NCBI RefSeq assembly: GCF_001298735.1
Contig: NZ_CYSP01000006.1
Coordinates: forward strand, 1 to 64,000
DNA: 64,000 nt
Source: Propionispora sp. 2/2-37
Lineage (GTDB): Bacteria; Bacillota; Negativicutes; Propionisporales; Propionisporaceae
Direction of reading: 5' to 3'
Shown: positions 1-64,000 of the stretch, piece after piece
Position numbering within the stretch: position 1 is the first letter of the stretch
Layout of the letters: each line of letters opens with the position of its first letter
The notes under the pieces: model-generated
Told to the model about the DNA's origin: nothing
Databases searched by the model: none
Seen by the model: the letters and a program-made list of their open reading frames with translations, nothing else
Made by a program: the position numbers and the translations under genes

Positions 1-51
1 GCAACTGGCTTGCCGGTTTCTTTTTTAGTTATAGCTGGAATCAAGCTTATG

Positions 52-1578
52 TTACAGATTTTGCTCTTCTACCAATAAATCCAAACCTAAATCTTTTTTT
101 ACCCATTTACTGCATTTTTCGAGGCCATGCAGTTCAATAGGAACCGGTTCACTGACAAACAATTTGAGATAAGCTTTGCCATTGGCAATGGCTGCTTTAA
201 CTTTTTTTACCAGTCCGATTTGGGTGGTATCCAGAATTTCGGCAATGGCCAACAGCAAAGACAGTTTACGGGCAGTATGCCAGTCACGTTCATCTAAAAA
301 CTCACTGTAGATTCTATTGCGGTAGTATTTCAGAGAAGGCCCGTTATGCCAGCCGGCAATGACGGCGGCAATCATTTGCTCACGGTGGGTCAGGCCGAAT
401 AAACGGGCATTTTCCACCAGGTATGAACTATGGCGGGGATGATCATAGTAATTAATGGTGATACCAATATCGTGCAGCAGTGCGGCTACCCGCAGCAGTT
501 TTTTATCGGCAAGGCGCAGATCCATCTCTTCGCGCCAGCCGTCAAATATGGATTCGGCCAGTGTTGTTACATGATAGGCATGGTGCACGTCACCCTCGTA
601 AGCCAGCAGCATATTATACGTACTGTGCTGCAGTATGTCTGCAATTACAGGGTCCTGATGGAGTTTGGCCTGATAATATTGTAAAAAAAGACCTTCCCGT
701 ACGCCGCAGCCGCTAATGATGAGTTGGGAAGCCTGAGTGACGTCCAGCAGACACTTTACAATGGCAACACCGGCCACAATGATATCGGCGCGTTCGCTGC
801 TGAGGCCGGGCAGTTTTTTACGTTGGGCCAGCGTTGTTTTACAGATGATTTTCCATAATTCATCAAAGGACATGGGACCTAAGCGATAATTGTGTACTTT
901 GGAAAATGGATAATTTTTGCACTTTTGATCCATTTTGGCAATGTTACGGGCTGTTCCCCCAATGCCAATCAATGGCGCGAAAGATCGTTTTAGCCAGGAT
1001 AATTTATACAGTTCGGTCAGGATGAACGTGTGTAATTCAGCCAGCTTGGCATCACTGACTTTATTTTGCAGGTTAAATCGTTCGGTTAGTGTTACAGCGC
1101 CAAAAGGAAGGCTGACAGCTTTTTTTATTTTCCGGTTGTGAATGAGGGTGAGCTCGGTACTGCCGCCGCCTAGGTCAAAGAGCAGGCCGTCGGTTAGATC
1201 AATGGTGTTCATAACACCGATGTAACCTAACTCGGCTTCTCTTTCTCCACTGATTATTTCTAACGAAATGTTTGTTTCCTTTTGGACGAGCGCAATAAAT
1301 TCTGAGCCGTTTTTAGCATTACGAACGGCGGCCGTAGCCACTCCGATAATTTTGTCAACCTGAAACAACTGGCACATGTGGGCAAAAGTTTTTAAAGTGG
1401 ACAGCGCGCGGGAAATGGCTTCGGGCTGCAAAAAAAATGTGGCGTTCATTCCCTCACTTAACCTTACGGTTTCTTTCTGGTTATACACAAGGTTGTAGGC
1501 CCCTGTTTCATAAATATGCATGACGATAAGTCGTGCGGAGTTGGAACCCAGGTCGATAATAGCTACGCGCTCGGTCAT
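52..1578 (-). CDS. ppx: Exopolyphosphatase, Ppx/GppA family with C-terminal HD domain
   Basis: Cytoplasmic enzyme of 508 residues that releases phosphate from polyphosphate (or hydrolyses pppGpp). The N-terminal half is an actin-like Ppx/GppA fold. It has the first phosphate loop (IIDLGSNSARL), an ERE segment near residue 115 where the family places its catalytic glutamate, and the second phosphate loop (LFDLGGGSTEL). The C-terminal third carries an HD-type motif (ALLHDIG). I chose the second ATG at 1578: an AGGAG lies 9 bases upstream of it, but directly abuts the other ATG at 1587. The gene diverges from the ppx2-ppk operon, so polyphosphate breakdown and synthesis are encoded side by side. 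Family assignment is firm; Ppx versus GppA specificity is inferred from the neighbouring ppk. Confidence 0.93.
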   Translation of the reverse strand: MTERVAIIDLGSNSARLIVMHIYETGAYNLVYNQKETVRLSEGMNATFFLQPEAISRALSTLKTFAHMCQLFQVDKIIGVATAAVRNAKNGSEFIALVQKETNISLEIISGEREAELGYIGVMNTIDLTDGLLFDLGGGSTELTLIHNRKIKKAVSLPFGAVTLTERFNLQNKVSDAKLAELHTFILTELYKLSWLKRSFAPLIGIGGTARNIAKMDQKCKNYPFSKVHNYRLGPMSFDELWKIICKTTLAQRKKLPGLSSERADIIVAGVAIVKCLLDVTQASQLIISGCGVREGLFLQYYQAKLHQDPVIADILQHSTYNMLLAYEGDVHHAYHVTTLAESIFDGWREEMDLRLADKKLLRVAALLHDIGITINYYDHPRHSSYLVENARLFGLTHREQMIAAVIAGWHNGPSLKYYRNRIYSEFLDERDWHTARKLSLLLAIAEILDTTQIGLVKKVKAAIANGKAYLKLFVSEPVPIELHGLEKCSKWVKKDLGLDLLVEEQNL

Positions 1579-1724
1579 TTTGATCATCTCCTAATCGGCT
1601 GCTGTCTTTGGTTTTTTGCTATTTTCTGATAAAATTTACGGAATTTTAACAAAGGAACCCGGGGTATCCGGGAAGGATTTACACTATAAACCTGTCGAAT
1701 GATAGGACTAGCGGAGGTGATTCC

Positions 1725-3275
1725 ATGGCAGGCAAGGCTCCTGAGTTGTTTGCCGCTGTGCACATCGGATCAGAGCAAATTAGTATGCAGGTGGCGGAAT
1801 ATAGAAGTTTAGATGATGTAAAAGTGATTGAAAAGGCTCATTGCCAGGTGACTCTGGGAGAAGAAACCTTCAAGACCGGGCAGATTAGTTTCAGTGCCGT
1901 CGGTGAACTTTGTGAGCTGTTAAAAGGCTACCGGCGCATACTGGCCGAGTTAGGCGTCAATGATTACCGGCTGGCTGCTACTACAGCCATTCGTGAAGCC
2001 GATAATCAACAGTATATTATCGATCAGATCAAAGTAAAAACGGGGTTTGCCGTTGAAGTAGTGGATATGATACAGGAAATTTTTTATAAATATGCGTCGC
2101 TGTTTAAACGGATAGCAGAAGCGGGTTTGGTTAATGAAAAAGACGCTATTTTGTTTGTCGACATCTCATCAGGCGGACTGGGTATCACTTTATATAAAAA
2201 CGGAGCATTGCTTTATCAGCAAAATCTTCATATCGGTATATTGCGCATTAAAGAAAGTTTTGAAAAGCATCAGCGTGAAGATATGCATTTTCAAAAAGCA
2301 TTGGAAGAATATATTTATAGTGTTATTGCCCCGGTTCAACAGGAACTGGGACAGCATCAGATCAAATATTTGGTTTTGTCCGGTGTGGAAACAAATTTGT
2401 TATTGAATATTTTAGGGCGTGAACAGGACGGGAATTTGTCCTTCATGGGGCTGCAGGATTTCAAGCAACTATATAAACAAGTCGTTAATCTCAATTTACC
2501 CCAAATTATGGATACCTTTAACTTGCCGGAGAATAAGGCGGACATGGTTCTGCCTACTATTATACTATATCAGCAGATCATGGCGTTAACGGATGTAGAA
2601 AAAATTGTCATTGCCAATGATCAATTTATCGATGGGATGACAACGCTGCATATTGCGGATAAAGTGAAGGACAAATGGCTACATACCGTTGAAGATCAGA
2701 TGATTAGTCTGGCTCGCAGTGTAGCCCGCAAATATCATTATAATGAAAGCCATGCGGAGCATGTTGAGCATATTGCTTTGAAAATCTTTGACCGGATGAC
2801 CAGGCTACATGGTCTGGGTGAACGGGAGCGTCTGCTGCTTAAGGTAGCTGCTATTTTGCACGACATCGGTAAATTTATTAACATGCGCCGCCATTATTTA
2901 TATTCGTACCGCCTAATCCTCTCTTCTGATATTTTAGGGTTTAGCGAGGAAGAGAAGATTATTATGGCCAGTGTTGCATATTATCATTCTAAAGGAACAC
3001 CGGTGGATTTCGACATCGCGTTTAGCAGCCTAACCAGAGAACAAAAAGTAACGGTAGCCAAGCTGGCAGCCATTCTCAGGCTGGCGAACTCTCTTGACTG
3101 TACGCACCGCCAAAAAATTTCAGAATGTCAGGTAGCTGTCCGGGAGGATGAATTGGTTGTCGCCGTACAGGCGCAGGAGGACATTTCGCTGGAAGAGTGG
3201 ACTTTTGAAGGGAAAGCACAATTTTTTGAAAATGTTTTTGGCATCCGGGCAATTTTAAAAAGACAGGTAGGTTGA
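1725..3275 (+). CDS. Divergent Ppx/GppA-HD paralogue next to ppk
   Basis: 516 residues with the same overall layout as the ppx gene upstream: two-lobed Ppx/GppA part followed by an HD domain (AAILHDIGKF). The phosphate loops are eroded. The first reads AAVHIGSEQIS where the neighbour has IIDLGSNSARL, and the second reads VDISSGGLGITL where the neighbour has DLGGGSTEL. A glutamate survives at the usual catalytic position (MIQEIFYKY). It starts at an ATG behind a good GGAGG and ends 4 bases before ppk, so the two are co-transcribed. I infer a catalytically weak or regulatory partner of Ppk, or an HD-dependent activity; it could still be an exopolyphosphatase of altered specificity. Confidence 0.85.
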   Translation: MAGKAPELFAAVHIGSEQISMQVAEYRSLDDVKVIEKAHCQVTLGEETFKTGQISFSAVGELCELLKGYRRILAELGVNDYRLAATTAIREADNQQYIIDQIKVKTGFAVEVVDMIQEIFYKYASLFKRIAEAGLVNEKDAILFVDISSGGLGITLYKNGALLYQQNLHIGILRIKESFEKHQREDMHFQKALEEYIYSVIAPVQQELGQHQIKYLVLSGVETNLLLNILGREQDGNLSFMGLQDFKQLYKQVVNLNLPQIMDTFNLPENKADMVLPTIILYQQIMALTDVEKIVIANDQFIDGMTTLHIADKVKDKWLHTVEDQMISLARSVARKYHYNESHAEHVEHIALKIFDRMTRLHGLGERERLLLKVAAILHDIGKFINMRRHYLYSYRLILSSDILGFSEEEKIIMASVAYYHSKGTPVDFDIAFSSLTREQKVTVAKLAAILRLANSLDCTHRQKISECQVAVREDELVVAVQAQEDISLEEWTFEGKAQFFENVFGIRAILKRQVG

Positions 3276-3279
3276 TAAC

Positions 3280-5373
3280 ATGTTTGCCAAACATGAGAAT
3301 TTTATAAACCGGGAACTGAGTTGGCTCAAATTTAATTCCCGGGTACTGGGTGAAGCGAATGACCAGCAAAAACCGCTTTTAGAGCGTCTGCGCTTTCTGG
3401 CTATCACCAGTTCAAATCTTGATGAATTTTTTATGATTCGCCTGGCCGGTCTTAAGCATCAGTTGGAAAGCGGTGTTAATAAAATCGATGCTGCCGGGTT
3501 AACCGTTGAACAGCAGATTATGCAAATCAGCGAAGCGGCTCATGCCATGGTTAAGGAGCAATACCGTCATTTGCGCAGTATTCTGAGAAACCTGGAACAG
3601 GATGAAATCTATTTTTGTGATGTTCAAGAAATTAAGGGGAAGGATAAAGAATGGCTGGACAATTATTTTCACCATACCGTTTATCCGGTAATTACACCTA
3701 TGGCTGTTGACGCCAGTCATCCTTTTCCCTTTTTAGCCAACAGAACTCTGAATCTGGCAGTTACGCTCAGACGGGACAATGAAATCAGCATGGCGGTCAT
3801 TCCGGTTCCCGGAGGGCTGCCACGTATTGTAGCGATTCCGGGAAATGCCAAGAAGAAACGGTTTGTTTTTTTGGAACAAATTATTATGACTTTTGCCCAA
3901 AAATTATTTTATGGCTATAAAATTCAGGATATGGCTGCCTTCCGGATTACGCGCAATGCCGATTTGTCCATTGATGAAGAGGATGTTAAGGACTTGCTGG
4001 CGGAGGTGGAAAAATCCCTGCGCCAGCGTAAGCGCGGACAGGCGGTGCGGCTGGAAATTGCCAAAAGTACTAAGCCGGACATTAAAGAATTTTTAATCCA
4101 GGCTCTTAAAATTGTGGAACCGGATGTGTATGAAATTTCCGGGCCGATTGATCTTACCTGCATGATGAAGTTTGTGGACCTGCCGGGCTGTGATCAGTTG
4201 CGGTATATTCCGTTAGTACCTCAGATGCCGGCCGATCTTGTTGGTGAAGAGGATCTATTTGCAGTTATCCGCCAGCGGGATATTTTGTTGCATCATCCTT
4301 TTGAAAGTTTCCGGCCGGTCATTGATTTTGTACGTCAGGCCGCCACCGACCCGAAAGTGCTGGCCATCAAACAGACGCTGTACCGGGTCAGCGGCAATTC
4401 GCCCATTGTACGTGCTTTGGCCCAGGCGGCAGAAAATGGCAAACAGGTTACCGTACTGGTGGAACTGAAGGCCCGCTTTGACGAGGAAAACAATATTTTA
4501 TGGGCAAAACGCCTGGAGGAAGCCGGATGTCATGTAATTTACGGCTTGGTAGGACTAAAAACTCATGCCAAAATGATTTTGGTTGTCCGTCAGGAAGAAA
4601 GCGGTATTAAGCGCTATGTTCATATGGGAACAGGAAATTACAACGATACTACTGCTAAAATTTACACCGACATGGGGATTTTTACGGCCAATGATCAATT
4701 TGGTGCTGATGCGTCAGGCTTTTTCAATGTGCTGTCCGGTTATTCCGATCCGCCGGTCTGGAATAAGATCGTAGTGGCGCCATTGGGGCTGAGGGAAAAA
4801 ATAGAGTCTTTGATTGATCGTGAAATTACATTTGCCCAAGAGGGACGTCCGGCGAGGATCATAGTGAAAATGAATGCCCTGCTGGACAAGGAGATCATCA
4901 TGAAGCTTTATGAGGCCTCCCATTGCGGCGTAAAAATTGATCTGATTATTCGCGGGATCTGCGCGCTGCGTCCGGGAATACCTGGAGTGAGCGAAAATAT
5001 TACGGTGCGCAGCATTGTCGGACGATTTCTTGAACATAGCCGTATTTTTTATTTCAGTAACGGCGGAGATGAAAAAATTTTTCTTTCCAGTGCGGACTGG
5101 ATGCCACGCAATCTAAACGAACGGGTGGAATTGTTTTTCCCGGTGGATGACGAACGGCATACGGAGCGCATTAAAGGGATACTGGAATTACTGCTAAAAG
5201 ATAATCGCAAGGCTTACGTCATGAAAAGAGACGGCGGTTATCGCAGGGTGGACAGAAGGGGGAAAGGCATTAATAGCCAAAGCTGGTTAATGGAACTTGC
5301 CAGTCAGGCAGCAAATGTACCGGAAATCTCGCTGGCGCAGCGGCTCAAACCCATGTATCGTAAAGATTTATAG
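3280..5373 (+). CDS. ppk: Polyphosphate kinase 1
   Basis: 697 residues, the normal Ppk1 length. It reversibly moves the gamma phosphate of ATP onto polyphosphate at the membrane. The N-terminus (FINRELSWLKFNSRVL) is the family signature. The autophosphorylated histidine is His429 in KTHAKMILVVR, and the second conserved histidine is His586 in LEHSRIFYF; YVHMGTGNYND is the conserved phosphate-binding strand. The ATG follows the ppx2 stop by 4 bases, and the Shine-Dalgarno (AGGTAGG) lies inside the ppx2 end, suggesting translational coupling. The 3' end faces the DUF441 gene tail to tail with only about 26 bases between and no obvious terminator. Confidence 0.97.
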   Translation: MFAKHENFINRELSWLKFNSRVLGEANDQQKPLLERLRFLAITSSNLDEFFMIRLAGLKHQLESGVNKIDAAGLTVEQQIMQISEAAHAMVKEQYRHLRSILRNLEQDEIYFCDVQEIKGKDKEWLDNYFHHTVYPVITPMAVDASHPFPFLANRTLNLAVTLRRDNEISMAVIPVPGGLPRIVAIPGNAKKKRFVFLEQIIMTFAQKLFYGYKIQDMAAFRITRNADLSIDEEDVKDLLAEVEKSLRQRKRGQAVRLEIAKSTKPDIKEFLIQALKIVEPDVYEISGPIDLTCMMKFVDLPGCDQLRYIPLVPQMPADLVGEEDLFAVIRQRDILLHHPFESFRPVIDFVRQAATDPKVLAIKQTLYRVSGNSPIVRALAQAAENGKQVTVLVELKARFDEENNILWAKRLEEAGCHVIYGLVGLKTHAKMILVVRQEESGIKRYVHMGTGNYNDTTAKIYTDMGIFTANDQFGADASGFFNVLSGYSDPPVWNKIVVAPLGLREKIESLIDREITFAQEGRPARIIVKMNALLDKEIIMKLYEASHCGVKIDLIIRGICALRPGIPGVSENITVRSIVGRFLEHSRIFYFSNGGDEKIFLSSADWMPRNLNERVELFFPVDDERHTERIKGILELLLKDNRKAYVMKRDGGYRRVDRRGKGINSQSWLMELASQAANVPEISLAQRLKPMYRKDL

Positions 5374-5399
5374 GTGCTGGGCTGGCGGTGGCCTGTCTT

Positions 5400-5855
5400 C
5401 TATTTAAAAAGATTGGTAATGCTTACAAGCAAAGATAAGAGTCCGGCAGCAATTAACGGTCCGACAGCGACTCCTTGTAGAAACGTCACACCGACAACGG
5501 TTCCTAAAACCAGGGAAGTTACGGTCTCCGGCGTTTCTTTAATGATTACGATGCCGCGTCCGGCTACCCAGGCCACAAAGATACCAATGATTGTGGCGGT
5601 AATGCCCACCGGACTGCTGAACGATTGCTGCAGATCGCGCAGGCTTACCTTGCCGGAAGCTACCGGTGCTAAAATACCAATTGTGAGCAGGGTGATTCCC
5701 CAGTTGAGGCCCTTGCTTTCTAGCATGGGAAACCAGGTATCCAGGCCTATAAGCTTTACAACAAGTAAAATCGCTGCAGCCAGTGCTACCGATTGATTTT
5801 GGCCCACTACAGCGAGCACTAAAATGATAAGTAAGGGAAGATTTTCCCAGGACAT
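5400..5855 (-). CDS. DUF441 family integral membrane protein
   Basis: 151 residues, almost entirely hydrophobic, with four to five predicted membrane helices (LPLLIILVLAVVG near the N-terminus and AAGLLSLLVSI near the C-terminus). This matches the DUF441 (YtwI/YeaL) family, whose function is unknown. An in-frame ATG exists at 5948, but I chose 5855 because GGAAG stands upstream at a suitable distance and the family begins with a short stretch before the first helix. Convergent with ppk. No operon partner is visible. Confidence 0.82.
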   Translation of the reverse strand: MSWENLPLLIILVLAVVGQNQSVALAAAILLVVKLIGLDTWFPMLESKGLNWGITLLTIGILAPVASGKVSLRDLQQSFSSPVGITATIIGIFVAWVAGRGIVIIKETPETVTSLVLGTVVGVTFLQGVAVGPLIAAGLLSLLVSITNLFK

Positions 5856-6040
5856 ATCAAAATCACTTCCTTTTCCAATAAGGTAAAGATATGTAAATCT
5901 CTTTTGTATCATATTATAAGTTGCCACTCTCTGCAACATGCAGTCCATTATAGGCCAGGGACGACCTTATAGTTAATGGAATTCATAGGCTGGCGTAATA
6001 GATTGAGTTTCCATTTAATCGAATTTTAATAAGCGGCTTC

Positions 6041-6069
6041 TTTACAATCCGCTGCAACTTTGCTATAAT
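6041..6069 (+). promoter_or_regulatory. Sigma-A promoter for the riboswitch-htpX unit
   Basis: TTTACA at 6041-6046 and TATAAT at 6064-6069 with a 17-base spacer. It is 20-odd bases upstream of the conserved start of the Mn riboswitch, as expected for a leader transcript. Confidence 0.8.
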
Positions 6070-6085
6070 GAAAGCAAATCATATA

Positions 6086-6183
6086 AAAACCTAAGGGGAG
6101 TAGCTTGATAGAACAACATCAACAACCGATGCTTTGCATCTGGTGCTGTTCGTTGGGATGACCAATAAAGCAAGACCTTTGGT
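6086..6183 (+). promoter_or_regulatory. yybP-ykoY (manganese) riboswitch aptamer
   Basis: The leader carries the two conserved blocks of this class: CTAAGGGGAGTAGC at 6091-6104 and GCAAGACCTTTGG at 6170-6182. The P1 helix pairs the 5' block with the 3' block, and hairpins lie between them. The 3' half of P1 is also the 5' arm of the terminator that follows, so ligand binding would hold it in P1 and allow read-through. The class senses Mn(II). The downstream gene is htpX. Confidence 0.85.
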
Positions 6184-6216
6184 ATGATAGCTATCATGCC
6201 AAAGGTCTATTTTTAT
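6173..6216 (+). terminator. Riboswitch expression-platform terminator
   Basis: A 16-bp stem with one G-U pair: the left arm begins AGACCTTTGG at 6173 and the right arm ends CCAAAGGTCT at 6208. The loop is AGCT and an ATTTTTAT tract follows. The left arm overlaps the aptamer P1 strand, which makes the two structures mutually exclusive. Confidence 0.85.
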
Positions 6217-6249
6217 ACCGATCTATTTTAAACAAATGGGGGTAAGCAT

Positions 6250-7113
6250 ATGAATTCGTTAAAAACAACAATCCTATTAGCGGCGTTAACCGGTCTGCTG
6301 CTGGCCATCGGCAATCTGTTTGGCGGTACACAAGGCATGTTTATTATGTTCTTGTTTTCGATACTTATGAATTTCGGCAGCTATTGGTTTAGTGATACCA
6401 TAGTTTTAAGAATGTATAATGCCCGGGAAGTCAATGCCCAAAATGCTCCGGATTTACTACGCCTGGTGTCCGGTTTGGCGCGAAAAGCCAAGCTGCCGAT
6501 GCCTAAGGTTTATATCATTGAAACCAACGTACCCAATGCATTTGCCACTGGGCGTAATCCGGAACATGGTGCAGTAGCGGTAACGACAGGCATTATGCAA
6601 GCCCTTAACCGGGATGAATTGGAAGGCGTTATAGCGCATGAACTGGCGCATATTAAAAATCGTGATACATTAATCAGTACCGTTGTTGCAACAGTAGCCG
6701 GTGTTATTTCCATGATTGCCAATATGGCACAATGGGCAGCTATTTTTGGCGGCGGGCGCAGTGACGAAGAAGGCAACGGAATCGGCGGTATTATTGAGTT
6801 TGTATTTCTGGTGGTGCTGGCACCTTTGGCGGCAACACTTATCCAGTTGGGGGTATCGCGAACCAGGGAGTATCAGGCCGATAAAACCGGCGGCTTGATG
6901 TCCGGCAATCCGCTGGCCCTGGCCAGTGCGTTGCAAAAAATTGAGTATTACGCCAAGCATGCGGCCATGCCGGCAGCTACTCCGTCGACATCGCATCTGT
7001 TCATCATCAATCCTTTCAGCGGCGCGGGTTCCTGGATGGTAAGCCTGTTCAGCACCCATCCTTCGACGGCACAGCGGGTTGCTAAACTGCAAGAACTGGC
7101 AAAACAAATGTAA
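6250..7113 (+). CDS. htpX: HtpX family membrane zinc metalloprotease (M48B)
   Basis: 287 residues. HtpX proteases sit in the cytoplasmic membrane and degrade damaged or misfolded membrane proteins. Two N-terminal hydrophobic helices ([16 protein letters not shown] and [15 protein letters not shown]) precede the HEXXH motif HELAH, with His130, Glu131 and His134. Two more helices follow, then the third zinc ligand region ([13 protein letters not shown]). The length is normal. ATG with GGGGG upstream. The gene is monocistronic behind a Mn riboswitch, so its expression should rise with manganese. That is unusual for htpX, which is better known under envelope-stress control. Confidence 0.95.
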
Positions 7114-7209
7114 GCACAAATATAGGAGAGGATGTTTCCCGCAGGGAGGCATCCTTTTCTCATTGGCGGCTTTCCAATACAGCACTGCTCAGGATAGAAA
7201 TATATTTAT

Positions 7210-7238
7210 TTGACAATTTTCCTGGCTATTACTATAGT
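7210..7238 (+). promoter_or_regulatory. Sigma-A promoter upstream of prfC
   Basis: TTGACA at 7210-7215, 17-base spacer, TATAGT at 7233-7238. It lies 40-odd bases before the prfC start. Confidence 0.8.
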
Positions 7239-7279
7239 AATTATGTAGCAATTCAATTTGGGAGGATTTTTTGTATATA

Positions 7280-8884
7280 ATGAGTGAATTGATGGAAGAA
7301 ACAAGTAAACGGCGAACCTATGCTATAATTTCGCATCCGGATGCCGGTAAAACGACGCTAACGGAAAAGCTGTTGTTATATGGAGGAGCCATTCGTCTTG
7401 CCGGCTCGGTAAAAGCCCGCAAAGCACAAAAACATGCCGTATCGGACTGGATGGAGATTGAAAAACAGAGAGGGATATCGGTTACTTCAAGCGTACTGCA
7501 GTTCGATTATAACGGGTACCGTATCAATATCCTGGACACTCCCGGCCATCAGGACTTTAGTGAGGATACCTACCGGACTCTGATGGCTGCCGACAGTGCG
7601 GTTATGCTGATTGACGTGGCAAAGGGCGTGGAAGAACAGACAAAAAAGTTATTTTATGTGTGTAAGCAGCGTGGAATACCGGTTTTTACTTTTGTTAATA
7701 AATTGGACCGCTACGGGAAAAATCCATTTGATTTAATGGAGGAAATCGAAAATGTGCTGGGGATACGAGCTTATCCCATGAACTGGCCCATTGGTGTGGA
7801 TGGAAGTTATCAGGGGGTTTACAACCGGAAGCTTGCCCAAATTGAGTTATTTGAGAGCAGCGGCAGCCATGGCAGTAAGGCGATGGCTGCAAAAGCAGGT
7901 GATGTGCATGATCCGGAATTTAAAGCTATATTAGGTGAAGCGGTACATCATAGTTTGTGTGAAGATATTGAACTTTTGGATATGGCCGGGGACCAGTTTG
8001 ACTTGGACAAAGTAAAAGCAGGGGAACTGACACCGATGTTTTTTGGTAGTGCCATGACCAATTTTGGCGTACAATCTTTTTTGGAGGAATTTTTGCAATT
8101 GGCTCCCGAGCCGGCTCCCCGTATGTCGTCCAGGGGAAAGATTGATCCTAAAAACGAGGGGTTTTCGGCTTTTGTTTTTAAAATACAGGCAAACATGAAT
8201 CCGGCCCACCGTGATCGTCTGGCCTTTATCCGTATTTGTTCCGGGCGGTTTAAGCGGGGAATGGAAGTGTTGCATGTACAGTCAGGCAAGCCCATTAAAT
8301 TGGCTCAGCCACAACAGTTTCTAGCCCAGGAGCGGGCTATTATTGATGAGGCGTTCCCGGGGGACATTGTTGGTTTATTTGATCCAGGTATTTTTGGTAT
8401 TGGCGACACGTTATGCGAACTGGGGCAGGACTTTACTTTTCAGGATTTCCCGGTCTTCCCACCGGAACAGTTTGCCCGGGTACAGGCCAAAGATACGATG
8501 AAGCGCAAACAGTTTCTTAAAGGTATGACGCAGCTAACCCAGGAGGGGGCGGTACAGGTTTTTCGCCAGCCGGACAGTGCGGTGGAGGCGTTTATTATCG
8601 GGACGATTGGCAGCCTGCAATTTGAAGTTTTGGAGTACCGTCTAAAAAATGAGTATGGCGTTACTATTCTCATGGACAGACTGCCTTTCGGCGTAGCCCG
8701 CTGGCTGGTAGGTGAGGAGGCAGATATCAAGGCCATTAAAAGCATGGACAGCGGCATGCTGGTTCAGGATATTAAAGATCGTCCGGTAGCGCTTGTCAGT
8801 AATGAGTGGTCCTTAAACTGGATTGTAGAGCGTAATCCCAACATCAAATTTCTGACCGTACCGGAAGATTCACGCAGTATTTAA
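7280..8884 (+). CDS. prfC: Peptide chain release factor 3
   Basis: GTPase that recycles RF1/RF2 from the ribosome after peptide release. The 534-residue form starts MSELMEETSKRRTYAIISH. The P-loop is HPDAGKTT, G3 is DTPGH and G4 is NKLDR, followed by the RF3-specific C-terminal domains; the length is typical. A TTG at 7271 in the same frame is 5 bases after GGGAGG, while the ATG at 7280 is 14 bases after it. The family N-terminus agrees better with the ATG, but TTG initiation would add only three residues. It has its own promoter and ends 36 bases before thiM. Confidence 0.95.
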   Translation: MSELMEETSKRRTYAIISHPDAGKTTLTEKLLLYGGAIRLAGSVKARKAQKHAVSDWMEIEKQRGISVTSSVLQFDYNGYRINILDTPGHQDFSEDTYRTLMAADSAVMLIDVAKGVEEQTKKLFYVCKQRGIPVFTFVNKLDRYGKNPFDLMEEIENVLGIRAYPMNWPIGVDGSYQGVYNRKLAQIELFESSGSHGSKAMAAKAGDVHDPEFKAILGEAVHHSLCEDIELLDMAGDQFDLDKVKAGELTPMFFGSAMTNFGVQSFLEEFLQLAPEPAPRMSSRGKIDPKNEGFSAFVFKIQANMNPAHRDRLAFIRICSGRFKRGMEVLHVQSGKPIKLAQPQQFLAQERAIIDEAFPGDIVGLFDPGIFGIGDTLCELGQDFTFQDFPVFPPEQFARVQAKDTMKRKQFLKGMTQLTQEGAVQVFRQPDSAVEAFIIGTIGSLQFEVLEYRLKNEYGVTILMDRLPFGVARWLVGEEADIKAIKSMDSGMLVQDIKDRPVALVSNEWSLNWIVERNPNIKFLTVPEDSRSI

Positions 8885-8920
8885 TCCGTCAGAAAAAACA
8901 AAGCAGAGGAGAGCGGTATC

Positions 8921-9787
8921 ATGCTGAAAGAATTATGGGCCATTAGGGAAGAGGTTCGAGATCGTAACCCGTTAGTCTATAATATCACCAATACCGTGGT
9001 AACCAACTTTACGGCCAATGTTCTTCTGGCAGCCGGAGCTTCCCCGATTATGTCGGAAGGAGCGGCTGAAGCGGAGGATTTGGCGAGAATATGCAGTGCG
9101 CTGGTACTTAATATCGGAACGCTGCATACCCGTCAAATCAATTATTGCCTGAAAGCCGGCGAATATGCCAATAAATATCAAAAACCGGTAGTTTTGGATC
9201 CGGTGGGTGTGGGAGCTACTGCTTATCGTAACATTATTGCCGGGCAAATTCTCCAGGATGTACGGGTGGATTTGGTTCGTGGCAATTACGGCGAAATCAG
9301 CTTTATCGCCGGGGTCGACGCTCAAGTCAGGGGTGTGGACAATACGGGGACAGCCATTGATTTGCCGGCGATACAAAAGATGTCGGGAGAATATTCTGCT
9401 CTGGTGGCAGCTACCGGGGCGGTGGATTATCTGCTTGACGGACGACAGGTTCATGTTAATCGTACCGGCCACCCGCTGCTGCAACTGGTTACCGGGACAG
9501 GCTGCGCTTTAAGCTCGCTGGCCGGTGCTTTTCTTGCCGTAGCCGAGGACCGCAAGCTGGGGGTGTTGGCGGCGCTGGCCTTTTATGGTGCGGCGGCTCA
9601 AAAAGCAGCTGAGAACAGCAAGGGCCCAGGCAGCTTTGCTACCCGGTTTTTGGATACCTTGTATAATCTGAGTTTTAAGGACTTTAAAAAAATAGCTGCC
9701 GACAAAGTATATCAACAGCAGCCGCTTGAGGAAAGTCTAACGGAAAATGATGCAATGGAGCCGGAAACTTCGATCACCGAGGCCTAA
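8921..9787 (+). CDS. thiM: Hydroxyethylthiazole kinase
   Basis: 288 residues, ribokinase-like fold. Phosphorylates 4-methyl-5-(2-hydroxyethyl)thiazole in thiamine salvage. Recognisable motifs are [20 protein letters not shown] at the N-terminus, the glycine-rich [11 protein letters not shown], and the anion-hole and catalytic loop [10 protein letters not shown] with its catalytic cysteine. The 30-residue acidic tail after the domain is longer than usual. GAGGAG precedes the ATG. No thiE, thiD or TPP riboswitch lies beside it, so in this window it is a lone salvage gene, probably transcribed with prfC and the CYTH gene (15-base gap). Confidence 0.94.
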
Positions 9788-9801
9788 AATGGGGTGTTAT
9801 T

Positions 9802-10599
9802 ATGGCAGAACATACTGAACTGGAGCTAAAGCTGGCGCTAAACGATAGAGCTGTCTTTGATAGGATTTTTTCTTCAGCCTATATAAGGCAGTTGTCCGGC
9901 GGACAGCACCCGCATGTGGATACTCTGTCCGCTTTTTATTTTGATACAGTGGACGGGAAACTTAGAGACAGGGGATTAACCTATCGGATTCGCCGGGAAA
10001 ACGGTCATTATGTGGCAACTGTCAAGGGTGGCGGTTTATCATCTGGCGGACTGCACCGGCGTTTGGAATGGAATGTCCCGGTTAGTGATTCGGTTACGCC
10101 GAATATTGCTTTCTTTGATCATACGGAGATTGGTCCTGTGTTGCGGCAGACGGCTGAAAACGACGACCGGCTAGTACCTTTATTCAGCATGACTTTTGAA
10201 AGGCATACTCTCTTACTGCATGGAGATAATGAAACGGTTATTGAATTGGCTGCCGATGAGGGTGAAATGACTGCCGGAGGGAAAAAAGAACCGATTTTGG
10301 AGCTGGAACTGGAATTAAAGTCTGGTCATCCGGCAGCTGTTTTGCAGATGGGAGCTGAACTAATCCGGCAGTTTCCACTTATTGTAGAGCCGCGCAGTAA
10401 ATACTATCGTGCTCTGCTACTGGCCGGGCTGGCGGAGCCTGGAGAGCTTTGGCTGCTGCCGGGTTCTCAATTGCAGAATAAACTGTTGCAACATAGTTAC
10501 GAGTTGCTGGATGTTTGTTCGGTTTTTTCCTACCGGAGCGGCCGGGATATAAAACCGGAGATGGCCATGCTGCTGGAATTGTGGGCAAAACTGTTATAG
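9802..10599 (+). CDS. CYTH domain phosphatase
   Basis: 265 residues. The N-terminal 205 residues form a CYTH (adenylate cyclase IV/thiamine triphosphatase) tunnel fold: ELELKL gives the ExExK signature at residues 6-10, followed by FYFDTVDGKLRDRGLTYRIR, ELELELKSG and EPRSKYYRALLL. Such enzymes hydrolyse triphosphates (inorganic triphosphate, thiamine triphosphate). The last 50 residues do not match the CYTH core and could be a truncated or degenerate CHAD start; I cannot confirm that. It sits 15 bases after thiM, so thiamine triphosphate or inorganic triphosphate are the natural substrate guesses. Confidence 0.86.
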   Translation: MAEHTELELKLALNDRAVFDRIFSSAYIRQLSGGQHPHVDTLSAFYFDTVDGKLRDRGLTYRIRRENGHYVATVKGGGLSSGGLHRRLEWNVPVSDSVTPNIAFFDHTEIGPVLRQTAENDDRLVPLFSMTFERHTLLLHGDNETVIELAADEGEMTAGGKKEPILELELELKSGHPAAVLQMGAELIRQFPLIVEPRSKYYRALLLAGLAEPGELWLLPGSQLQNKLLQHSYELLDVCSVFSYRSGRDIKPEMAMLLELWAKLL

Positions 10600-10613
10600 T
10601 GGTAAACTTGAAG

Positions 10614-10642
10614 CTGCATTCCTACGGAAATGCGGTTTTTCT
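10614..10642 (+). terminator. Terminator after the CYTH gene
   Basis: CTGCATT pairs with AATGCGG (with a G-U pair), extended by CC/GG across a short loop, and a TTTTTC tract follows at 10636. Confidence 0.6.
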
Positions 10643-10843
10643 TTAAAGCTGACAGGAATAACCAAGCAGGGATTGCCGGATATTGTTACGAAATAATATG
10701 AAAGGTTCAGATAAGGAAGAACGTAAAATGCAGTGGCGATGCAGGCGATTACCGGCCGGGCTTACAGGCGCTGAAGGACTGCTATAAGATATCCACGCTG
10801 AAGCTAAAAATATTGGCAGAGGCTGCTTTAAGGGAGGGAGAGT

Positions 10844-11590
10844 ATGAACAAGAGGGAGTTAATAACACTGCTGCAAGAGGTACAAAGCCGGAAAATAGAA
10901 ATAGATGAAGCTGTACAAAAATTAGAGGACCTGCCATTTAAAGATTTAGGGTTTGCCGCTATTGATAATCATCGGGAAATACGCGTAGGCTACCCGGAGG
11001 TCATTTACTGTGCCGGAAAAACGGTTGACCAAGTAAGGGAAATTATTCAATTTATGCTGACTCGGGAAAATCATATTTTAGCCACCAGGGCCAGTGACAT
11101 GATGTACCAGGCGGTAAAGGAAATCTGTCCGGATGCCTGTTATAATGAACTGGGGCGGGTTATCACTATCAAAAGAACGGCGATTAGCTTGAGCGAAACT
11201 TACATTGCCATTGTAGCGGCAGGTACTTCGGACCTGCCGGTGGTGGAGGAAGCGGCTGAAACGGCTATGATGCTCGGTAACCGGGTGGAAAAAGTGATTG
11301 ATGTGGGAGTTGCGGGAATTCACCGTCTGTTTGCCAGGCTGGAGACTATTAGAAAAGCCAAAGTTGTTATTGTCGTAGCGGGAATGGAAGGAGCACTGGC
11401 CAGTGTGGTTGGTGGACTGGTGGACAAACCGATTATTGCTGTTCCGACCAGTGTGGGCTATGGAAGCAGTTTTGGCGGCATTGCGGCACTGCTGACTATG
11501 CTGAACAGCTGTGCCAGCGGGATTAGCGTAGTTAATATTGATAATGGTTTCGGTGCCGGTTATTGTGCCAGTATGATTAATAAGCTATAA
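10844..11590 (+). CDS. larB: Nickel pincer cofactor biosynthesis protein LarB
   Basis: 248 residues, related to PurE carboxylase. LarB carboxylates and hydrolyses nicotinic acid adenine dinucleotide in the first step of the nickel-pincer nucleotide used by lactate racemase-type enzymes. The signature stretch is GYPEVIYCAGKT (residue 50 on), followed by VAAGTSDLPVVEEA, DVGVAGIHR, VAGMEGALASVVGGL and PTSVGYGSSFGG. The ATG follows AGGGAGGGAG. No larA, larC or larE is in the window, so it is an orphan here. The gene ends at a shared hairpin with ppdK. Confidence 0.93.
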   Translation: MNKRELITLLQEVQSRKIEIDEAVQKLEDLPFKDLGFAAIDNHREIRVGYPEVIYCAGKTVDQVREIIQFMLTRENHILATRASDMMYQAVKEICPDACYNELGRVITIKRTAISLSETYIAIVAAGTSDLPVVEEAAETAMMLGNRVEKVIDVGVAGIHRLFARLETIRKAKVVIVVAGMEGALASVVGGLVDKPIIAVPTSVGYGSSFGGIAALLTMLNSCASGISVVNIDNGFGAGYCASMINKL

Positions 11591-11602
11591 ATAATAAAAG
11601 AG

Positions 11603-11639
11603 AAAAGCCATCAGCCTTTTAATTAGGATGATGGCTTTT
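11603..11639. terminator. Bidirectional terminator between larB and ppdK
   Basis: AAAAGCCATCA at 11603-11613 pairs with TGATGGCTTTT at 11629-11639. The A-rich left side and T-rich right side serve both converging genes. Confidence 0.85.
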
Positions 11640-11645
11640 GGGCTT

Positions 11646-14303
11646 TTAACGGGTACCTAAACTTTCACCCTGACTGACAGCAGCCTGGGCAGCGGCTAAA
11701 CGGGCAATGGGAACGCGGTAGGGGGAACAACTGACGAAATCCAGACCCAGATGATGGCAAAAGTCGATTGAACTTGGTTCGCCGCCATGTTCACCGCAGA
11801 TACCGGTAATTAGATTAGGTTTGGTTTTTCTTCCCCGTTCAACGGCGATTTTCATCAATTCGCCAACTCCTTTACGGTCTAAAGCGATGAAAGGATTTTC
11901 TTTTAGAATCTTATATTCCAGATACGGCGGCAGGAACTTGCCTTCGGCATCGTCGCGGCTAAAGCCCATACAAGTTTGTGTTAAATCATTGGTGCCAAAG
12001 CTGAAGAAATCGGAAAACTCGGCCAATTCATCGGCTAACAGCGCTGCCCGTGGTGTTTCGATCATAGTACCGATGCAGTAGTGGAATTCCACCCCGAAAT
12101 CTTTAGTAACCTCTTCGGCTATAGCGGCAATACGTTTCTGGAAAAAGGCTAGCTCTTCTTTATCAATGGTCAGAGGTATTTCCACTTCGGGCAGAATGGT
12201 ATAGCCCTCTTTAGTTAAATGAGCGGTGGCATTAAAGATGGCCCGGATCTGCATTTCGTAAATTTCCGGGAAGGTGATACCCAGACGGCAGCCCCGGTGT
12301 CCCAGCATGGGATTAAATTCGTGCAGTTGACGTACCTTTTTTAATAAAGATTCCTGCTCTGCGAGCTGTGCGGGATTTTCACCGCTTGTACGCAGTTTGG
12401 TTGTTTCCACGACCAGCCCTTCCAGATTAGGTAAAAATTCATGTAAGGGAGGGTCAAGGAGACGAATGCATACCGGTAACCCTTCCATTTCTTTTAAAAT
12501 ACCGTAGAAATCATTTTCCTGGATGGGTAAGAGGCAGGCAAGAGCCTGCTGGCGTTCTTCCTGTGTTTCGGCAAGAATCATCTGCTGTACATGGGGAAGA
12601 CGGTCGGAACCCATAAACATATGCTCAGTACGGGTTAAGCCAATACCGGTGGCGCCAAAGGCACGGGCTTTGGCGGCATCTTCCGGAGTATCGGCGTTGG
12701 CTCTGACGGCAAGCGTTTTAAATTCATCAGCCCAAGAGAGAAGATGGGTGTATTCGGTGGAGAGTTCAGGATCTTTCATCGGTACCTCACCCAGAATTAC
12801 CCGACCTGTCGAGCCGTCAATGGAAATAAGATCGCCGACCTTTACCGTTGTGCTGCCGATGGTAAATTCTTGATTGGTATAATCAATCTTTATGGTTTCG
12901 CAGCCGCAGACACAAGGTTTTCCCATACCGCGTGCTACCACGGCGGCGTGGCTGGTCATGCCGCCACGGCTGGTAAGAACACCCTGGGCGGCAATAATGC
13001 CGTGGATGTCGTCCGGAGTGGTTTCCATCCGCACCATCAGTACTTTGCATCCGGTTTTGGCAATCCGTTCGGCAGAGTCGGCATCAAACACAACCTGACC
13101 GGATGCCGCACCCGGAGAAGCCGGCAGCCCCTTGGCGATGACCGACAGTTTGGCCGAACTGTCGATTTGGCGGTGCAGCAGCTGGTCCAGTTGCCCGGGT
13201 TCAACCATCAGGAGGGCTTCCTGTTTACTGATCAAATTTTCGGAAACCATGTCATGCGCAATTTTTACGGCCGCCTGGGCGGTACGTTTGCCGTTACGGC
13301 ATTGCAGCAGGTACAGTTTCCCCTTTTCAATAGTAAACTCAATATCCTGCATGTTGCGGTAATGGTTTTCCAGAATATGTACCGTACGAACGAACTGATC
13401 ATAGATATCGGGCATATCCTCCTGTAGCTGAGCAATAGGCTGCGGGGTTCGGATACCGGCCACCACATCTTCGCCCTGGGCATTCATCAGGTATTCACCA
13501 TAAATGATGTTTTCTCCCGTGGAGGGATTGCGGCTGAAGGCAACGCCTGTTCCGGAGTCATTGCCCATATTGCCGAATACCATGGACTGAATGTTTACGG
13601 CTGTCCCCAGGTCGTGGTTGATTTTATTCAAATTGCGGTAGACGATTGCACGATGATTATTCCAGGATCTGAAAACGGCTTCGATTGCCATGAAGAGCTG
13701 TTCGATAGGGTCCTCCGGGAAAGGCCGCTCAATTTGTGACCGTACCAGTTCTTTATACTTATCAATTAATGAGCGCAAGGCTTCAACGGTTAGTTCCTGG
13801 TCATAGACTACGCCGATATCTTCCTTTTGTTCATTTAACAGGTATTCAAATTCATGTTTGGGAATTTCCAATACTACATCGGAAAACATTTGGATAAACC
13901 GGCGGTAAGAGTCGTATGCAAAACGAAGATTGCTGGTATTTCTGGCCAAGCTTTGCACTGTCTGTTCATTGAGTCCCAGGTTGAGTATGGTGTCCATCAT
14001 GCCCGGCATGGAGAAGACGGCACCCGAACGTACGGAAACCAAAAGAGGATTGGCTATGTCACCCAGTTTTTTCCCGGTTTTTGCTTCGACAAAAGCAAGT
14101 TTTTCCAGTATTTCTTCTTTCAGACCGGCAGGGAAGCTTCTCTGAGACTGATAGTATTCCTTGCAGGCTTGGGTCGTGATGGTCATGCCAAACGGCACAG
14201 GAAGTCCAATGTTCGTCATTTCCGCTAAATTAGCTCCCTTGCCGCCCAACAATGACCGCATATCAGCGCGCCCTTCGTTAAACATGTAAACAAAATTTGA
14301 CAC
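11646..14303 (-). CDS. ppdK: Pyruvate, phosphate dikinase
   Basis: 885 residues. Interconverts pyruvate, ATP and Pi with phosphoenolpyruvate, AMP and PPi. The N-terminal ATP-grasp domain starts with LLGGKGANLAEM. The swivelling phosphohistidine domain carries the phosphorylated residue His452 in GGMTSHAAVVARGMGKP. The C-terminal PEP-binding barrel includes GTNDLTQTCMGFSRDD and GICGEHGG. The length is normal. Third gene of a minus-strand operon after the ccpN-like regulator and the PPDK regulatory protein (1-base gap), consistent with a gluconeogenic role controlled by transcription and by phosphorylation of a Thr in the TSH loop. Confidence 0.97.
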   Translation of the reverse strand: MSNFVYMFNEGRADMRSLLGGKGANLAEMTNIGLPVPFGMTITTQACKEYYQSQRSFPAGLKEEILEKLAFVEAKTGKKLGDIANPLLVSVRSGAVFSMPGMMDTILNLGLNEQTVQSLARNTSNLRFAYDSYRRFIQMFSDVVLEIPKHEFEYLLNEQKEDIGVVYDQELTVEALRSLIDKYKELVRSQIERPFPEDPIEQLFMAIEAVFRSWNNHRAIVYRNLNKINHDLGTAVNIQSMVFGNMGNDSGTGVAFSRNPSTGENIIYGEYLMNAQGEDVVAGIRTPQPIAQLQEDMPDIYDQFVRTVHILENHYRNMQDIEFTIEKGKLYLLQCRNGKRTAQAAVKIAHDMVSENLISKQEALLMVEPGQLDQLLHRQIDSSAKLSVIAKGLPASPGAASGQVVFDADSAERIAKTGCKVLMVRMETTPDDIHGIIAAQGVLTSRGGMTSHAAVVARGMGKPCVCGCETIKIDYTNQEFTIGSTTVKVGDLISIDGSTGRVILGEVPMKDPELSTEYTHLLSWADEFKTLAVRANADTPEDAAKARAFGATGIGLTRTEHMFMGSDRLPHVQQMILAETQEERQQALACLLPIQENDFYGILKEMEGLPVCIRLLDPPLHEFLPNLEGLVVETTKLRTSGENPAQLAEQESLLKKVRQLHEFNPMLGHRGCRLGITFPEIYEMQIRAIFNATAHLTKEGYTILPEVEIPLTIDKEELAFFQKRIAAIAEEVTKDFGVEFHYCIGTMIETPRAALLADELAEFSDFFSFGTNDLTQTCMGFSRDDAEGKFLPPYLEYKILKENPFIALDRKGVGELMKIAVERGRKTKPNLITGICGEHGGEPSSIDFCHHLGLDFVSCSPYRVPIARLAAAQAAVSQGESLGTR

Positions 14304-14304
14304 T

Positions 14305-15114
14305 TTACATCGCCCCTTTACGATAATAATCCAGCAGTTTAGCTGCGGTTTCCTCCATAGCTTTGTTGGTCACATCAATAATCGGACAACCCAGTTTTTT
14401 CATGATAGCCAGCGCATAGTCAATCTCATAAAATATCCGTTCCGGATTGGCATAATCAGCTGTCGGTGACAAGCCCATCGTTTTTAAGCGTTCCCGGCGT
14501 ATCTCCAGCAAAAGCGATGGGCGCAGCGTAAGACCGACTATTTTTTTTGGTAGGATTTGGTAAAGTTCATTCGGCGGAACTACATCGGGGACCAGCGGAA
14601 CATTAGCCGCTTTAATGCCTTTATGGGCCAGGTACATGCATAAAGGCGTTTTTGAAGTGCGCGAGATACCGATTAAAACGAGATCAGCCCGTAAAAGCCC
14701 GCGAGGATCCTTTCCGTCGTCGAATTTAACAGCAAACTCAATGGCGGCGACTTTGTTAAAGTAAGCTTTATCAATTTTACGCAGCAGTCCGGGCTCATAT
14801 TTTGGTTTTAGATCAGTAACTGTGCCGAGTGCTTCCAGCATAGGGCCCATAATATCTACGTGAGCCAGTTCCATCTGATGTAACTTGTTTTCTAAAAATT
14901 CTTTTAAAGCCGGGCTTACGAGAGTATAGACAATAATGCCACCGGCCTCTTTGGCTTCCAGCAGGGTTTCTTCGATTTGTTGCTCTGATGCCAAGAAAGG
15001 CACTCGGCGAATATCAACCCGTGTATCAAATTGGCTGGCGGCGGCTTTTACTACGATTTCTCCTGTTTCTCCGATTGAGTCGGAAAGTATATATACAATA
15101 GGTACTACATTCAT
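14305..15114 (-). CDS. PPDK regulatory protein (bifunctional kinase/pyrophosphorylase)
   Basis: 269 residues, DUF299 family (YqfL/PSRP). The family inactivates PPDK by ADP-dependent phosphorylation of the threonine beside the catalytic histidine, and reactivates it by Pi-dependent dephosphorylation. Visible features are the N-terminal YILSDSIGETGE and the P-loop-like GISRTSKTPLCMYLA near residue 150. It lies between the ccpN-like gene and ppdK, its expected target, with gaps of 2 and 1 bases. The partner pairing is strong contextual support. Confidence 0.95.
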   Translation of the reverse strand: MNVVPIVYILSDSIGETGEIVVKAAASQFDTRVDIRRVPFLASEQQIEETLLEAKEAGGIIVYTLVSPALKEFLENKLHQMELAHVDIMGPMLEALGTVTDLKPKYEPGLLRKIDKAYFNKVAAIEFAVKFDDGKDPRGLLRADLVLIGISRTSKTPLCMYLAHKGIKAANVPLVPDVVPPNELYQILPKKIVGLTLRPSLLLEIRRERLKTMGLSPTADYANPERIFYEIDYALAIMKKLGCPIIDVTNKAMEETAAKLLDYYRKGAM

Positions 15115-15116
15115 TT

Positions 15117-15734
15117 TTAAAATATGCCTCCTTGGACACCGTCGGTATCAGCTAACTGGACAAAAAGCCGGGTAATATTGGTTTTGGTAAAACGTCCTAC
15201 TACTTGCAGCCTTTCAGTTTTTTCTACTGTGACAACTTTGACTACCGGCAGGGAATCCACCTGATGATTCAACAGTTTCTGAGCTGCGCGCAGTACCGAT
15301 TCTTCCGGCCTGGTAACAACAATATTCGGCATACGGGTCATAGGTATTTTTACCGGCAAATCGGTCAAGTCTTTACTACCCATGCTGGCCTTTAGTAAAT
15401 CTTTACGCGACACCACTCCCTCCAAAAAACCGCCCTCGGAAACAATCATGAGAGTGCTGACGTCTTCCGTAAACATGGTTACAATGGCGTCATAGACAGA
15501 ACAGGTTTCTCTTACGACGACAGGCAAGGAATTGGCATCTTCCACCGTGATGCTGCCCAGTGTAGTGGCAATATAATCGCCGGGGCTCTTATGCGTGTAA
15601 TAATATCCTACCCGCGGTCTGGCTCCTAGGAGACCGGACATTGTCAATATGGCTAAATCGGAGCGCAAAGCCGCACGGCTTAAGCCAAGCTGTTCAGCAA
15701 TGTGCTTTCCGGTAATTGGTCCGGATTGTTTCAC
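15117..15734 (-). CDS. CcpN-like transcriptional regulator (HTH plus two CBS domains)
   Basis: At least 205 residues. An N-terminal winged-helix segment (GPITGKHIAEQLGLSRAAL, then LAILTMSGLLGARPRVGYYY) is followed by two CBS motifs (ETCSVYDAIVTMF..VVSRKDLL and ESVLRAAQKLLNHQVDSLPV). B. subtilis CcpN (YqzB) represses gluconeogenic genes and senses ATP/ADP. The annotated GTG at 15734 has no Shine-Dalgarno and cuts the domain short: the frame stays open upstream to 15779 and encodes INLTSRQSSILEIVKQSG, which fits the missing first helix. A strong AGGAGG stands at about 15784-15789, but the ATG it serves (15778) is out of frame and stops after four codons. Either a small frameshift or sequencing error sits here, or translation starts at ATC 15773. 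Confidence 0.85.
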   Translation of the reverse strand: MKQSGPITGKHIAEQLGLSRAALRSDLAILTMSGLLGARPRVGYYYTHKSPGDYIATTLGSITVEDANSLPVVVRETCSVYDAIVTMFTEDVSTLMIVSEGGFLEGVVSRKDLLKASMGSKDLTDLPVKIPMTRMPNIVVTRPEESVLRAAQKLLNHQVDSLPVVKVVTVEKTERLQVVGRFTKTNITRLFVQLADTDGVQGGIF

Positions 15735-15778
15735 TATTTCTAAGATACTGGATTGCCTTGATGTTAAGTTGATAGCAT

Positions 15779-16099
15779 TTCAGCCTCCTTTTCTTAATTA
15801 TAGTATTATATTTATGGAAATAACAATAATAATAGTACCATAAATATTTAAAACGTACAATAATATAAATGTTTTACCTTTTTTCTTTAGGAATACATGA
15901 ATACTTTATTGTTTTGTTGCGCTGTAATTTTTGCGCGGTTTTTCCGGTAAAATACGGGAAAAAGTATGGTTTGGCAGGATTTTGTTGTTTTGGCGTGAAT
16001 ATATTCAATAAGGATAATGTAGACAAATTCATGGTTACTATTCTTTATAATGAAGAATAAGTTGTTTTAACAATGCAATTCAGTTCCCCAGGAGGTTGT
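15779..16099. other. A+T-rich intergenic region between the ccpN-like gene and the M48 gene
   Basis: About 320 bases between divergent genes. A TATAAT at 16046-16051 could be the -10 of the M48 gene, but I see no -35 at a good distance. A motif GGCAGGATTTTG...GGCGTGAATATATTC at 15973-16005 resembles two others in the window (see findings). No convincing coding frame. Confidence 0.5.
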
Positions 16100-17146
16100 A
16101 TGAGCAAGTTAGGAATGCGTCTGGTTTTCAGTTGGCTATTCGGCATGGTAGTTTGGCTGAATGCTTTCTATTTGCCGGTTGCCCAGGCGGCATTGATTGG
16201 TACGCAAGATGAGATTGAGCTGGGACGCAATGTTGCAAAACAAGTGGAAAAGCAGTATGGCCTGGTGGACGATCAGGAGCTGCAGGACAGGGTTGACCGT
16301 ATTGGTAAAAGCATGGTTGCGGTGTGTGACAGACCGGATTTGCCGTATACCTTTAAAGTGCTAAACTCTAAGGAAGTTAATGCCTTTGCCGTACCGGGCG
16401 GTTTTATTTATGTATATAAAGGATTGATTGATCTTATGCCTTCTGATGATGAACTGGCCGGGGTTATCGGTCATGAAATCGGTCATGTAGTGAAACGGCA
16501 TAGTGTCCGACAAATCGAAAAAAGCCTGGGCATGGGAATTTTATTTGGTGTATTATTTGGGGACCGGGGTGTATTACTGCAAAATTTAGCTTACAATGCC
16601 ATCATGGCCGGATATAGCCGATCGGATGAAAATGAAGCGGACTATCTGGGGTTTTTACATAGCTACCGGGCCGGATATAATCCGTATAGCATGGTTATGG
16701 GTTTAAAAAAGTTATCGGAACTGGATCAGAAGTACCGTAGTGATTTGTTTTCCGATCATCCGGAAAGTCAGGCAAGAATTAAGAATGTGCAGATGTATGC
16801 CGAGGAGAAGCATATACGGCCTACGGTGGTGGAACTTGCCGGCGGCGCAGGTGCCCAGGTGACCGACGGCAACTGGGTGTTGCCGCCGATATCGGCTGAA
16901 TATGCGGGCTATAAACCAATATACCGGGCCTATTTTGTGGCGGGCAATCTATACCGTATTGGCCAGTCGGCAGACTATAATCCGGATCATTATGTACTTG
17001 ATTATGATGGCGACGGCGTTACCGTTTACTATGATGACCGTGCGATCATCACGTTAACACCGCAGGACGCGGCTGCAAAAAATATGACGGTGATGGAATT
17101 ATCAACTGAATATCTGAAAAAACTCAAAGAGTGGCGTAAGCAATAA
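16100..17146 (+). CDS. Secreted M48 family metalloprotease
   Basis: 348 residues. The N-terminal signal peptide has a hydrophobic core (LVFSWLFGMVVWLNAFYL) and an AQA-A cleavage-like site near residue 29. Next come HEIGH (His125, Glu126, His129) and the downstream DENEADYLG with the third zinc ligand. The family (BepA/LoiP-like) acts in the periplasm on outer-membrane or envelope proteins, which fits a diderm Firmicute. The C-terminal 90 residues are a separate module with DYDGDGVTVYYDD. An ATG at 16073 is in frame, but I chose 16100 because AGGAGG lies 4 bases upstream and it places the signal peptide correctly. Confidence 0.88.
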   Translation: MSKLGMRLVFSWLFGMVVWLNAFYLPVAQAALIGTQDEIELGRNVAKQVEKQYGLVDDQELQDRVDRIGKSMVAVCDRPDLPYTFKVLNSKEVNAFAVPGGFIYVYKGLIDLMPSDDELAGVIGHEIGHVVKRHSVRQIEKSLGMGILFGVLFGDRGVLLQNLAYNAIMAGYSRSDENEADYLGFLHSYRAGYNPYSMVMGLKKLSELDQKYRSDLFSDHPESQARIKNVQMYAEEKHIRPTVVELAGGAGAQVTDGNWVLPPISAEYAGYKPIYRAYFVAGNLYRIGQSADYNPDHYVLDYDGDGVTVYYDDRAIITLTPQDAAAKNMTVMELSTEYLKKLKEWRKQ

Positions 17147-17151
17147 ATTAG

Positions 17152-17193
17152 GGGAATGTCTCAAGATGGATTAAAACCATTTGAGACATTCCC
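17152..17193 (+). terminator. Terminator after the M48 protease
   Basis: A perfect 13-bp stem, GGGAATGTCTCAA with TTGAGACATTCCC, followed by TTTGTTTC. Confidence 0.88.
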
Positions 17194-17612
17194 TTTGTTT
17201 CATTTGAGGTGCCTTTGATGGCATTATATAGTCAGGATCTTTTGGGAGCAGGTGGCAGGGGCTAACATTCCGGATATTTCCAGATGACTATCAAGGTTTC
17301 ACGCTGCTTAGTCGTTCGTATTCCACCAAAGTATCGATGTGGAGCGAATTGTGTAAGAAACAATCGAAGCAATATTCCTGATAACTTTTGTCTTTGAATT
17401 AATAAGATCAATATACCGAATTAGGTGTTTTTGGTCTTTTTTTGTTTTCAAAACCAAGACATATTGGGCGTACGGGAGACATATACGTTATATGTATGGA
17501 CAAAAGGCGGTCCAGCGGCTGAACCTTATTTTTTTTTGCTGGTAAGGAGATATCAATTCATCAAACTTGTTGGCGAATTGTTATAAGTGAAATGCTGAGA
17601 GGAGCAATCAGG
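17194..17612. other. Long leader or promoter region upstream of the glycogen island
   Basis: About 420 bases without a supported gene. It holds a perfect inverted repeat ACATATA-CGT-TATATGT at 17479-17495, an operator candidate 118 bases before glgC. T-runs at 17436 and 17528 are present but I cannot build a terminator from them. A short open stretch on the minus strand (17291-17397) lacks a start codon; it may be a coding remnant. Confidence 0.5.
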
Positions 17613-18794
17613 ATGCAAAGACAAGAGTGCATAGCGATGATTTTGGCCGGTGGTCAGGGGAGCCGTCTAGGAACCTTGACACAAAAAGTAGCTAAACCGG
17701 CAGTGCCGTTCGGCGCGAGATACCGGATTATTGACTTTACATTGAGTAACTGCCGCAATTCCGGGATATATAAGGTCGGAGTATTAACGCAATACCAGCA
17801 CTTAACACTTAATAATTATATCGGTACGGGAAGTGCGTGGGATTTGGAACGGAAAGACGGCGGAGTGTTTATATTGCCTCCGTATATGCGGAACCAGAGT
17901 GCGCAGTGGTATGCAGGAACTGCGGATGCAGTCTGGCAGAATACCGATTTTATTGATACTCACCAGCCTTGTTATGTCATAGTGCTTTCCGGTGATCATA
18001 TCTATACCATGGATTATTCAAAAATGCTGGAATATCATAAACGGCACAAAGCGGAAGCCACGATTGGCGTTATCCGGGTTCCCTGGGAGGAAACCGGCAG
18101 GTTTGGTATTATGAATGTTCAGCAGGATGGAAAAATCTATGAATTTCAGGAAAAGCCGGAATATCCTAAAAGCAATTTAGCATCCATGGGCATCTATATT
18201 TTTAATTGGGAGGTATTAAAGCATCATTTGCAGCAGGATGCCTGTAATCCGGATTCGGTCCACGATTTTGGTAAAAATATCATTCCTGCTATGCTGGCCG
18301 GAGGAAATAGGCTGATGTCCTATCCATTTAACGGGTACTGGAAAGATGTAGGGACGGTGGAAAGTTTTTGGGAAGCGAATATGGATCTTATTGGCAAGAA
18401 TCTCAAAGTAAACCTGTATGATAAAAAATGGCCCATCTATACAGCGGTTAAAAACAGTCCGCCGCATTTTATTGCCGATAGTGCCAGGATAAAGGATTCT
18501 CTAGTGAATCAGGGCAGCATCATTTTAGGTCAGGTGGAGCGTTCGGTTATCTTTTCCGGAGTATATATCGGAGAAGGTGCTATAGTCAAGGATTCAGTGA
18601 TTTTACCTGATGTACGGATTGAAGCGTTGGCAGAAGTTAACCGGGCAGTAATAGGCAGTCAGGCAATGGTAGAAAGATCAATCAAAGTAGGCGCCGATAG
18701 TCAGGAAATTGTCATGGTTGGTGAGGCTCAACGGATAGTCCGTGACTATACCGGCAGCGGTACGGAGATATTGTCGCATCGGCAAGTGGTATAG
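17613..18794 (+). CDS. glgC: Glucose-1-phosphate adenylyltransferase, copy 1
   Basis: 393 residues. Makes ADP-glucose from ATP and glucose-1-phosphate, the committed step of glycogen synthesis. The nucleotidyl-transferase domain starts with [19 protein letters not shown] and contains [25 protein letters not shown] and [12 protein letters not shown]. The C-terminal left-handed beta helix follows ([19 protein letters not shown]). I chose the ATG at 17613, 8 bases after GAGAGGAG, not the in-frame ATG at 17592; this agrees with the N-terminus of the second glgC. First gene of the island, followed by glgD1. Confidence 0.96.
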
Positions 18795-18828
18795 AGTGAG
18801 TTTGCTAAAAGATTTGGGGTGATACGTT

Positions 18829-19929
18829 TTGGAAAACATAATGGCAATTATTGCACTGGATGGAAGCGAAGAAAGACTATCGGATATGACCAGGAAAAGG
18901 CATATGGCAGTTTTACCTTTTGGCGGGGAGTATTGTATTATTGATTATCTGTTGTCGAATATGGTGAATTCAGGAATCTGCCGTGTTGGTATATTGCTGC
19001 AGGGGCCGTATCGAACAGTAATAGAATATTTGCGTTCGGGTAAAGAGTGGTACTTGGCAGGTAAACAGGGAGGTTTGTTTTTTTTACCGCCATTTTCCGG
19101 CAGTAATCATAGTGTAGTGAATTTTTATCATAATTTGGATTCGATTGAACAGTGTCAACAGGAGTATCTATTTATTACGGGCAGTACCATTGTTTGCAGT
19201 GTCGACTATCGGGAAGTTGCATCCCTGCACCTGGATAGACAGGCAGATATCACCGTTTTGTACAGCAAAGAGAGCCGGACGGGCGATAATCAGGGTAAGG
19301 AGGCAGTATTTGATGTTGCGAAAGATAATAGAGTACGGAAGGTAAGCTGTGTTTCCTATAACCAGGGAGAACAGAGCGTATCTATGGATATGTATTTCAT
19401 CAGAAAAAGCTTATTTGTTGATCTGCTATGTTCCTGTTACCGGGAAGGCGGCTTGGATCTAGGCTGGGATTGTTTTTGGAAATATGCTGACAGGCTGCGG
19501 ATTTATGGCTGGCAGCATGTCGGCCCGATAGCAAGGATTAACTCCTTAAAATCCTATTACCGGCACCAAATGCAACTGCTGGCAGTAGATGCCTGCCAGC
19601 AGCTTTATCTTAGTGGAAAAAACGTATACACCAAAGCGCAGGATGAACCTCCGGCCTCTTATTTGACGGAAGCTGTTGTTGCCAATGCCCTGATTGCCAA
19701 TGGTTGTGTTGTTGAGGGAAAAGTAGAAAATAGTATTTTGTTTTCCGGAGTTTGTGTTAATAAGGGCGCTGTAGTGAAAAACAGCATTATTATGCCGGGA
19801 TGCAGGATCGAGGAAAATGTACGTTTGGAAAATGTGATTTGTGACCAGAATGTGCATGTCGGCCAGGGCAGACAGTTGCAAGGATCGCAACAAAAACCAT
19901 TGTTTGTGGAGACTATTACCAGTATATAG
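18829..19929 (+). CDS. glgD: GlgD-type ADP-glucose pyrophosphorylase subunit, copy 1
   Basis: 366 residues, homologous to GlgC. The catalytic loop is absent: where GlgC has [12 protein letters not shown], this protein has [33 protein letters not shown] and LRSGKEWYL are the GlgD-typical stretches, with a beta-helix tail (NSILFSGVCVNKGAVVKNSI). In Firmicutes, GlgD forms a heterotetramer with GlgC and tunes its activity. The start is a TTG at 18829, 5 bases after GGGGTGAT; the next in-frame ATG (18841) is too far from it. Probably co-transcribed with glgC1 and glgP1. Confidence 0.92.
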   Translation: MENIMAIIALDGSEERLSDMTRKRHMAVLPFGGEYCIIDYLLSNMVNSGICRVGILLQGPYRTVIEYLRSGKEWYLAGKQGGLFFLPPFSGSNHSVVNFYHNLDSIEQCQQEYLFITGSTIVCSVDYREVASLHLDRQADITVLYSKESRTGDNQGKEAVFDVAKDNRVRKVSCVSYNQGEQSVSMDMYFIRKSLFVDLLCSCYREGGLDLGWDCFWKYADRLRIYGWQHVGPIARINSLKSYYRHQMQLLAVDACQQLYLSGKNVYTKAQDEPPASYLTEAVVANALIANGCVVEGKVENSILFSGVCVNKGAVVKNSIIMPGCRIEENVRLENVICDQNVHVGQGRQLQGSQQKPLFVETITSI

Positions 19930-19975
19930 TCCGACTTGTTTCCTGAAATTTACAGGAGGGAAGGGGAGAGCCGGT

Positions 19976-22405
19976 TTGTATTTTGATAAAGAAAGATTCA
20001 AAGAAGAATTTATTCAAAAATTGCAGTCCATGCAAGGGATGAGTCTGGAGGAAGCCAGCGTGAATGATCAATATCTGGCTTTAGGTGCCACTATTCGGGA
20101 TTATATCAGTCGCAAGTGGATTCAAACCAAAAGACAATATCAGGAAAAAAACGATAAACAAATTTATTATTTTTCCATGGAATTTTTGTTGGGAAAATTG
20201 CTGGATATGAATTTGATTAATATGGGCATTAGAGAAGAATGCCGGGCGGCACTGCAGGAATTAGGGATTGATCTGTCACTGTTGATTGAAGCAGAACCGG
20301 ATGCCGGACTGGGCAACGGAGGTTTAGGAAGGCTGGCGGCCTGCTTGCTGGATTCTATGGCTGCCATGCATCTTCCGGGACATGGGTGCGGTATCCGTTA
20401 TAAATACGGTTTATTCGAGCAGAAAATTGTGGATCATCATCAGGTTGAATTGCCGGACAACTGGTTAAAAGACGGTTATGTCTGGGAGTACCGCAGACCG
20501 GAGAAAAGTGTGGAAGTCCGGTTCTGGGGTCGTGTAACGCAGATTGTGCAACCGGATAAATGGCTGTTTATTCACGAAGATTATGAACCTGTTCTGGCGG
20601 TTCCTTATGATATCCCTATGGTCGGTTATCACAATAATACGGTAAATACGTTGCGGTTATGGAGCGCTGAACCGGCTCAGTTAGATTTTGACCTGTCCTC
20701 TTTTAACCGGGGGGATTATATCCGGGCAGTGGAGTACCGGCATTCGGTGGAACGTATTTCTAAAATTCTCTATCCGGATGACACGCACTATGAGGGACGG
20801 CTTTTGCGGTTAAAACAGCAGTATTTTTTTGTTTCTGCCGGACTGCAAAGTATCCTGAGCGACTATAAGCGAAAAAACCGCCTATGGCAGGGCTTACCGG
20901 ATAAAATTTCCGTCCATATTAATGACACGCATCCGGCGCTGGCTATACCTGAATTGATGCGTCTGTTGATGGATGAGGAGGGGCTGGGCTGGGATGAGGC
21001 CTGGACAATTACTACCAGCACGGTTTCTTATACCAACCATACCACTCTGCCGGAAGCACTGGAACGCTGGCCGGTTGATATGGTAAAAAGTTTGTTGCCG
21101 CGCATCTACATGATTATTTGTGAAATTCACGAACGGCTATGCTATACGATATGGGAACAGACGAAAAACTGGGATTTATTGCGGGAAATTTCTATTATTG
21201 CTGATGGCGAGATCCATATGGCCAGGTTGGCTGTGACAGGCAGTTATAGCGTCAACGGGGTGGCGCAACTCCATACCGATATTCTGAGAAAAAACATTTT
21301 TGCCGGTTTTCACAGCTGGCAGCCGTATAAATTTAATAATAAAACCAACGGCATTACCCATCGGCGCTGGCTGATTAAATCCAATCCGCTGCTGGCGAAG
21401 CTGATTACCGATACAATTGACGGCAGCTGGATAAAATATCCTTGGGATCTGATTCAACTGTTACGCTATACCGATGATGAAGAAGTGCAGCAGCGTTTTT
21501 GTGAGATTAAAAGAAGGAATAAAGAGGCTCTGGCAAAATTTATCAAAAATAAATATCAGATTGCCGTTAGTACCGACTCCATTTTTGATGTGCATGTCAA
21601 GCGGATTCATGCTTATAAACGGCAAATTTTAAATGTGCTGCACATTATGCATTTATATAATCAACTTAAGGAAAATCCGGATTGGGATATAGTACCACGG
21701 ACTTTTATTTTTGGCGGCAAAGCGGCACCGGGGTATTATATTGCTAAACAAACCATTAAATTGATTAATGTTTTGGCAGAAATTATCAATCATGACAACA
21801 GTATTCAGGGGAAGCTGAAGGTCGTGTTTCTGGAAAACTATAGTGTGTCTCTTGCCGAGTTGGTGGTACCTGCCGCTGATGTCAGTGAACAGATATCCAC
21901 AGCCAGCAAAGAAGCTTCTGGTACGGGAAATATGAAATTTATGATGAATGGTGCCGTTACAATCGGTACAATGGATGGAGCCAATATTGACATAAAAAAT
22001 GCAGTTGGCGATTCTGATATTGTCATTTTTGGACTGACTGCCCAGCAGGTGTTTGATTACTATGCTTTTGGCGGCTATAATGCCTGGGATATATATCATA
22101 ATGACAGCCGCATCAAAAGGGTATTGGATGAATTGATCAATGGATTTTTTCCTAACGAAAAAGAAGAGTTCCGGCCTTTATATAACGATCTGTTGCCTAA
22201 TAATGATGAATACTTTGTTTTAAAGGATTTTTCCGGTTATAGTGAAGCGCAGCGGATAGTGGACAACAAATTTCGCAACAAGCAGGGATGGTGCAGTATG
22301 GCTCTTGCTAATATTGCTCATTCCGGCATATTTTCCAGTGACCGGATGGCTTCAGAATACTCCGTAGGTATTTGGAAAATTAAGCCGCATATTATTACAG
22401 GCTAA
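19976..22405 (+). CDS. glgP: Glycogen/starch phosphorylase, copy 1
   Basis: 809 residues, GT35. Phosphorolyses alpha-1,4 glucan ends to glucose-1-phosphate. The PLP-binding lysine is Lys654 in EASGTGNMKFMMNGAV; the N-terminal SMEFLLGKLL, the glucan-site DAGLGNGGLGRLAACLLDSM and HINDTHPALAIPELMRLL are all intact. The start is TTG at 19976, preceded by AGGGGAG; the open frame extends further upstream into glgD1, but the N-terminus aligns with the third copy from here. Ends at a strong terminator, so glgC1-glgD1-glgP1 appears to be one transcription unit. Confidence 0.95.
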   Translation: MYFDKERFKEEFIQKLQSMQGMSLEEASVNDQYLALGATIRDYISRKWIQTKRQYQEKNDKQIYYFSMEFLLGKLLDMNLINMGIREECRAALQELGIDLSLLIEAEPDAGLGNGGLGRLAACLLDSMAAMHLPGHGCGIRYKYGLFEQKIVDHHQVELPDNWLKDGYVWEYRRPEKSVEVRFWGRVTQIVQPDKWLFIHEDYEPVLAVPYDIPMVGYHNNTVNTLRLWSAEPAQLDFDLSSFNRGDYIRAVEYRHSVERISKILYPDDTHYEGRLLRLKQQYFFVSAGLQSILSDYKRKNRLWQGLPDKISVHINDTHPALAIPELMRLLMDEEGLGWDEAWTITTSTVSYTNHTTLPEALERWPVDMVKSLLPRIYMIICEIHERLCYTIWEQTKNWDLLREISIIADGEIHMARLAVTGSYSVNGVAQLHTDILRKNIFAGFHSWQPYKFNNKTNGITHRRWLIKSNPLLAKLITDTIDGSWIKYPWDLIQLLRYTDDEEVQQRFCEIKRRNKEALAKFIKNKYQIAVSTDSIFDVHVKRIHAYKRQILNVLHIMHLYNQLKENPDWDIVPRTFIFGGKAAPGYYIAKQTIKLINVLAEIINHDNSIQGKLKVVFLENYSVSLAELVVPAADVSEQISTASKEASGTGNMKFMMNGAVTIGTMDGANIDIKNAVGDSDIVIFGLTAQQVFDYYAFGGYNAWDIYHNDSRIKRVLDELINGFFPNEKEEFRPLYNDLLPNNDEYFVLKDFSGYSEAQRIVDNKFRNKQGWCSMALANIAHSGIFSSDRMASEYSVGIWKIKPHIITG

Positions 22406-22406
22406 A

Positions 22407-22445
22407 CAAAAGAAGGAGTGCCGCTCGCTGGCACTCCTTCTTTTG
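22407..22445 (+). terminator. Terminator after glgP copy 1
   Basis: A perfect 16-bp stem, CAAAAGAAGGAGTGCC with GGCACTCCTTCTTTTG, loop GCTCGCT. The right arm itself ends in a T-rich run. Confidence 0.85.
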
Positions 22446-22545
22446 TTGTTGTTTTAGGCGGATGAAAGTAGAACGGTATAAATTATTGCTGTGCCAGATA
22501 AAATAAAGGTTGAGGGTCTATAGAGGTCAGTTAAGGAGGATTATC

Positions 22546-25110
22546 ATGAATTTTAGTAAGGAAATCTTAAAAAAAACGCGTTCTTTCAGCATGAATCATT
22601 CTGAACCGATAAGCGAAAGACCGGTAGATATTCCGCCCTTTTCCGCTATGCCGGTTACTAAGGAACGTTTCCGGCAGGAGTATATAACCAAACTGGAATT
22701 GATGTACGGTGATGATGCAGGGCATACTTCGAGTTTGGAAAAATATAATGCATTAGTTTCATTGGTCAGGGATTATTTGGCACAGCAGTGGAAAAAGACG
22801 CGGGCGCACTATCGCCGTACCGGTACAAAACAGGTCTATTATTTTTCCATAGAATTTTTGTTAGGGCGATTACTGGGAGCAAATCTATTTAATTTGGGTT
22901 TAACGGAAATATGTCGAGAGGCTTTGGCGGAACTTAACATTGATTTACATGAACTGGAAAAAATTGAAGAGGATCCCGGGCTGGGAAATGGCGGTCTGGG
23001 ACGGCTGGCTGCCTGTTATCTGGATTCTATGGCCGCAAAAAATCTGCCCGGACATGGGATGGGAATCCGTTATCGTTATGGATTGTTTGAACAGCGGATT
23101 ATTGACGGATACCAGCGGGAATTTACCGATGACTGGCTGATGGATGGCTTTTACTGGGATATACGCAAACCTGCCGAGGCGGTGGAGGTTAGGTTTGGCG
23201 GCAGGGTAAGAATCAAGAGCAACGGCAAAACGCAGTATATTCATGAAAACTATGAAACGGTGCTGGCGGTCCCTTATGATGTCCCGGTTGCCGGTTATCG
23301 CAACGGACTGGTTAATACGCTGCGTTTATGGAGCGCAGAAGCCAAGCTTAGTGATATAGCCTGCCATTCTGACGAAAGCAAGGATTGTCAAAAGGCAGTG
23401 GAGTTTAATCATGCCGTGGAAGAGATATCGAACATCCTGTATCCGGACGATACCACTTATGAGGGAAAAGTATTGCGCTTAAAACAACAGTATTTTCTGG
23501 TATCAGCCGGATTGCAAAGTATTTTGCGCAACTATAAAGAGCAGAACGGACATCTTAAAGAATTGCCGCAAAAAATAGCCATTCATATCAATGACACGCA
23601 TCCGGTGTTAACCATACCCGAACTGATGCGTATATTGATAGATGAGGAAAAGCTGGAGTGGGATGAGGCATGGAAGATAACGGTGGAAACCATCTCTTAT
23701 ACTAATCATACTATTTTGCCGGAAGCGTTGGAAAAATGGCCGGTTGATTTGTTTAAACAGGTATTGCCGCGAATTTATATGATTGTAGAGGAAATTAACG
23801 AGGGCTTTTGCCGTTCTTTGTGGGAACGGTATCCGGGAGAGTGGGACAGGATCAGTGCCATGGCGGTTATTTCCTATGGGCAGGTGCATATGGCGCACTT
23901 GGCGATCGCCGGGAGCCATAGTGTAAATGGAGTGGCTGCGCTGCATACAGAGATATTGAAACATAAAGTGATGCGGCTCTTTTATGAGTTTTCCCCTGAA
24001 AAATTTAATAATAAGACCAATGGCGTGACGCAGCGCCGCTGGCTGGCTCAGTGCAACCCGCCGGTGGCAGCGCTCATAACGGATACGATCGGTGCGGAAT
24101 GGATCGAGTCACCACAACATTTAATCAAATTAAAACAGTATGTGGAGGATTCCGGTTTTCAACAATATCTGTCCAGAGCTAAATTGCAAAATAAGGTCAT
24201 GCTGGCCAAATACATTAAAGGGAAATATGATATTTCGCTTGACATAAATTCCATTTTTGATGCCCATATCAAACGCATTCATGCCTATAAGCGCCAAACG
24301 CTTAATATCCTGCATATTATGGATCTGTATAACCGGCTGAAAGATAATCCCCTGCTGGATATCACTCCCCGTACGTTTATTTTTGGCGGTAAAGCGGCCA
24401 GCAATTACCATATTGCCAAAGCGACCATTAAATTGATCAACAGTCTGGCGCAAACGGTGAATAATGACAAAAGTATTCATGACAAAATTAAAATAATCTT
24501 TATGGAAAACTATAATGTATCGCTGGCCGAACTGATTATTCCGGCGTCCGATGTCAGTGAACAAATTCCCACGGCCAGCTATGAAGCATCTGGAACCGGC
24601 AATATGAAATTTATGATGAACGGTGCCGTTACCATTGGTACGCTGGATGGGGCCAATATTGAAATAAAAAATGCGGTAGGTGAAGAAAATATCATTGTAT
24701 TTGGTCTGACGGCCGATGAAGTGCTCCAATATTACCGGTATGGGGGGTATAACCCCTGGGATGTATATAATAGTGATCAGCGGGTTAGGACTGTTGTGGA
24801 ACAACTGATTAACGGATTTTTACCTGCGGGCAAAGAGGTATTCCGGGATCATTATGACAGTTTGTTGCATCAGGGTGATCATTTTTTTGTATTAAAGGAT
24901 TTTGCTTCCTATGTACAGGCGCAAAATATTTTGGAAGAACGATTTAGAAATAAAGCAAGATGGCTGAAAATGTGCGCCTGTAACATTGCTCACTCCGGAG
25001 CTTTTTCCAGTGACAGGACGTTTTCAGAATATGCTGCAGAAATCTGGGGTGTGAGACCGCAGCGGCTCGGGAACGGAAACGGGAACCGGAGTACCGGACC
25101 GGTCAATTAA
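22546..25110 (+). CDS. glgP: Glycogen/starch phosphorylase, copy 2
   Basis: 854 residues, the longest of the three. About 35 extra N-terminal residues precede the shared RFRQEYITKLELMYG start, and there is a basic, Asn/Gly-rich C-terminal tail (GNGNGNRSTGPVN). The PLP lysine is Lys688 in EASGTGNMKFMMNGAV. GlgP1 and GlgP3 share the segment RRPEKSVEVR/RRGDRAVEVR where this copy has RKPAEAVEVR, and it also differs in the linker after LRLWSAEA. It is therefore the most divergent copy and may prefer a different glucan or have its own control. ATG at 22546, after AAGGAGGA. It stands alone between a terminator and a 167-base gap. Confidence 0.95.
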   Translation: MNFSKEILKKTRSFSMNHSEPISERPVDIPPFSAMPVTKERFRQEYITKLELMYGDDAGHTSSLEKYNALVSLVRDYLAQQWKKTRAHYRRTGTKQVYYFSIEFLLGRLLGANLFNLGLTEICREALAELNIDLHELEKIEEDPGLGNGGLGRLAACYLDSMAAKNLPGHGMGIRYRYGLFEQRIIDGYQREFTDDWLMDGFYWDIRKPAEAVEVRFGGRVRIKSNGKTQYIHENYETVLAVPYDVPVAGYRNGLVNTLRLWSAEAKLSDIACHSDESKDCQKAVEFNHAVEEISNILYPDDTTYEGKVLRLKQQYFLVSAGLQSILRNYKEQNGHLKELPQKIAIHINDTHPVLTIPELMRILIDEEKLEWDEAWKITVETISYTNHTILPEALEKWPVDLFKQVLPRIYMIVEEINEGFCRSLWERYPGEWDRISAMAVISYGQVHMAHLAIAGSHSVNGVAALHTEILKHKVMRLFYEFSPEKFNNKTNGVTQRRWLAQCNPPVAALITDTIGAEWIESPQHLIKLKQYVEDSGFQQYLSRAKLQNKVMLAKYIKGKYDISLDINSIFDAHIKRIHAYKRQTLNILHIMDLYNRLKDNPLLDITPRTFIFGGKAASNYHIAKATIKLINSLAQTVNNDKSIHDKIKIIFMENYNVSLAELIIPASDVSEQIPTASYEASGTGNMKFMMNGAVTIGTLDGANIEIKNAVGEENIIVFGLTADEVLQYYRYGGYNPWDVYNSDQRVRTVVEQLINGFLPAGKEVFRDHYDSLLHQGDHFFVLKDFASYVQAQNILEERFRNKARWLKMCACNIAHSGAFSSDRTFSEYAAEIWGVRPQRLGNGNGNRSTGPVN

Positions 25111-25277
25111 AAAAACATAAACAAAGAGAAAGAAGTCGGGCTGCTGTAGTGGGCAGCTCTTTACATTTGTAGAAAATCCAGGGAGAATAGCAGGAATTTT
25201 CTTAATTTCCAGCGAATGACTAGCATATAACCTAGTTGAGTTTATAGAGGATATCCTACAGCGCTGGAGGGTCAAAT

Positions 25278-27731
25278 ATGGCCAAAGTGGATCGAACGCC
25301 CATGGGGGAAGTGGAAAAGTTCAAGGTGGATTTTTTATATAAACTGCAAACTCTCCACGGCAAAGAACTTGACGAATCAAGCCTAAATGATAAGTATGCC
25401 GCCCTTGTTGGGGTTCTCAAAGACCGTATTAGTCGGAATTGGGTTGCTACCAATCATGACTACAGTACACGAGGGCGCAAGCAGGTCTATTATTTTTCGA
25501 TGGAATTTTTACTGGGCAAACTGTTGCCGGTGTATTTGATCAACATGGGACTTTATGATATTTGCCGCGAGGCTTTGTCGGAACTGGGAATTGAACTAAA
25601 AGAACTTGAACAGGAAGAGCCGGATGCCGGGCTGGGGAATGGCGGCTTAGGCCGGTTAGCAGCTTGTTTTATGGATTCGGTTGCCGCGTTAAAGCTACCC
25701 GGACATGGTAACGGCATCCGGTATCGCTATGGTCTGTTTGAACAGAAAATTGTTGACGGCAACCAAGTGGAACTTCCCGATAATTGGCTGAAAGATGGTT
25801 ATGCCTGGGAGTACCGCCGGGGGGACCGGGCTGTAGAGGTGCGATTCGGGGGCATGGTTCGTTTGGAACCTGGGTATAATAATAAACTGTCCGTTATTCA
25901 CGAAAACTATGAAACGGTGCTGGCGGTGCCTTATGATATTCCCCTTATTGGGCATGAAAATCATACGGTCAATACGTTACGGCTGTGGAATGCCGAACCG
26001 GTTGAAGAAGAGTTTGACCTGCCGACATTTAACCGCGGCGATTACCTAAAGGCTGTGGAATACAAACATTCTGTTGAGCGGATATCTAAAATACTATATC
26101 CGGAGGATAATTTTTATGAGGGGCGGGTATTAAGGCTAAAACAACAGTATTTTTTTGTATCGGCAGGGCTGCAAAGCATTATCCGCCGTTTTAAGAAAAA
26201 CAGGCGTTCTATTCGGAATTTGGCCGATAAGATCACCGTTCATATTAATGATACACATCCGGCGGTGGCTATCCCGGAACTTATGCGAATTCTGATGGAT
26301 GAAGAAAGGATGGGCTGGGATGATGCCTGGAAAATTACCACACATACCGTTTCCTATACTAATCATACCATCCTGCCGGAAGCCCTCGAAACATGGCCTG
26401 TTGATATGTTCAGAGAACTGCTGCCACGTATTTATATGATTGTGGAAGAGATCAACGAGCGGTATTGCCGGCAGCTTTGGATAAAGTATCCGGGCCAGTG
26501 GGGTAAAATTGCCCAAATGGCCATTGTGGCCGACGGACAGGTGCATATGGCCCGACTGGCCGTGGTTGGCAGTTTCAGCGTCAATGGTGTGGCCGCTTTG
26601 CATACGGAAATCATAAAAAAACATTTGTTCCAGCATTACTATGACCATACCCCGCATAAATTTAATAATAAAACCAATGGTATTACTCATCGCCGTTGGC
26701 TGCTCAGCGCTAATCCGGGCTTGTCCGCATTGCTGACGGAGACGATCGGAAAGAGCTGGATCGAACATCCGGAAGATCTGGTTAACCTGTTGAAGTATGA
26801 CGGCGATGCGGGTTTTCAGGAACGGCTTAGACAAGTGAAAATGGCCAATAAAGAAAATCTGGCAAAGTTCATTAAAGCTCATTATGGCATTGCCGTAGAG
26901 GAGTCTTCCATATTTGATGTGCAGATTAAGCGCATCCACGCCTATAAACGGCAGTTGCTGAATGTTTTGCGCATTATGGATTTATATAACCGTCTTAGGG
27001 AGAATCCGGATCTCGATATCATGCCGCGTACCTTCATTTTTGCCGGCAAGGCTGCGCCGGGGTATTATCTGGCCAAGCAAATTATAAAATTAATTAATGT
27101 GCTGGCCAACCAGATTAACAGGGATGAACGGATCAAGGAAAAAATCAAGGTGGTATTTTTAGAAAACTATAGTGTTTCTCTGGGAGAAATGATTTTTCCC
27201 GCCGCTGATGTCAGTGAGCAAATATCAACGGCCAGCAAGGAAGCGTCCGGAACGGGAAACATGAAGTTTATGCTCAATGGTGCCGTTACCGTTGGAACGA
27301 TGGACGGTGCTAATGTGGAAATTCATCAGGCGGTGGGTGATGACAATATGTTTATTTTTGGGCTGAGCTCCGATCAGGTGATTGACTGGCAGCGTTATGG
27401 CGGTTATAGGGCCTATGAAGTTTATAATAACGACATCCGCCTCAAAACCGTGCTGGATCAAATGCTCAGCGGGTTCCTTCCCGGCGGCAGGGATGAGTTC
27501 CGGGTTATTCATGACTCGTTAATCCGGGATAATGATGAATTTTTTGTTTTGAAAGATTTTGCTGATTATGCCGATACGCAGGAGCGTCTGGACAGGACGT
27601 TTCGGAATCAGCGGCAATGGGCGAAGATGAGCATCCATAATATTGCCCATGCCGGGATATTTTCCAGTGACCGCAGCATAGCTGAATACGCCATTGGAAT
27701 CTGGAATATTAAACCGGTAGAAATTGTTTAA
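25278..27731 (+). CDS. glgP: Glycogen/starch phosphorylase, copy 3
   Basis: 817 residues, closest to copy 1 in sequence. The PLP lysine is Lys663 in EASGTGNMKFMLNGAV; the N-terminal VYYFSMEFLLGKLL and HINDTHPAVAIPELM motifs are intact. ATG after CTGGAGGG. The intergenic region before it carries a GCAGGAATTTTC...GCGAATGA motif at 25190-25219, seen in similar form before two other genes. Followed after 150 bases by glgB. Confidence 0.95.
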   Translation: MAKVDRTPMGEVEKFKVDFLYKLQTLHGKELDESSLNDKYAALVGVLKDRISRNWVATNHDYSTRGRKQVYYFSMEFLLGKLLPVYLINMGLYDICREALSELGIELKELEQEEPDAGLGNGGLGRLAACFMDSVAALKLPGHGNGIRYRYGLFEQKIVDGNQVELPDNWLKDGYAWEYRRGDRAVEVRFGGMVRLEPGYNNKLSVIHENYETVLAVPYDIPLIGHENHTVNTLRLWNAEPVEEEFDLPTFNRGDYLKAVEYKHSVERISKILYPEDNFYEGRVLRLKQQYFFVSAGLQSIIRRFKKNRRSIRNLADKITVHINDTHPAVAIPELMRILMDEERMGWDDAWKITTHTVSYTNHTILPEALETWPVDMFRELLPRIYMIVEEINERYCRQLWIKYPGQWGKIAQMAIVADGQVHMARLAVVGSFSVNGVAALHTEIIKKHLFQHYYDHTPHKFNNKTNGITHRRWLLSANPGLSALLTETIGKSWIEHPEDLVNLLKYDGDAGFQERLRQVKMANKENLAKFIKAHYGIAVEESSIFDVQIKRIHAYKRQLLNVLRIMDLYNRLRENPDLDIMPRTFIFAGKAAPGYYLAKQIIKLINVLANQINRDERIKEKIKVVFLENYSVSLGEMIFPAADVSEQISTASKEASGTGNMKFMLNGAVTVGTMDGANVEIHQAVGDDNMFIFGLSSDQVIDWQRYGGYRAYEVYNNDIRLKTVLDQMLSGFLPGGRDEFRVIHDSLIRDNDEFFVLKDFADYADTQERLDRTFRNQRQWAKMSIHNIAHAGIFSSDRSIAEYAIGIWNIKPVEIV

Positions 27732-27766
27732 AATAATCTAACAGGGTATGCAAGATGGAACACTGT

Positions 27767-27818
27767 CAAGGAGATATAGCTGCAAGCCAATTGCCGTCGT
27801 GTCTCCTTGTTTGTTTTC
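27767..27818 (+). terminator. Possible terminator between glgP copy 3 and glgB
   Basis: CAAGGAGA at 27767 pairs with TCTCCTTG at 27802-27809 around a 27-base loop, followed by TTTGTTTTC. The large loop makes it doubtful. Confidence 0.4.
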
Positions 27819-27881
27819 TGCCGGGCATTTTCGTTAAAGCGGCAGCCGGTACACCGCAACATCTGGTGAGGAGGGCTAAAA

Positions 27882-29807
27882 ATGGACATCTCCATGCTAT
27901 CGGAAGAAGATTTGTATTTATTTCATGAGGGAAGTAATTTTCGCAGTTATCAAATGCTGGGGGCACATGTGCTTACATGTGACGGGGCGGCCGGCGTAAG
28001 ATTTGCGGTCTGGGCGCCAAATGCCAGGGAAGTGCATGTAGTTGGCGATTTTAATGTTTGGGACGGGCAGGCCCATAGCATGCGGCGCGTCGGGGAATCC
28101 GGAATATGGGAGTTATTTATTCCGGAACTAACTGTTGGTGATTTATACAAATATGAAGTACATAGTCTTGACGGCAGCAAATTTTTAAAAGCAGATCCTT
28201 ATGGCTTTTATTCGCAGTTACGGCCGGATACAGCTTCCGTTGTTTGGGACTTGTCTGATTATGCCTGGCAGGACGGTGTCTGGCAGGCTGACAAGCGTGA
28301 GCAAAACATTTTGGAAAAACCGGTTTTAATTTATGAAGTTCACCTGGGCTCATGGCGGTGTAAAGCGGACAATAAATGGATGAACTACCGGGAATTTGCC
28401 GGGCAATTGGTTGAGTATGTCCTTGAAATGGGCTATACCCATATTGAACTGTTGCCGCTTGCCGAACATCCGCTGGATGCATCCTGGGGCTATCAGTCCA
28501 CCGGCTACTTCTCGGTTACCAGCCGCTACGGTACACCGCAGGATTTTATGTACTTGGTGGACTTGTGCCATCAGCAGGGCATCGGTGTTATCTTGGACTG
28601 GGTTCCCGGTCATTTTTGCAAGGACGCTCATGGACTGCGCCTTTTTGACGGTACCTATCTGTATGAATCGGATAATCCGCAACGCCGTGAAAATGAGGAA
28701 TGGGGGACTTGTAACTTTGATTTCGGCCGGCCGGAAGTAAGAAGCTTTCTGATATCCAATGCATTGTTCTGGCTGGATGTATATCATATTGACGGCCTGC
28801 GGGTTGATGCCGTTGCCAACATGTTGTATCTCAATTATGGCAAGAAGGAAGGGGAGTGGTCGCCGAATCAATACGGGGAAAACGGCAACCTGGATGCCAT
28901 GCATTTGCTTAAACGGGCAAATGAGGTGATTTTTCAGCATCATCCCGGTGTCATGATGATTGCAGAAGAGTCTACCTCCTGGCCGATGATATCCTGGCCA
29001 ACCCATGTTGGCGGCATGGGCTTCAATTTTAAATGGAATATGGGGTGGATGAATGACATGCTGCGCTATATGGCTGTAGACCCGCTTTACCGCAAGGAGA
29101 ACCATAATCTGATTACTTTTTCGTTAATGTATGCTTTTTCCGAAAATTTCATCTTACCCTTGTCTCATGATGAAGTAGTTCATCTGAAAAAATCATTATT
29201 GGATAAAATGCCGGGAGATTATTGGCAGAAATTTGCCAACCTAAGAGCTTTTTATGGATACTGGATGACACATCCGGGTAAAAAGTTATTGTTCATGGGC
29301 GGAGAGTTTGGCCAGTTTAGCGAATGGCAGTATCAATACAGTTTGGACTGGCATTTGCTCAATTATGACATGCATCGGAATTTGCAGCAGTATGTACGGG
29401 ATTTGAATCGTTTCTACCGGAATGAGGCGGCCCTGTGGGAAATTGATTTTAAGTGGAACGGATTTCAGTGGATTGAATGCAATGATTATATGCAAAGTAT
29501 TCTCAGCTTTATTCGCCGGGGGCATGATCCGGGGCAGTTTGTGATTGTGATATGCAATTTTACACCTGTGGTGAGGGAAGAGTATCGCATTGGGGTTCCG
29601 GAAGCCGGTTTTTATCGGGAGGTATTTAACAGTGACAATGAAGTTTATGGAGGATCGGGCCAGAAAAATCAGGTACCGGTAGAAGCCGAGCCGGTTGCCT
29701 GGAATCACCAGCCATACTCGTTGTTACTGCGGATTCCTCCGCTAGCTACGGTATACTTGAAGCTGATCGGGAAAGGAGAACAGGAAAGTGGATTGAGTGC
29801 TGTTTAG
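27882..29807 (+). CDS. glgB: 1,4-alpha-glucan branching enzyme
   Basis: 641 residues, GH13. Cuts alpha-1,4 chains and rejoins them as alpha-1,6 branches. The N-terminal CBM48-type domain contains [21 protein letters not shown]. The catalytic barrel has Asp309 in [13 protein letters not shown], Glu362 in MIAEEST and the third aspartate in [10 protein letters not shown]. The C-terminal beta domain ends in [21 protein letters not shown] after GGTGAGGAGGG. Leads the second glycogen set, glgB-glgC2-glgD2-glgA, with tight spacing. Confidence 0.96.
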
Positions 29808-29827
29808 TATTAGGAGGGGGCGAGCGT

Positions 29828-30994
29828 ATGAGAAAAGAGTGTGTAGCCATGCTGCTGGCGGGCGGACAGGGCAGCAGGCTGGGAATTTTGACGCAGAAGC
29901 TGGCTAAGCCGGCCGTGCCGTTTGGCGGCAAGTACCGCATTATTGATTTTGCCTTAAGCAATTGCAATAATTCAGGAATTGATACTGTAGGTGTGCTTAC
30001 CCAGTACAAACCGTTGGCCTTGAACAGTTATATCGGGATTGGCAGTGCCTGGGATTTGGACCGTAAAGACGGAGGCGTGTTTGTTCTTCCACCGTATGCC
30101 AAGGAAAAGGAAGCGGAATGGTATAGAGGCACCGCAGATGCCATCTATCAAAATATCAATTTTTTAGATATGTTTCATCCATCCTATGTATTAATCTTAT
30201 CCGGCGATCACATTTATAAAATGAATTATTCCCTGATGCTAAAACATCATAAAGAACAGGAGGCCGACGCCACGATAGCTGTTATTGAGGTGCCCTGGGA
30301 GGAGGCCAGCCGTTTTGGTATTATGAATACGGCTGACGGCGGGCGCATTACGGAATTTGAGGAAAAGCCCCAAAAGCCCAAAAGCAATCTGGCATCCATG
30401 GGTATCTATATTTTTAACTGGAACATTTTACGGCAGTATCTGCTGGAAGATGGCAAAGACGAAAAGTCCAGCCGCGATTTTGGCAAAGACATTATCCCCA
30501 AAATGCTGGCCGGCGGGCAGAAAATGTTTGCCTACTCCTTTAGTGGTTATTGGAAGGACGTGGGGACGGTAGATAGTTTTTGGGAAGCAAATATGGATCT
30601 TCTGGAACCGGAGCCGGAGCTGAATATCTACGACCCGGACTGGCGTATTTATTCGGTCAATCCGACCTATCCCCCGCAGTATATCGCCCCTAATGCTCAA
30701 ATCAGACAATCGATGATATGTGAAGGCTGCATGGTTTTTGGCGAAGTGGAACATTCCATCCTTTTTCCGGGAGTTTACATTGGATCCGGTGCCAAAATAA
30801 AAGATTCTGTCGTCATGTCGCAATGTCAGGTTGAAGCCAATGTCACCGTTAATAAAGCAATTATCGGACAAAAGGCCATTCTCAAAGAAGGCAGCAAGGT
30901 TGGTGGCGCTACACAAGAGATCGTACTGGTGGGCGGCGATGAAGTGATACCCGGTAACACTGCTCTTTCCAGCGAACAAGAAAGGGAGCGATGA
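29828..30994 (+). CDS. glgC: Glucose-1-phosphate adenylyltransferase, copy 2
   Basis: 388 residues, a full-length second copy with intact catalytic motifs ([56 protein letters not shown]) and a beta-helix tail. It resembles copy 1 closely and starts at the equivalent residue. AGGAGGGGG precedes the ATG. Its TGA overlaps the glgD2 ATG by 4 bases, a coupled pair that probably forms a GlgC-GlgD heterotetramer. Confidence 0.96.
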
Positions 30995-32112
30995 GTATGG
31001 ACGCAATGGGCATTATCAATCTTAACGATCCGGACGGATATATTCATGAACTGACCCAATACCGCCCTCCCGCAGGAGTCCCTTTTGGCGGCAGATACCG
31101 GCTGATTGATTTTCCATTATCGAATATGGTCAATTCCGGCATTACCAATGTAGGTATTCTCATACAGCACAAATACCGTTCTCTCATGGACCATTTGCGT
31201 TCCGGCAAGGAGTGGGATCTTGCCCGCAAGCGGGACGGTCTGTTTTTGCTGCCGCCGGCCACCTCCAATTATCCCGGCGAAGTACACCGGGGTGATGTAG
31301 ACAATTTTATCAGTAACATGGATTATCTTCTGCGTAACCGACAAAAATATGTAGTGATTTCCGGCGCGATTACAGTATGCAATCTTAACTACCGGCAGGT
31401 GCTGGATTATCATGAAAAAAAGGGTGCGGATATTACCGTAATTTACAGTGAAAAAGATTGTCACCCGGATGACGGCAGTCATGCCGTTATGGTGGATGTG
31501 GATGCCGAAGGCCGTATCTCCGATATGCAGGTGAAACCGCGGGTATTTCAGCAGAGAAGGTTATGCATGGAAAGCTTTGTCATGGAAAAAAAATTGCTTA
31601 TAAGCCTGATTCGCGATTGTGCTTCTCATGGTGATTATGATTTTATCAAGCATTGCATCATTAAACACATCGGAAAGCTAGATATTTATGGCTATCCTTA
31701 TAAAGGATATGCCGCACGCATTCATTCCGTACAAAGTTATTTCCGCCACAGTATGGATTTGTTAAAACCCGAAGTGTGGCAGGAATTGTTTTTTCGTGAG
31801 GGATATATTTATACAAAAGTAAAAGACGAGCCGCCTTCTCATTACTTGAATTATGCCAAGACCGTTAATTCTCTGGTGGCCGGTGGCTGCAGGATTGCCG
31901 GCAGGGTGGAGAACAGCGTGCTGTTCCGCGGGGTGACTGTCCATGAAGGGGCCTATATAAAAAACAGTATTGTTATGCAAAAATGTGAAATTGCCGGAGG
32001 CTCGGTTTTGGAAAATGTCATTTGCGACAAGGATGTTCAAATCGCAGCCGGGAAGCATTTGCAGGGAAATGCCCATTATCCGTTTGTAATAAAGAAAGGG
32101 ATGGTGATTTAA
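30991..32112 (+). CDS. glgD: GlgD-type ADP-glucose pyrophosphorylase subunit, copy 2
   Basis: 373 residues. As in copy 1, the nucleotide loop is lost ([20 protein letters not shown]) while the [20 protein letters not shown] and [10 protein letters not shown] stretches and the beta-helix tail remain. The ATG at 30991 overlaps the glgC2 stop; a second ATG at 30997 is possible and cannot be excluded. Ends 2 bases before the glgA start. Confidence 0.94.
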
Positions 32113-32114
32113 AC

Positions 32115-33557
32115 GTGTTGAAAATATTGTTTGCCGCTTCAGAAGCAGTACCGTTTGTTAAAACGGGCGGTTTAGGCGATGTCATTGGCACGTTACCGCG
32201 CGAACTAAAAAAACAGGGACTTGATGTGCGAGTGATGATTCCCAAGCATGGTGTTATCTCCGAAAGGTTTAAACAAAAAATGATACTAAAACAAACCAGG
32301 GAGGTTGCTGTCAGCTGGCGGAAACAATATTGCGGTATCGAAGAACTGGAATACGAGGGAGTTACCTATTATTTTATCGATAATGAATATTATTTTGGCA
32401 AACGTAACGCACCATACGGTCATTATGATGAAGCCGAGTGTTATACCTATTTTTGCCGGGCAGTATTGGAAAGTTTGCCCATGATCGGCTTCCAGCCCGA
32501 TGTTCTGCATTGCCACGACTGGCATACCGGGATGATTCCGGTATTTTTGGAGGATCAATACCGAAAGGATCCGTTTTATCAGCAAATCAGGACGTTGTTT
32601 ACCATTCATAATTTGCGGTATCAAGGGCGTTTCCCCAAAGAAATTGTTCCTGATGTGCTGGGAATTGACTGGAAATACTTCAATAACGGCAGCATTGAAT
32701 ATCATGACTGCGTCAATTTTATGAAGGGCGGGCTGGTTTTTGCTGATGCTGTTTCCACAGTTAGCCGTACTTATGCGCAGGAAATCCAGTATCCTTTCTT
32801 CGGGGAAGGATTGGATGGACTGCTCAGGAACCGGCGGGAACGGTTGTTCGGTGTTATTAACGGGATTGACTACCAGGAATACAACCCTAAAACCGATGAT
32901 AAGGTTTATGTCAATTACGATGCAAATACCCTGGATTTTAAGGTCCAGAATAAGACGAAGCTGCAGGAAAGACTGGGATTGCCGATGGCGGAGGATATCC
33001 CGCTTATTGCTATTGTTTCACGTCTGGTGGGGCCGAAAGGATTGGATCTGATTGGCTATACGCTGTTTGAACTCCTGGCATCGGAAGAGGTTCAACTGGT
33101 CGTTTTGGGTACGGGGGAAGCAAAGTATGAACAGCTTTTCAAACATGCGGCCTGGCAATATCCTGATCGGGTTTCGGCCAATATTTTCTTTGATGAAATA
33201 CTGGCCCGTCAAATTTATGCCGGAGCCGACCTTTTCCTGATGCCTTCTTTGTTTGAACCTTGCGGCATAGGACAGTTGATTGCCATGCGTTACGGGGTGC
33301 TGCCTATTGTTAGGGAAACCGGAGGGCTTAAAGATACGGTATTGTCATATAATAAACATACCGGTGAGGGGAACGGGTTTTCCTTTGCCAATTATAACGC
33401 CCATGATTTGTTATATACCATACGCCGGGCTATAGGCTATTTTGAGGATAAGACTCACTGGCGTAAGATTGTACAAAATGCCATGTCCTGCGATTTTAGC
33501 TGGAGTCAGTCGGCTCAGCCGTACATAAGAATCTATCAGGACCTTGTTGCCGGATAG
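32115..33557 (+). CDS. glgA: Glycogen synthase (ADP-glucose)
   Basis: 480 residues, GT5. Adds glucose from ADP-glucose to alpha-1,4 chains. The N-terminal ADP-glucose site is VKTGGLGDVIGTLP with Lys at residue 15. HCHDWHTGMIPVFL, FTIHNLRYQG and the C-terminal acceptor and nucleotide-binding FLMPSLFEPCGIGQLIAMRYG are present. It starts at GTG 32115, giving the standard length; an upstream extension in the same frame lies inside glgD2 and is not used. It completes the synthetic unit glgB-glgC2-glgD2-glgA. Confidence 0.96.
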   Translation: MLKILFAASEAVPFVKTGGLGDVIGTLPRELKKQGLDVRVMIPKHGVISERFKQKMILKQTREVAVSWRKQYCGIEELEYEGVTYYFIDNEYYFGKRNAPYGHYDEAECYTYFCRAVLESLPMIGFQPDVLHCHDWHTGMIPVFLEDQYRKDPFYQQIRTLFTIHNLRYQGRFPKEIVPDVLGIDWKYFNNGSIEYHDCVNFMKGGLVFADAVSTVSRTYAQEIQYPFFGEGLDGLLRNRRERLFGVINGIDYQEYNPKTDDKVYVNYDANTLDFKVQNKTKLQERLGLPMAEDIPLIAIVSRLVGPKGLDLIGYTLFELLASEEVQLVVLGTGEAKYEQLFKHAAWQYPDRVSANIFFDEILARQIYAGADLFLMPSLFEPCGIGQLIAMRYGVLPIVRETGGLKDTVLSYNKHTGEGNGFSFANYNAHDLLYTIRRAIGYFEDKTHWRKIVQNAMSCDFSWSQSAQPYIRIYQDLVAG

Positions 33558-33563
33558 GCTTAG

Positions 33564-33603
33564 AACCTCAGTTTACCGAGCTTTGCCGGCGAGCTGAGGT
33601 TTA
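33564..33603 (+). terminator. Possible terminator after glgA
   Basis: AACCTCAG at 33564 pairs with CTGAGGTT ending at 33601, with a G+C-rich 22-base loop that can itself fold. The following T-run is short. Confidence 0.45.
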
Positions 33604-33715
33604 CTGCAGCGAGCAGTGTGATAGAAAGCCCGGATGAGCATAAAATAGTATATGTAATTTGTAAGTACCGGTAGGTTTTCGATTAAACAGTATGGTAAAA
33701 GCGAGGTTTTCTCCA

Positions 33716-36700
33716 ATGAACCAAGAATGGATGCTGCATAATTCACATGGGCTGGAATTCCGGAACCCATTTGGTGCTGTTGCCTGTAAAACCCCCGTAA
33801 AACTGCGTCTGGAGGTCGGCAACTGGCTGCAGCCGACAGCAGTATTGCTGAGGTTATGGCAGGATGGGAAGGGTGAGACGATTGTACCGATGCAGCTGCT
33901 GGTCCGGCGTGAAAACAGCGACTGCTATCAGGGAGTCTTTACTACAGGGGCGCAGCCGGGGCTGGTGTGGTATTATTTCATTATCAAGTCCGGTCAACGC
34001 AGTTATTATTATGGCAACAACCCTGCTAATCAGGGGGGAGTGGGCCAGCTGTACCAGGAGGCTCCTCCCTCTTACCAGATTACTGTTTTTAAGAGGGGGG
34101 CTAAAACGCCGGAGTGGTTCAAAGAGAGTGTAATGTACCAGATTTTTCCCGACCGTTTTTTTAACGGTTATGAAGACAAAAGGATTTTACATGCTCCCAG
34201 GGATAGCGTCCTTCATGCTCACTGGGATAATACTCCGTATTATATCCGGGATGTAGATACCAGGGAAATTGTATATTATGACTTTTTTGGCGGCAATCTT
34301 CTTGGTATTAGGAAAAAGCTTTCTTACCTGAAAAGTTTGGGGATCAACGTGGTATATTTGAATCCCATTTTCCGCTCCAACAGCAATCACCGGTATGATA
34401 CCGGCGATTATAAGACGGTTGATCCGATGCTGGGAACAAATGAGGAGTTTTCCGCACTATGCCGGGAAGCGGAAGCATATGGAATATCTTTTATTTTAGA
34501 CGGTGTTTTTAGCCATACCGGCAGTGACAGCCTTTATTTCAACAAGTATGGGCATTATCCGTCCGTGGGAGCCTGCCAGTCAACAGACTCTTTATACTAT
34601 ACATGGTACCGTTTTACACGCTACCCTGAACAATATGAATGCTGGTGGGGTATTGATACTCTGCCCAATGTGGAAGAAATGGATCCTGCATATCTCGATT
34701 TTATGATTGAGGGAGAAGACAGTGTGGTTACTTATTGGCTGAAACAAGGGGCCAAGGGCTGGCGCCTGGATGTTGCCGATGAACTGCCGGATGAATTTAT
34801 TAAACGGCTGCGCAAACATATGAAGCAAAACAATCCGGAAAGTGTGGTGATTGGCGAGGTATGGGAGGATGCTTCGCATAAAAGTTCTTATGGGCAGTTA
34901 CGGGAGTATTTGTGGGGGGATGAACTGGATTCGGTTATGAACTATCCTTTTCGCAGCATCTTGCTTGCTTTTATTCTGGGGCAGAAAGATGCGCAGGCAA
35001 CGCAGGCAGCTTTCATGAGCTTGTATGAAAATTACCCCAAAGAAAATTTTTATGCATTAATGAATCTTATTGGCAGCCATGATGTACCGCGGATTTTAAC
35101 CTTGCTGGGGGAGGCGCCGGCCGAAGAGAAACTGACCATTGTACAACAGGCCCGTTTCCGTTTGAGCAGAACGCAGCGGAAATTGGCTGTCTCACGTATG
35201 AAATTACTGGTGGCATGGCAGATGACCTTTCCGGGAGTGCCTTGCGTTTATTACGGTGATGAAGCTGGTATGGAAGGCTATAAAGATCCGTTTAACAGGG
35301 CAACCTTTCCCTGGGACAAAGAAAATAAGGAATTGCTGAACTGGCATAAACAACTGATTACCATACGGCATCAACACTGTGTGTTTAAGACCGGAAGCTG
35401 GGAAACCTTATATGCTGTGGGCGACGTGTATGCATATCTGCGGCGTATAGAAAATGGCCGCGATGTTTTTGGCACTTCCCGGGATGATGCAGCTGCCATT
35501 GTGGTATTCAACCGTAATTCACACCGGCATCTTTCCGTGGAATTGATCCTTCCAGCTAATTTTTACGGGAGTTTTACCAATTTATTATCCGCTTCTGAAT
35601 ATACAGCCGTCCGGGAAGGGAAAATACAGCTTGCCCTTAAGCCTTTGGAAGTCAAAATTTTATTGCGGCGGGAAGAAACAGGATTCCCCCGCGAATGTGG
35701 GGTGCTGTTGCACCCAACTTCGCTTCCTTCGCCGCATGGCATTGGGGATTTGGGAGAGGAGGCCTACCGGTTTATTGATTTTTTGGCTGATGCCGGACAA
35801 AAAAACTGGCAGGTACTGCCGTTAAACCCGGTTGGCTACGGGGAATCTCCTTACCAGTGCCTGTCGGCTTTTGCCGGTAATCCACTGTTGATTTCTCCGG
35901 AAAAAATGCAGGAGGAAGGCTGGCTAACTGCTAAGGATATAGTAACGGATACCGGTTTCAGGCCGGATAAGGTTGATTATGCGGCGGTGAAAGAATATAA
36001 AGAAAAGCTTTTTCAAAAAGCTTTTATCAGCTTTAGTTCACAGGCTGCGCCGGAAGACTATCAAAAGTTTGTGGCGGAACACGCGGTTTGGTTAAAGGAT
36101 TATGCCTTGTTTATGGCACTGAAAGATCATTTCCAGCAGGCTGTATGGAATGAGTGGGACGAGGGGATTGTCCTGCGCAAGCCTCAGGCTATGCGATATT
36201 ATCAGTCTCTGCTGGCATCAAGAATTGCTTACCATTGTTTTTTGCAGTTTGTTTTTTTTAAACAATGGGCAGCGCTAAAGAAGTATACCAATAAGCGGCA
36301 AATTTATATTATCGGCGATATGCCGATTTTTGTGGCCTATGACAGTTGTGATGTCTGGGCTAATCAGCAGTTATTTTATCTGGACAGCGAACGGCGCCCG
36401 ATAACCATTGCCGGAGTACCGCCGGACCGGTTTAGCGCTGACGGACAATTGTGGGGTAACCCGCATTACCATTGGGAGCAAATGGCTGAAGATGACTATT
36501 TGTGGTGGCGCGAACGTTTCCGGTTTCTTGCCAGGCAGGTAGACCGGTTACGGATTGATCATTTTCTGAGTTTTGAAAATTATTATGCAATCCCCTACGG
36601 AGAAAAAACAGCTGCCGGGGGGACATGGGTACCGGGCCCCGGCGCCCGGTTTTTTAAAACGATAGAGAAATATCTTGGCACACAGCCGATTATAGCGGAA

Positions 36701-37177
36701 GATTTGGGGGTAATTACGGCCAAGGTGGAGGACTTAAAACATGCCTTTGCCTTTCCGGGAATGCAGGTTTTGCAATTTTCTTTTTACCGGGATATTCTTG
36801 CTGCCCGGCTGCCGCCTGTTATTTCCCGTAATAGTGTGGTTTATACCGGGACCCATGATAACAATACTTCTGTTGGCTGGTATCAGCAGGCATTGCAGGA
36901 AGAGCCGGACATGATTCAGTTTCTGTTGGAGTGTTTAGGCTTTTCGTATGTACCGACGCCTGAAGAATTCTGCTGGCGCTTTATTGAATATGCTTATCAA
37001 AGCAATGCTAATACGGTGATTATTCCCATGCAGGATTTATTATGTCTGGGTAGTGAGTCCAGGATGAATTTGCCGGGTAGCCTTGGCGGAAACTGGCAAT
37101 GGCGCTGCCGTAAGTCTTTCTTTACCCGGGAACTGGCAAGAAAACTGGCTGAAATGGCAACAGGCAATAATCGATAA
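33716..37177 (+). CDS. Fusion of GH13 alpha-glucosidase-type enzyme and GH77 4-alpha-glucanotransferase
   Basis: 1153 residues with two complete catalytic parts. Residues 1-110 look like an N-terminal beta domain of the neopullulanase/cyclomaltodextrinase type. The GH13 barrel has Asp352 (GWRLDVADE), Glu381 (VVIGEVWED) and Asp456 (GSHDVPR). From about residue 661 a GH77 (MalQ) enzyme starts with GVLLHPTSLPSPHGIGDLG, with Asp948 (LRIDHFLSF), Glu995 (IAEDLGVIT) and Asp1048 (GTHDNNT). All catalytic residues are present in both halves. I infer a protein that hydrolyses or debranches glucans and redistributes maltooligosaccharides for the phosphorylases. The ATG at 33716 follows GCGAGG by 9 bases; the ATG at 33692 has no ribosome site. 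Confidence 0.92.
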   Translation: MNQEWMLHNSHGLEFRNPFGAVACKTPVKLRLEVGNWLQPTAVLLRLWQDGKGETIVPMQLLVRRENSDCYQGVFTTGAQPGLVWYYFIIKSGQRSYYYGNNPANQGGVGQLYQEAPPSYQITVFKRGAKTPEWFKESVMYQIFPDRFFNGYEDKRILHAPRDSVLHAHWDNTPYYIRDVDTREIVYYDFFGGNLLGIRKKLSYLKSLGINVVYLNPIFRSNSNHRYDTGDYKTVDPMLGTNEEFSALCREAEAYGISFILDGVFSHTGSDSLYFNKYGHYPSVGACQSTDSLYYTWYRFTRYPEQYECWWGIDTLPNVEEMDPAYLDFMIEGEDSVVTYWLKQGAKGWRLDVADELPDEFIKRLRKHMKQNNPESVVIGEVWEDASHKSSYGQLREYLWGDELDSVMNYPFRSILLAFILGQKDAQATQAAFMSLYENYPKENFYALMNLIGSHDVPRILTLLGEAPAEEKLTIVQQARFRLSRTQRKLAVSRMKLLVAWQMTFPGVPCVYYGDEAGMEGYKDPFNRATFPWDKENKELLNWHKQLITIRHQHCVFKTGSWETLYAVGDVYAYLRRIENGRDVFGTSRDDAAAIVVFNRNSHRHLSVELILPANFYGSFTNLLSASEYTAVREGKIQLALKPLEVKILLRREETGFPRECGVLLHPTSLPSPHGIGDLGEEAYRFIDFLADAGQKNWQVLPLNPVGYGESPYQCLSAFAGNPLLISPEKMQEEGWLTAKDIVTDTGFRPDKVDYAAVKEYKEKLFQKAFISFSSQAAPEDYQKFVAEHAVWLKDYALFMALKDHFQQAVWNEWDEGIVLRKPQAMRYYQSLLASRIAYHCFLQFVFFKQWAALKKYTNKRQIYIIGDMPIFVAYDSCDVWANQQLFYLDSERRPITIAGVPPDRFSADGQLWGNPHYHWEQMAEDDYLWWRERFRFLARQVDRLRIDHFLSFENYYAIPYGEKTAAGGTWVPGPGARFFKTIEKYLGTQPIIAEDLGVITAKVEDLKHAFAFPGMQVLQFSFYRDILAARLPPVISRNSVVYTGTHDNNTSVGWYQQALQEEPDMIQFLLECLGFSYVPTPEEFCWRFIEYAYQSNANTVIIPMQDLLCLGSESRMNLPGSLGGNWQWRCRKSFFTRELARKLAEMATGNNR

Positions 37178-37180
37178 GGG

Positions 37181-37228
37181 CAAGGCAGGCTGTAGCTTCC
37201 AACCACAGTTTGCCTTGCCTGTTTTTTG
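37181..37228 (+). terminator. Terminator at the end of the glycogen island
   Basis: A 13-bp stem, CAAGGCAGGCTGT with ACAGTTTGCCTTG (two G-U pairs), followed by CCTGTTTTTTG. Confidence 0.85.
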
Positions 37229-37315
37229 CCAGTGGACAACTGATACACAGCCAGTGATTGAGGGAATTATGATAAAAACAGCCGCTTTTAGTGAAAAAAT
37301 GTGCGCAGAGCTTCC

Positions 37316-37344
37316 TTGACAGAAGATGGCTTTTTGCTTATACT
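37316..37344 (+). promoter_or_regulatory. Sigma-A promoter of the hydrogenase gene
   Basis: TTGACA at 37316-37321, 17-base spacer, TATACT at 37339-37344. Confidence 0.8.
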
Positions 37345-37473
37345 TCATTTGGTGATGGAACAAATGTACAGCAGGGAGTCTCTTTGCCATGATTAAGAAT
37401 ACAATGTTTTTCGTACAAAATTCTGTATACAAAATACTTCCTGCCATAAAAGAGATGACGGAGGATGTGGCTC

Positions 37474-38919
37474 ATGTTGCATGAAACCGAAATTACTCAA
37501 ATCAGACGGAAAGTATTATGTGCACTGTCGAAATTAACCTTTACTAATCGCTTGGAGGATCATGTGCAGGAGATTTTAGAAACGGTTGTTACGGAAAACG
37601 GCTCCCGTTATCGCTGCTGCATTCATAAGGAACGGGCGGTTCTCAAAGAACGAATCAATTTGGCATTAAGTCAGCCGATGTCCCTGCCTTTAACGGAAGC
37701 GGTGCGCCAGGCCCGCTCCGGTTATAATCCGGACATGCCGGTTGTTAATGTCATTCCGGAGGCATGTGATCAGTGTCCAATTGATAAATTTATTGTTACC
37801 GATGCCTGCCGTAATTGTTTGGCCCATAATTGCATTGCCAGTTGTCCGAAGAAGGCGATTAAAGTAATACAAAACCGGGCTTATATTGACAAAACGATCT
37901 GTGTAGAATGTGGTTTATGTAAGCGTTCCTGCCGGTATGGCGCTATTATTGAGATCGGGCGTCCCTGTGAAAGAGCCTGTTCCCTGGGAGCCATTACTGC
38001 AGGGCATGACCGCCGGGTAAGCATTAATTATGATAATTGCGTGGCCTGCGGCAGTTGCAAGCTTGCCTGCCCTTTTGGCGCTATTGACGACCAGTCTTTT
38101 ATTGTGCAGATTATAGACGCTCTTAAATCATCTGCAAGGGTTTATGCTATGCTGGCTCCGTCTTTTGTAGGACAGTTCGGTGTAAAAATAAAACCGGGAC
38201 AAATCAGTAATGCATTAAAACAGGCCGGTTTTTATGCTGTACGTGAAGTAGCGGTCGGGGCGGATGCCGTGGCGGCGGCTGAAGCCAGAGAGTTTCATAA
38301 TACGGTGCCGGAGGAAAAAAGCTTTATGACGACATCCTGTTGTCCGGCCTTCGTCAATTTGGTGGAAAAGCATATGCCGGACTTAAGGAAACATGTATCT
38401 CAGACACCTTCGCCGATGGTTATGCTCGGAAAAATGATCAAACAGGAAGACCCGGAAGCCATTATTGTATTTATTGGTCCTTGCACGGCCAAGAAAGAAG
38501 AAGCGAAAAAATCCGGCATCGTTGACTATGCATTAACCTTTGAAGAAATTGATGCTTTATTGGCCGGAGCGGGGGTTTGTTTAGCGGATATGCCGGACGA
38601 TCAATATGTAAGCCAGGCTTCCTATAGCGGCAATTTGTTCGCATGTGCCGGCGGGGTTGCCAAAGCCGTAGTCAGTGCGGCTGCCGATCTGGGATTGGAT
38701 AGTTTCATAACCACCGAACGTTGTGACGGCCTGGACAATTGCAAAACTATGCTGGCTCAGTTGAAACGCGGCAAGGTAAAAGCCGAACTACTGGAGGGTA
38801 TGGCCTGTCAAGGAGGTTGTGTAAACGGACCGGGGACAATGGCGGATTGCCGGGTTACTGCCAAACAGTTAGAGCGGTTTGCCTTTCAGGGGTCTGGTGC
38901 TGCCGGCAACTATCGGTAA
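37474..38919 (+). CDS. Monomeric [FeFe] hydrogenase, group B type
   Basis: 481 residues. The N-terminal part has CDQCPIDKF and DACRNCLAHNC, two ferredoxin-type cysteine clusters (CVECGLCKRSCRYGA and CVACGSCKLACPFGAI), then the H-cluster domain. The H-cluster motifs are TSCCPAFVNLV (Cys289), GPCTAKKEEA (Cys337) and EGMACQGGCVNGPG (Cys445 and Cys449). This pattern, with GPC rather than MPC and a phenylalanine after TSCCPA, fits the ferredoxin-linked group B clade. It has its own promoter and no maturase or bifurcating partner subunits nearby. ATG 37474 lies 9 bases after GGAGG; another ATG at 37465 directly abuts that site. Confidence 0.9.
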   Translation: MLHETEITQIRRKVLCALSKLTFTNRLEDHVQEILETVVTENGSRYRCCIHKERAVLKERINLALSQPMSLPLTEAVRQARSGYNPDMPVVNVIPEACDQCPIDKFIVTDACRNCLAHNCIASCPKKAIKVIQNRAYIDKTICVECGLCKRSCRYGAIIEIGRPCERACSLGAITAGHDRRVSINYDNCVACGSCKLACPFGAIDDQSFIVQIIDALKSSARVYAMLAPSFVGQFGVKIKPGQISNALKQAGFYAVREVAVGADAVAAAEAREFHNTVPEEKSFMTTSCCPAFVNLVEKHMPDLRKHVSQTPSPMVMLGKMIKQEDPEAIIVFIGPCTAKKEEAKKSGIVDYALTFEEIDALLAGAGVCLADMPDDQYVSQASYSGNLFACAGGVAKAVVSAAADLGLDSFITTERCDGLDNCKTMLAQLKRGKVKAELLEGMACQGGCVNGPGTMADCRVTAKQLERFAFQGSGAAGNYR

Positions 38920-39005
38920 AAAATTGCTGTATTTTGAAAAAAATAGAACAATTATGTCTTGGACCTCCCGAAGATTTGTGGTAAGGTATAGGAGGAGGGG
39001 AAGAC

Positions 39006-39692
39006 ATGACTGGTTTTTTATATGAAGTGGAAAAAAACTGCCCGGTATGCGAAGAAAAGGTAATGGTAACCAAGGTGCGGAGCCGTTTGACCATGGTAAA
39101 GCAGGATACCGATTTTTGTACTTATTATCAGGGGGTTAATCCTTATTACTATACGGTCTGGGTGTGCCCTCATTGTGGTTTTGCCGCGTCGGAAGCAGAT
39201 TTTGGCGGATTGGTTCATGATAAAGTGAAAACATTTTTACAGGGGAAAAAAGTGAATATAAATTTTTCCGGTATCCGTACGCGTGAGCAAGCTTATAACG
39301 CCTACCGGCTGGCCATTTTTTACGGCGATATGGCCGGCATACAGGCCAGTAAGTTAGGTGGATTATATCTGCGGCTGGGCTGGCTGTATCGTGAAGGTGA
39401 ACAGTTGGAAGAAGAAAAAGCTGCCTTGGCTAAGGCGGCCGAATATTATGAACGGGCGATGACGTATGAACGTATGCCGATTGGCGGTATGTCAGAAGTT
39501 GCGCTTATGTATTTATTAGGCGAATTGTTCCGGCGTACCGGTAAACTAGAGGAAGCTCTGCTGTTTTATAACCGGGTGGTTGCCAATCCTCAGGCCAAGA
39601 TGGAGAAAAGAATTTTAGAACTGGCCCGTGATGCCTGGCAAGAAACGCGAGAATTAAAAAAGAAACGGGAAGAAGCAAAGTCCCAGGAATAA
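39006..39692 (+). CDS. DUF2225 family protein
   Basis: 228 residues. The N-terminal zinc-ribbon-like part has NCPVCEEKV and VCPHCGFAA (two CxxC pairs about 43 residues apart). An all-helical region follows with TPR-like repeats (AKAAEYYERAMTYERM and GKLEEALLFYNRVV). The function is unknown; the family is common in anaerobic Firmicutes. It begins behind AGGAGGGG, 87 bases after the hydrogenase, and ends at a shared terminator. A link to the hydrogenase is only positional. Confidence 0.88.
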   Translation: MTGFLYEVEKNCPVCEEKVMVTKVRSRLTMVKQDTDFCTYYQGVNPYYYTVWVCPHCGFAASEADFGGLVHDKVKTFLQGKKVNINFSGIRTREQAYNAYRLAIFYGDMAGIQASKLGGLYLRLGWLYREGEQLEEEKAALAKAAEYYERAMTYERMPIGGMSEVALMYLLGELFRRTGKLEEALLFYNRVVANPQAKMEKRILELARDAWQETRELKKKREEAKSQE

Positions 39693-39693
39693 A

Positions 39694-39727
39694 AAAGCTT
39701 CCGGCACCGACGCCGGAAGCTTTTATT
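39694..39727. terminator. Bidirectional terminator between the DUF2225 and flavin reductase genes
   Basis: A perfect 13-bp stem, AAAAGCTTCCGGC with GCCGGAAGCTTTT, six-base loop, A-run on one side and T-run on the other. Confidence 0.9.
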
Positions 39728-39741
39728 CCTGAAATCATTCG

Positions 39742-40245
39742 TCAATAGTCAATATAGGAAGCTACGATTTCACCAAAATATAATGTATGATAATCACCGC
39801 TAGGATAACAGGCGGACTGGTCGGCAGCGGCTAATTGTTCCGGTATCATTTCCTGTTTATAGATGACTTTGCACTCATAATGCAATCCGCAATCGGCAAT
39901 GACCGGAGTGCTTATTTTTTTTGCGGCAACGGTTTTTAGTCCGGCAGCAGCAAATTTATCCAATTCGCGTCCGGACTTGGAGCCGCAAATGCCTAAAGCC
40001 CTTCCCATATCCTTAAAAGGAATGCTTACGGTGAATTCATTGCTTTTTTCAATCAGCTCGTAAGTATAGCGCGAAGGCCTTACCATGACCATAAAAACCG
40101 GTTTTTGCCAGGCAATGCCGATGTTTCCCCAGCCAATAGTCATGGTGTTGATTTTGTTGTTGCCGGCTGTAGTTAAGAAAGCACCCTTACGCAATATTTC
40201 CAGTGCTTTGGCCGACAATTCATTGTAGGTAACATCCCTGCTCAT
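39742..40245 (-). CDS. Flavin reductase-like FMN-binding protein (flavoredoxin type)
   Basis: 167 residues with the flavin reductase-like fold: GAFLTTAGNNKINTMTIGWG near residue 21, VMVRPSRYTYELIEKS and EFTVSIPF. Such proteins bind FMN and act as small electron carriers or flavin reductases in anaerobes. ATG after AGGGAGGATG. Converges on the DUF2225 gene and lies on the same strand as serC, 117 bases away, without an obvious functional link. Confidence 0.86.
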   Translation of the reverse strand: MSRDVTYNELSAKALEILRKGAFLTTAGNNKINTMTIGWGNIGIAWQKPVFMVMVRPSRYTYELIEKSNEFTVSIPFKDMGRALGICGSKSGRELDKFAAAGLKTVAAKKISTPVIADCGLHYECKVIYKQEMIPEQLAAADQSACYPSGDYHTLYFGEIVASYIDY

Positions 40246-40362
40246 TTTTCATCCTCCCTATTTGTCAAAATATATTGGCCATGGGCACCAGAGTATATTC
40301 GGTGTTCAGGCCGTATTTCCTGTTGTTGTAGCACGGGGGACAACGGCTGTTGTTTCCCCGGA

Positions 40363-41454
40363 TTAACCGTGTTTGCGGCAGAATTCCTTCATGAAATCCC
40401 GCAAAGCCCGGCAGCCGTCAACAGGCATTGCATTATAAATGGAAGCTCTCAAACCTCCTACCGAGCGGTGTCCCTTGAGACCGGCCATTCCGGCAGCAAT
40501 TGATTCGGCAACGAATAGTTTTTCCAGTTCTTCATTTGGTAAACGAAAAGTAATATTCATTATGGAGCGGCTGCTTTTATCGGCGTGACCACGGTAAAAA
40601 CCATGACTGTCATCGATCACGTCATAGATTAGCTTCGCTTTGGCAAGATTGCGTTGCTCTAAGCTTGCCAGACCACCCTGTGCCTTGATCCAGCGCAGGA
40701 CCAGATTCAGTAAATAGACCCCGAAAGTCGGCGGCGTGTTGTACAAGGAATGGTTGGCGGCATGTGTTTCATAACGCAACATGGTCGGAATAGTTTTAGG
40801 ATTGTTTTCCGCCAGATCTCTGCGGATGATTACGGCGGTAACCCCGGAAGGGCCGAGGTTTTTCTGCGCCCCGGCATAAATAAGCGCAAATTTGGAAGCA
40901 TCAAAGGGCCGGCATAAAATATCGGAAGACATGTCGGCGATTAAGGGGATGTTGCCGCTGAAATTGGGCAGTTCCCTCCATTGAGTACCAAATATGGTAT
41001 TATTGGACGTTATATGGATATAGGCGGGATTATCGCTAAGTTGAATTTCTGCCAATTCGGGAATGCGACGGTAATTGTCTTTTGCAGTTGTGGCGGCTAT
41101 ATGGGTTTGACCGACTAGTTTTGCTTCTTTTAAAGCTTTTTCCGACCAGACTCCGGTTAAAATGTAGTCGGCCGTACGCCTGGGTGTGAGGAAATTAAGC
41201 GGGACCATGGCAAACTGCGTGCTGGCACCTCCCTGTACAAACAGCACCTGGTAATCCTCACCAAGGCCGAGCAATTCTTTTAAATTAGCCTCTGCTTCGT
41301 TGTTAACGGCTTCATAAGGCTTAGAGCGATGGCTGATTTCTAAAATAGACATTCCGGTGTCATTAAAATTTAATAGTTCGCTTTGTGCCTGTTCCAGCAC
41401 ATCTACCGGCAGTACAGCCGGGCCGGCATTAAAATTGATAATTCGGTTTGACAA
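40363..41454 (-). CDS. serC: Phosphoserine aminotransferase
   Basis: 363 residues, class V PLP aminotransferase. Converts 3-phosphohydroxypyruvate and glutamate into phosphoserine. FNAGPAVLPVDVLEQAQ at the N-terminus, SHRSKPYEA, and the PLP-lysine region ALIYAGAQKNLGPSG near residue 195 are clear. The length is normal. ATG after AGGAGGG. It diverges from the T-box-controlled serA operon and carries no T-box of its own that I can see, so the two serine genes appear to be regulated separately. Confidence 0.96.
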   Translation of the reverse strand: MSNRIINFNAGPAVLPVDVLEQAQSELLNFNDTGMSILEISHRSKPYEAVNNEAEANLKELLGLGEDYQVLFVQGGASTQFAMVPLNFLTPRRTADYILTGVWSEKALKEAKLVGQTHIAATTAKDNYRRIPELAEIQLSDNPAYIHITSNNTIFGTQWRELPNFSGNIPLIADMSSDILCRPFDASKFALIYAGAQKNLGPSGVTAVIIRRDLAENNPKTIPTMLRYETHAANHSLYNTPPTFGVYLLNLVLRWIKAQGGLASLEQRNLAKAKLIYDVIDDSHGFYRGHADKSSRSIMNITFRLPNEELEKLFVAESIAAGMAGLKGHRSVGGLRASIYNAMPVDGCRALRDFMKEFCRKHG

Positions 41455-41632
41455 AACAATACCCTCCTAAAAATTTCCTGAGCGGCGAATCTGTCTTAAG
41501 CATATAATTGATGCAATTTTTTGCCGGTGGCAATTATGATAATAAATCATATCACTATTCACCAAGGTTTGCAAAGAGAAAATTAAGATTTTCGGCAATT
41601 TTGTGAGTGAAATGTTTTTTTTGAACACACAC

Positions 41633-41661
41633 TTGACTTTAGTAAGTGGATACACTATAAT
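41633..41661 (+). promoter_or_regulatory. Sigma-A promoter of the serA T-box leader
   Basis: TTGACT at 41633-41638, 17-base spacer, TATAAT at 41656-41661. Confidence 0.82.
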
Positions 41662-41714
41662 TGAATTGAAAAGTGAATGTACTCATGAAGTGTATAGTTT
41701 TTTGCTTTTGAGGG

Positions 41715-41940
41715 TAAACACAATGAAGGAGAAGCCAGAGGTTTGGGTGCTGCAGAGAGCCGGTGGAAGGTGTAAACCGGTGTGCCGGCCGGATGGTTCC
41801 GCTCCGGAGTGGCTGGTGACGAATTATGACGGGTTCCGCCCGATACAGCGGTCAAAGTAGGCTGTGAATACAGCAAGCTGGGTGGTACCGCGGGAATTTA
41901 GTCTCGCCCCAATTGTGGCATTGGGGCGGGGCTTTTTTGG
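41715..41940 (+). promoter_or_regulatory. T-box leader of serA, probably serine-specific
   Basis: Conserved T-box blocks in order: the distal stem I element GCAGAGAGCCGGTGG at 41752-41766, the stem I closing GGAGTGG at 41806-41812, AAAGTAGGCTG at 41864-41874, and the tRNA acceptor-binding bulge GGGTGGTACCGCGGG at 41880-41894, followed by the terminator. A TCC triplet at 41798-41800, shortly before GGAGTGG, is at the expected specifier position and encodes serine. Uncharged tRNA-Ser would then permit read-through into serA. Confidence 0.88.
41901..41938 (+). terminator. T-box terminator
   Basis: CGCCCCAAT at 41905-41913 pairs with ATTGGGGCG at 41920-41928, followed by GGGCTTTTTT. It competes with the T-box antiterminator. 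Confidence 0.88.
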
Positions 41941-42005
41941 TTTATACCGGGGGACTTGGTAGAAATTGCCCGGTATTTCATTTTAAGCAGTTAGGGAGGT
42001 CGAGT

Positions 42006-43589
42006 ATGAAAGTTTTAGTTAGTGATCCGGTGTCGCCCCAGGGAATTGAAATTCTGCAAAAAGAGTTTACGGTGGATGTCAAAACCAAGCTTCCTCCGGA
42101 AGAACTGATTCGAATTATTCCTGAATATGATGCGCTGGTAGTTCGCAGCGAAACCAAAGTGACTAAAGAAGTAATCGAAGCCGCCGTCAAATTGAAGGCG
42201 ATCGGCCGGGCGGGCGTGGGAGTTGACAATATTGATGTGGAAGCTGCCACACAAAAGGGGATTATTGTCATGAACGCACCGGAGGGTAACACTGTTGCGG
42301 CTACCGAACATACCGTTGCGATGATGATGGCTATGACACGCAATATTCCTCAGGCTTATTCTTCTATGAAACAGGGGGAATGGCAGCGCAGCAAGTTTAT
42401 CGGCGTAGAGGTTCGTGGCAAAACACTGGGAATTGTTGGTTTAGGCAGGATTGGTAGCGGTGTAGCCAAGCGGGCTATTGCCATGGAAATGAATATTGTG
42501 GCTTATGATCCGTTTATTACTACGGAACGGGCAAAGGCATTAGGAATTGAGCTTAAAGACCTGGATGATGTGTTTGCACAGGCTGATTTTATAACATTGC
42601 ATTTACCGCTAACACCGGAAACCAAAAATCTGGTAAATAAAGATGCGTTTGCTAGAATGAAAAAGGGTGTCCGGATTATTAACTGTGCCCGCGGCGGAGT
42701 CATTAATGAGCGTGACCTGGCTGCGGCCATAGATGCCGGGATTGTGGCCGGGGCTGCCGTTGACGTATTTGAAAAAGAACCGGTCAGCCCGGATAATCCG
42801 CTTTTAAAATCCGATAAAATTGTAGTTACACCGCATTTAGGAGCATCAACCAAAGAAGCACAAGTCGGTGTTGCGGTAGATGTTGCTCACGGAATTATCG
42901 CAGCCTTAAAAGGTGAACCGGTAGCGACGGCGGTCAATATGGCTCCCATTCCGACCCACGTTTTGGAGAGAATTAAACCTTTCTTTAACCTGGCGGAAAA
43001 AATGGGCTGCCTGGCAGTCTATCTGGCTGACGGGCGAATTGATTCAATCCAGGTAGAATATCACGGCGAAATAACCGAAGTGGATACCAAAATGCTGACC
43101 ACTGCCATGGTCAAAGGTGTACTCAATCCGGTACTGCAGGAAACCGTAAATTATGTCAATGCACCGGGAATTGCCAAAATGCGCGGAATTAAAGTAACAG
43201 AAATCAAAAATAAGCATACAGCCGATTTTGCCGATTTGATTACGCTGAAAATTAATAGTGATAAAGGGCAGCATACGATCGGCGGGACATTGTTCGGTCA
43301 GGAAGGCCGTATTGTTGCTATCGACGGACACCGGGTGGATGTTGATCCGCGGGGCTGGCTGATGATCAGTCCGCATATCAACCGTCCGGGCATTATCGGC
43401 AAGGTCGGTACGATCTTAGGGCAGGAAAACATCAATATTGCCAGCATGCAGGTTGGCAGGACCTCTATTGAAGGGACGAATATCATGGCTTTGGGCGTGG
43501 ATGCCGATATTCCGCCTGAGGTATTGGCAAAGATTAAAGCGGTAGATGGTATCTTTGGCGCTAAGCTGGTGAATTTTAATGCTGGTTAA
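42006..43589 (+). CDS. serA: D-3-phosphoglycerate dehydrogenase
   Basis: 527 residues. First step of serine synthesis from 3-phosphoglycerate. NAD-binding motif [17 protein letters not shown] near residue 143; catalytic His in VTPHLGAST and Arg in INCARGGVI. An intervening (ASB) domain follows, then a C-terminal ACT domain ([21 protein letters not shown]) that typically binds serine for feedback inhibition. ATG at 42006 after AGGGAGGTC; the open frame reaches back into the T-box, but that part is leader. Co-transcribed with the DUF1015 gene 18 bases downstream. Confidence 0.97.
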
Positions 43590-43607
43590 TAGACAGGAGG
43601 AACAATT

Positions 43608-44855
43608 ATGGCAGTAATTAAACCTTTTTGCGGACTGAGACCGGCGCCGGAATTAGCGGTTAAAGTTGCCTCGCTTCCTTATGATGTAATGGATTCGGAA
43701 GAGGCACGGCTGATAACCAGTCAAAATCCATATAGTTTTTTACGGGTGACCAAGTCGGAAGTTGATTTGGATAGAGCTGTGGATATTCATTCTGAAGCTG
43801 TGTATCAACAGGCGGCGCAAAACCTGCAAAGGTTCATTAAAGAAGGTATTCTCAAACAGGATGAAAAGCCTTGCTTCTATATATATAAACAGCGTATGGG
43901 TGAACATATCCAGATTGGATTGGTTGCCGGTGCGTCTGTGGCGGAATACCAAACCAATATCATCAAAAGACATGAACTGACCAGGCATGATAAGGAGCAC
44001 GACCGGGTTAACCATATTACGGTAACAGAAGCGCAAACCGGGGCTGTATTTCTCACCTATAAAGCTGATCCGCTGATTAATACGCTGATTGCCAAATGCA
44101 TGGAACAGCCTCCAGTATATGATTTTACGTCTGAGGATGGAATCAGCCATACATTGTATGTGGTCTCGGATGCTGCTGAAATTGCCGCTATTGAACAGGC
44201 GTTTAGTAAAATTCCGGTTATGTATATTGCCGACGGGCATCACCGCTCGGCAGCGGCGAGCAGGGTGTGCGACAACTGGCGGAAAATAAACGATAGTCCC
44301 CAAGAGGAGTTTAACCGTTTCCTGGCCGTGATTTTTCCCCATGATATGATGTATATTATGGATTATAACCGTGTAGTTGCGGATTTAAATGGTCTGTCGT
44401 GCGTGGAGTTTCTTGCCGCCGTAAAGCATAAGTTTACAGTGGAGGAATACACTGACGGGGCTTATAAACCACAACGGACGCATGAATTCGGCATGTATTT
44501 GCAGGGGAAGTGGTATAAGCTGACCGCCCATGCGGAGCTTATTGATGCGAATAATCCGGTAAAAAGTCTGGATGTGAGTATTCTGCAGGAGAACCTTTTG
44601 CAGCCGCTTCTTGCTATCCGGGATCCACGCAGCGACAAACGGATCCATTTTGTCGGCGGCATTCGGGGAACGGGTGAACTGGAAAGATTGGTAGACAGCG
44701 GAAATTTTGCCGTAGCGTTTTCTTTATTTGCTACATCTATCGAAGAACTTATGGCGATTGCCGATGCCGGACAGATTATGCCGCCAAAATCCACCTGGTT
44801 TGAACCCAAACTGCGTGATGCCATGGTAATCCATGTAACTCCTAAACCTAAATAG
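43608..44855 (+). CDS. DUF1015 family protein
   Basis: 415 residues. Family signatures are FCGLRPAPE at the N-terminus, SLPYDVMDSEEA, YADGHHRSAAASRV-like (residues 205-216) and FVGGIRGTGELERLV. The biochemical role is not established in what I know. The family often accompanies serA and serC in Firmicutes, and here it sits 18 bases after serA under the same T-box, which supports a role in serine or one-carbon metabolism. ATG after AGGAGG. Ends at a terminator. Confidence 0.92.
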   Translation: MAVIKPFCGLRPAPELAVKVASLPYDVMDSEEARLITSQNPYSFLRVTKSEVDLDRAVDIHSEAVYQQAAQNLQRFIKEGILKQDEKPCFYIYKQRMGEHIQIGLVAGASVAEYQTNIIKRHELTRHDKEHDRVNHITVTEAQTGAVFLTYKADPLINTLIAKCMEQPPVYDFTSEDGISHTLYVVSDAAEIAAIEQAFSKIPVMYIADGHHRSAAASRVCDNWRKINDSPQEEFNRFLAVIFPHDMMYIMDYNRVVADLNGLSCVEFLAAVKHKFTVEEYTDGAYKPQRTHEFGMYLQGKWYKLTAHAELIDANNPVKSLDVSILQENLLQPLLAIRDPRSDKRIHFVGGIRGTGELERLVDSGNFAVAFSLFATSIEELMAIADAGQIMPPKSTWFEPKLRDAMVIHVTPKPK

Positions 44856-44868
44856 TAATAAAGCAGTG

Positions 44869-44898
44869 AAACCCGGAGGCGATGTTTCCGGGTTTTTT
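44869..44898 (+). terminator. Terminator after the serA-DUF1015 operon
   Basis: AAACCCGGA pairs with TCCGGGTTT, followed by TTTTAT. Confidence 0.82.
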
Positions 44899-45027
44899 AT
44901 GTCCGGCAAAATAATTGATAATAAATATCATTTAAGAAGGATTTTTGGTGGAACATGTAAAATACATAGCAGAGACGACGTAATATATAATACGCTGAAT
45001 TCCTGCATATCCTTAGTATGCTTTGTA

Positions 45028-45345
45028 CTAGGAGGTTTTTTGCCCGCTGGATATATCTTCTATGCTATGCTGTGACTCAATAGGTTGAATGGTAACGGGA
45101 ATACCGCCGGTATAGGGTGCCAGGATATTAAAGGTCAGAATAATTGCCAATCCTATTATCCCGGAGGTCAGGCCGACGGCTAAACCAATAAAGGCACCGC
45201 CGCTCAGTCCAACGGTTTCGTAGTTCATGACCGCTAGAATTAATCCCAGTAAACCGCCTAGTACGGTTCCGGCGGTAAATAAAAGTAAAAAGACTGGAAT
45301 GCAGGATACGCGGGTAATGTTATGATTGTAGTCAGACAAAATCAT
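45028..45345 (-). CDS. Small two-helix membrane protein, hypothetical
   Basis: 105 residues that I do not recognise. Two hydrophobic, glycine-rich segments (CIPVFLLLFTAGTVLGGLLG and GLAVGLTSGIIGLAIILTF) are joined by a short loop, with a polar C-terminal tail (QSHSIEDIS-like). Its start ATG overlaps the region just before the flavoprotein gene on the other strand, with GGGGTG immediately upstream; the spacing is short, so an internal start is possible. Coding status is likely from its clean length and membrane pattern. Confidence 0.6.
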   Translation of the reverse strand: MILSDYNHNITRVSCIPVFLLLFTAGTVLGGLLGLILAVMNYETVGLSGGAFIGLAVGLTSGIIGLAIILTFNILAPYTGGIPVTIQPIESQHSIEDISSGQKTS

Positions 45346-45375
45346 TCACCCCTTATTTTTTATTTGGAGGTCATT

Positions 45376-46245
45376 ATGGAAGATCAAAAATTTGATATTG
45401 CTGTTATTGGCGGCGGACCGGCCGGTTTATCGGCAGCACTTACCGGCCGGGTTCGTAATAAACAAATCGCGTTGTTTGAACATATGAATCATAGTGAGAA
45501 GCTGCAAAAAGCACATATTATTGATAACTATCTGGGGATGCCTAAAATCACAGGGCCGGGAATGATGCAGCAATTTGTTGCACACTGCATGGCGCATCAA
45601 CCTACCTTAATTAAAGAAAAGGTGGTTACCGTATTTCCGGGCGAGGATATGTTTACCTTACTGACTCCGGTTAATACTTATGAAGCACGGACAGTTATTT
45701 TAACGACAGGCGTGGTTAGCACAACGCTGTTCAAAGGAGAAAAAGCCTTTTTAGGGCGTGGTGTCAGCTATTGTGCCACCTGTGACGGTATGTTTTATAG
45801 GGAAAAGGATGTGGCGGTTATTTCCTATACCAGTGAAGGGGAGCAGGAAGCGGAGTATTTAGGAGAAATATGCCGGAATGTTTTCTATTTTCCTCAGTAT
45901 AAGCCGCAGCCTACCGCTATGCGTTCCGGAGTATCCATTATTACAGCGCGTCCATGCTCCATTGAAGGGGATACTCAGGTGGAAAAACTGATTGTGGACC
46001 AGGGGGAATATAAAGTAAACGGGATCTTTATCATGCGTCAGTCCGACCCGGTCGAAAATATTTTGCCTGGCCTTGAACTGGAGGGAGAAGTAATTAAAGT
46101 CAACCGGGATATGTCTACCAATATACCGGGAGTTTATGCCGCCGGCGACTGTACCGGCAAGCCCTGGCAGATTGCCAAGGCTACTGGAGAGGGACTGGTG
46201 GCGGTGCTGAGCGCAATCAATTATTTAGATAAAAAAGCCAAATAA
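45376..46245 (+). CDS. Thioredoxin reductase-like flavoprotein lacking NADPH motifs
   Basis: 289 residues, TrxB fold. The FAD site IAVIGGGPAGLSAALTG is at the N-terminus. The redox pair is Cys133/Cys136 in CATCDGMFY, the same place as in E. coli TrxB. The C-terminal FAD motif is VYAAGDCTG. The pyridine-nucleotide domain is unusual: the glycine motif expected after the CATC (GGGDSA in NADPH enzymes) reads SYTSEGEQ, and the arginine-rich phosphate motif (HRR) is replaced by FPQYKPQ. Ferredoxin-dependent flavin thioredoxin reductases of clostridia share this loss, so a ferredoxin donor is plausible. ATG 45376 after TTTGGAGG. Confidence 0.85.
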   Translation: MEDQKFDIAVIGGGPAGLSAALTGRVRNKQIALFEHMNHSEKLQKAHIIDNYLGMPKITGPGMMQQFVAHCMAHQPTLIKEKVVTVFPGEDMFTLLTPVNTYEARTVILTTGVVSTTLFKGEKAFLGRGVSYCATCDGMFYREKDVAVISYTSEGEQEAEYLGEICRNVFYFPQYKPQPTAMRSGVSIITARPCSIEGDTQVEKLIVDQGEYKVNGIFIMRQSDPVENILPGLELEGEVIKVNRDMSTNIPGVYAAGDCTGKPWQIAKATGEGLVAVLSAINYLDKKAK

Positions 46246-47276
46246 CCAAGTCTGACAATGAAATATAACGCCAGATAACCGACTGCCGGAAAAACCCAGG
46301 AAATTAACACTGAAAATCCCAATTGGCTGCAGAGCATGCCGGTTGCAATAATAATCAGGCTACATAGAGGAAAGCTTAATTTAGTGACATGACTCAATTG
46401 ACCGGCACAAGCGTACAGGGTGGTAGCTGCGGTTGTATACATAGCGATCAAAAACATACATACATAGGAAGTGGAATTTATTTTGTGCTGCATGCCGGCA
46501 ATGTGGAGCATAGGGATTTCATAATTGAGGATATCCGGACAATGGATCATGACGATGATGGCAATAAAGCCGGCAAGGATAGTAATGAGAAAGCCGCCGG
46601 CAATACTTCCCCAAAAACGCAGCTTGCGACTGCGGATGTGGGGACCCAGGGGCGCCAGTACGGTGGAACCTATAATTAGGTTATAGGATACATATAATAT
46701 ACTGGCGATCAGCCAATGGCTGCCGTTTTGGGGATCGTACGGAACTACATTGACCAGCATATCCGTAGAGAGTCCATGATAGGCGAGGGAATATATGCCG
46801 ACGGACAATGTGGATAAAGTCAGTAGTGGCAGCATGCCCATATTCATTACGGTAATTCCCCGAATGCCGTATAATACGGTACAAAAGGCCAGTATCCCGA
46901 TGACGCCTGTTCCCAGTGAATAGGGAAGATGAAAGTGGTCCTGGAACATGGTTCCGGTTCCGGACAGCATGATCGTCAGTACGCTAAATAAAAAAACGGT
47001 GATGATGCTGTCGAGAAATAAAGCTGCTTTTTTTCCGCAGGCATAATACAGTAACTGGTGATAGCCAGTAGCGTTCAGGCGATGTCCCAGTTCCAAAATT
47101 CTGTAGCCCAACCAGGCAAAGAGGATTCCGGCCAGAATAATTCCCCCGAAGCCAACAGTTCCATATACGACAAAAAATTGCAGTAATTCCTGTCCTGAAG
47201 CAAAACCTGCGCCAATAATGGTGCCGGCATATGCCGATGCAATCTTTATTACATCCAGTAGGTTTTGGCTGCGCAT
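46221..47276 (-). CDS. YkvI family membrane transporter
   Basis: 351 residues with about ten membrane helices and a LeuT-like start (IASAYAGTIIGAGFASGQELLQFF), matching the YkvI family of putative amino-acid or sodium-coupled transporters. The substrate is unknown. I chose ATG 47276, 8 bases after AAAGGAGG; the in-frame TTG at 47282 is too close to it. Overlaps the 3' end of the convergent flavoprotein gene by 25 bases. Diverges from serS across a 323-base region. Confidence 0.87.
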   Translation of the reverse strand: MRSQNLLDVIKIASAYAGTIIGAGFASGQELLQFFVVYGTVGFGGIILAGILFAWLGYRILELGHRLNATGYHQLLYYACGKKAALFLDSIITVFLFSVLTIMLSGTGTMFQDHFHLPYSLGTGVIGILAFCTVLYGIRGITVMNMGMLPLLTLSTLSVGIYSLAYHGLSTDMLVNVVPYDPQNGSHWLIASILYVSYNLIIGSTVLAPLGPHIRSRKLRFWGSIAGGFLITILAGFIAIIVMIHCPDILNYEIPMLHIAGMQHKINSTSYVCMFLIAMYTTAATTLYACAGQLSHVTKLSFPLCSLIIIATGMLCSQLGFSVLISWVFPAVGYLALYFIVRLGYLAFLSK

Positions 47277-47429
47277 AGCCAATACCTCCTTTACCCGTAC
47301 GATTCGGATGAGAAACCATGGTCGTTTATATAAACAATACTTTTTATAGCTGAGGTTTATGCCGGTATTTTTACAAATTATCGCAGAGGTATGTTGCAGT
47401 TAAAAAAACAACATGCAATTTGTTTACGC

Positions 47430-47458
47430 TTTACAATATTTGGCGTATATTGTAAAAT
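47430..47458 (+). promoter_or_regulatory. Promoter of serS overlapping a perfect inverted repeat
   Basis: TTTACA at 47430-47435 and TAAAAT at 47453-47458 with 17 bases between. The same stretch is a perfect 10-bp inverted repeat with a 7-base centre: TTTACAATAT at 47430-47439 and ATATTGTAAA at 47447-47456. It may be an operator for a dimeric repressor. Confidence 0.6.
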
Positions 47459-47524
47459 ATATTAGGATAGAATATTCGTGAATTGTAAGCGGTTCTTAAA
47501 AACTGTTAGCATGATGTTGAACGG

Positions 47525-47580
47525 TAACGCCCGTTTGCGGGAATATGCTCTCGTCCCTCGATCATAGGCGAGAGTTTTTG
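47525..47580 (+). promoter_or_regulatory. Attenuator-like leader of serS with T-box-like 3' end
   Basis: A hairpin CTCTCG (47548-47553) / CGAGAG (47569-47574) followed by TTTTTG ends just before the serS ribosome site, so it can only be a conditional terminator. The preceding GCGGGAATATGCTCTCGTCCC matches the end of T-box leaders, but the GGGTGG acceptor-binding part is not recognisable (the sequence reads ACGGTAACGCC). It could be a degenerate or variant T-box. Confidence 0.6.
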
Positions 47581-47599
47581 TTTTAGGAGGATAAAGGAT

Positions 47600-48868
47600 A
47601 TGCTGGATATTAAATTTATTCGCGATAATACGGAGAAAGTACGTCAGGCGCTGGAAAATCGTTCTGCTTCCCAGAATTTGGATGAGTTCATTAGGCTGGA
47701 AAAACAGCGACGTGAATTGTTAAGTGAAGTGGAAGGCCTTAAGAATAAACGGAATGTCGTATCACAGGAAATCAGTAAGTTGAAAAAAGCCAAAGAAAAT
47801 GCCGATGAGTTAGTTGCTGAGATGAGAAGCGTAGGTGGCCGCATTGCCTTTCTGGATGCCAACATCCGGGAAGTGGAAGCCAAAATCCACGATATTGTCA
47901 TGAATATTCCCAATGTACCGCATCCTTCGGTTGTGGTTGGGAAGGACGAGACCGCCAACAAGGAAATGCGCCGCTGGGGAACACCCCGGGAGTTTGCAGA
48001 AGAACCCAGAGCTCATTGGGAAATTGGTGAAAAACTGGGCATACTGGATTTTGAACGCGGGGGCAAGGTAACCGGTGCGCGGTTTACTTTTTATCGCGGA
48101 CTGGGAGCCCGTCTGGAACGTTCGCTAATTAACTTTATGCTGGATTTACATACCCGTGAACACGGGTATACGGAATTTTTTCCGCCGTTTATAGCTAATA
48201 AGGACAGCATGACCGGAACAGGACAACTGCCCAAGTTTGCGCAAGATATGTTTAAGCTGGAAGGTCTGGATTATTATTTGATTCCTACGGCGGAGGTTCC
48301 GATTACCAATCTGCATCGTGGTGAGATACTGGACGCTAAAGATTTGCCTTTTTATTATACGGCGTACAGTGCCTGTTTTAGGGCGGAGGCCGGTGCTGCC
48401 GGCAGGGACACCAGAGGGTTGATCCGCCAGCATCAATTTAATAAAGTGGAACTAGTGAAATACAGTCTGCCGGAAGAATCGTATAATGAGTTGGAAAAAC
48501 TGACGGCCAATGCCGAACATGTACTTCAACTTTTGAATTTGCCGTACCGGGTTGTGTTGCTTAGTACGGGGGACATGGGATTTTCTTCAGCCAAGACATA
48601 TGATATTGAGGTATGGCTGCCCAGCTTTCAAGCTTACCGTGAAATTTCCTCCTGCTCTAATTTTGAGGATTTTCAGGCACGGCGGGCCGATATCAAATTC
48701 CGCCGCGGACCAAAAGAAAAACCGGAATTTGTACATACATTAAACGGCTCCGGCCTGGCAATTGGCAGAACAGTGGCGGCCATTCTGGAAAATTATCAGC
48801 AGGCAGACGGTTCGGTGGCGGTTCCGGAAGCATTGCGTCCGTATATGGGAACCGACGTCATCAAATAG
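47600..48868 (+). CDS. serS: Seryl-tRNA synthetase
   Basis: 422 residues, class II synthetase. The N-terminal coiled-coil arm ([20 protein letters not shown]...) binds the long variable arm of tRNA-Ser. Class II motif 2 is [20 protein letters not shown] and motif 3 is [23 protein letters not shown] after TTAGGAGG. It lies behind an attenuator and ends at a terminator, so it appears monocistronic. Confidence 0.97.
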
Positions 48869-48884
48869 ATACATTGTCATACAG

Positions 48885-48927
48885 AAAAATACAGTCAAAT
48901 CCAGCCAGGATTCGGCTGTATTTTTTT
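48885..48927 (+). terminator. Terminator after serS
   Basis: AAATACAG and AATCC on the left pair with GGATT and CTGTATTT on the right, with a small internal loop. A run of Ts follows. Confidence 0.75.
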
Positions 48928-48945
48928 GTTTTTATCATTTGCCTG

Positions 48946-48975
48946 TTGACAGGCAGCCAATACAGTCAGTATAAT
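48946..48975 (+). promoter_or_regulatory. Sigma-A promoter of the feoA pair
   Basis: TTGACA at 48946-48951, 18-base spacer, TATAAT at 48970-48975. Confidence 0.8.
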
Positions 48976-48988
48976 AAATATGAATATT

Positions 48989-49003
48989 TGATAATGAGTA
49001 TCA
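48989..49003 (+). promoter_or_regulatory. Fur box upstream of feoA
   Basis: TGATAATGAGTATCA fits the 7-1-7 consensus TGATAATnATTATCA with one mismatch. It is just downstream of the -10, over or next to the transcription start, the expected position for iron-dependent repression. Confidence 0.82.
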
Positions 49004-49043
49004 ATATTTACTGTGTGCTTGAAACGTTTAGGGGGTATGCTGC

Positions 49044-49274
49044 ATGTCTAAACATTTAAATGAATTAAAACCCGGTGAGAAGGGAGTCGTGGCGAAAGTT
49101 AAGGGGAACGGACCGGTTTATCGCCGTATGGTAGATATGGGCATTGTGCCGGGTGCAGATATTACCGTATTGAAATTTGCACCATTGGGTGACCCTATTG
49201 AAATTAAGGTAAAAGGTTTTAACCTTTCATTAAGAAAAACAGAAGCAGCGATGATTCAGCTGGAAGGGGCTTAA
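49044..49274 (+). CDS. feoA: FeoA domain protein, copy 1
   Basis: 76 residues, SH3-like FeoA fold (LNELKPGEKGVVAKVKGNGP, RRMVDMGIVPGADITV, DPIEIKVKGFNLSLRKTEA). FeoA is a small cytoplasmic partner of the FeoB ferrous iron transporter. ATG after GGGGGTATG. Under a Fur box. It is followed by a second feoA but no feoB. Confidence 0.92.
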   Translation: MSKHLNELKPGEKGVVAKVKGNGPVYRRMVDMGIVPGADITVLKFAPLGDPIEIKVKGFNLSLRKTEAAMIQLEGA

Positions 49275-49289
49275 CAAAGGAGGATCATT

Positions 49290-49502
49290 ATGCCGCTGAC
49301 TATGGCTAGTCCCGGAAAAGAAGTTAAAGTTGTTGATATCAGAGATTGCGGTGATATCCGCAGGCGTTTATTGGACATGGGGCTTGTTAATGGTACGGCT
49401 GTTCGGGTGATTAGCCGCAATGCTTCATCTTTACTAATTGGGGTGAACCACACCAGACTCGTTCTTGATTTTGGGTTGGCATATCGAATTCTTGTTCAAT
49501 AG
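49290..49502 (+). CDS. feoA: FeoA domain protein, copy 2
   Basis: 70 residues, a diverged FeoA fold (GKEVKVVDIRDCGDIRRRLLDMGLVNGTAVRVISR, ending VLDFGLAYRILVQ). It starts 15 bases after the first copy behind AAAGGAGGATC, so both are on one transcript. A weak hairpin follows. With no FeoB in the window, the pair must serve a transporter encoded elsewhere or have another role. Confidence 0.88.
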   Translation: MPLTMASPGKEVKVVDIRDCGDIRRRLLDMGLVNGTAVRVISRNASSLLIGVNHTRLVLDFGLAYRILVQ

Positions 49503-49524
49503 CAAGATAGTAAGTTGTTAATGC

Positions 49525-49553
49525 GGGCGTGTTCCAAAAGGAGCACGCCCTTC
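49525..49553 (+). terminator. Hairpin after the feoA pair
   Basis: GGGCGTGTTCC pairs with GGAGCACGCCC (one G-U), four-base loop. The downstream T-tract is poor, so termination may be partial. Confidence 0.6.
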
Positions 49554-49702
49554 TGGTGTTGCCGGCATGATTAATTGATGATTTTTAATAGGAAAGAATT
49601 TTAGCTGACAATTAACTTTTTCTATCATTATGACGATAAAATAGGATATAATAGTCGAGGAAAGAAGATCAGCCAAATTTTAACAACCATTGGAGGGATA
49701 CT

Positions 49703-51175
49703 ATGCACTCCAGACAGACGGATACACCATTACTGAAAGCAATGCAAAAATATGTAAATGACAGGGTTATGCCGTTCCATACTCCGGGGCATAAAATGGG
49801 CAAAGGTATGCACCCGGTACTGGGGACAGTACTGGGGCGTGACACACTGGCGTTGGACCTGGCGCTGATGGAAGAAATGGATGACTTGCATGAACCTCAT
49901 GGCTGTATAAAAGAAGCACAGGATTTAGCGGCCCAATTGTATGGGGCGGATCATAGTTTTTTTGTTGTCAACGGTACAACCGGTGGGATTTATGCCATGA
50001 TTTTGGCAGTAGCCGGTCCGGGGGATACCATCATTGTTCCGCGTAATGCCCATCGTTCTATTATTGGCGGCATTATCCTCAGCGGTGCAATACCGGTCTT
50101 CATGCAGCCGGAAGTGGATCATGAACTTGGATTGGCCATGGGAGTGACTCCGGAGACGGTAGCCGCAGCCGTGCGCTTACATCCGGAAGCCAAGGGCGTT
50201 TTAGTTATTAATCCGACATATTACGGTGTGGCCACGGATTTGAAGCGAATTGTGGATATTGTACACCAGGCGGGCATGGTGGTTATGGTGGATGAGGCCC
50301 ATGGTCCGCACCTGAAATTCGGCAAGGGGCTGCCGGTCCAGGCACTGGATGCCGGAGCGGATATATGTGCCCAGAGCACACATAAAATTATTGGTGCTAT
50401 GACGCAGTGTTCAATGGTTCATTGCCGGGAAGGGCGTATACGGGTACCTCATTTAAAATCCATGATGCAGTTGGTGCAATCTACCAGCCCTAACTATATT
50501 TTGCTGGCATCGCTGGATGTGGCACGTATGCAAATGGCCACGCAGGGGTATGAGCTGATCGACCGGGCTGTCCACCTGGCGGAATGGACCCGCCAAGAAA
50601 TCAATACCATTCCGGGACTATATTGTTTTGGTGCCGAAAAAATCGGCAATCCCGGTGTATACAGCATAGACCCCACGAAAGTAACGGTTACAGTGAAAGG
50701 AATCGGTCTAAAGGGAGCGGAAGCAGAACGGATCTTGCGCCACAAATATAACATTCAGGTAGAACTATCCGATATGTATAATATTTTATTTCTGATTACG
50801 TTAGGCGATCATGAGGAGGAAGCACGCGCTTTGGTGAAAGCACTTAGTGATATGGCAGCGCATTATTCCGGACAGAGTAATTTTGCGGTTATGGATGATG
50901 TGTACAGCAGCACAAGTTATCCGGAGCCGCCTGAAGGCGTTTTATCACCGCGCGAAGCTCTTTTTGGCAATACGTGCATGGTTCCTTTTAGTGAATCGGC
51001 CGGATTCATTTGTGCCGAAATTGTCACCTTTTATCCGCCTGGCATACCACTGCTGTGTCCTGGAGAACGGATTACTCAGGAAATCATAGACTATTGTACA
51101 CAGCTTCAGGCCGCCGGGCTGCATATTTCCGGGCCGGAGGATTATACACTAAAAACAATTAAAGTGGTGGACTAA
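49703..51175 (+). CDS. Orn/Lys/Arg decarboxylase family protein (YaaO-like)
   Basis: 490 residues, fold-type I PLP enzyme. The PLP lysine is Lys228 in AQSTHKIIGAMTQ; HTPGHKMG at the N-terminus, NGTTGGIYAMI and VDEAHGPHLKFG are the family motifs. Members decarboxylate arginine, lysine or ornithine to polyamine precursors; the substrate cannot be read from sequence alone. The position directly before tmk matches yaaO in B. subtilis. GGAGGG precedes the ATG, and its TAA is followed immediately by the tmk start. Confidence 0.93.
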   Translation: MHSRQTDTPLLKAMQKYVNDRVMPFHTPGHKMGKGMHPVLGTVLGRDTLALDLALMEEMDDLHEPHGCIKEAQDLAAQLYGADHSFFVVNGTTGGIYAMILAVAGPGDTIIVPRNAHRSIIGGIILSGAIPVFMQPEVDHELGLAMGVTPETVAAAVRLHPEAKGVLVINPTYYGVATDLKRIVDIVHQAGMVVMVDEAHGPHLKFGKGLPVQALDAGADICAQSTHKIIGAMTQCSMVHCREGRIRVPHLKSMMQLVQSTSPNYILLASLDVARMQMATQGYELIDRAVHLAEWTRQEINTIPGLYCFGAEKIGNPGVYSIDPTKVTVTVKGIGLKGAEAERILRHKYNIQVELSDMYNILFLITLGDHEEEARALVKALSDMAAHYSGQSNFAVMDDVYSSTSYPEPPEGVLSPREALFGNTCMVPFSESAGFICAEIVTFYPPGIPLLCPGERITQEIIDYCTQLQAAGLHISGPEDYTLKTIKVVD

Positions 51176-51853
51176 ATGAAAGGAAAGTTAATTATTTTAG
51201 AAGCCGGCGACGGGAGCGGCAAAGCAACGCAAACTGCGAAACTTTGTCAGCGGCTGGAAAATGAACAGCATGCTGTTAAAAAGGTGGAATATCCTAACTA
51301 TCAAAGCCAGTCGGCAGCACTGATAAAAATGTACTTGCAGGGGAAGTTCGGCAGTACGCCGGATGCGGTTAATCCTTATGCTGCGTCCGCTTTTTATGCG
51401 GTCGACCGTTTCGCTTCCTACAAAACCGACTGGGAGACGTTTTATCAGCAGGGCGGTATTGTAATCTGTGACCGGTATACAACATCTAATATGGTACATC
51501 AGGCGGTGAAAATTGACACTCAGGAAGCAAGGAGCAATTTTTTGGACTGGTTATGGGATTTTGAGTTTAAGAAAATGGGATTGCCGGTTCCGGATGGCGT
51601 TATTTTTTTAGATATGCCGCCTGCGTACAGCCGGAGTTTATTAGAAAAACGTCACAGTAAGGCCGGATTTTCCACGCAGGACATTCATGAACGCGATCAG
51701 GAGTATTTAGAAACCTGCTACCGCTGTTACCGGCAAATAGCCCAAAGGTATCACTGGCATATTGTCAATTGTGTAAAAAACGGTATATTGCAAAGTGTCG
51801 ATAACATTCATCAGGACGTATACCGTGCAGCAACGCTTATATTGGGAAGTTAG
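51176..51853 (+). CDS. tmk: Thymidylate kinase
   Basis: 225 residues. Phosphorylates dTMP to dTDP. The P-loop is EAGDGSGKATQT, with alanine in place of the usual first threonine. The catalytic DRYTTSNMVHQA motif and the LID-like EKRHSKAGFSTQDIHERD are present. The ATG touches the upstream stop. The stop codon TAG at 51851-51853 is the first triplet of an inverted-repeat element, suggesting the element inserted at the gene end. Confidence 0.93.
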   Translation: MKGKLIILEAGDGSGKATQTAKLCQRLENEQHAVKKVEYPNYQSQSAALIKMYLQGKFGSTPDAVNPYAASAFYAVDRFASYKTDWETFYQQGGIVICDRYTTSNMVHQAVKIDTQEARSNFLDWLWDFEFKKMGLPVPDGVIFLDMPPAYSRSLLEKRHSKAGFSTQDIHERDQEYLETCYRCYRQIAQRYHWHIVNCVKNGILQSVDNIHQDVYRAATLILGS

Positions 51854-52017
51854 TACCGTGTGTCATGTAAAACATTAGATTAGAGATTGCAGGGATTTTT
51901 TCGCCCTGCAAGGCGGAGGAGCGAACCGCATATCGGACATATATAAGGCGACGACAACGAAGCAGAGCGGAAAAAGACTGTAAAATAATCCATGCTTTTA
52001 GGTGACGCACGGTACTA
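51851..52017. repeat. 167-bp inverted-repeat (MITE-like) element
   Basis: The ends are near-perfect inverted repeats: TAGTACCGTGTGTCATGTAA from 51851, and on the other strand TAGTACCGTGCGTCACCTAA from 52017. The similarity continues for about 60 bases, including TTTTTTCGCCCTGC against TTTTTCCGCTCTGC. No coding frame is inside. The layout fits a miniature inverted-repeat element or a mobile RNA hairpin. It spans nearly the whole 284-base gap between tmk and yaaR. Confidence 0.7.
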
Positions 52018-52041
52018 GCATAATGGACAGTATGGTGGGAT

Positions 52042-52070
52042 TTGCTTATTTTGCTTAAAACAATTATAAT
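52042..52070 (+). promoter_or_regulatory. Sigma-A promoter of yaaR
   Basis: TTGCTT at 52042-52047, 17-base spacer, TATAAT at 52065-52070. It lies just outside the inverted-repeat element and would drive the downstream yaaR-holB-ricT operon. Confidence 0.7.
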
Positions 52071-52137
52071 GAAATGAGTACTACTATATATTCGGTATGG
52101 TTATTCAGTCAATATCAATAGAAAGGCAGGCTCTTTT

Positions 52138-52584
52138 GTGAAAATTAATAAGATGGGAACAGGCAGTTCGCTTCCGGTCACTGAGCGTGACAACAGCGGA
52201 AAGACGGAAAAAACGGATGGCCATTTTGCTTCTGATCTATTGAATATACAGGATGGGCAGTCTACGGAACGGCTGAATTCGTTACTTGAACAAATTACCG
52301 AACAGGGAAAAAAGCTGGCACAAGTTCCAACTTATTCCGAACTGAAGACTTACCGGGAACTTGTCCGGAATTTTATCGGTGAGGCAGTAGGCCGCATGTA
52401 TAATCTTAAATCTCAGCCCGGATGGGACAGGTACGGCCGTCAAAAAGTATATACCGTTATAAAAAAAGTCGATACGGCATTGGAAGCGTTAGCTGAAGAT
52501 GTCCGCCACGGACAGAAACGCCAATTGGAGATTATGGCCAAGCAGGATGCTATCCGTGGTATGCTGGTAGATTTGTACATGTAA
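52138..52584 (+). CDS. YaaR family protein (DUF327)
   Basis: 148 residues, mostly helical, with FASDLLNIQDGQ near the N-terminus and TYRELVRNFIGEAVGRMYNL in the middle. The function is unknown; DUF327 genes stand beside tmk and holB in many Firmicutes, as here. GTG start at 52138 after AAAGGCAGG. Followed after 13 bases by holB. Confidence 0.86.
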   Translation: MKINKMGTGSSLPVTERDNSGKTEKTDGHFASDLLNIQDGQSTERLNSLLEQITEQGKKLAQVPTYSELKTYRELVRNFIGEAVGRMYNLKSQPGWDRYGRQKVYTVIKKVDTALEALAEDVRHGQKRQLEIMAKQDAIRGMLVDLYM

Positions 52585-52597
52585 GGATGGAGTTTAC

Positions 52598-53614
52598 GTG
52601 AACTGGGATATTGTGATTGGCCATACGGATACAATACAAAATCTTAAGGCCATGTTAGGCGCAGGGCGCATGCCGCATGCGCTTTTATTTGCAGGTCCTG
52701 AAGGCATTGGTAAAACCCTCGTAGCCAACATTCTGTCGGCGGCCTTGTTATGCAGCGACAGTATCAGGCCGTGTGGAAGCTGTCTTTCCTGCCGGCAAAT
52801 GATTCAAGGTGTTCACCCGGACTTTACCCTTGTACAGCCTGATGGTGCCAGTATCCGTATTGAACAGATCCGGGCTTTGCAGCATCAGGTTTCGCTGGTG
52901 CCGTATCTCGCCGGTCGGCGGGTTATTATTATTGAAAATTCAGAAAAGATGACGGCGCAAGCAGCTAACAGTTTGCTGAAAATTTTGGAAGAACCGCCGG
53001 AGCATGCCGTATTCATCCTTATTGCGGCCGGAAAGCAGATGCTGCTGGATACCGTCCTGTCACGGTGTCTGGTAGTGCCTTTTTATCCCGTTCCCTGGCA
53101 ACAATTAGCTGTTGCACTGGTTGACAGAGGATATCCGCAAGAACAGGCGGAAGTGGCCGCGCGACTGGGAAATGGCCGTATGGGGACAGCACTGCATTTG
53201 CTGGAGCCGGATGGAATGCGCTTGCGTGATAAGGCTTTCGAGTTTCTGACAGCTTTGCATAGTTCTGAAAATCTGTTATGGACAGCACCGGCCGAGTGGG
53301 AGAAATTCAACCGGCCGGAGATCATAGCCATACTCCGGCATTGCAGTTTATTGCTGCGGGACATGTTGGTTTATAGCCTGGTATTGGATACGGCAGTCGT
53401 GTTTAATCTCGATTTGTCCCGGCAGTTGGCGGAACAGGCTGCATATTGGCGGCAAACTTCATTATTGTCTGCTTTTAAAGAGATAACCATAGCTGAAAAA
53501 GCAGTTTATGCTAATGGAAATATACGATTAATTATAGAAGCATTGCTAATTAAATTGAGGGAGCTGGCGAAAGGAGGAATGCATGTTGCAGGTAGTAGTT
53601 GGAGTACGATTTAA
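52598..53614 (+). CDS. holB: DNA polymerase III subunit delta prime
   Basis: 338 residues, clamp-loader AAA+ subunit. Walker A-like FAGPEGIGKTLVA, a zinc site CSDSIRPCGSCLSCRQM (four cysteines), and the sensor region LLKILEEPPEHAVFIL. It loads the sliding clamp together with DnaX and delta. GTG start after AAGGATGGAG. Its end overlaps the ricT start by 32 bases, indicating coupled translation. Confidence 0.93.
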   Translation: MNWDIVIGHTDTIQNLKAMLGAGRMPHALLFAGPEGIGKTLVANILSAALLCSDSIRPCGSCLSCRQMIQGVHPDFTLVQPDGASIRIEQIRALQHQVSLVPYLAGRRVIIIENSEKMTAQAANSLLKILEEPPEHAVFILIAAGKQMLLDTVLSRCLVVPFYPVPWQQLAVALVDRGYPQEQAEVAARLGNGRMGTALHLLEPDGMRLRDKAFEFLTALHSSENLLWTAPAEWEKFNRPEIIAILRHCSLLLRDMLVYSLVLDTAVVFNLDLSRQLAEQAAYWRQTSLLSAFKEITIAEKAVYANGNIRLIIEALLIKLRELAKGGMHVAGSSWSTI

Positions 53615-54401
53615 AAAAGCGGGTAAAATTTATTATTTTGATCCGGGCGACTTTAAGCTGGCTCCTGGGGATCATGTGATAGTAGAAACTGCCAGAGGTC
53701 TGGAATTTGGCGAAATTGTTATCGGTGCCCGAGAAGTCGCTGAAAAAGACATCGTTGCACCGCTGAAAACGGTACAGCGCAAGGCAACGGCTGCGGACAC
53801 GGAAAAGGTAAAGGACAACCGGGCAAAAGAGGAAGAGGCGTTTACGCTGTGTGCGCAAAAAATCGCAGCCCATGGTTTACCAATGAACCTTGTGGATGTG
53901 GAATATACATTTGATGTGAATAAAATTATTTTTTATTTTACGGCCGATGGCCGGATTGATTTTCGTGAACTGGTAAAGGATCTGGCCGCTGTTTTCCGTA
54001 CGCGTATTGAGCTTCGCCAGATTGGTGTAAGGGATGAGGCCAAAATGATGGGGGGGATTGGTTGTTGCGGGCGGCCACTATGCTGTGCGACCTTTTTGGG
54101 AGATTTTGAACCGGTGTCCATTCGTATGGCAAAAGATCAGAATCTGTCGCTTAATCCTACAAAAATTTCCGGCATTTGCGGGCGTTTAATGTGTTGTCTG
54201 AAATATGAAAGCGACCGTTATGGTTCTTCCAGTAAAAAAATTGTCCCCCCGGCTATAGGGGTTGAGGTTGTTACCATCGAGGGAGAAGGTAAGGTCATAG
54301 CAATTAACAACAATAAAAAAATGGCAACTGTGGTTCTGGTGGATGGTAAAACGGTAGATATAGCATGGGAAGAAGTAGTGGAAAAAGAAAATGAATGCTG
54401 A
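53583..54401 (+). CDS. ricT: RicT/YaaT, PSP1 domain protein
   Basis: 272 residues. The PSP1 C-terminal domain carries the conserved cysteines GCCGRPLCCATFL and GICGRLMCCLKYE. In B. subtilis RicT works with RicA and RicF (Y-complex) in RNase Y-dependent mRNA maturation and in sporulation and biofilm control. ATG after AAAGGAGG, inside the holB end. The ricT stop overlaps the next start by 11 bases. Confidence 0.93.
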   Translation: MLQVVVGVRFKKAGKIYYFDPGDFKLAPGDHVIVETARGLEFGEIVIGAREVAEKDIVAPLKTVQRKATAADTEKVKDNRAKEEEAFTLCAQKIAAHGLPMNLVDVEYTFDVNKIIFYFTADGRIDFRELVKDLAAVFRTRIELRQIGVRDEAKMMGGIGCCGRPLCCATFLGDFEPVSIRMAKDQNLSLNPTKISGICGRLMCCLKYESDRYGSSSKKIVPPAIGVEVVTIEGEGKVIAINNNKKMATVVLVDGKTVDIAWEEVVEKENEC

Positions 54402-55140
54402 AAGGCTTTATCCCGGTGAGCGGATAGATGATTTGCAGATTAATAATCTAAAAGTTATTCAACATCGAGAAGAATTTTGTTTTTCCTTAGATGCTGTGTT
54501 ATTGGCTCATTTTGCCACTGTACGTCCGGACGACAGGGCAGTTGATTTGGGAACGGGAACCGGTGTTATTGCATTACTGTTGACTGCGCGGGGTATTAAC
54601 TCGATAACAGGTGTTGAACTTAACGGCTTAATGGCTGACCGGGCCGTACGCAGCGTTCAGTTAAACAGGCTGGAAGAGAAGATCAGCATTCTGCAGGCTG
54701 ATTTACGGACATTAAAAGGAGTATTGCCAGCGGGGGGATACGGATTGGTAGTTTCCAATCCTCCCTATCGCCCGGTTGGCGGCGGGTATCTTAACCCGCG
54801 GGACAGTATGGCCATGGCACGCCACGAAATTACGGCCACGTTAATGGATGTGATTTTGGCAGCCCGCTATTTGGTAAAATATCGGGGCCGGTTTGCCATG
54901 GTTCATTTACCTGAACGGATGCCGGAAATATTGAAAGTTATGAGCGATGCGGGAATTGAACCGAAACGCCTGCAATTGGTATATCCAAGCTGCAGGAAAA
55001 GCCCCAATATGCTGTTAGTCGAGGGGATACGGGGAGCAAGGCCGGGGCTTAAGGTATTACCGCCGTTTATTGTATACCGGGACGACGGTGGTTATAGTGA
55101 GGAATTTTTGACATATTATAGTGCCATGTTGGGCAGGTGA
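54391..55140 (+). CDS. tRNA1(Val) (adenine-N6)-methyltransferase-like protein, YabB family
   Basis: 249 residues. SAM-binding motif AVDLGTGTGVIALLL near residue 50, acidic VELNGLMADRA, and the catalytic NPPYRPVG of N6-adenine methyltransferases. B. subtilis yabB occupies the same place. Overlaps the ricT end by 11 bases; ends 4 bases before the rsmI start. Target nucleotide inferred from the TrmN6 family. Confidence 0.9.
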   Translation: MNAERLYPGERIDDLQINNLKVIQHREEFCFSLDAVLLAHFATVRPDDRAVDLGTGTGVIALLLTARGINSITGVELNGLMADRAVRSVQLNRLEEKISILQADLRTLKGVLPAGGYGLVVSNPPYRPVGGGYLNPRDSMAMARHEITATLMDVILAARYLVKYRGRFAMVHLPERMPEILKVMSDAGIEPKRLQLVYPSCRKSPNMLLVEGIRGARPGLKVLPPFIVYRDDGGYSEEFLTYYSAMLGR

Positions 55141-55144
55141 GGAT

Positions 55145-56008
55145 ATGGGACAGAAACCGGGAACGGTTTATTTATGTGCGACACCGATTGGTAATTTGGA
55201 AGACATGACCTTCCGGGCAGTGCGCATACTTAAAGAGGCAGCCGTTATTGCTGCGGAAGATACCCGGCATACGCGCAGGCTATTAAGCCATTTTGACATT
55301 CATACACCGTTGGTCAGCTATCATGAACATAATAAGCTTAACCGTGGCCCGGAACTGATTACGCGTCTGCTCCGGGGCGATGATGTTGCTGTGGTTAGCG
55401 ATGCCGGTATGCCAGGGATTTCCGACCCGGGAGTGGATCTGGTGAAACTGGCGGTTGCGGCTTCAATTCCTGTCGTACCGGTACCGGGCGCTAATGCTGC
55501 TTTGTCCGGTTTGGTCTGTTCCGGGATTGACGCAACCATTTTTTCTTTTCTGGGATTTTTACCGAAGACAAAAAAGAAACGGCATGATCTGATAACAGCT
55601 TGGTCTAACCATCGCCACACGCTGGTTTTGTATGAAACACCGTACCGTCTGCAAGAGACACTGGCTGAATTGCAGGAGTGCTGGGGAGACCGTCGGGCGG
55701 TGGCTGCCCGGGAACTTACCAAAAAATATGAAGAATTTATTCGCGGTTCCCTGAGCAGTTTACAGGAACATTTTACACAAAACCCGCCGCGGGGTGAGTT
55801 TACACTGATTATCACAGGCCAACAGGAAAATGTGCCTGTAATGCAAAACAGCAATGATGTATCGGTTTATCAATTGGTTATGCAGTCGATTGATAATGGA
55901 GATAACAAAAAAGATGCCATCCGTAAGGTGGCATCTGAACTTGGTTTGCCTAAGCGAGAGGTATACCAAGCGGTTGTCGGGCATGAAGCCGGTCAACCGG
56001 AAGATTAA
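55145..56008 (+). CDS. rsmI: 16S rRNA (cytidine-2'-O)-methyltransferase
   Basis: 287 residues. Methylates the ribose of C1402 in 16S rRNA. The tetrapyrrole methylase-like fold is clear: LCATPIGNLEDMTFRAV, AAEDTRHTRRLLSHF, VVSDAGMPGISDPG and PGANAALSGLVCSG. ATG at 55145 after GGTGAGG, agreeing with the family start; an in-frame ATG at 55121 lies in the upstream gene. Its last 4 bases overlap the convergent abrB gene. Confidence 0.95.
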   Translation: MGQKPGTVYLCATPIGNLEDMTFRAVRILKEAAVIAAEDTRHTRRLLSHFDIHTPLVSYHEHNKLNRGPELITRLLRGDDVAVVSDAGMPGISDPGVDLVKLAVAASIPVVPVPGANAALSGLVCSGIDATIFSFLGFLPKTKKKRHDLITAWSNHRHTLVLYETPYRLQETLAELQECWGDRRAVAARELTKKYEEFIRGSLSSLQEHFTQNPPRGEFTLIITGQQENVPVMQNSNDVSVYQLVMQSIDNGDNKKDAIRKVASELGLPKREVYQAVVGHEAGQPED

Positions 56009-56259
56009 ATTGCTTTTGCAGTCATAGCATCCAGACATTCTTTGCAAATGTTTTTATTTTTAAATATGGTTACCTCGTCAGCGTTACCGCAAAATACGCA
56101 AGCGCAGGAAGGTTCATATTTCCGCAGGATAATCCGATCGTTGTCCACGTAAATTTCTAAAGCGTCTTTTTCTTCTATATCCAGCGTGCGTCTTAATTCG
56201 ATGGGAATAACAACTCTTCCCAGCTCGTCCACTTTTCGTACAATACCAGTTGATTTCAT
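56005..56259 (-). CDS. abrB: AbrB/SpoVT family transition-state regulator
   Basis: 84 residues. The swapped-hairpin DNA-binding domain is MKSTGIVRKVDELGRVVIPI. A C-terminal tail has two CxxC pairs (CVFCGN and CKECL) that could bind zinc, longer than the short Bacillus AbrB tail. The start is ATG 56259, with GAGAGGAG upstream; the frame extends upstream but not with family similarity. In B. subtilis abrB lies at this same site, also opposite its neighbours. Confidence 0.92.
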   Translation of the reverse strand: MKSTGIVRKVDELGRVVIPIELRRTLDIEEKDALEIYVDNDRIILRKYEPSCACVFCGNADEVTIFKNKNICKECLDAMTAKAI

Positions 56260-56313
56260 AATGTGAGCTCTCCTCTCAATTACAACATTATTCGACAAAA
56301 TCTGTCTAACTAA

Positions 56314-56342
56314 ATGATACCAAATGTTACAATACTTGTCAA
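56314..56342 (-). promoter_or_regulatory. Sigma-A promoter of abrB
   Basis: On the minus strand TTGACA at 56342-56337 and TATCAT at 56319-56314, spacer 17. Confidence 0.75.
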
Positions 56343-56447
56343 CCTTATTTTTCCATAAGGAAATATTTTTTCCAAAAAAGTATATATATTGTTTATAGTG
56401 GACAGCTGTTTTTGTCGAATAAACACATATTATGACGAATAAGAGGT

Positions 56448-56476
56448 TTGACAAACGATTCTCCATTGTCTATAAT
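56448..56476 (+). promoter_or_regulatory. Sigma-A promoter of metG
   Basis: TTGACA at 56448-56453, 17-base spacer, TATAAT at 56471-56476. The 311-base region between abrB and metG contains the abrB promoter as well, and repeated TGTCGAATAA/ATTCGACAAAA-type words. Confidence 0.8.
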
Positions 56477-56570
56477 TGGAAAAAGAAACTTGGCTTATTT
56501 GTCGAAAAAATGGTATAAAAGAAAAGGAGTTTTCCGGCTACTTTTTGCATAGTTATAAAGGAGGATTTCC

Positions 56571-58481
56571 ATGGATAAAAAGACGTTTTACATTTCTACA
56601 CCCATTTACTACCCCAGTGACCGGCTGCATATCGGCCATGCGTATTGTACCACGATAGCCGATGCCGTTGCCCGCTACAAGCGCCTGGCAGGTTTTGATG
56701 TATTCTTCTTGACCGGATCGGATGAACATGGACAAAAAATCCAGCGTAAAGCACAGCAAAATAATATTACCCCTCTTGAGTATGTCGATCATATTGTGGC
56801 ATCGTTCAAAAAACTCTGGACGAAGCTTAATATTTCTCATGACGATTTTATCCGCACGACCGATCAGCGGCATCATGAAGTCGTGCAGGCTATTTTTCAG
56901 AAAATCTATGATCAGGGCGATATTTACAAAGCCTCTTATGAAGGCTGGTACTGTACACCCTGTGAAACATTCTGGACGGAACGTCAGCTGGTTGATGGAA
57001 AATGTCCTGATTGCGGCCGTCCCGTAGAACTTTTAGGCGAGGAAAGCTATTTCTTCCGCATGTCCAAATATCAGGACCGCTTGCTTACATTTATTGAAGA
57101 CAATCCTGATTTTATTCAGCCGGTTTCCAGGCGCAACGAGATGATCAATTTTATCAAAAGCGGTCTGGAAGATTTGTGCGTTTCCCGAACCACCTTTGAC
57201 TGGGGTATTCCGGTGCCTTTTGATACTAAGCATGTTGTATATGTTTGGTTTGACGCGTTGACAAACTATATCACTGCAGCCGGTTATTTGCATGACAAAG
57301 AGAAGTTTGCAAAATACTGGCCGGCAGATATTCATTTGGTGGGTAAGGAAATTGTCCGTTTTCATTCCATTATCTGGCCGATTATCCTGATGGCGCTGGG
57401 AGTGGAATTGCCGAAAAAAGTGTATGGCCATGGCTGGCTGGTGGTGGAAGGGGATAAAATGTCCAAATCCAAGGGCAATGTAATTGATCCTTTGGAATTG
57501 ATTGATGAATTTGGCGCGGACTCCATCCGTTATTTCCTATTGCGTGAAATTACTTTAGGGATGGACGGAAATTTTTCGCGAGAAGCGTTAATTAACCGGA
57601 TTAACGCCGATTTAGCTAATGATCTGGGAAATTTGCTGCATCGTACGCTAAATATGATCAATCGTTTTAACGGCGGTTTGATTGAAACTCCCGGCGCAGT
57701 TGAAGAAGTGGACACAGCGTTAATTGATTTGGCACAGCGTACGGCGGCCGACTATGAGATTTTAATGGAAAACATGGATATTAATGGTGCCATTAAAGAG
57801 GTATGGGCGTTGATCAGCCGCACCAATAAATACATTGATGAGACAGGCCCGTGGGCGCTGGCTAAGGACCCGGCAAAAAAGGAACGGTTACAGACTGTGC
57901 TGTACAATCTGGCTGAGACACTGCGTATTGTTGCCATTTTGATATCGCCTTTTATGCCGTTTACTTCTCCGAAAATTTGGCAGCAGCTGGGCATCCGGTC
58001 TGATTTTGGGAAGGTTACTTTGCAAGACGGACAAAGCTGGGGAGGTTTACCTGCCGGAACAAAAGTGGCGAAACCGGAACCAATTTTCCCGCGGATAGAA
58101 GACAAAGGGGAACCGGCTGCAGCGGCAGAAGACAAAACGGAGAAATCTGTACCTGCCGTTCCGGAGATTACTATTGATGAATTTGCTAAGATGGATCTCC
58201 GGGTGGCCAAAGTTTTGGCAGCAGAGAAGGTTAAAAACGCGGATAAGCTGTTGCTGCTTACGGTTGATTTAGGTACGGAGCAGCGTTCCATCGTATCCGG
58301 TATTGCCAAGCACTATGCGCCGGAGGAACTAGTCGGGCAACATGTAGTGATGATTGTTAATCTGAAACCGGCTAAGATACGTGGCATTGAGTCACGCGGC
58401 ATGGTTCTGGCTGCGTCCTCTGATGATAAATTAACATTGGTAACGGCTAAGGATATGTTGCCGGGAAGTAAAGTAAAGTAG
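56571..58481 (+). CDS. metG: Methionyl-tRNA synthetase
   Basis: 636 residues, class I synthetase. HIGH motif (residues 20-23) and KMSKSKGN from Lys296. The zinc-finger insert has CTPCETFW and CPDCGRP. The C-terminal region from about residue 530 is a tRNA-binding OB fold (FAKMDLRVAKVLAAEKVKNA), as in dimeric MetRS. ATG after AAAGGAGG. Starts the metG-tatD operon. Confidence 0.97.
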   Translation: MDKKTFYISTPIYYPSDRLHIGHAYCTTIADAVARYKRLAGFDVFFLTGSDEHGQKIQRKAQQNNITPLEYVDHIVASFKKLWTKLNISHDDFIRTTDQRHHEVVQAIFQKIYDQGDIYKASYEGWYCTPCETFWTERQLVDGKCPDCGRPVELLGEESYFFRMSKYQDRLLTFIEDNPDFIQPVSRRNEMINFIKSGLEDLCVSRTTFDWGIPVPFDTKHVVYVWFDALTNYITAAGYLHDKEKFAKYWPADIHLVGKEIVRFHSIIWPIILMALGVELPKKVYGHGWLVVEGDKMSKSKGNVIDPLELIDEFGADSIRYFLLREITLGMDGNFSREALINRINADLANDLGNLLHRTLNMINRFNGGLIETPGAVEEVDTALIDLAQRTAADYEILMENMDINGAIKEVWALISRTNKYIDETGPWALAKDPAKKERLQTVLYNLAETLRIVAILISPFMPFTSPKIWQQLGIRSDFGKVTLQDGQSWGGLPAGTKVAKPEPIFPRIEDKGEPAAAAEDKTEKSVPAVPEITIDEFAKMDLRVAKVLAAEKVKNADKLLLLTVDLGTEQRSIVSGIAKHYAPEELVGQHVVMIVNLKPAKIRGIESRGMVLAASSDDKLTLVTAKDMLPGSKVK

Positions 58482-58489
58482 GTGCCGCT

Positions 58490-59266
58490 ATGTTATTTGA
58501 TTCGCATGCGCACATTGATGACGAAAAGTTTGCTATGGAGCAGGATAATATCGTAGCCAGAGCGTTGGCGAATGAGGTTACCGGGATAATCAATGTAGGG
58601 GCTTGTATGGAATCCTCACGGCGCTCTCTGGAACTGAGCAGGAAATACCCTCAGGTTTATGCTGCAGTTGGCATTCATCCTCATGATGCCAAAGAGGCGA
58701 AAAGGAAGGATTATGAACAATTGGCTTTATGGGCGGCAGAGCCTAAAGTGGTTGCCATCGGTGAGATTGGGCTGGATTACTATTATGATTTCTCCCCCCG
58801 GGATGTGCAGGAAGTAGTTTTTGTACGTCAGTTGGAGGTAGCCAGGCAGTGTAATAAGCCAGTCATCATTCATGACCGGGATGCACATCAGGATACGATG
58901 CATATTTTGAAACATGAAGGTAAGGGTGTTTGTGGTGTCTTGCATTGTTTTTCCGGCAGCCTGGAAATGGCTAAAGAGCTTATGAAAATGGGTTTTTATA
59001 TTTCTTTCGGCGGGCCGATTACTTTCAAGAATTCGGTGAAACTTAAGGAGATTGCCTGTCAGGTTCCGCTGGACCGGTTGTTGGTGGAGACGGATTCTCC
59101 TTATCTAACGCCGCATCCTTATCGGGGTAAACGAAATGAGCCAGCTTATGTACGGATTGTGGCAGAGGAAATTGCCCGGTTAAGGAATATGGATTTAACA
59201 GAATTGGCCCGAATAACCTCCGACAATGTCCGGAAGTTATTCAGGATTCCTCCCGTGGGTAACTAA
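58490..59266 (+). CDS. tatD: TatD family metal-dependent hydrolase
   Basis: 258 residues, amidohydrolase-like barrel. Metal ligands are visible in FDSHAHIDD, AIGEIGLDYYYDFS, VIIHDRDAH, GVLHCFSGS and VETDSPYLTPHP. Such proteins act as DNases or in DNA repair and quality control. 8 bases after metG, the B. subtilis yabD position. Ends at a terminator. Confidence 0.94.
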   Translation: MLFDSHAHIDDEKFAMEQDNIVARALANEVTGIINVGACMESSRRSLELSRKYPQVYAAVGIHPHDAKEAKRKDYEQLALWAAEPKVVAIGEIGLDYYYDFSPRDVQEVVFVRQLEVARQCNKPVIIHDRDAHQDTMHILKHEGKGVCGVLHCFSGSLEMAKELMKMGFYISFGGPITFKNSVKLKEIACQVPLDRLLVETDSPYLTPHPYRGKRNEPAYVRIVAEEIARLRNMDLTELARITSDNVRKLFRIPPVGN

Positions 59267-59284
59267 CATACGGCATGCTCGCTG

Positions 59285-59320
59285 AACTACGGCATTTCCC
59301 CGGGGAAATTGCCGTAGTTT
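59285..59320 (+). terminator. Terminator after tatD
   Basis: AACTACGGCA with CCCC meets GGGG and TGCCGTAGTT, a near-perfect hairpin ending in TTTTGC. Confidence 0.8.
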
Positions 59321-59376
59321 TGCATAAAAAGGATAATATTTACATATAATTATACTGCATAATGTCTTTAGCGCGG

Positions 59377-59405
59377 TTGACAACCCAGGATATTTATGGT
59401 ATATT
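59377..59405 (+). promoter_or_regulatory. Sigma-A promoter of the yabE-like gene
   Basis: TTGACA at 59377-59382, 17-base spacer, TATATT at 59400-59405. Confidence 0.75.
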
Positions 59406-59434
59406 CCACAAGTGCCAAAAAAAGGAGGAATTGA

Positions 59435-60421
59435 ATGACCGACTTTCAAATCACTCAGTTAAAATTGAGCCGAAAAACAATAGTAATGATCAGTGTGCTG
59501 CTTGTTGCGGCAGTGCTTGCGGCTGGTTTTGCCTGGGCGTATAAGAAGGTAGAGATTATTGCAGACGGTAAACAAATGACTGTAAATACATTATATAATA
59601 AACCAGAAGATGTGTTAGTTCAAGCAAAAGTAACAGTAGGACCTCAAGATGAATATCGTATGTCTACCCCAAAACTGGATAATGATACTGTAATCACAAT
59701 TTACAGGGCTATTCCGGTATCATTTATCTACCAGGGGAAAACACAGTCGATTGTCACTGCCAAACCAACCGTTGGTGAAGTGGCAGCCAGTCTAGGGGTT
59801 TCCCAGGAGAACATCCGGCTGGAACCGGCTGCAGATACGCCGGTTCAAAGTGGAATGCAAATTAAGGCAACCATTTTGTCCGAAAAAGTAGTTGAGCGAC
59901 AGGAAGCGGATTTGTTTACTGTCACACGCCGGCCTGATTCATCCCTGGAAAAGGGTGCTGAGGTAGTAGAACAAGAAGGCCGGGATGGAATAAAAACGGT
60001 TGTTGTAAAACAGCATTATGCAGATGGGAATCAAGTCGCGGAAGAGGTAATGGCGGAGAAAATAATTGAACCGTCCACACCTAAAATTATTCGTGTTGGC
60101 ACACGCGACACCGTTGAGACTTCGCGCGGCGCAATGCGTTTCCGCCGTACGGAAGTTATGGAGGCTACAGCCTATAATCCCTGGGATGGATCAGGGGCAG
60201 GCATTACTGCGACCGGAATACGGGCACGTCACGGTATTGTGGCGGTAGACCCGGATGTCATTCCGCTGGGCTCGAGAGTTTTTATACCGGGTTATGGTCT
60301 GGCTTTAGCGGCCGACACCGGAGGCGCTATCGTGGGAAATCGCATTGATTTATGCATGGATGCCTATTCGGAAGCCATAGCGTTCGGCAGAAGGACGGTA
60401 AAAGTATACGTGCTGGAATAA
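59435..60421 (+). CDS. YabE-like cell wall protein with G5 and 3D domains
   Basis: 328 residues. One N-terminal membrane anchor or signal (TIVMISVLLVAAVLAAGFAWA). Two DUF348-like repeats follow (residues about 45-85 and 95-140), then a G5 domain around DGNQVAEEVMAEKIIEPS, and a C-terminal 3D barrel with the signature aspartates (DPDVIPLGS, LAADTGGAI, IDLCMD). This is a lytic transglycosylase-like peptidoglycan enzyme of the resuscitation-factor group. ATG after AAAGGAGG. Same position as yabE in B. subtilis. Ends at a terminator containing its stop codon. Confidence 0.91.
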   Translation: MTDFQITQLKLSRKTIVMISVLLVAAVLAAGFAWAYKKVEIIADGKQMTVNTLYNKPEDVLVQAKVTVGPQDEYRMSTPKLDNDTVITIYRAIPVSFIYQGKTQSIVTAKPTVGEVAASLGVSQENIRLEPAADTPVQSGMQIKATILSEKVVERQEADLFTVTRRPDSSLEKGAEVVEQEGRDGIKTVVVKQHYADGNQVAEEVMAEKIIEPSTPKIIRVGTRDTVETSRGAMRFRRTEVMEATAYNPWDGSGAGITATGIRARHGIVAVDPDVIPLGSRVFIPGYGLALAADTGGAIVGNRIDLCMDAYSEAIAFGRRTVKVYVLE

Positions 60422-60446
60422 CAGGGCTTGCCCTGTTATTCTTTTT
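60417..60446 (+). terminator. Terminator after the yabE-like gene
   Basis: A perfect 10-bp stem, AATAACAGGG with CCCTGTTATT, tetraloop CTTG, then CTTTTTAC. It includes the TAA stop. Confidence 0.88.
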
Positions 60447-60472
60447 ACTAAACATTAGAGACATGTTACAAT
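60444..60472 (+). promoter_or_regulatory. Possible promoter of rnmV-ksgA
   Basis: TTTACT at 60444-60449, 17-base spacer, TACAAT at 60467-60472. Confidence 0.5.
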
Positions 60473-60530
60473 AAAGAAACAGCAGGTAGGTGTGGGATAA
60501 AGCCTGACATTGGATTAGGAGATAGGGAAG

Positions 60531-61085
60531 TTGATTAAAGAGATTATTATTGTAGAGGGAAAACAAGACATTCAGGCTGTAAAGCGGGCGGTAGAAGCGG
60601 AATGTATTGCTACCGGCGGTTTTGCCATGTCACCGTATACGATGCAAAAAATCGAACAAGCATATGCCAAGCGTGGGATCATTATTCTTACCGATCCGGA
60701 TAGTGCCGGTGAGCGGATACGCAGTTTTTTGAGTAGGCGTTTTCCCGAGGCCAAGCATGCATTTGTAGCTCTTTCGGAAGCTACAGCCAACGGGGATATT
60801 GGAATTGAACAGGCTTCCTGTGAAGCCATCCGGGAAGCTTTGAGAAAAACCCGGTATCTGGAATGGCAGCCCCAAGAGGAATTTTCCGGGCAAGATATGC
60901 TGCGTTCCGGATTAAGCGGTCATCCTAATGCTGCCGCCAGACGGGCTATATTGGGTAAGAAACTTGGAATTGGTTATGCCAATGCAAAAAGTTTTTTATA
61001 TCGATTAAATCATTATGGTGTTACCAGAGCCGATTTTACGCAAGCGATAGAGGAGATGGACAATGATTCAGCCGACAATAGCTAA
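60531..61085 (+). CDS. rnmV: Ribonuclease M5
   Basis: 184 residues. Matures 5S rRNA precursor. The TOPRIM domain has the glutamate in IIIVEGKQD and the DxD in LTDPDSAGERIR. The start is TTG 60531, with AGGAGATAGGGAAG upstream; there is no ATG near the correct N-terminus. Overlaps ksgA by 23 bases. Confidence 0.93.
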   Translation: MIKEIIIVEGKQDIQAVKRAVEAECIATGGFAMSPYTMQKIEQAYAKRGIIILTDPDSAGERIRSFLSRRFPEAKHAFVALSEATANGDIGIEQASCEAIREALRKTRYLEWQPQEEFSGQDMLRSGLSGHPNAAARRAILGKKLGIGYANAKSFLYRLNHYGVTRADFTQAIEEMDNDSADNS

Positions 61086-61905
61086 AAAAGAGGTTACTTT
61101 ACATATTTTAAGAAGCTTTGGTATACACATGAGTAAGAAACTTGGGCAGAATTTCTTAATTAATGAACAGATAGTAAGGGGAATTGTCCAGGCCGCTGAT
61201 ATTATCAGCGGTGAAGCGGTACTGGAAATCGGTCCGGGCATCGGGACACTTACCCAGGGACTGGCTGAGGCCGGTGCGTCGGTTACGGCGGTGGAAATTG
61301 ACCGTCATTTGCTGGATGTACTGGCAAAAACACTCGCAGGATACGATAATGTCCGGGTGGTGCATGGCGATATTTTACGGTTGGATATTGCCCGGGAAAT
61401 GAAGACGGAAGGATATAAAGTAGTGGCTAATTTGCCCTACTACATTACAACGCCGATTATTATGGGATTGCTGGAACAACGCTTACCATTGAAGCTCTTG
61501 GTAACTATGGTACAAAAAGAGGTGGCGGAGCGGATGGTAGCTTGCCCGGGCAGTAAGGAATATGGCGCTTTATCGGTGGCCGTTCAGTATTATACGGAAC
61601 CGCAAATCATGTTTATGGTGCCACCGTCTTCTTTTATTCCGCCGCCGGCGGTCGATTCTGCCGTTATCCGCTGTACGGTAAGGAACCAGCCTCCGGTTAG
61701 TGTATATAACGAAAACTTATTCTTCCGGGTGGTAAAAGCAGCTTTTTCCCAGCGGCGGAAAACATTGCTGAATGCTTTAAAAACCATGGGCAGGCCGGCA
61801 GACGAAATAAAAGCATGCCTGCTTAAAGCCGATATTGACGGTAGGCGGCGCGGTGAAACCTTAGGTCTGTCGGAATTTGCCGCTATTGCCAATACCCTGG
61901 AATAA
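61063..61905 (+). CDS. ksgA: 16S rRNA (adenine(1518)-N6/adenine(1519)-N6)-dimethyltransferase
   Basis: 280 residues. Dimethylates two adenines near the 3' end of 16S rRNA. Motifs: KLGQNFLINEQI, VLEIGPGIGTLTQGLAEAG, the catalytic NLPYYITTP, and PPSSFIPPPAVDSAVI. GAGGAGATG before the ATG, inside rnmV. The last codons and stop form the left arm of a long palindrome. Confidence 0.96.
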   Translation: MIQPTIAKKEVTLHILRSFGIHMSKKLGQNFLINEQIVRGIVQAADIISGEAVLEIGPGIGTLTQGLAEAGASVTAVEIDRHLLDVLAKTLAGYDNVRVVHGDILRLDIAREMKTEGYKVVANLPYYITTPIIMGLLEQRLPLKLLVTMVQKEVAERMVACPGSKEYGALSVAVQYYTEPQIMFMVPPSSFIPPPAVDSAVIRCTVRNQPPVSVYNENLFFRVVKAAFSQRRKTLLNALKTMGRPADEIKACLLKADIDGRRRGETLGLSEFAAIANTLE

Positions 61906-61955
61906 GAAACGATCTGGTTCTTCATGAAGGACCAGATCGTTTCTTATTCCAGGGT
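61894..61955. repeat. Long near-perfect palindrome at the 3' end of ksgA
   Basis: 25-bp perfect arms: ACCCTGGAATAAGAAACGAT... from 61894 and its complement ending at 61955. The loop TCTTCATGAAGG is itself almost self-complementary, so the whole 62 bases can fold. The ksgA stop is inside the left arm. There is no clear T-run, so it is not a classic terminator, but it may end both converging transcripts. Confidence 0.85.
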
Positions 61956-61973
61956 CAGTAGCAAAATTTTAAG

Positions 61974-62762
61974 CTAACTATTTTTTAAAAAAAGGTCCAG
62001 CAGGTCAAAACGGCGCTCGCTGTTATATCCTTGGTAGGTTTTGGACTGATATTGGCGGGTACGCGGTTCATTGCGGAAAACTGCAATGGCTTCCAGGCAG
62101 TCTCCGACAATAGTGTCAATAATCTGATTGGTATGAATTTGATTTTTTATGGAAGAACCCAGTTGGTAATGAGGAATAGTGGTTGCAATATCAATTTTAA
62201 GTTTATTCAACCGGGCAAGTGCCATAGGAACCGGAGGAATAGCCAGCTCCCGGAGGGGAATTAACTCCAGCAAACGTTTGGATACGGCATGTGGTCCATG
62301 GGCCGGTGTGGCCAAATTGATCTTTTTTTCCAACCCTAGTTCTTTATTGAGGTTGAGACGCCATTGAAAAGTCGGATTATAACGTTCTAAATGGCGGGGT
62401 GGAGATGGATAACAATTGGTTAGTGCAATGTCCAGATGCCCTAATAATACTCCGTCAATAAGTTCAGATAAATTTTCGTTGAAAGTTCCCACCATATCGC
62501 CGTCTACAAAGACAACGACATCACTGCCCAAGGATAACGCTACTTTGGCTCCAATGGAACGTGGAATGTCAATTCCCAGACATTCATGAAAATAGATAAT
62601 CTGCAATTTGGGGATTCGCAACTGCAAAACTTCGTGCATGGTTGCGTCAATGGATCCGTTGGCAATCAGAATGATGTGGTCAATCGGTAAGGTGGCCAGG
62701 TTTTGCAAAACGGTTGTGATACGGCCTGCTTCATTTCGTGCCGGAACTACCATAGTAATCAT
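61974..62762 (-). CDS. Family 2 glycosyltransferase
   Basis: 262 residues, GT-A fold. The nucleotide-sugar-binding start is MVVPARNEAGRITTVLQNL; the DGD metal-binding motif is in VVVFVDGDMVG near residue 88. There are no clear membrane helices. Sugar and acceptor are unknown. ATG after CGAGGTGATGG. It lies on the minus strand between ksgA and yabG, a site with no such gene in B. subtilis, so it is an insertion in an otherwise conserved block. A role in the spore or cell surface is only a guess. Confidence 0.82.
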   Translation of the reverse strand: MITMVVPARNEAGRITTVLQNLATLPIDHIILIANGSIDATMHEVLQLRIPKLQIIYFHECLGIDIPRSIGAKVALSLGSDVVVFVDGDMVGTFNENLSELIDGVLLGHLDIALTNCYPSPPRHLERYNPTFQWRLNLNKELGLEKKINLATPAHGPHAVSKRLLELIPLRELAIPPVPMALARLNKLKIDIATTIPHYQLGSSIKNQIHTNQIIDTIVGDCLEAIAVFRNEPRTRQYQSKTYQGYNSERRFDLLDLFLKNS

Positions 62763-62961
62763 GCGCCATCACCTCGTAAAATGGGAGTGCGGTGCATTGT
62801 GACCTAGCTCGAAAGAACTGGTGCCAAATTAGGTATGACACGGATAGGGTCACAACAGAATTTATTCAGTATAGTATATTGAAGGCTAGCGATAAATGCC
62901 ACCGCTGTGGGAGAAATAGCTGAACGATTGGAATCCCCGCCGTTATCCGTCATACGGTGTG

Positions 62962-62992
62962 ACCAATAAAATCTGTTCTACATAGTATGTAG
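62962..62992 (+). promoter_or_regulatory. Candidate sigma-K promoter and palindrome upstream of yabG
   Basis: GACC with CATAGTATG 16 bases further fits the sigma-K pattern (AC, then CATANNNTA with one mismatch). The -10 lies in a perfect palindrome CTACATA-G-TATGTAG at 62978-62992. B. subtilis yabG is sigma-K-dependent, which supports but does not prove this. Confidence 0.42.
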
Positions 62993-63026
62993 TAGATAGA
63001 TGCTGAGCAGATGGGAGGGGACAGAA

Positions 63027-63908
63027 ATGTCTTCGATTCAGATCGGTGATTTGGTCATTCGCAAGTCTCATGGTGGCGACGTGATATTTAAAGTTGCTGA
63101 TATATATATGGATCCGGCGGGAGGAAAGCCGCTTACGGTACTCAAGGGAATGCATCTCAGACTGCTGGCTGATGCACCGGTGGAGGACCTGGAAAGAATT
63201 GATGCCGAACATTTACGGAATGAAATTGTCAGAATGGAAGGAATGCACAACGAAAGTTTAAAAAGGGTCATGATGCGCAGAAGCCTGGAACGGGAAAATT
63301 TTGAATTGCACCGTTCGGAGTCTTCCAAAAAATATGATTTTTTTGATCTGCCCGGGAGGGTTTTACACATCGATGGTGATGAAGAATATCTTAGAATGTG
63401 TTTGAAAACGTATGGACAGCTTAATATTGAGGCGGTAGGCCGGTGCATTGAGGAAACGAAGCAGCCCGATGCAGTGATCGGATTAATAAATGAATTCCGG
63501 CCGGACATCTTGGTTTTAACCGGCCATGATGCTTTGATCGGCAGTGGCAAGAAGAGTTTTAAAGACATGAATAATTACCGCAACTCCCGCTATTATGTAG
63601 AAGCTGTCAAAAAAGTACGGACATTTGAACCTGACCGGGATGATTTAGTCATTTTTGCCGGTGCTTGCCAGTCGTACTTTGAAGCCATTTTGGGTGCTGG
63701 TGCCAATTTTGCCAGCTCGCCTACAAGAATTTTTATTCATGCTTATGACCCGGTGTTTATTGCCGAGAAAGTTGCTTTTACTCCGATCAACCGCACTGTT
63801 GATGTTGGAGATGCAATTAGTGCTTCCGTTACCGGCATTGAAGGGGTTGGTGGCTTAGAAACCAGAGGAAAATTTAGGCTGGGTCTTCCTAAAACCCCCT
63901 ACAAATAG
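63027..63908 (+). CDS. yabG: Sporulation-specific protease YabG
   Basis: 293 residues. YabG processes spore coat proteins late in sporulation. Family stretches: IGDLVIRKSHGGDVIFKV, LPGRVLHIDGDEEYL, VLTGHDALI, NYRNSRYYVEAVKKVR and FAGACQSYFEAILGAGANFASSP; cysteine and histidine here are candidates for the catalytic pair. The ATG at 63027 follows GGGAGGGG; the frame opens at 63000 but without a better site. Presence of this gene is good evidence for a spore former. Confidence 0.95.
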   Translation: MSSIQIGDLVIRKSHGGDVIFKVADIYMDPAGGKPLTVLKGMHLRLLADAPVEDLERIDAEHLRNEIVRMEGMHNESLKRVMMRRSLERENFELHRSESSKKYDFFDLPGRVLHIDGDEEYLRMCLKTYGQLNIEAVGRCIEETKQPDAVIGLINEFRPDILVLTGHDALIGSGKKSFKDMNNYRNSRYYVEAVKKVRTFEPDRDDLVIFAGACQSYFEAILGAGANFASSPTRIFIHAYDPVFIAEKVAFTPINRTVDVGDAISASVTGIEGVGGLETRGKFRLGLPKTPYK

Positions 63909-63914
63909 TGAAAA

Positions 63915-63967
63915 ATAAACATATGCAAAACAACCGTTGTGATAAACAATGGTTGTTTTGCGTTTAT
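63915..63967 (+). terminator. Terminator after yabG
   Basis: GCAAAACAACCGTTGT pairs with ACAATGGTTGTTTTGC (one G-U), extended by ATAAAC/GTTTAT across a bulge. The remaining bases to 64000 contain no gene I can support. Confidence 0.8.
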
Positions 63968-64000
63968 GCATAGAGACCGGTAATAGGATTTTTTCATCAT

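Follow-up and report, generated by a model that had tools for sequence, protein, structure and literature searches.

The gene at positions 45376-46245 of the 64,000-nt stretch of Propionispora sp. 2/2-37 DNA analysed here (the window) encodes a 289-aa protein that is very probably a clostridial-type ferredoxin-dependent flavin thioredoxin reductase (FFTR) in family and mechanism class, with ferredoxin as its presumed donor. According to the available text of PMC10880999 (2024), NTR and non-NTR TrxB occur together in most Negativicutes and Clostridia, the non-NTR type being 'probably FFTR'. Since probable FFTRs have thus already been placed in Negativicutes, the 289-aa reductase is not a new kind of enzyme. 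It is ordinary in itself, and the part worth specialist attention is a group of its orthologs that have lost the redox disulfide.

Gene, start site and sequence motifs

The sequence-only reading had proposed an open reading frame at 45376-46245, which was confirmed at exactly that place. An in-frame ATG is also found at 45322; we preferred the ATG at 45376 as the start because GGAGG sits five bases 5' of it. The gene, its motifs and its neighbours are listed below.

45028..45345, - strand: divergent gene for a small membrane protein, retained next to the reductase gene in several relatives (context); no Pfam/NCBIfam match
45366..45370, + strand: GGAGG, likely ribosome-binding site for ATG 45376; read directly
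45376..46245, + strand: FFTR-type thioredoxin reductase gene, 289 aa; ATG at 45376, stop ends at 46245
45409..45426, + strand: GGGPAG codons (GxGxxG, FAD pyrophosphate motif), residues 12-17; conserved in alignments
45772..45783, + strand: CATC redox disulfide codons, residues 133-136; from sequence and alignment
45823..45840, + strand: site of the NADPH motif GxGxxA, reads SYTSEG, residues 150-155; from alignment
45889..45912, + strand: approximate site of the 2'-phosphate motif HRRxxxR, reads FPQYKPQP, residues 172-179; from alignment
46221..47282, - strand: convergent gene for a membrane protein, also a neighbour of the reductase gene in several relatives (context); no Pfam/NCBIfam match
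47600..48868, + strand: serS, marker of positional orthologs in relatives by linkage (context); TIGR00414, 570.2 bits

A promoter scan gave 7 sites against 3.9 expected, and a terminator scan 2 sites against 1.9 expected; neither result is informative.

The TrxB-type FAD motifs and the normally positioned CATC that had been claimed for this protein are present: GxGxxG occupies residues 12-17, CATC residues 133-136, and a C-terminal AAGDC is found as well. The claimed loss of the NADPH glycine and arginine motifs was borne out as well. In NADPH enzymes GxGxxA comes after CxxC; in the 289-aa reductase SYTSEG stands there, and HRRxxxR is absent from the stretch that follows (YFPQYKPQ). Orthologs were found in 30 of the 40 relatives searched, own genome included, and as all 30 are without both motifs, the loss is not chance decay of a damaged copy. 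Absence of GxGxxA and HRRxxxR is given as the mark of the non-NAD(P)H type in the available text of PMC10880999, and the NTR type was rejected for the 289-aa reductase, which has neither.

A GRG matching the thioredoxin-binding motif G(R/K)G is located ahead of CxxC at residues 127-129. Loss of this motif marks DDOR, the diflavin-linked disulfide oxidoreductase (accessible part of PMC9025218); the retained GRG speaks against that assignment. The DDOR structure 5ODE is not among the 50 PDB sequence matches listed for the 289-aa reductase, to which we give no weight as a test. The FF part of the thioredoxin-binding motif, named for cyanobacterial enzymes in the same source, is not a defining feature of the clostridial group: the 289-aa reductase has FY there, and the two C. 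acetobutylicum FFTRs have LY.

Family placement

The likeness to clostridial FFTRs asserted by the sequence-only reading was upheld by sequence search and by phylogeny. The three best distinct sequences in a phmmer search against the PDB were 6gna (8.9e-74), 6gnd (2.2e-72) and 6gnc (3.9e-70), a group carrying the PDB title ferredoxin-flavin thioredoxin reductase from C. acetobutylicum; the next best was the NADPH enzyme 4zn0 (1.4e-34). The general equivalog TIGR01292 scored 193.1 bits, under its cut-off of 343.45, a shortfall that is expected if the subfamily is divergent.

Two unrooted trees were built. In the first, of 111 rows (L088, L089 and L092 left out), the 289-aa reductase falls in a clade of Negativicutes proteins with 32 rows (99/97). 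This is nested in a larger FFTR clade of 52 rows (98/94), to which the two C. acetobutylicum FFTRs also belong. None of the 52 has either NADPH motif, and the 35 two-motif enzymes lie on the other side. The second tree, of 68 rows, recovered the same FFTR grouping (99/95); from it L184, L187, L197, L199, L205, L207 and L214 of the divergent set were left out, as were, for speed, many close orthologs and clostridial rows. The Prochlorococcus FFTRs (L064, L084, L087) stand outside the clostridial FFTR clade in the 111-row tree, a poorly supported placement which gives a weak hint of more than one origin for ferredoxin-dependent flavin enzymes.

The C. acetobutylicum FFTRs (6GNA/6GNB, 6GNC, 6GND) resemble the 289-aa reductase in length, FAD motifs, CATC, loss of both NADPH motifs, predicted open fold and a short C-terminus without the cyanobacterial tryptophan tail. 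They differ in that identity is 41-44%, the present host is a Negativicute and no thioredoxin gene is linked here. Compared by description, Clostridioides difficile TrxB1 and TrxB4 are likewise non-NAD(P)H TrxB clustering with clostridial FFTRs; their genes lie in operons together with trxA genes, whereas the gene at 45376-46245 adjoins none (available text of PMC10880999). The Gloeobacter violaceus FFTR (5J60, 6XTF), for which ferredoxin has been shown to be the donor, shares the fold class and the open form, but it is about 26% identical and has a C-terminal tail with a stacking tryptophan. Desulfovibrio vulgaris DvTRi (5NII) is also an NAD(P)H-independent low-molecular-weight reductase; unlike the 289-aa reductase, it belongs to another clade, has retained a GxGxxA-like stretch and carries a T(Q/N)G motif where NTR has HRRD (accessible part of PMC5627308). 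Within the class, its relatives are almost always in different genomes from those with an FFTR. The DvTRi type was ruled out for the 289-aa reductase, which has no GxGxxA-like stretch with T(Q/N)G, lies in a separate clade and has 6gna, not 5nii, as its best PDB match.

Predicted fold

A single-chain AlphaFold2 model of the 289-aa reductase, made from 17 window and locus sequences, had a mean pLDDT of 84.8 and a pTM of 0.67. An overlay on known structures, which the sequence-only reading had named as a check on itself, was run on this model and agreed with that reading: the clostridial FFTR 6gnc was the best PDB match (TM 0.87, rmsd 3.1), followed by the Gloeobacter FFTR at about 0.77, against about 0.55 for NADPH enzymes. 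A second aligner gave Z 33.9 for 6gnc (2.6 A over 281 residues), Z 27.4 for the Gloeobacter FFTR 5j60 and Z 24.9 or less for NADPH enzymes, mostly at 9-14 A, as a different orientation of their domains would produce. By prediction only, the FAD and CxxC domains of the 289-aa reductase are in an open arrangement; training data may account for part of the resemblance between the model and open FFTR crystals. The predicted fold bears on family and domain arrangement, not on the electron donor.

A thioredoxin reductase that uses NADH or NADPH through an atypical nucleotide pocket would share the overall fold and the CATC, which are of the NADPH-family type, and Pyr_redox_2 is the best Pfam match of the protein. 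Such an enzyme is nevertheless very unlikely here: GxGxxA and HRRxxxR are both gone, the trees place the protein with FFTRs and not with NAD(P)H enzymes, and the best NADPH enzyme is about 40 orders of E-value behind the best FFTR. A regular NADPH enzyme was ruled out by motifs, tree and fold together.

Electron donor and proposed cycle

We infer ferredoxin as the donor of the 289-aa reductase because the FFTR family is described as ferredoxin-reduced in Clostridium and Gloeobacter (PMC12796991, PMC9025218, PMC8469568, accessible parts). By analogy with characterised relatives, the enzyme would be a homodimer with thioredoxin as acceptor and would work by a domain swing. In the proposed cycle, the open homodimer would dock reduced ferredoxin, from which FAD would receive two single electrons. 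The CATC domain would swing inward, and FADH- would then reduce the CATC disulfide; after an outward swing, the dithiol would reduce thioredoxin.

Electrons might instead come from another low-potential carrier, such as flavodoxin or another Fe-S protein, with thioredoxin still being reduced. This is open for DvTRi, whose donor is given as unknown although NAD(P)H is excluded (available text of PMC5627308), and the sole FFTR-ferredoxin complex among the PDB titles seen is the Gloeobacter 6xtf. We consider another carrier unlikely, since the enzymes nearest to the 289-aa reductase come from C. acetobutylicum and bear the title ferredoxin-flavin thioredoxin reductase, and since the host genome offers candidate small ferredoxins.

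The host genome (4.1 Mb in 43 contigs) contains 27 Fer4_10 matches, of which five over the cut-off, in frames of no more than 109 aa, are candidate free ferredoxins. Contigs C6, C1 and C9 carry candidate frames for such small ferredoxins. A ferredoxin-type hydrogenase in the same window had been cited in favour of ferredoxin. It is indeed present (window 37465-38919, monomeric [FeFe] hydrogenase group B1, TIGR04105 572.9 bits vs cut-off 450); at a distance of about 6.5 kb, however, it adds almost nothing as an argument for the donor.

Two thioredoxins were found in the host genome, both away from the reductase gene: L034 with WCGPC and L035 with WCGYC. Besides the reductase the genome has one TrxB-like protein (L002) and one AhpF-like protein (L003), the rest being trace or dehydrogenase-size matches, and none of its TIGR01292 matches is a TrxB with both NADPH motifs. 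The second TrxB, L002 (contig C14, 414-1322), scored 326.8 bits, below the TIGR01292 cut-off of 343.45; it keeps GSGNSA and reads VRKAYRAD at the HRRxxxR site. Therefore, the canonical NADPH motif pair is complete in neither of the genome's TrxB proteins. L002-like proteins were found in many relatives, and this type is perhaps NADH-linked.

Neighbourhood of the reductase gene

Within the window, no thioredoxin or ferredoxin gene adjoins the reductase gene. Neighbour conservation was analysed by tblastn at ten non-f15 loci outside families f11 and f25. At 9 of the 10, all but G012, serS was within a few kb of the reductase gene, and at 8 of these the two genes shared a strand. The convergent membrane protein was kept at 5/10 loci and the divergent small one at 4/10. 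These conserved neighbours, two uncharacterised membrane proteins and serS, point to no partner. A strict thioredoxin motif scan of 1.5-4 kb flanks was positive at 2 of 72 loci, neither in Negativicutes, and this is a weak negative because at a locus outside the 72, that of a more distant relative in G249, a thioredoxin-like ORF adjoins the reductase gene.

Elsewhere in the window, a glycogen cluster spans 17592-32112. It includes two glgC/glgD pairs and, in tandem, three genes for glycogen phosphorylase (19841-22405, 22510-25110 and 25278-27731).

Distribution of FFTR and DvTRi-like reductases

In a draw of 250 genomes of the class, each at least 90% complete, an FFTR match (E <= 1e-50) was obtained in 86 and a DvTRi-like protein (query L119, E <= 1e-45) in 75. 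The best PDB match of L119 is 5nii (9e-62), titled DvTRi. The two occur together in 4 genomes, against about 26 expected (Fisher p 7e-12, uncorrected for relatedness and hence overstated). These four (G032, G060, G084, G120) all have a disulfide-less form of FFTR and a DvTRi-like gene near a thioredoxin gene; within the draw, no genome is shared by a DvTRi-like protein and an FFTR read as intact. We met no earlier account of this near exclusion in the literature searched.

DvTRi-like reductases are common in this class (L119, L117, L116, L118 and L121, besides the 75 of 250 genomes). The available text of PMC5627308 lists 17 DvTRi homologs, in Deltaproteobacteria and Clostridia, and explains that DvTRi was named for being isolated, in contrast to the DvTRi-like genes of the four shared genomes with their nearby thioredoxin genes.

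Orthologs without the redox disulfide

Of the 86 FFTR proteins, 79 were read for CxxC (those of G042, G045, G048, G061, G097, G117 and G221 being left out); it is kept in 68 and lost in 11. The 11 disulfide-less proteins (L032, L033, L182, L186, L188, L190, L192, L194, L195, L201, L202) all belong to family f15; in the 68-row tree they make up a single clade (100/100), with intact f15 copies as its sister group. The second cysteine is replaced by V, I, R or G, and in the G177 protein (L201), which reads SAKV, the first is gone as well. No earlier account of disulfide-less FFTR forms was met in the literature searched. Their existence would allow the 289-aa reductase, too, to have drifted to a flavoprotein role without thioredoxin; the CxxC kept in it and in the other 67 intact proteins read from the draw makes such drift extremely improbable.

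The serS gene lies directly downstream, on the same strand, at all 11 disulfide-less loci (gap 33-158 bp by alignment ends), and since this linkage matches that in other families of the class, vertical descent of these orthologs is suggested. It was not within the stretch read at any of the seven intact f15 loci checked (G144, G165, G168, G104, G080, G112, G068), so these seven copies have relocated or are of other origin, which complicates the picture. One FFTR copy of f15, in G168 (L215 and L255), has an intact CATC and one internal stop codon.

The disulfide-less orthologs are under strong purifying selection. Nei-Gojobori dN/dS among the 11 was 0.02-0.11 (6 of 7 pairs with a value), which argues that they are not decaying, and 0.05-0.14 for intact pairs (5 of 7); saturation left 3 of the 14 pairs without a value, and dS was near or above 1 in several of the remaining pairs. 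The predicted fold of L033 is FFTR-like (pLDDT 84.3, TM 0.87 to 6gnc, in a single-chain model, where tail stacking is not visible), and its best PDB sequence match is also 6gnc (2.1e-67).

A C-terminal extension with an aromatic residue is found in 10 of the 11 disulfide-less proteins, seven of which end in I-x-Y, and in none of the 17 intact rows of the same alignment, although the short end of L213 finishes in Tyr. Flavin stacking is described for a tail tryptophan in the Gloeobacter FFTR and for an aromatic residue in NTR-type ferredoxin-NADP reductases (accessible part of PMC12796991).

Seven of the 11 genomes have an apparent thioredoxin-TrxB fusion frame of 426-476 aa, a thioredoxin match followed by a TrxB match (G032:C29, with L124 and L233; G060:C10; G084:C21; G120:C20; G159:C44; G171:C31; G177:C10). 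In G052 a TrxB adjoins a thioredoxin. In G017, G064 and G100 no other TrxB-like protein was found at E <= 1e-15 beyond frames of 421-466 aa, the size of lipoamide dehydrogenase, and in G100 no thioredoxin was found. Three genomes are thus left with no visible replacement. The disulfide loss is one event, and its association with replacement rests on few independent cases.

To a more far-reaching reading we give somewhat less than an even chance. The gene at 45376-46245 would represent, in intact form, a serS-linked lineage from which a new kind of flavoprotein arose in f15: the second cysteine would have been lost once, and in G177 the first too; an aromatic tail would have been gained, recalling the Gloeobacter FFTR and NTR-type ferredoxin-NADP reductases; and the FAD motifs and purifying selection would have been retained. 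The f15 proteins would route ferredoxin electrons via FAD to an acceptor other than thioredoxin. Across the class, FFTR and DvTRi-like proteins would substitute for each other as NAD(P)H-independent thioredoxin reductases, the FFTR disulfide being lost mostly where another thioredoxin reductase took over.

The 289-aa reductase itself is a clear case, from outside Clostridium, of thioredoxin reduction with an apparent link to ferredoxin, set in a genome where the canonical NADPH phosphate motif is absent from both TrxB proteins. That FFTR and DvTRi-like reductases so rarely share a genome could help to identify the DvTRi donor, and the disulfide-less orthologs would be a natural experiment on the role of a ferredoxin-linked flavin once the disulfide is gone.
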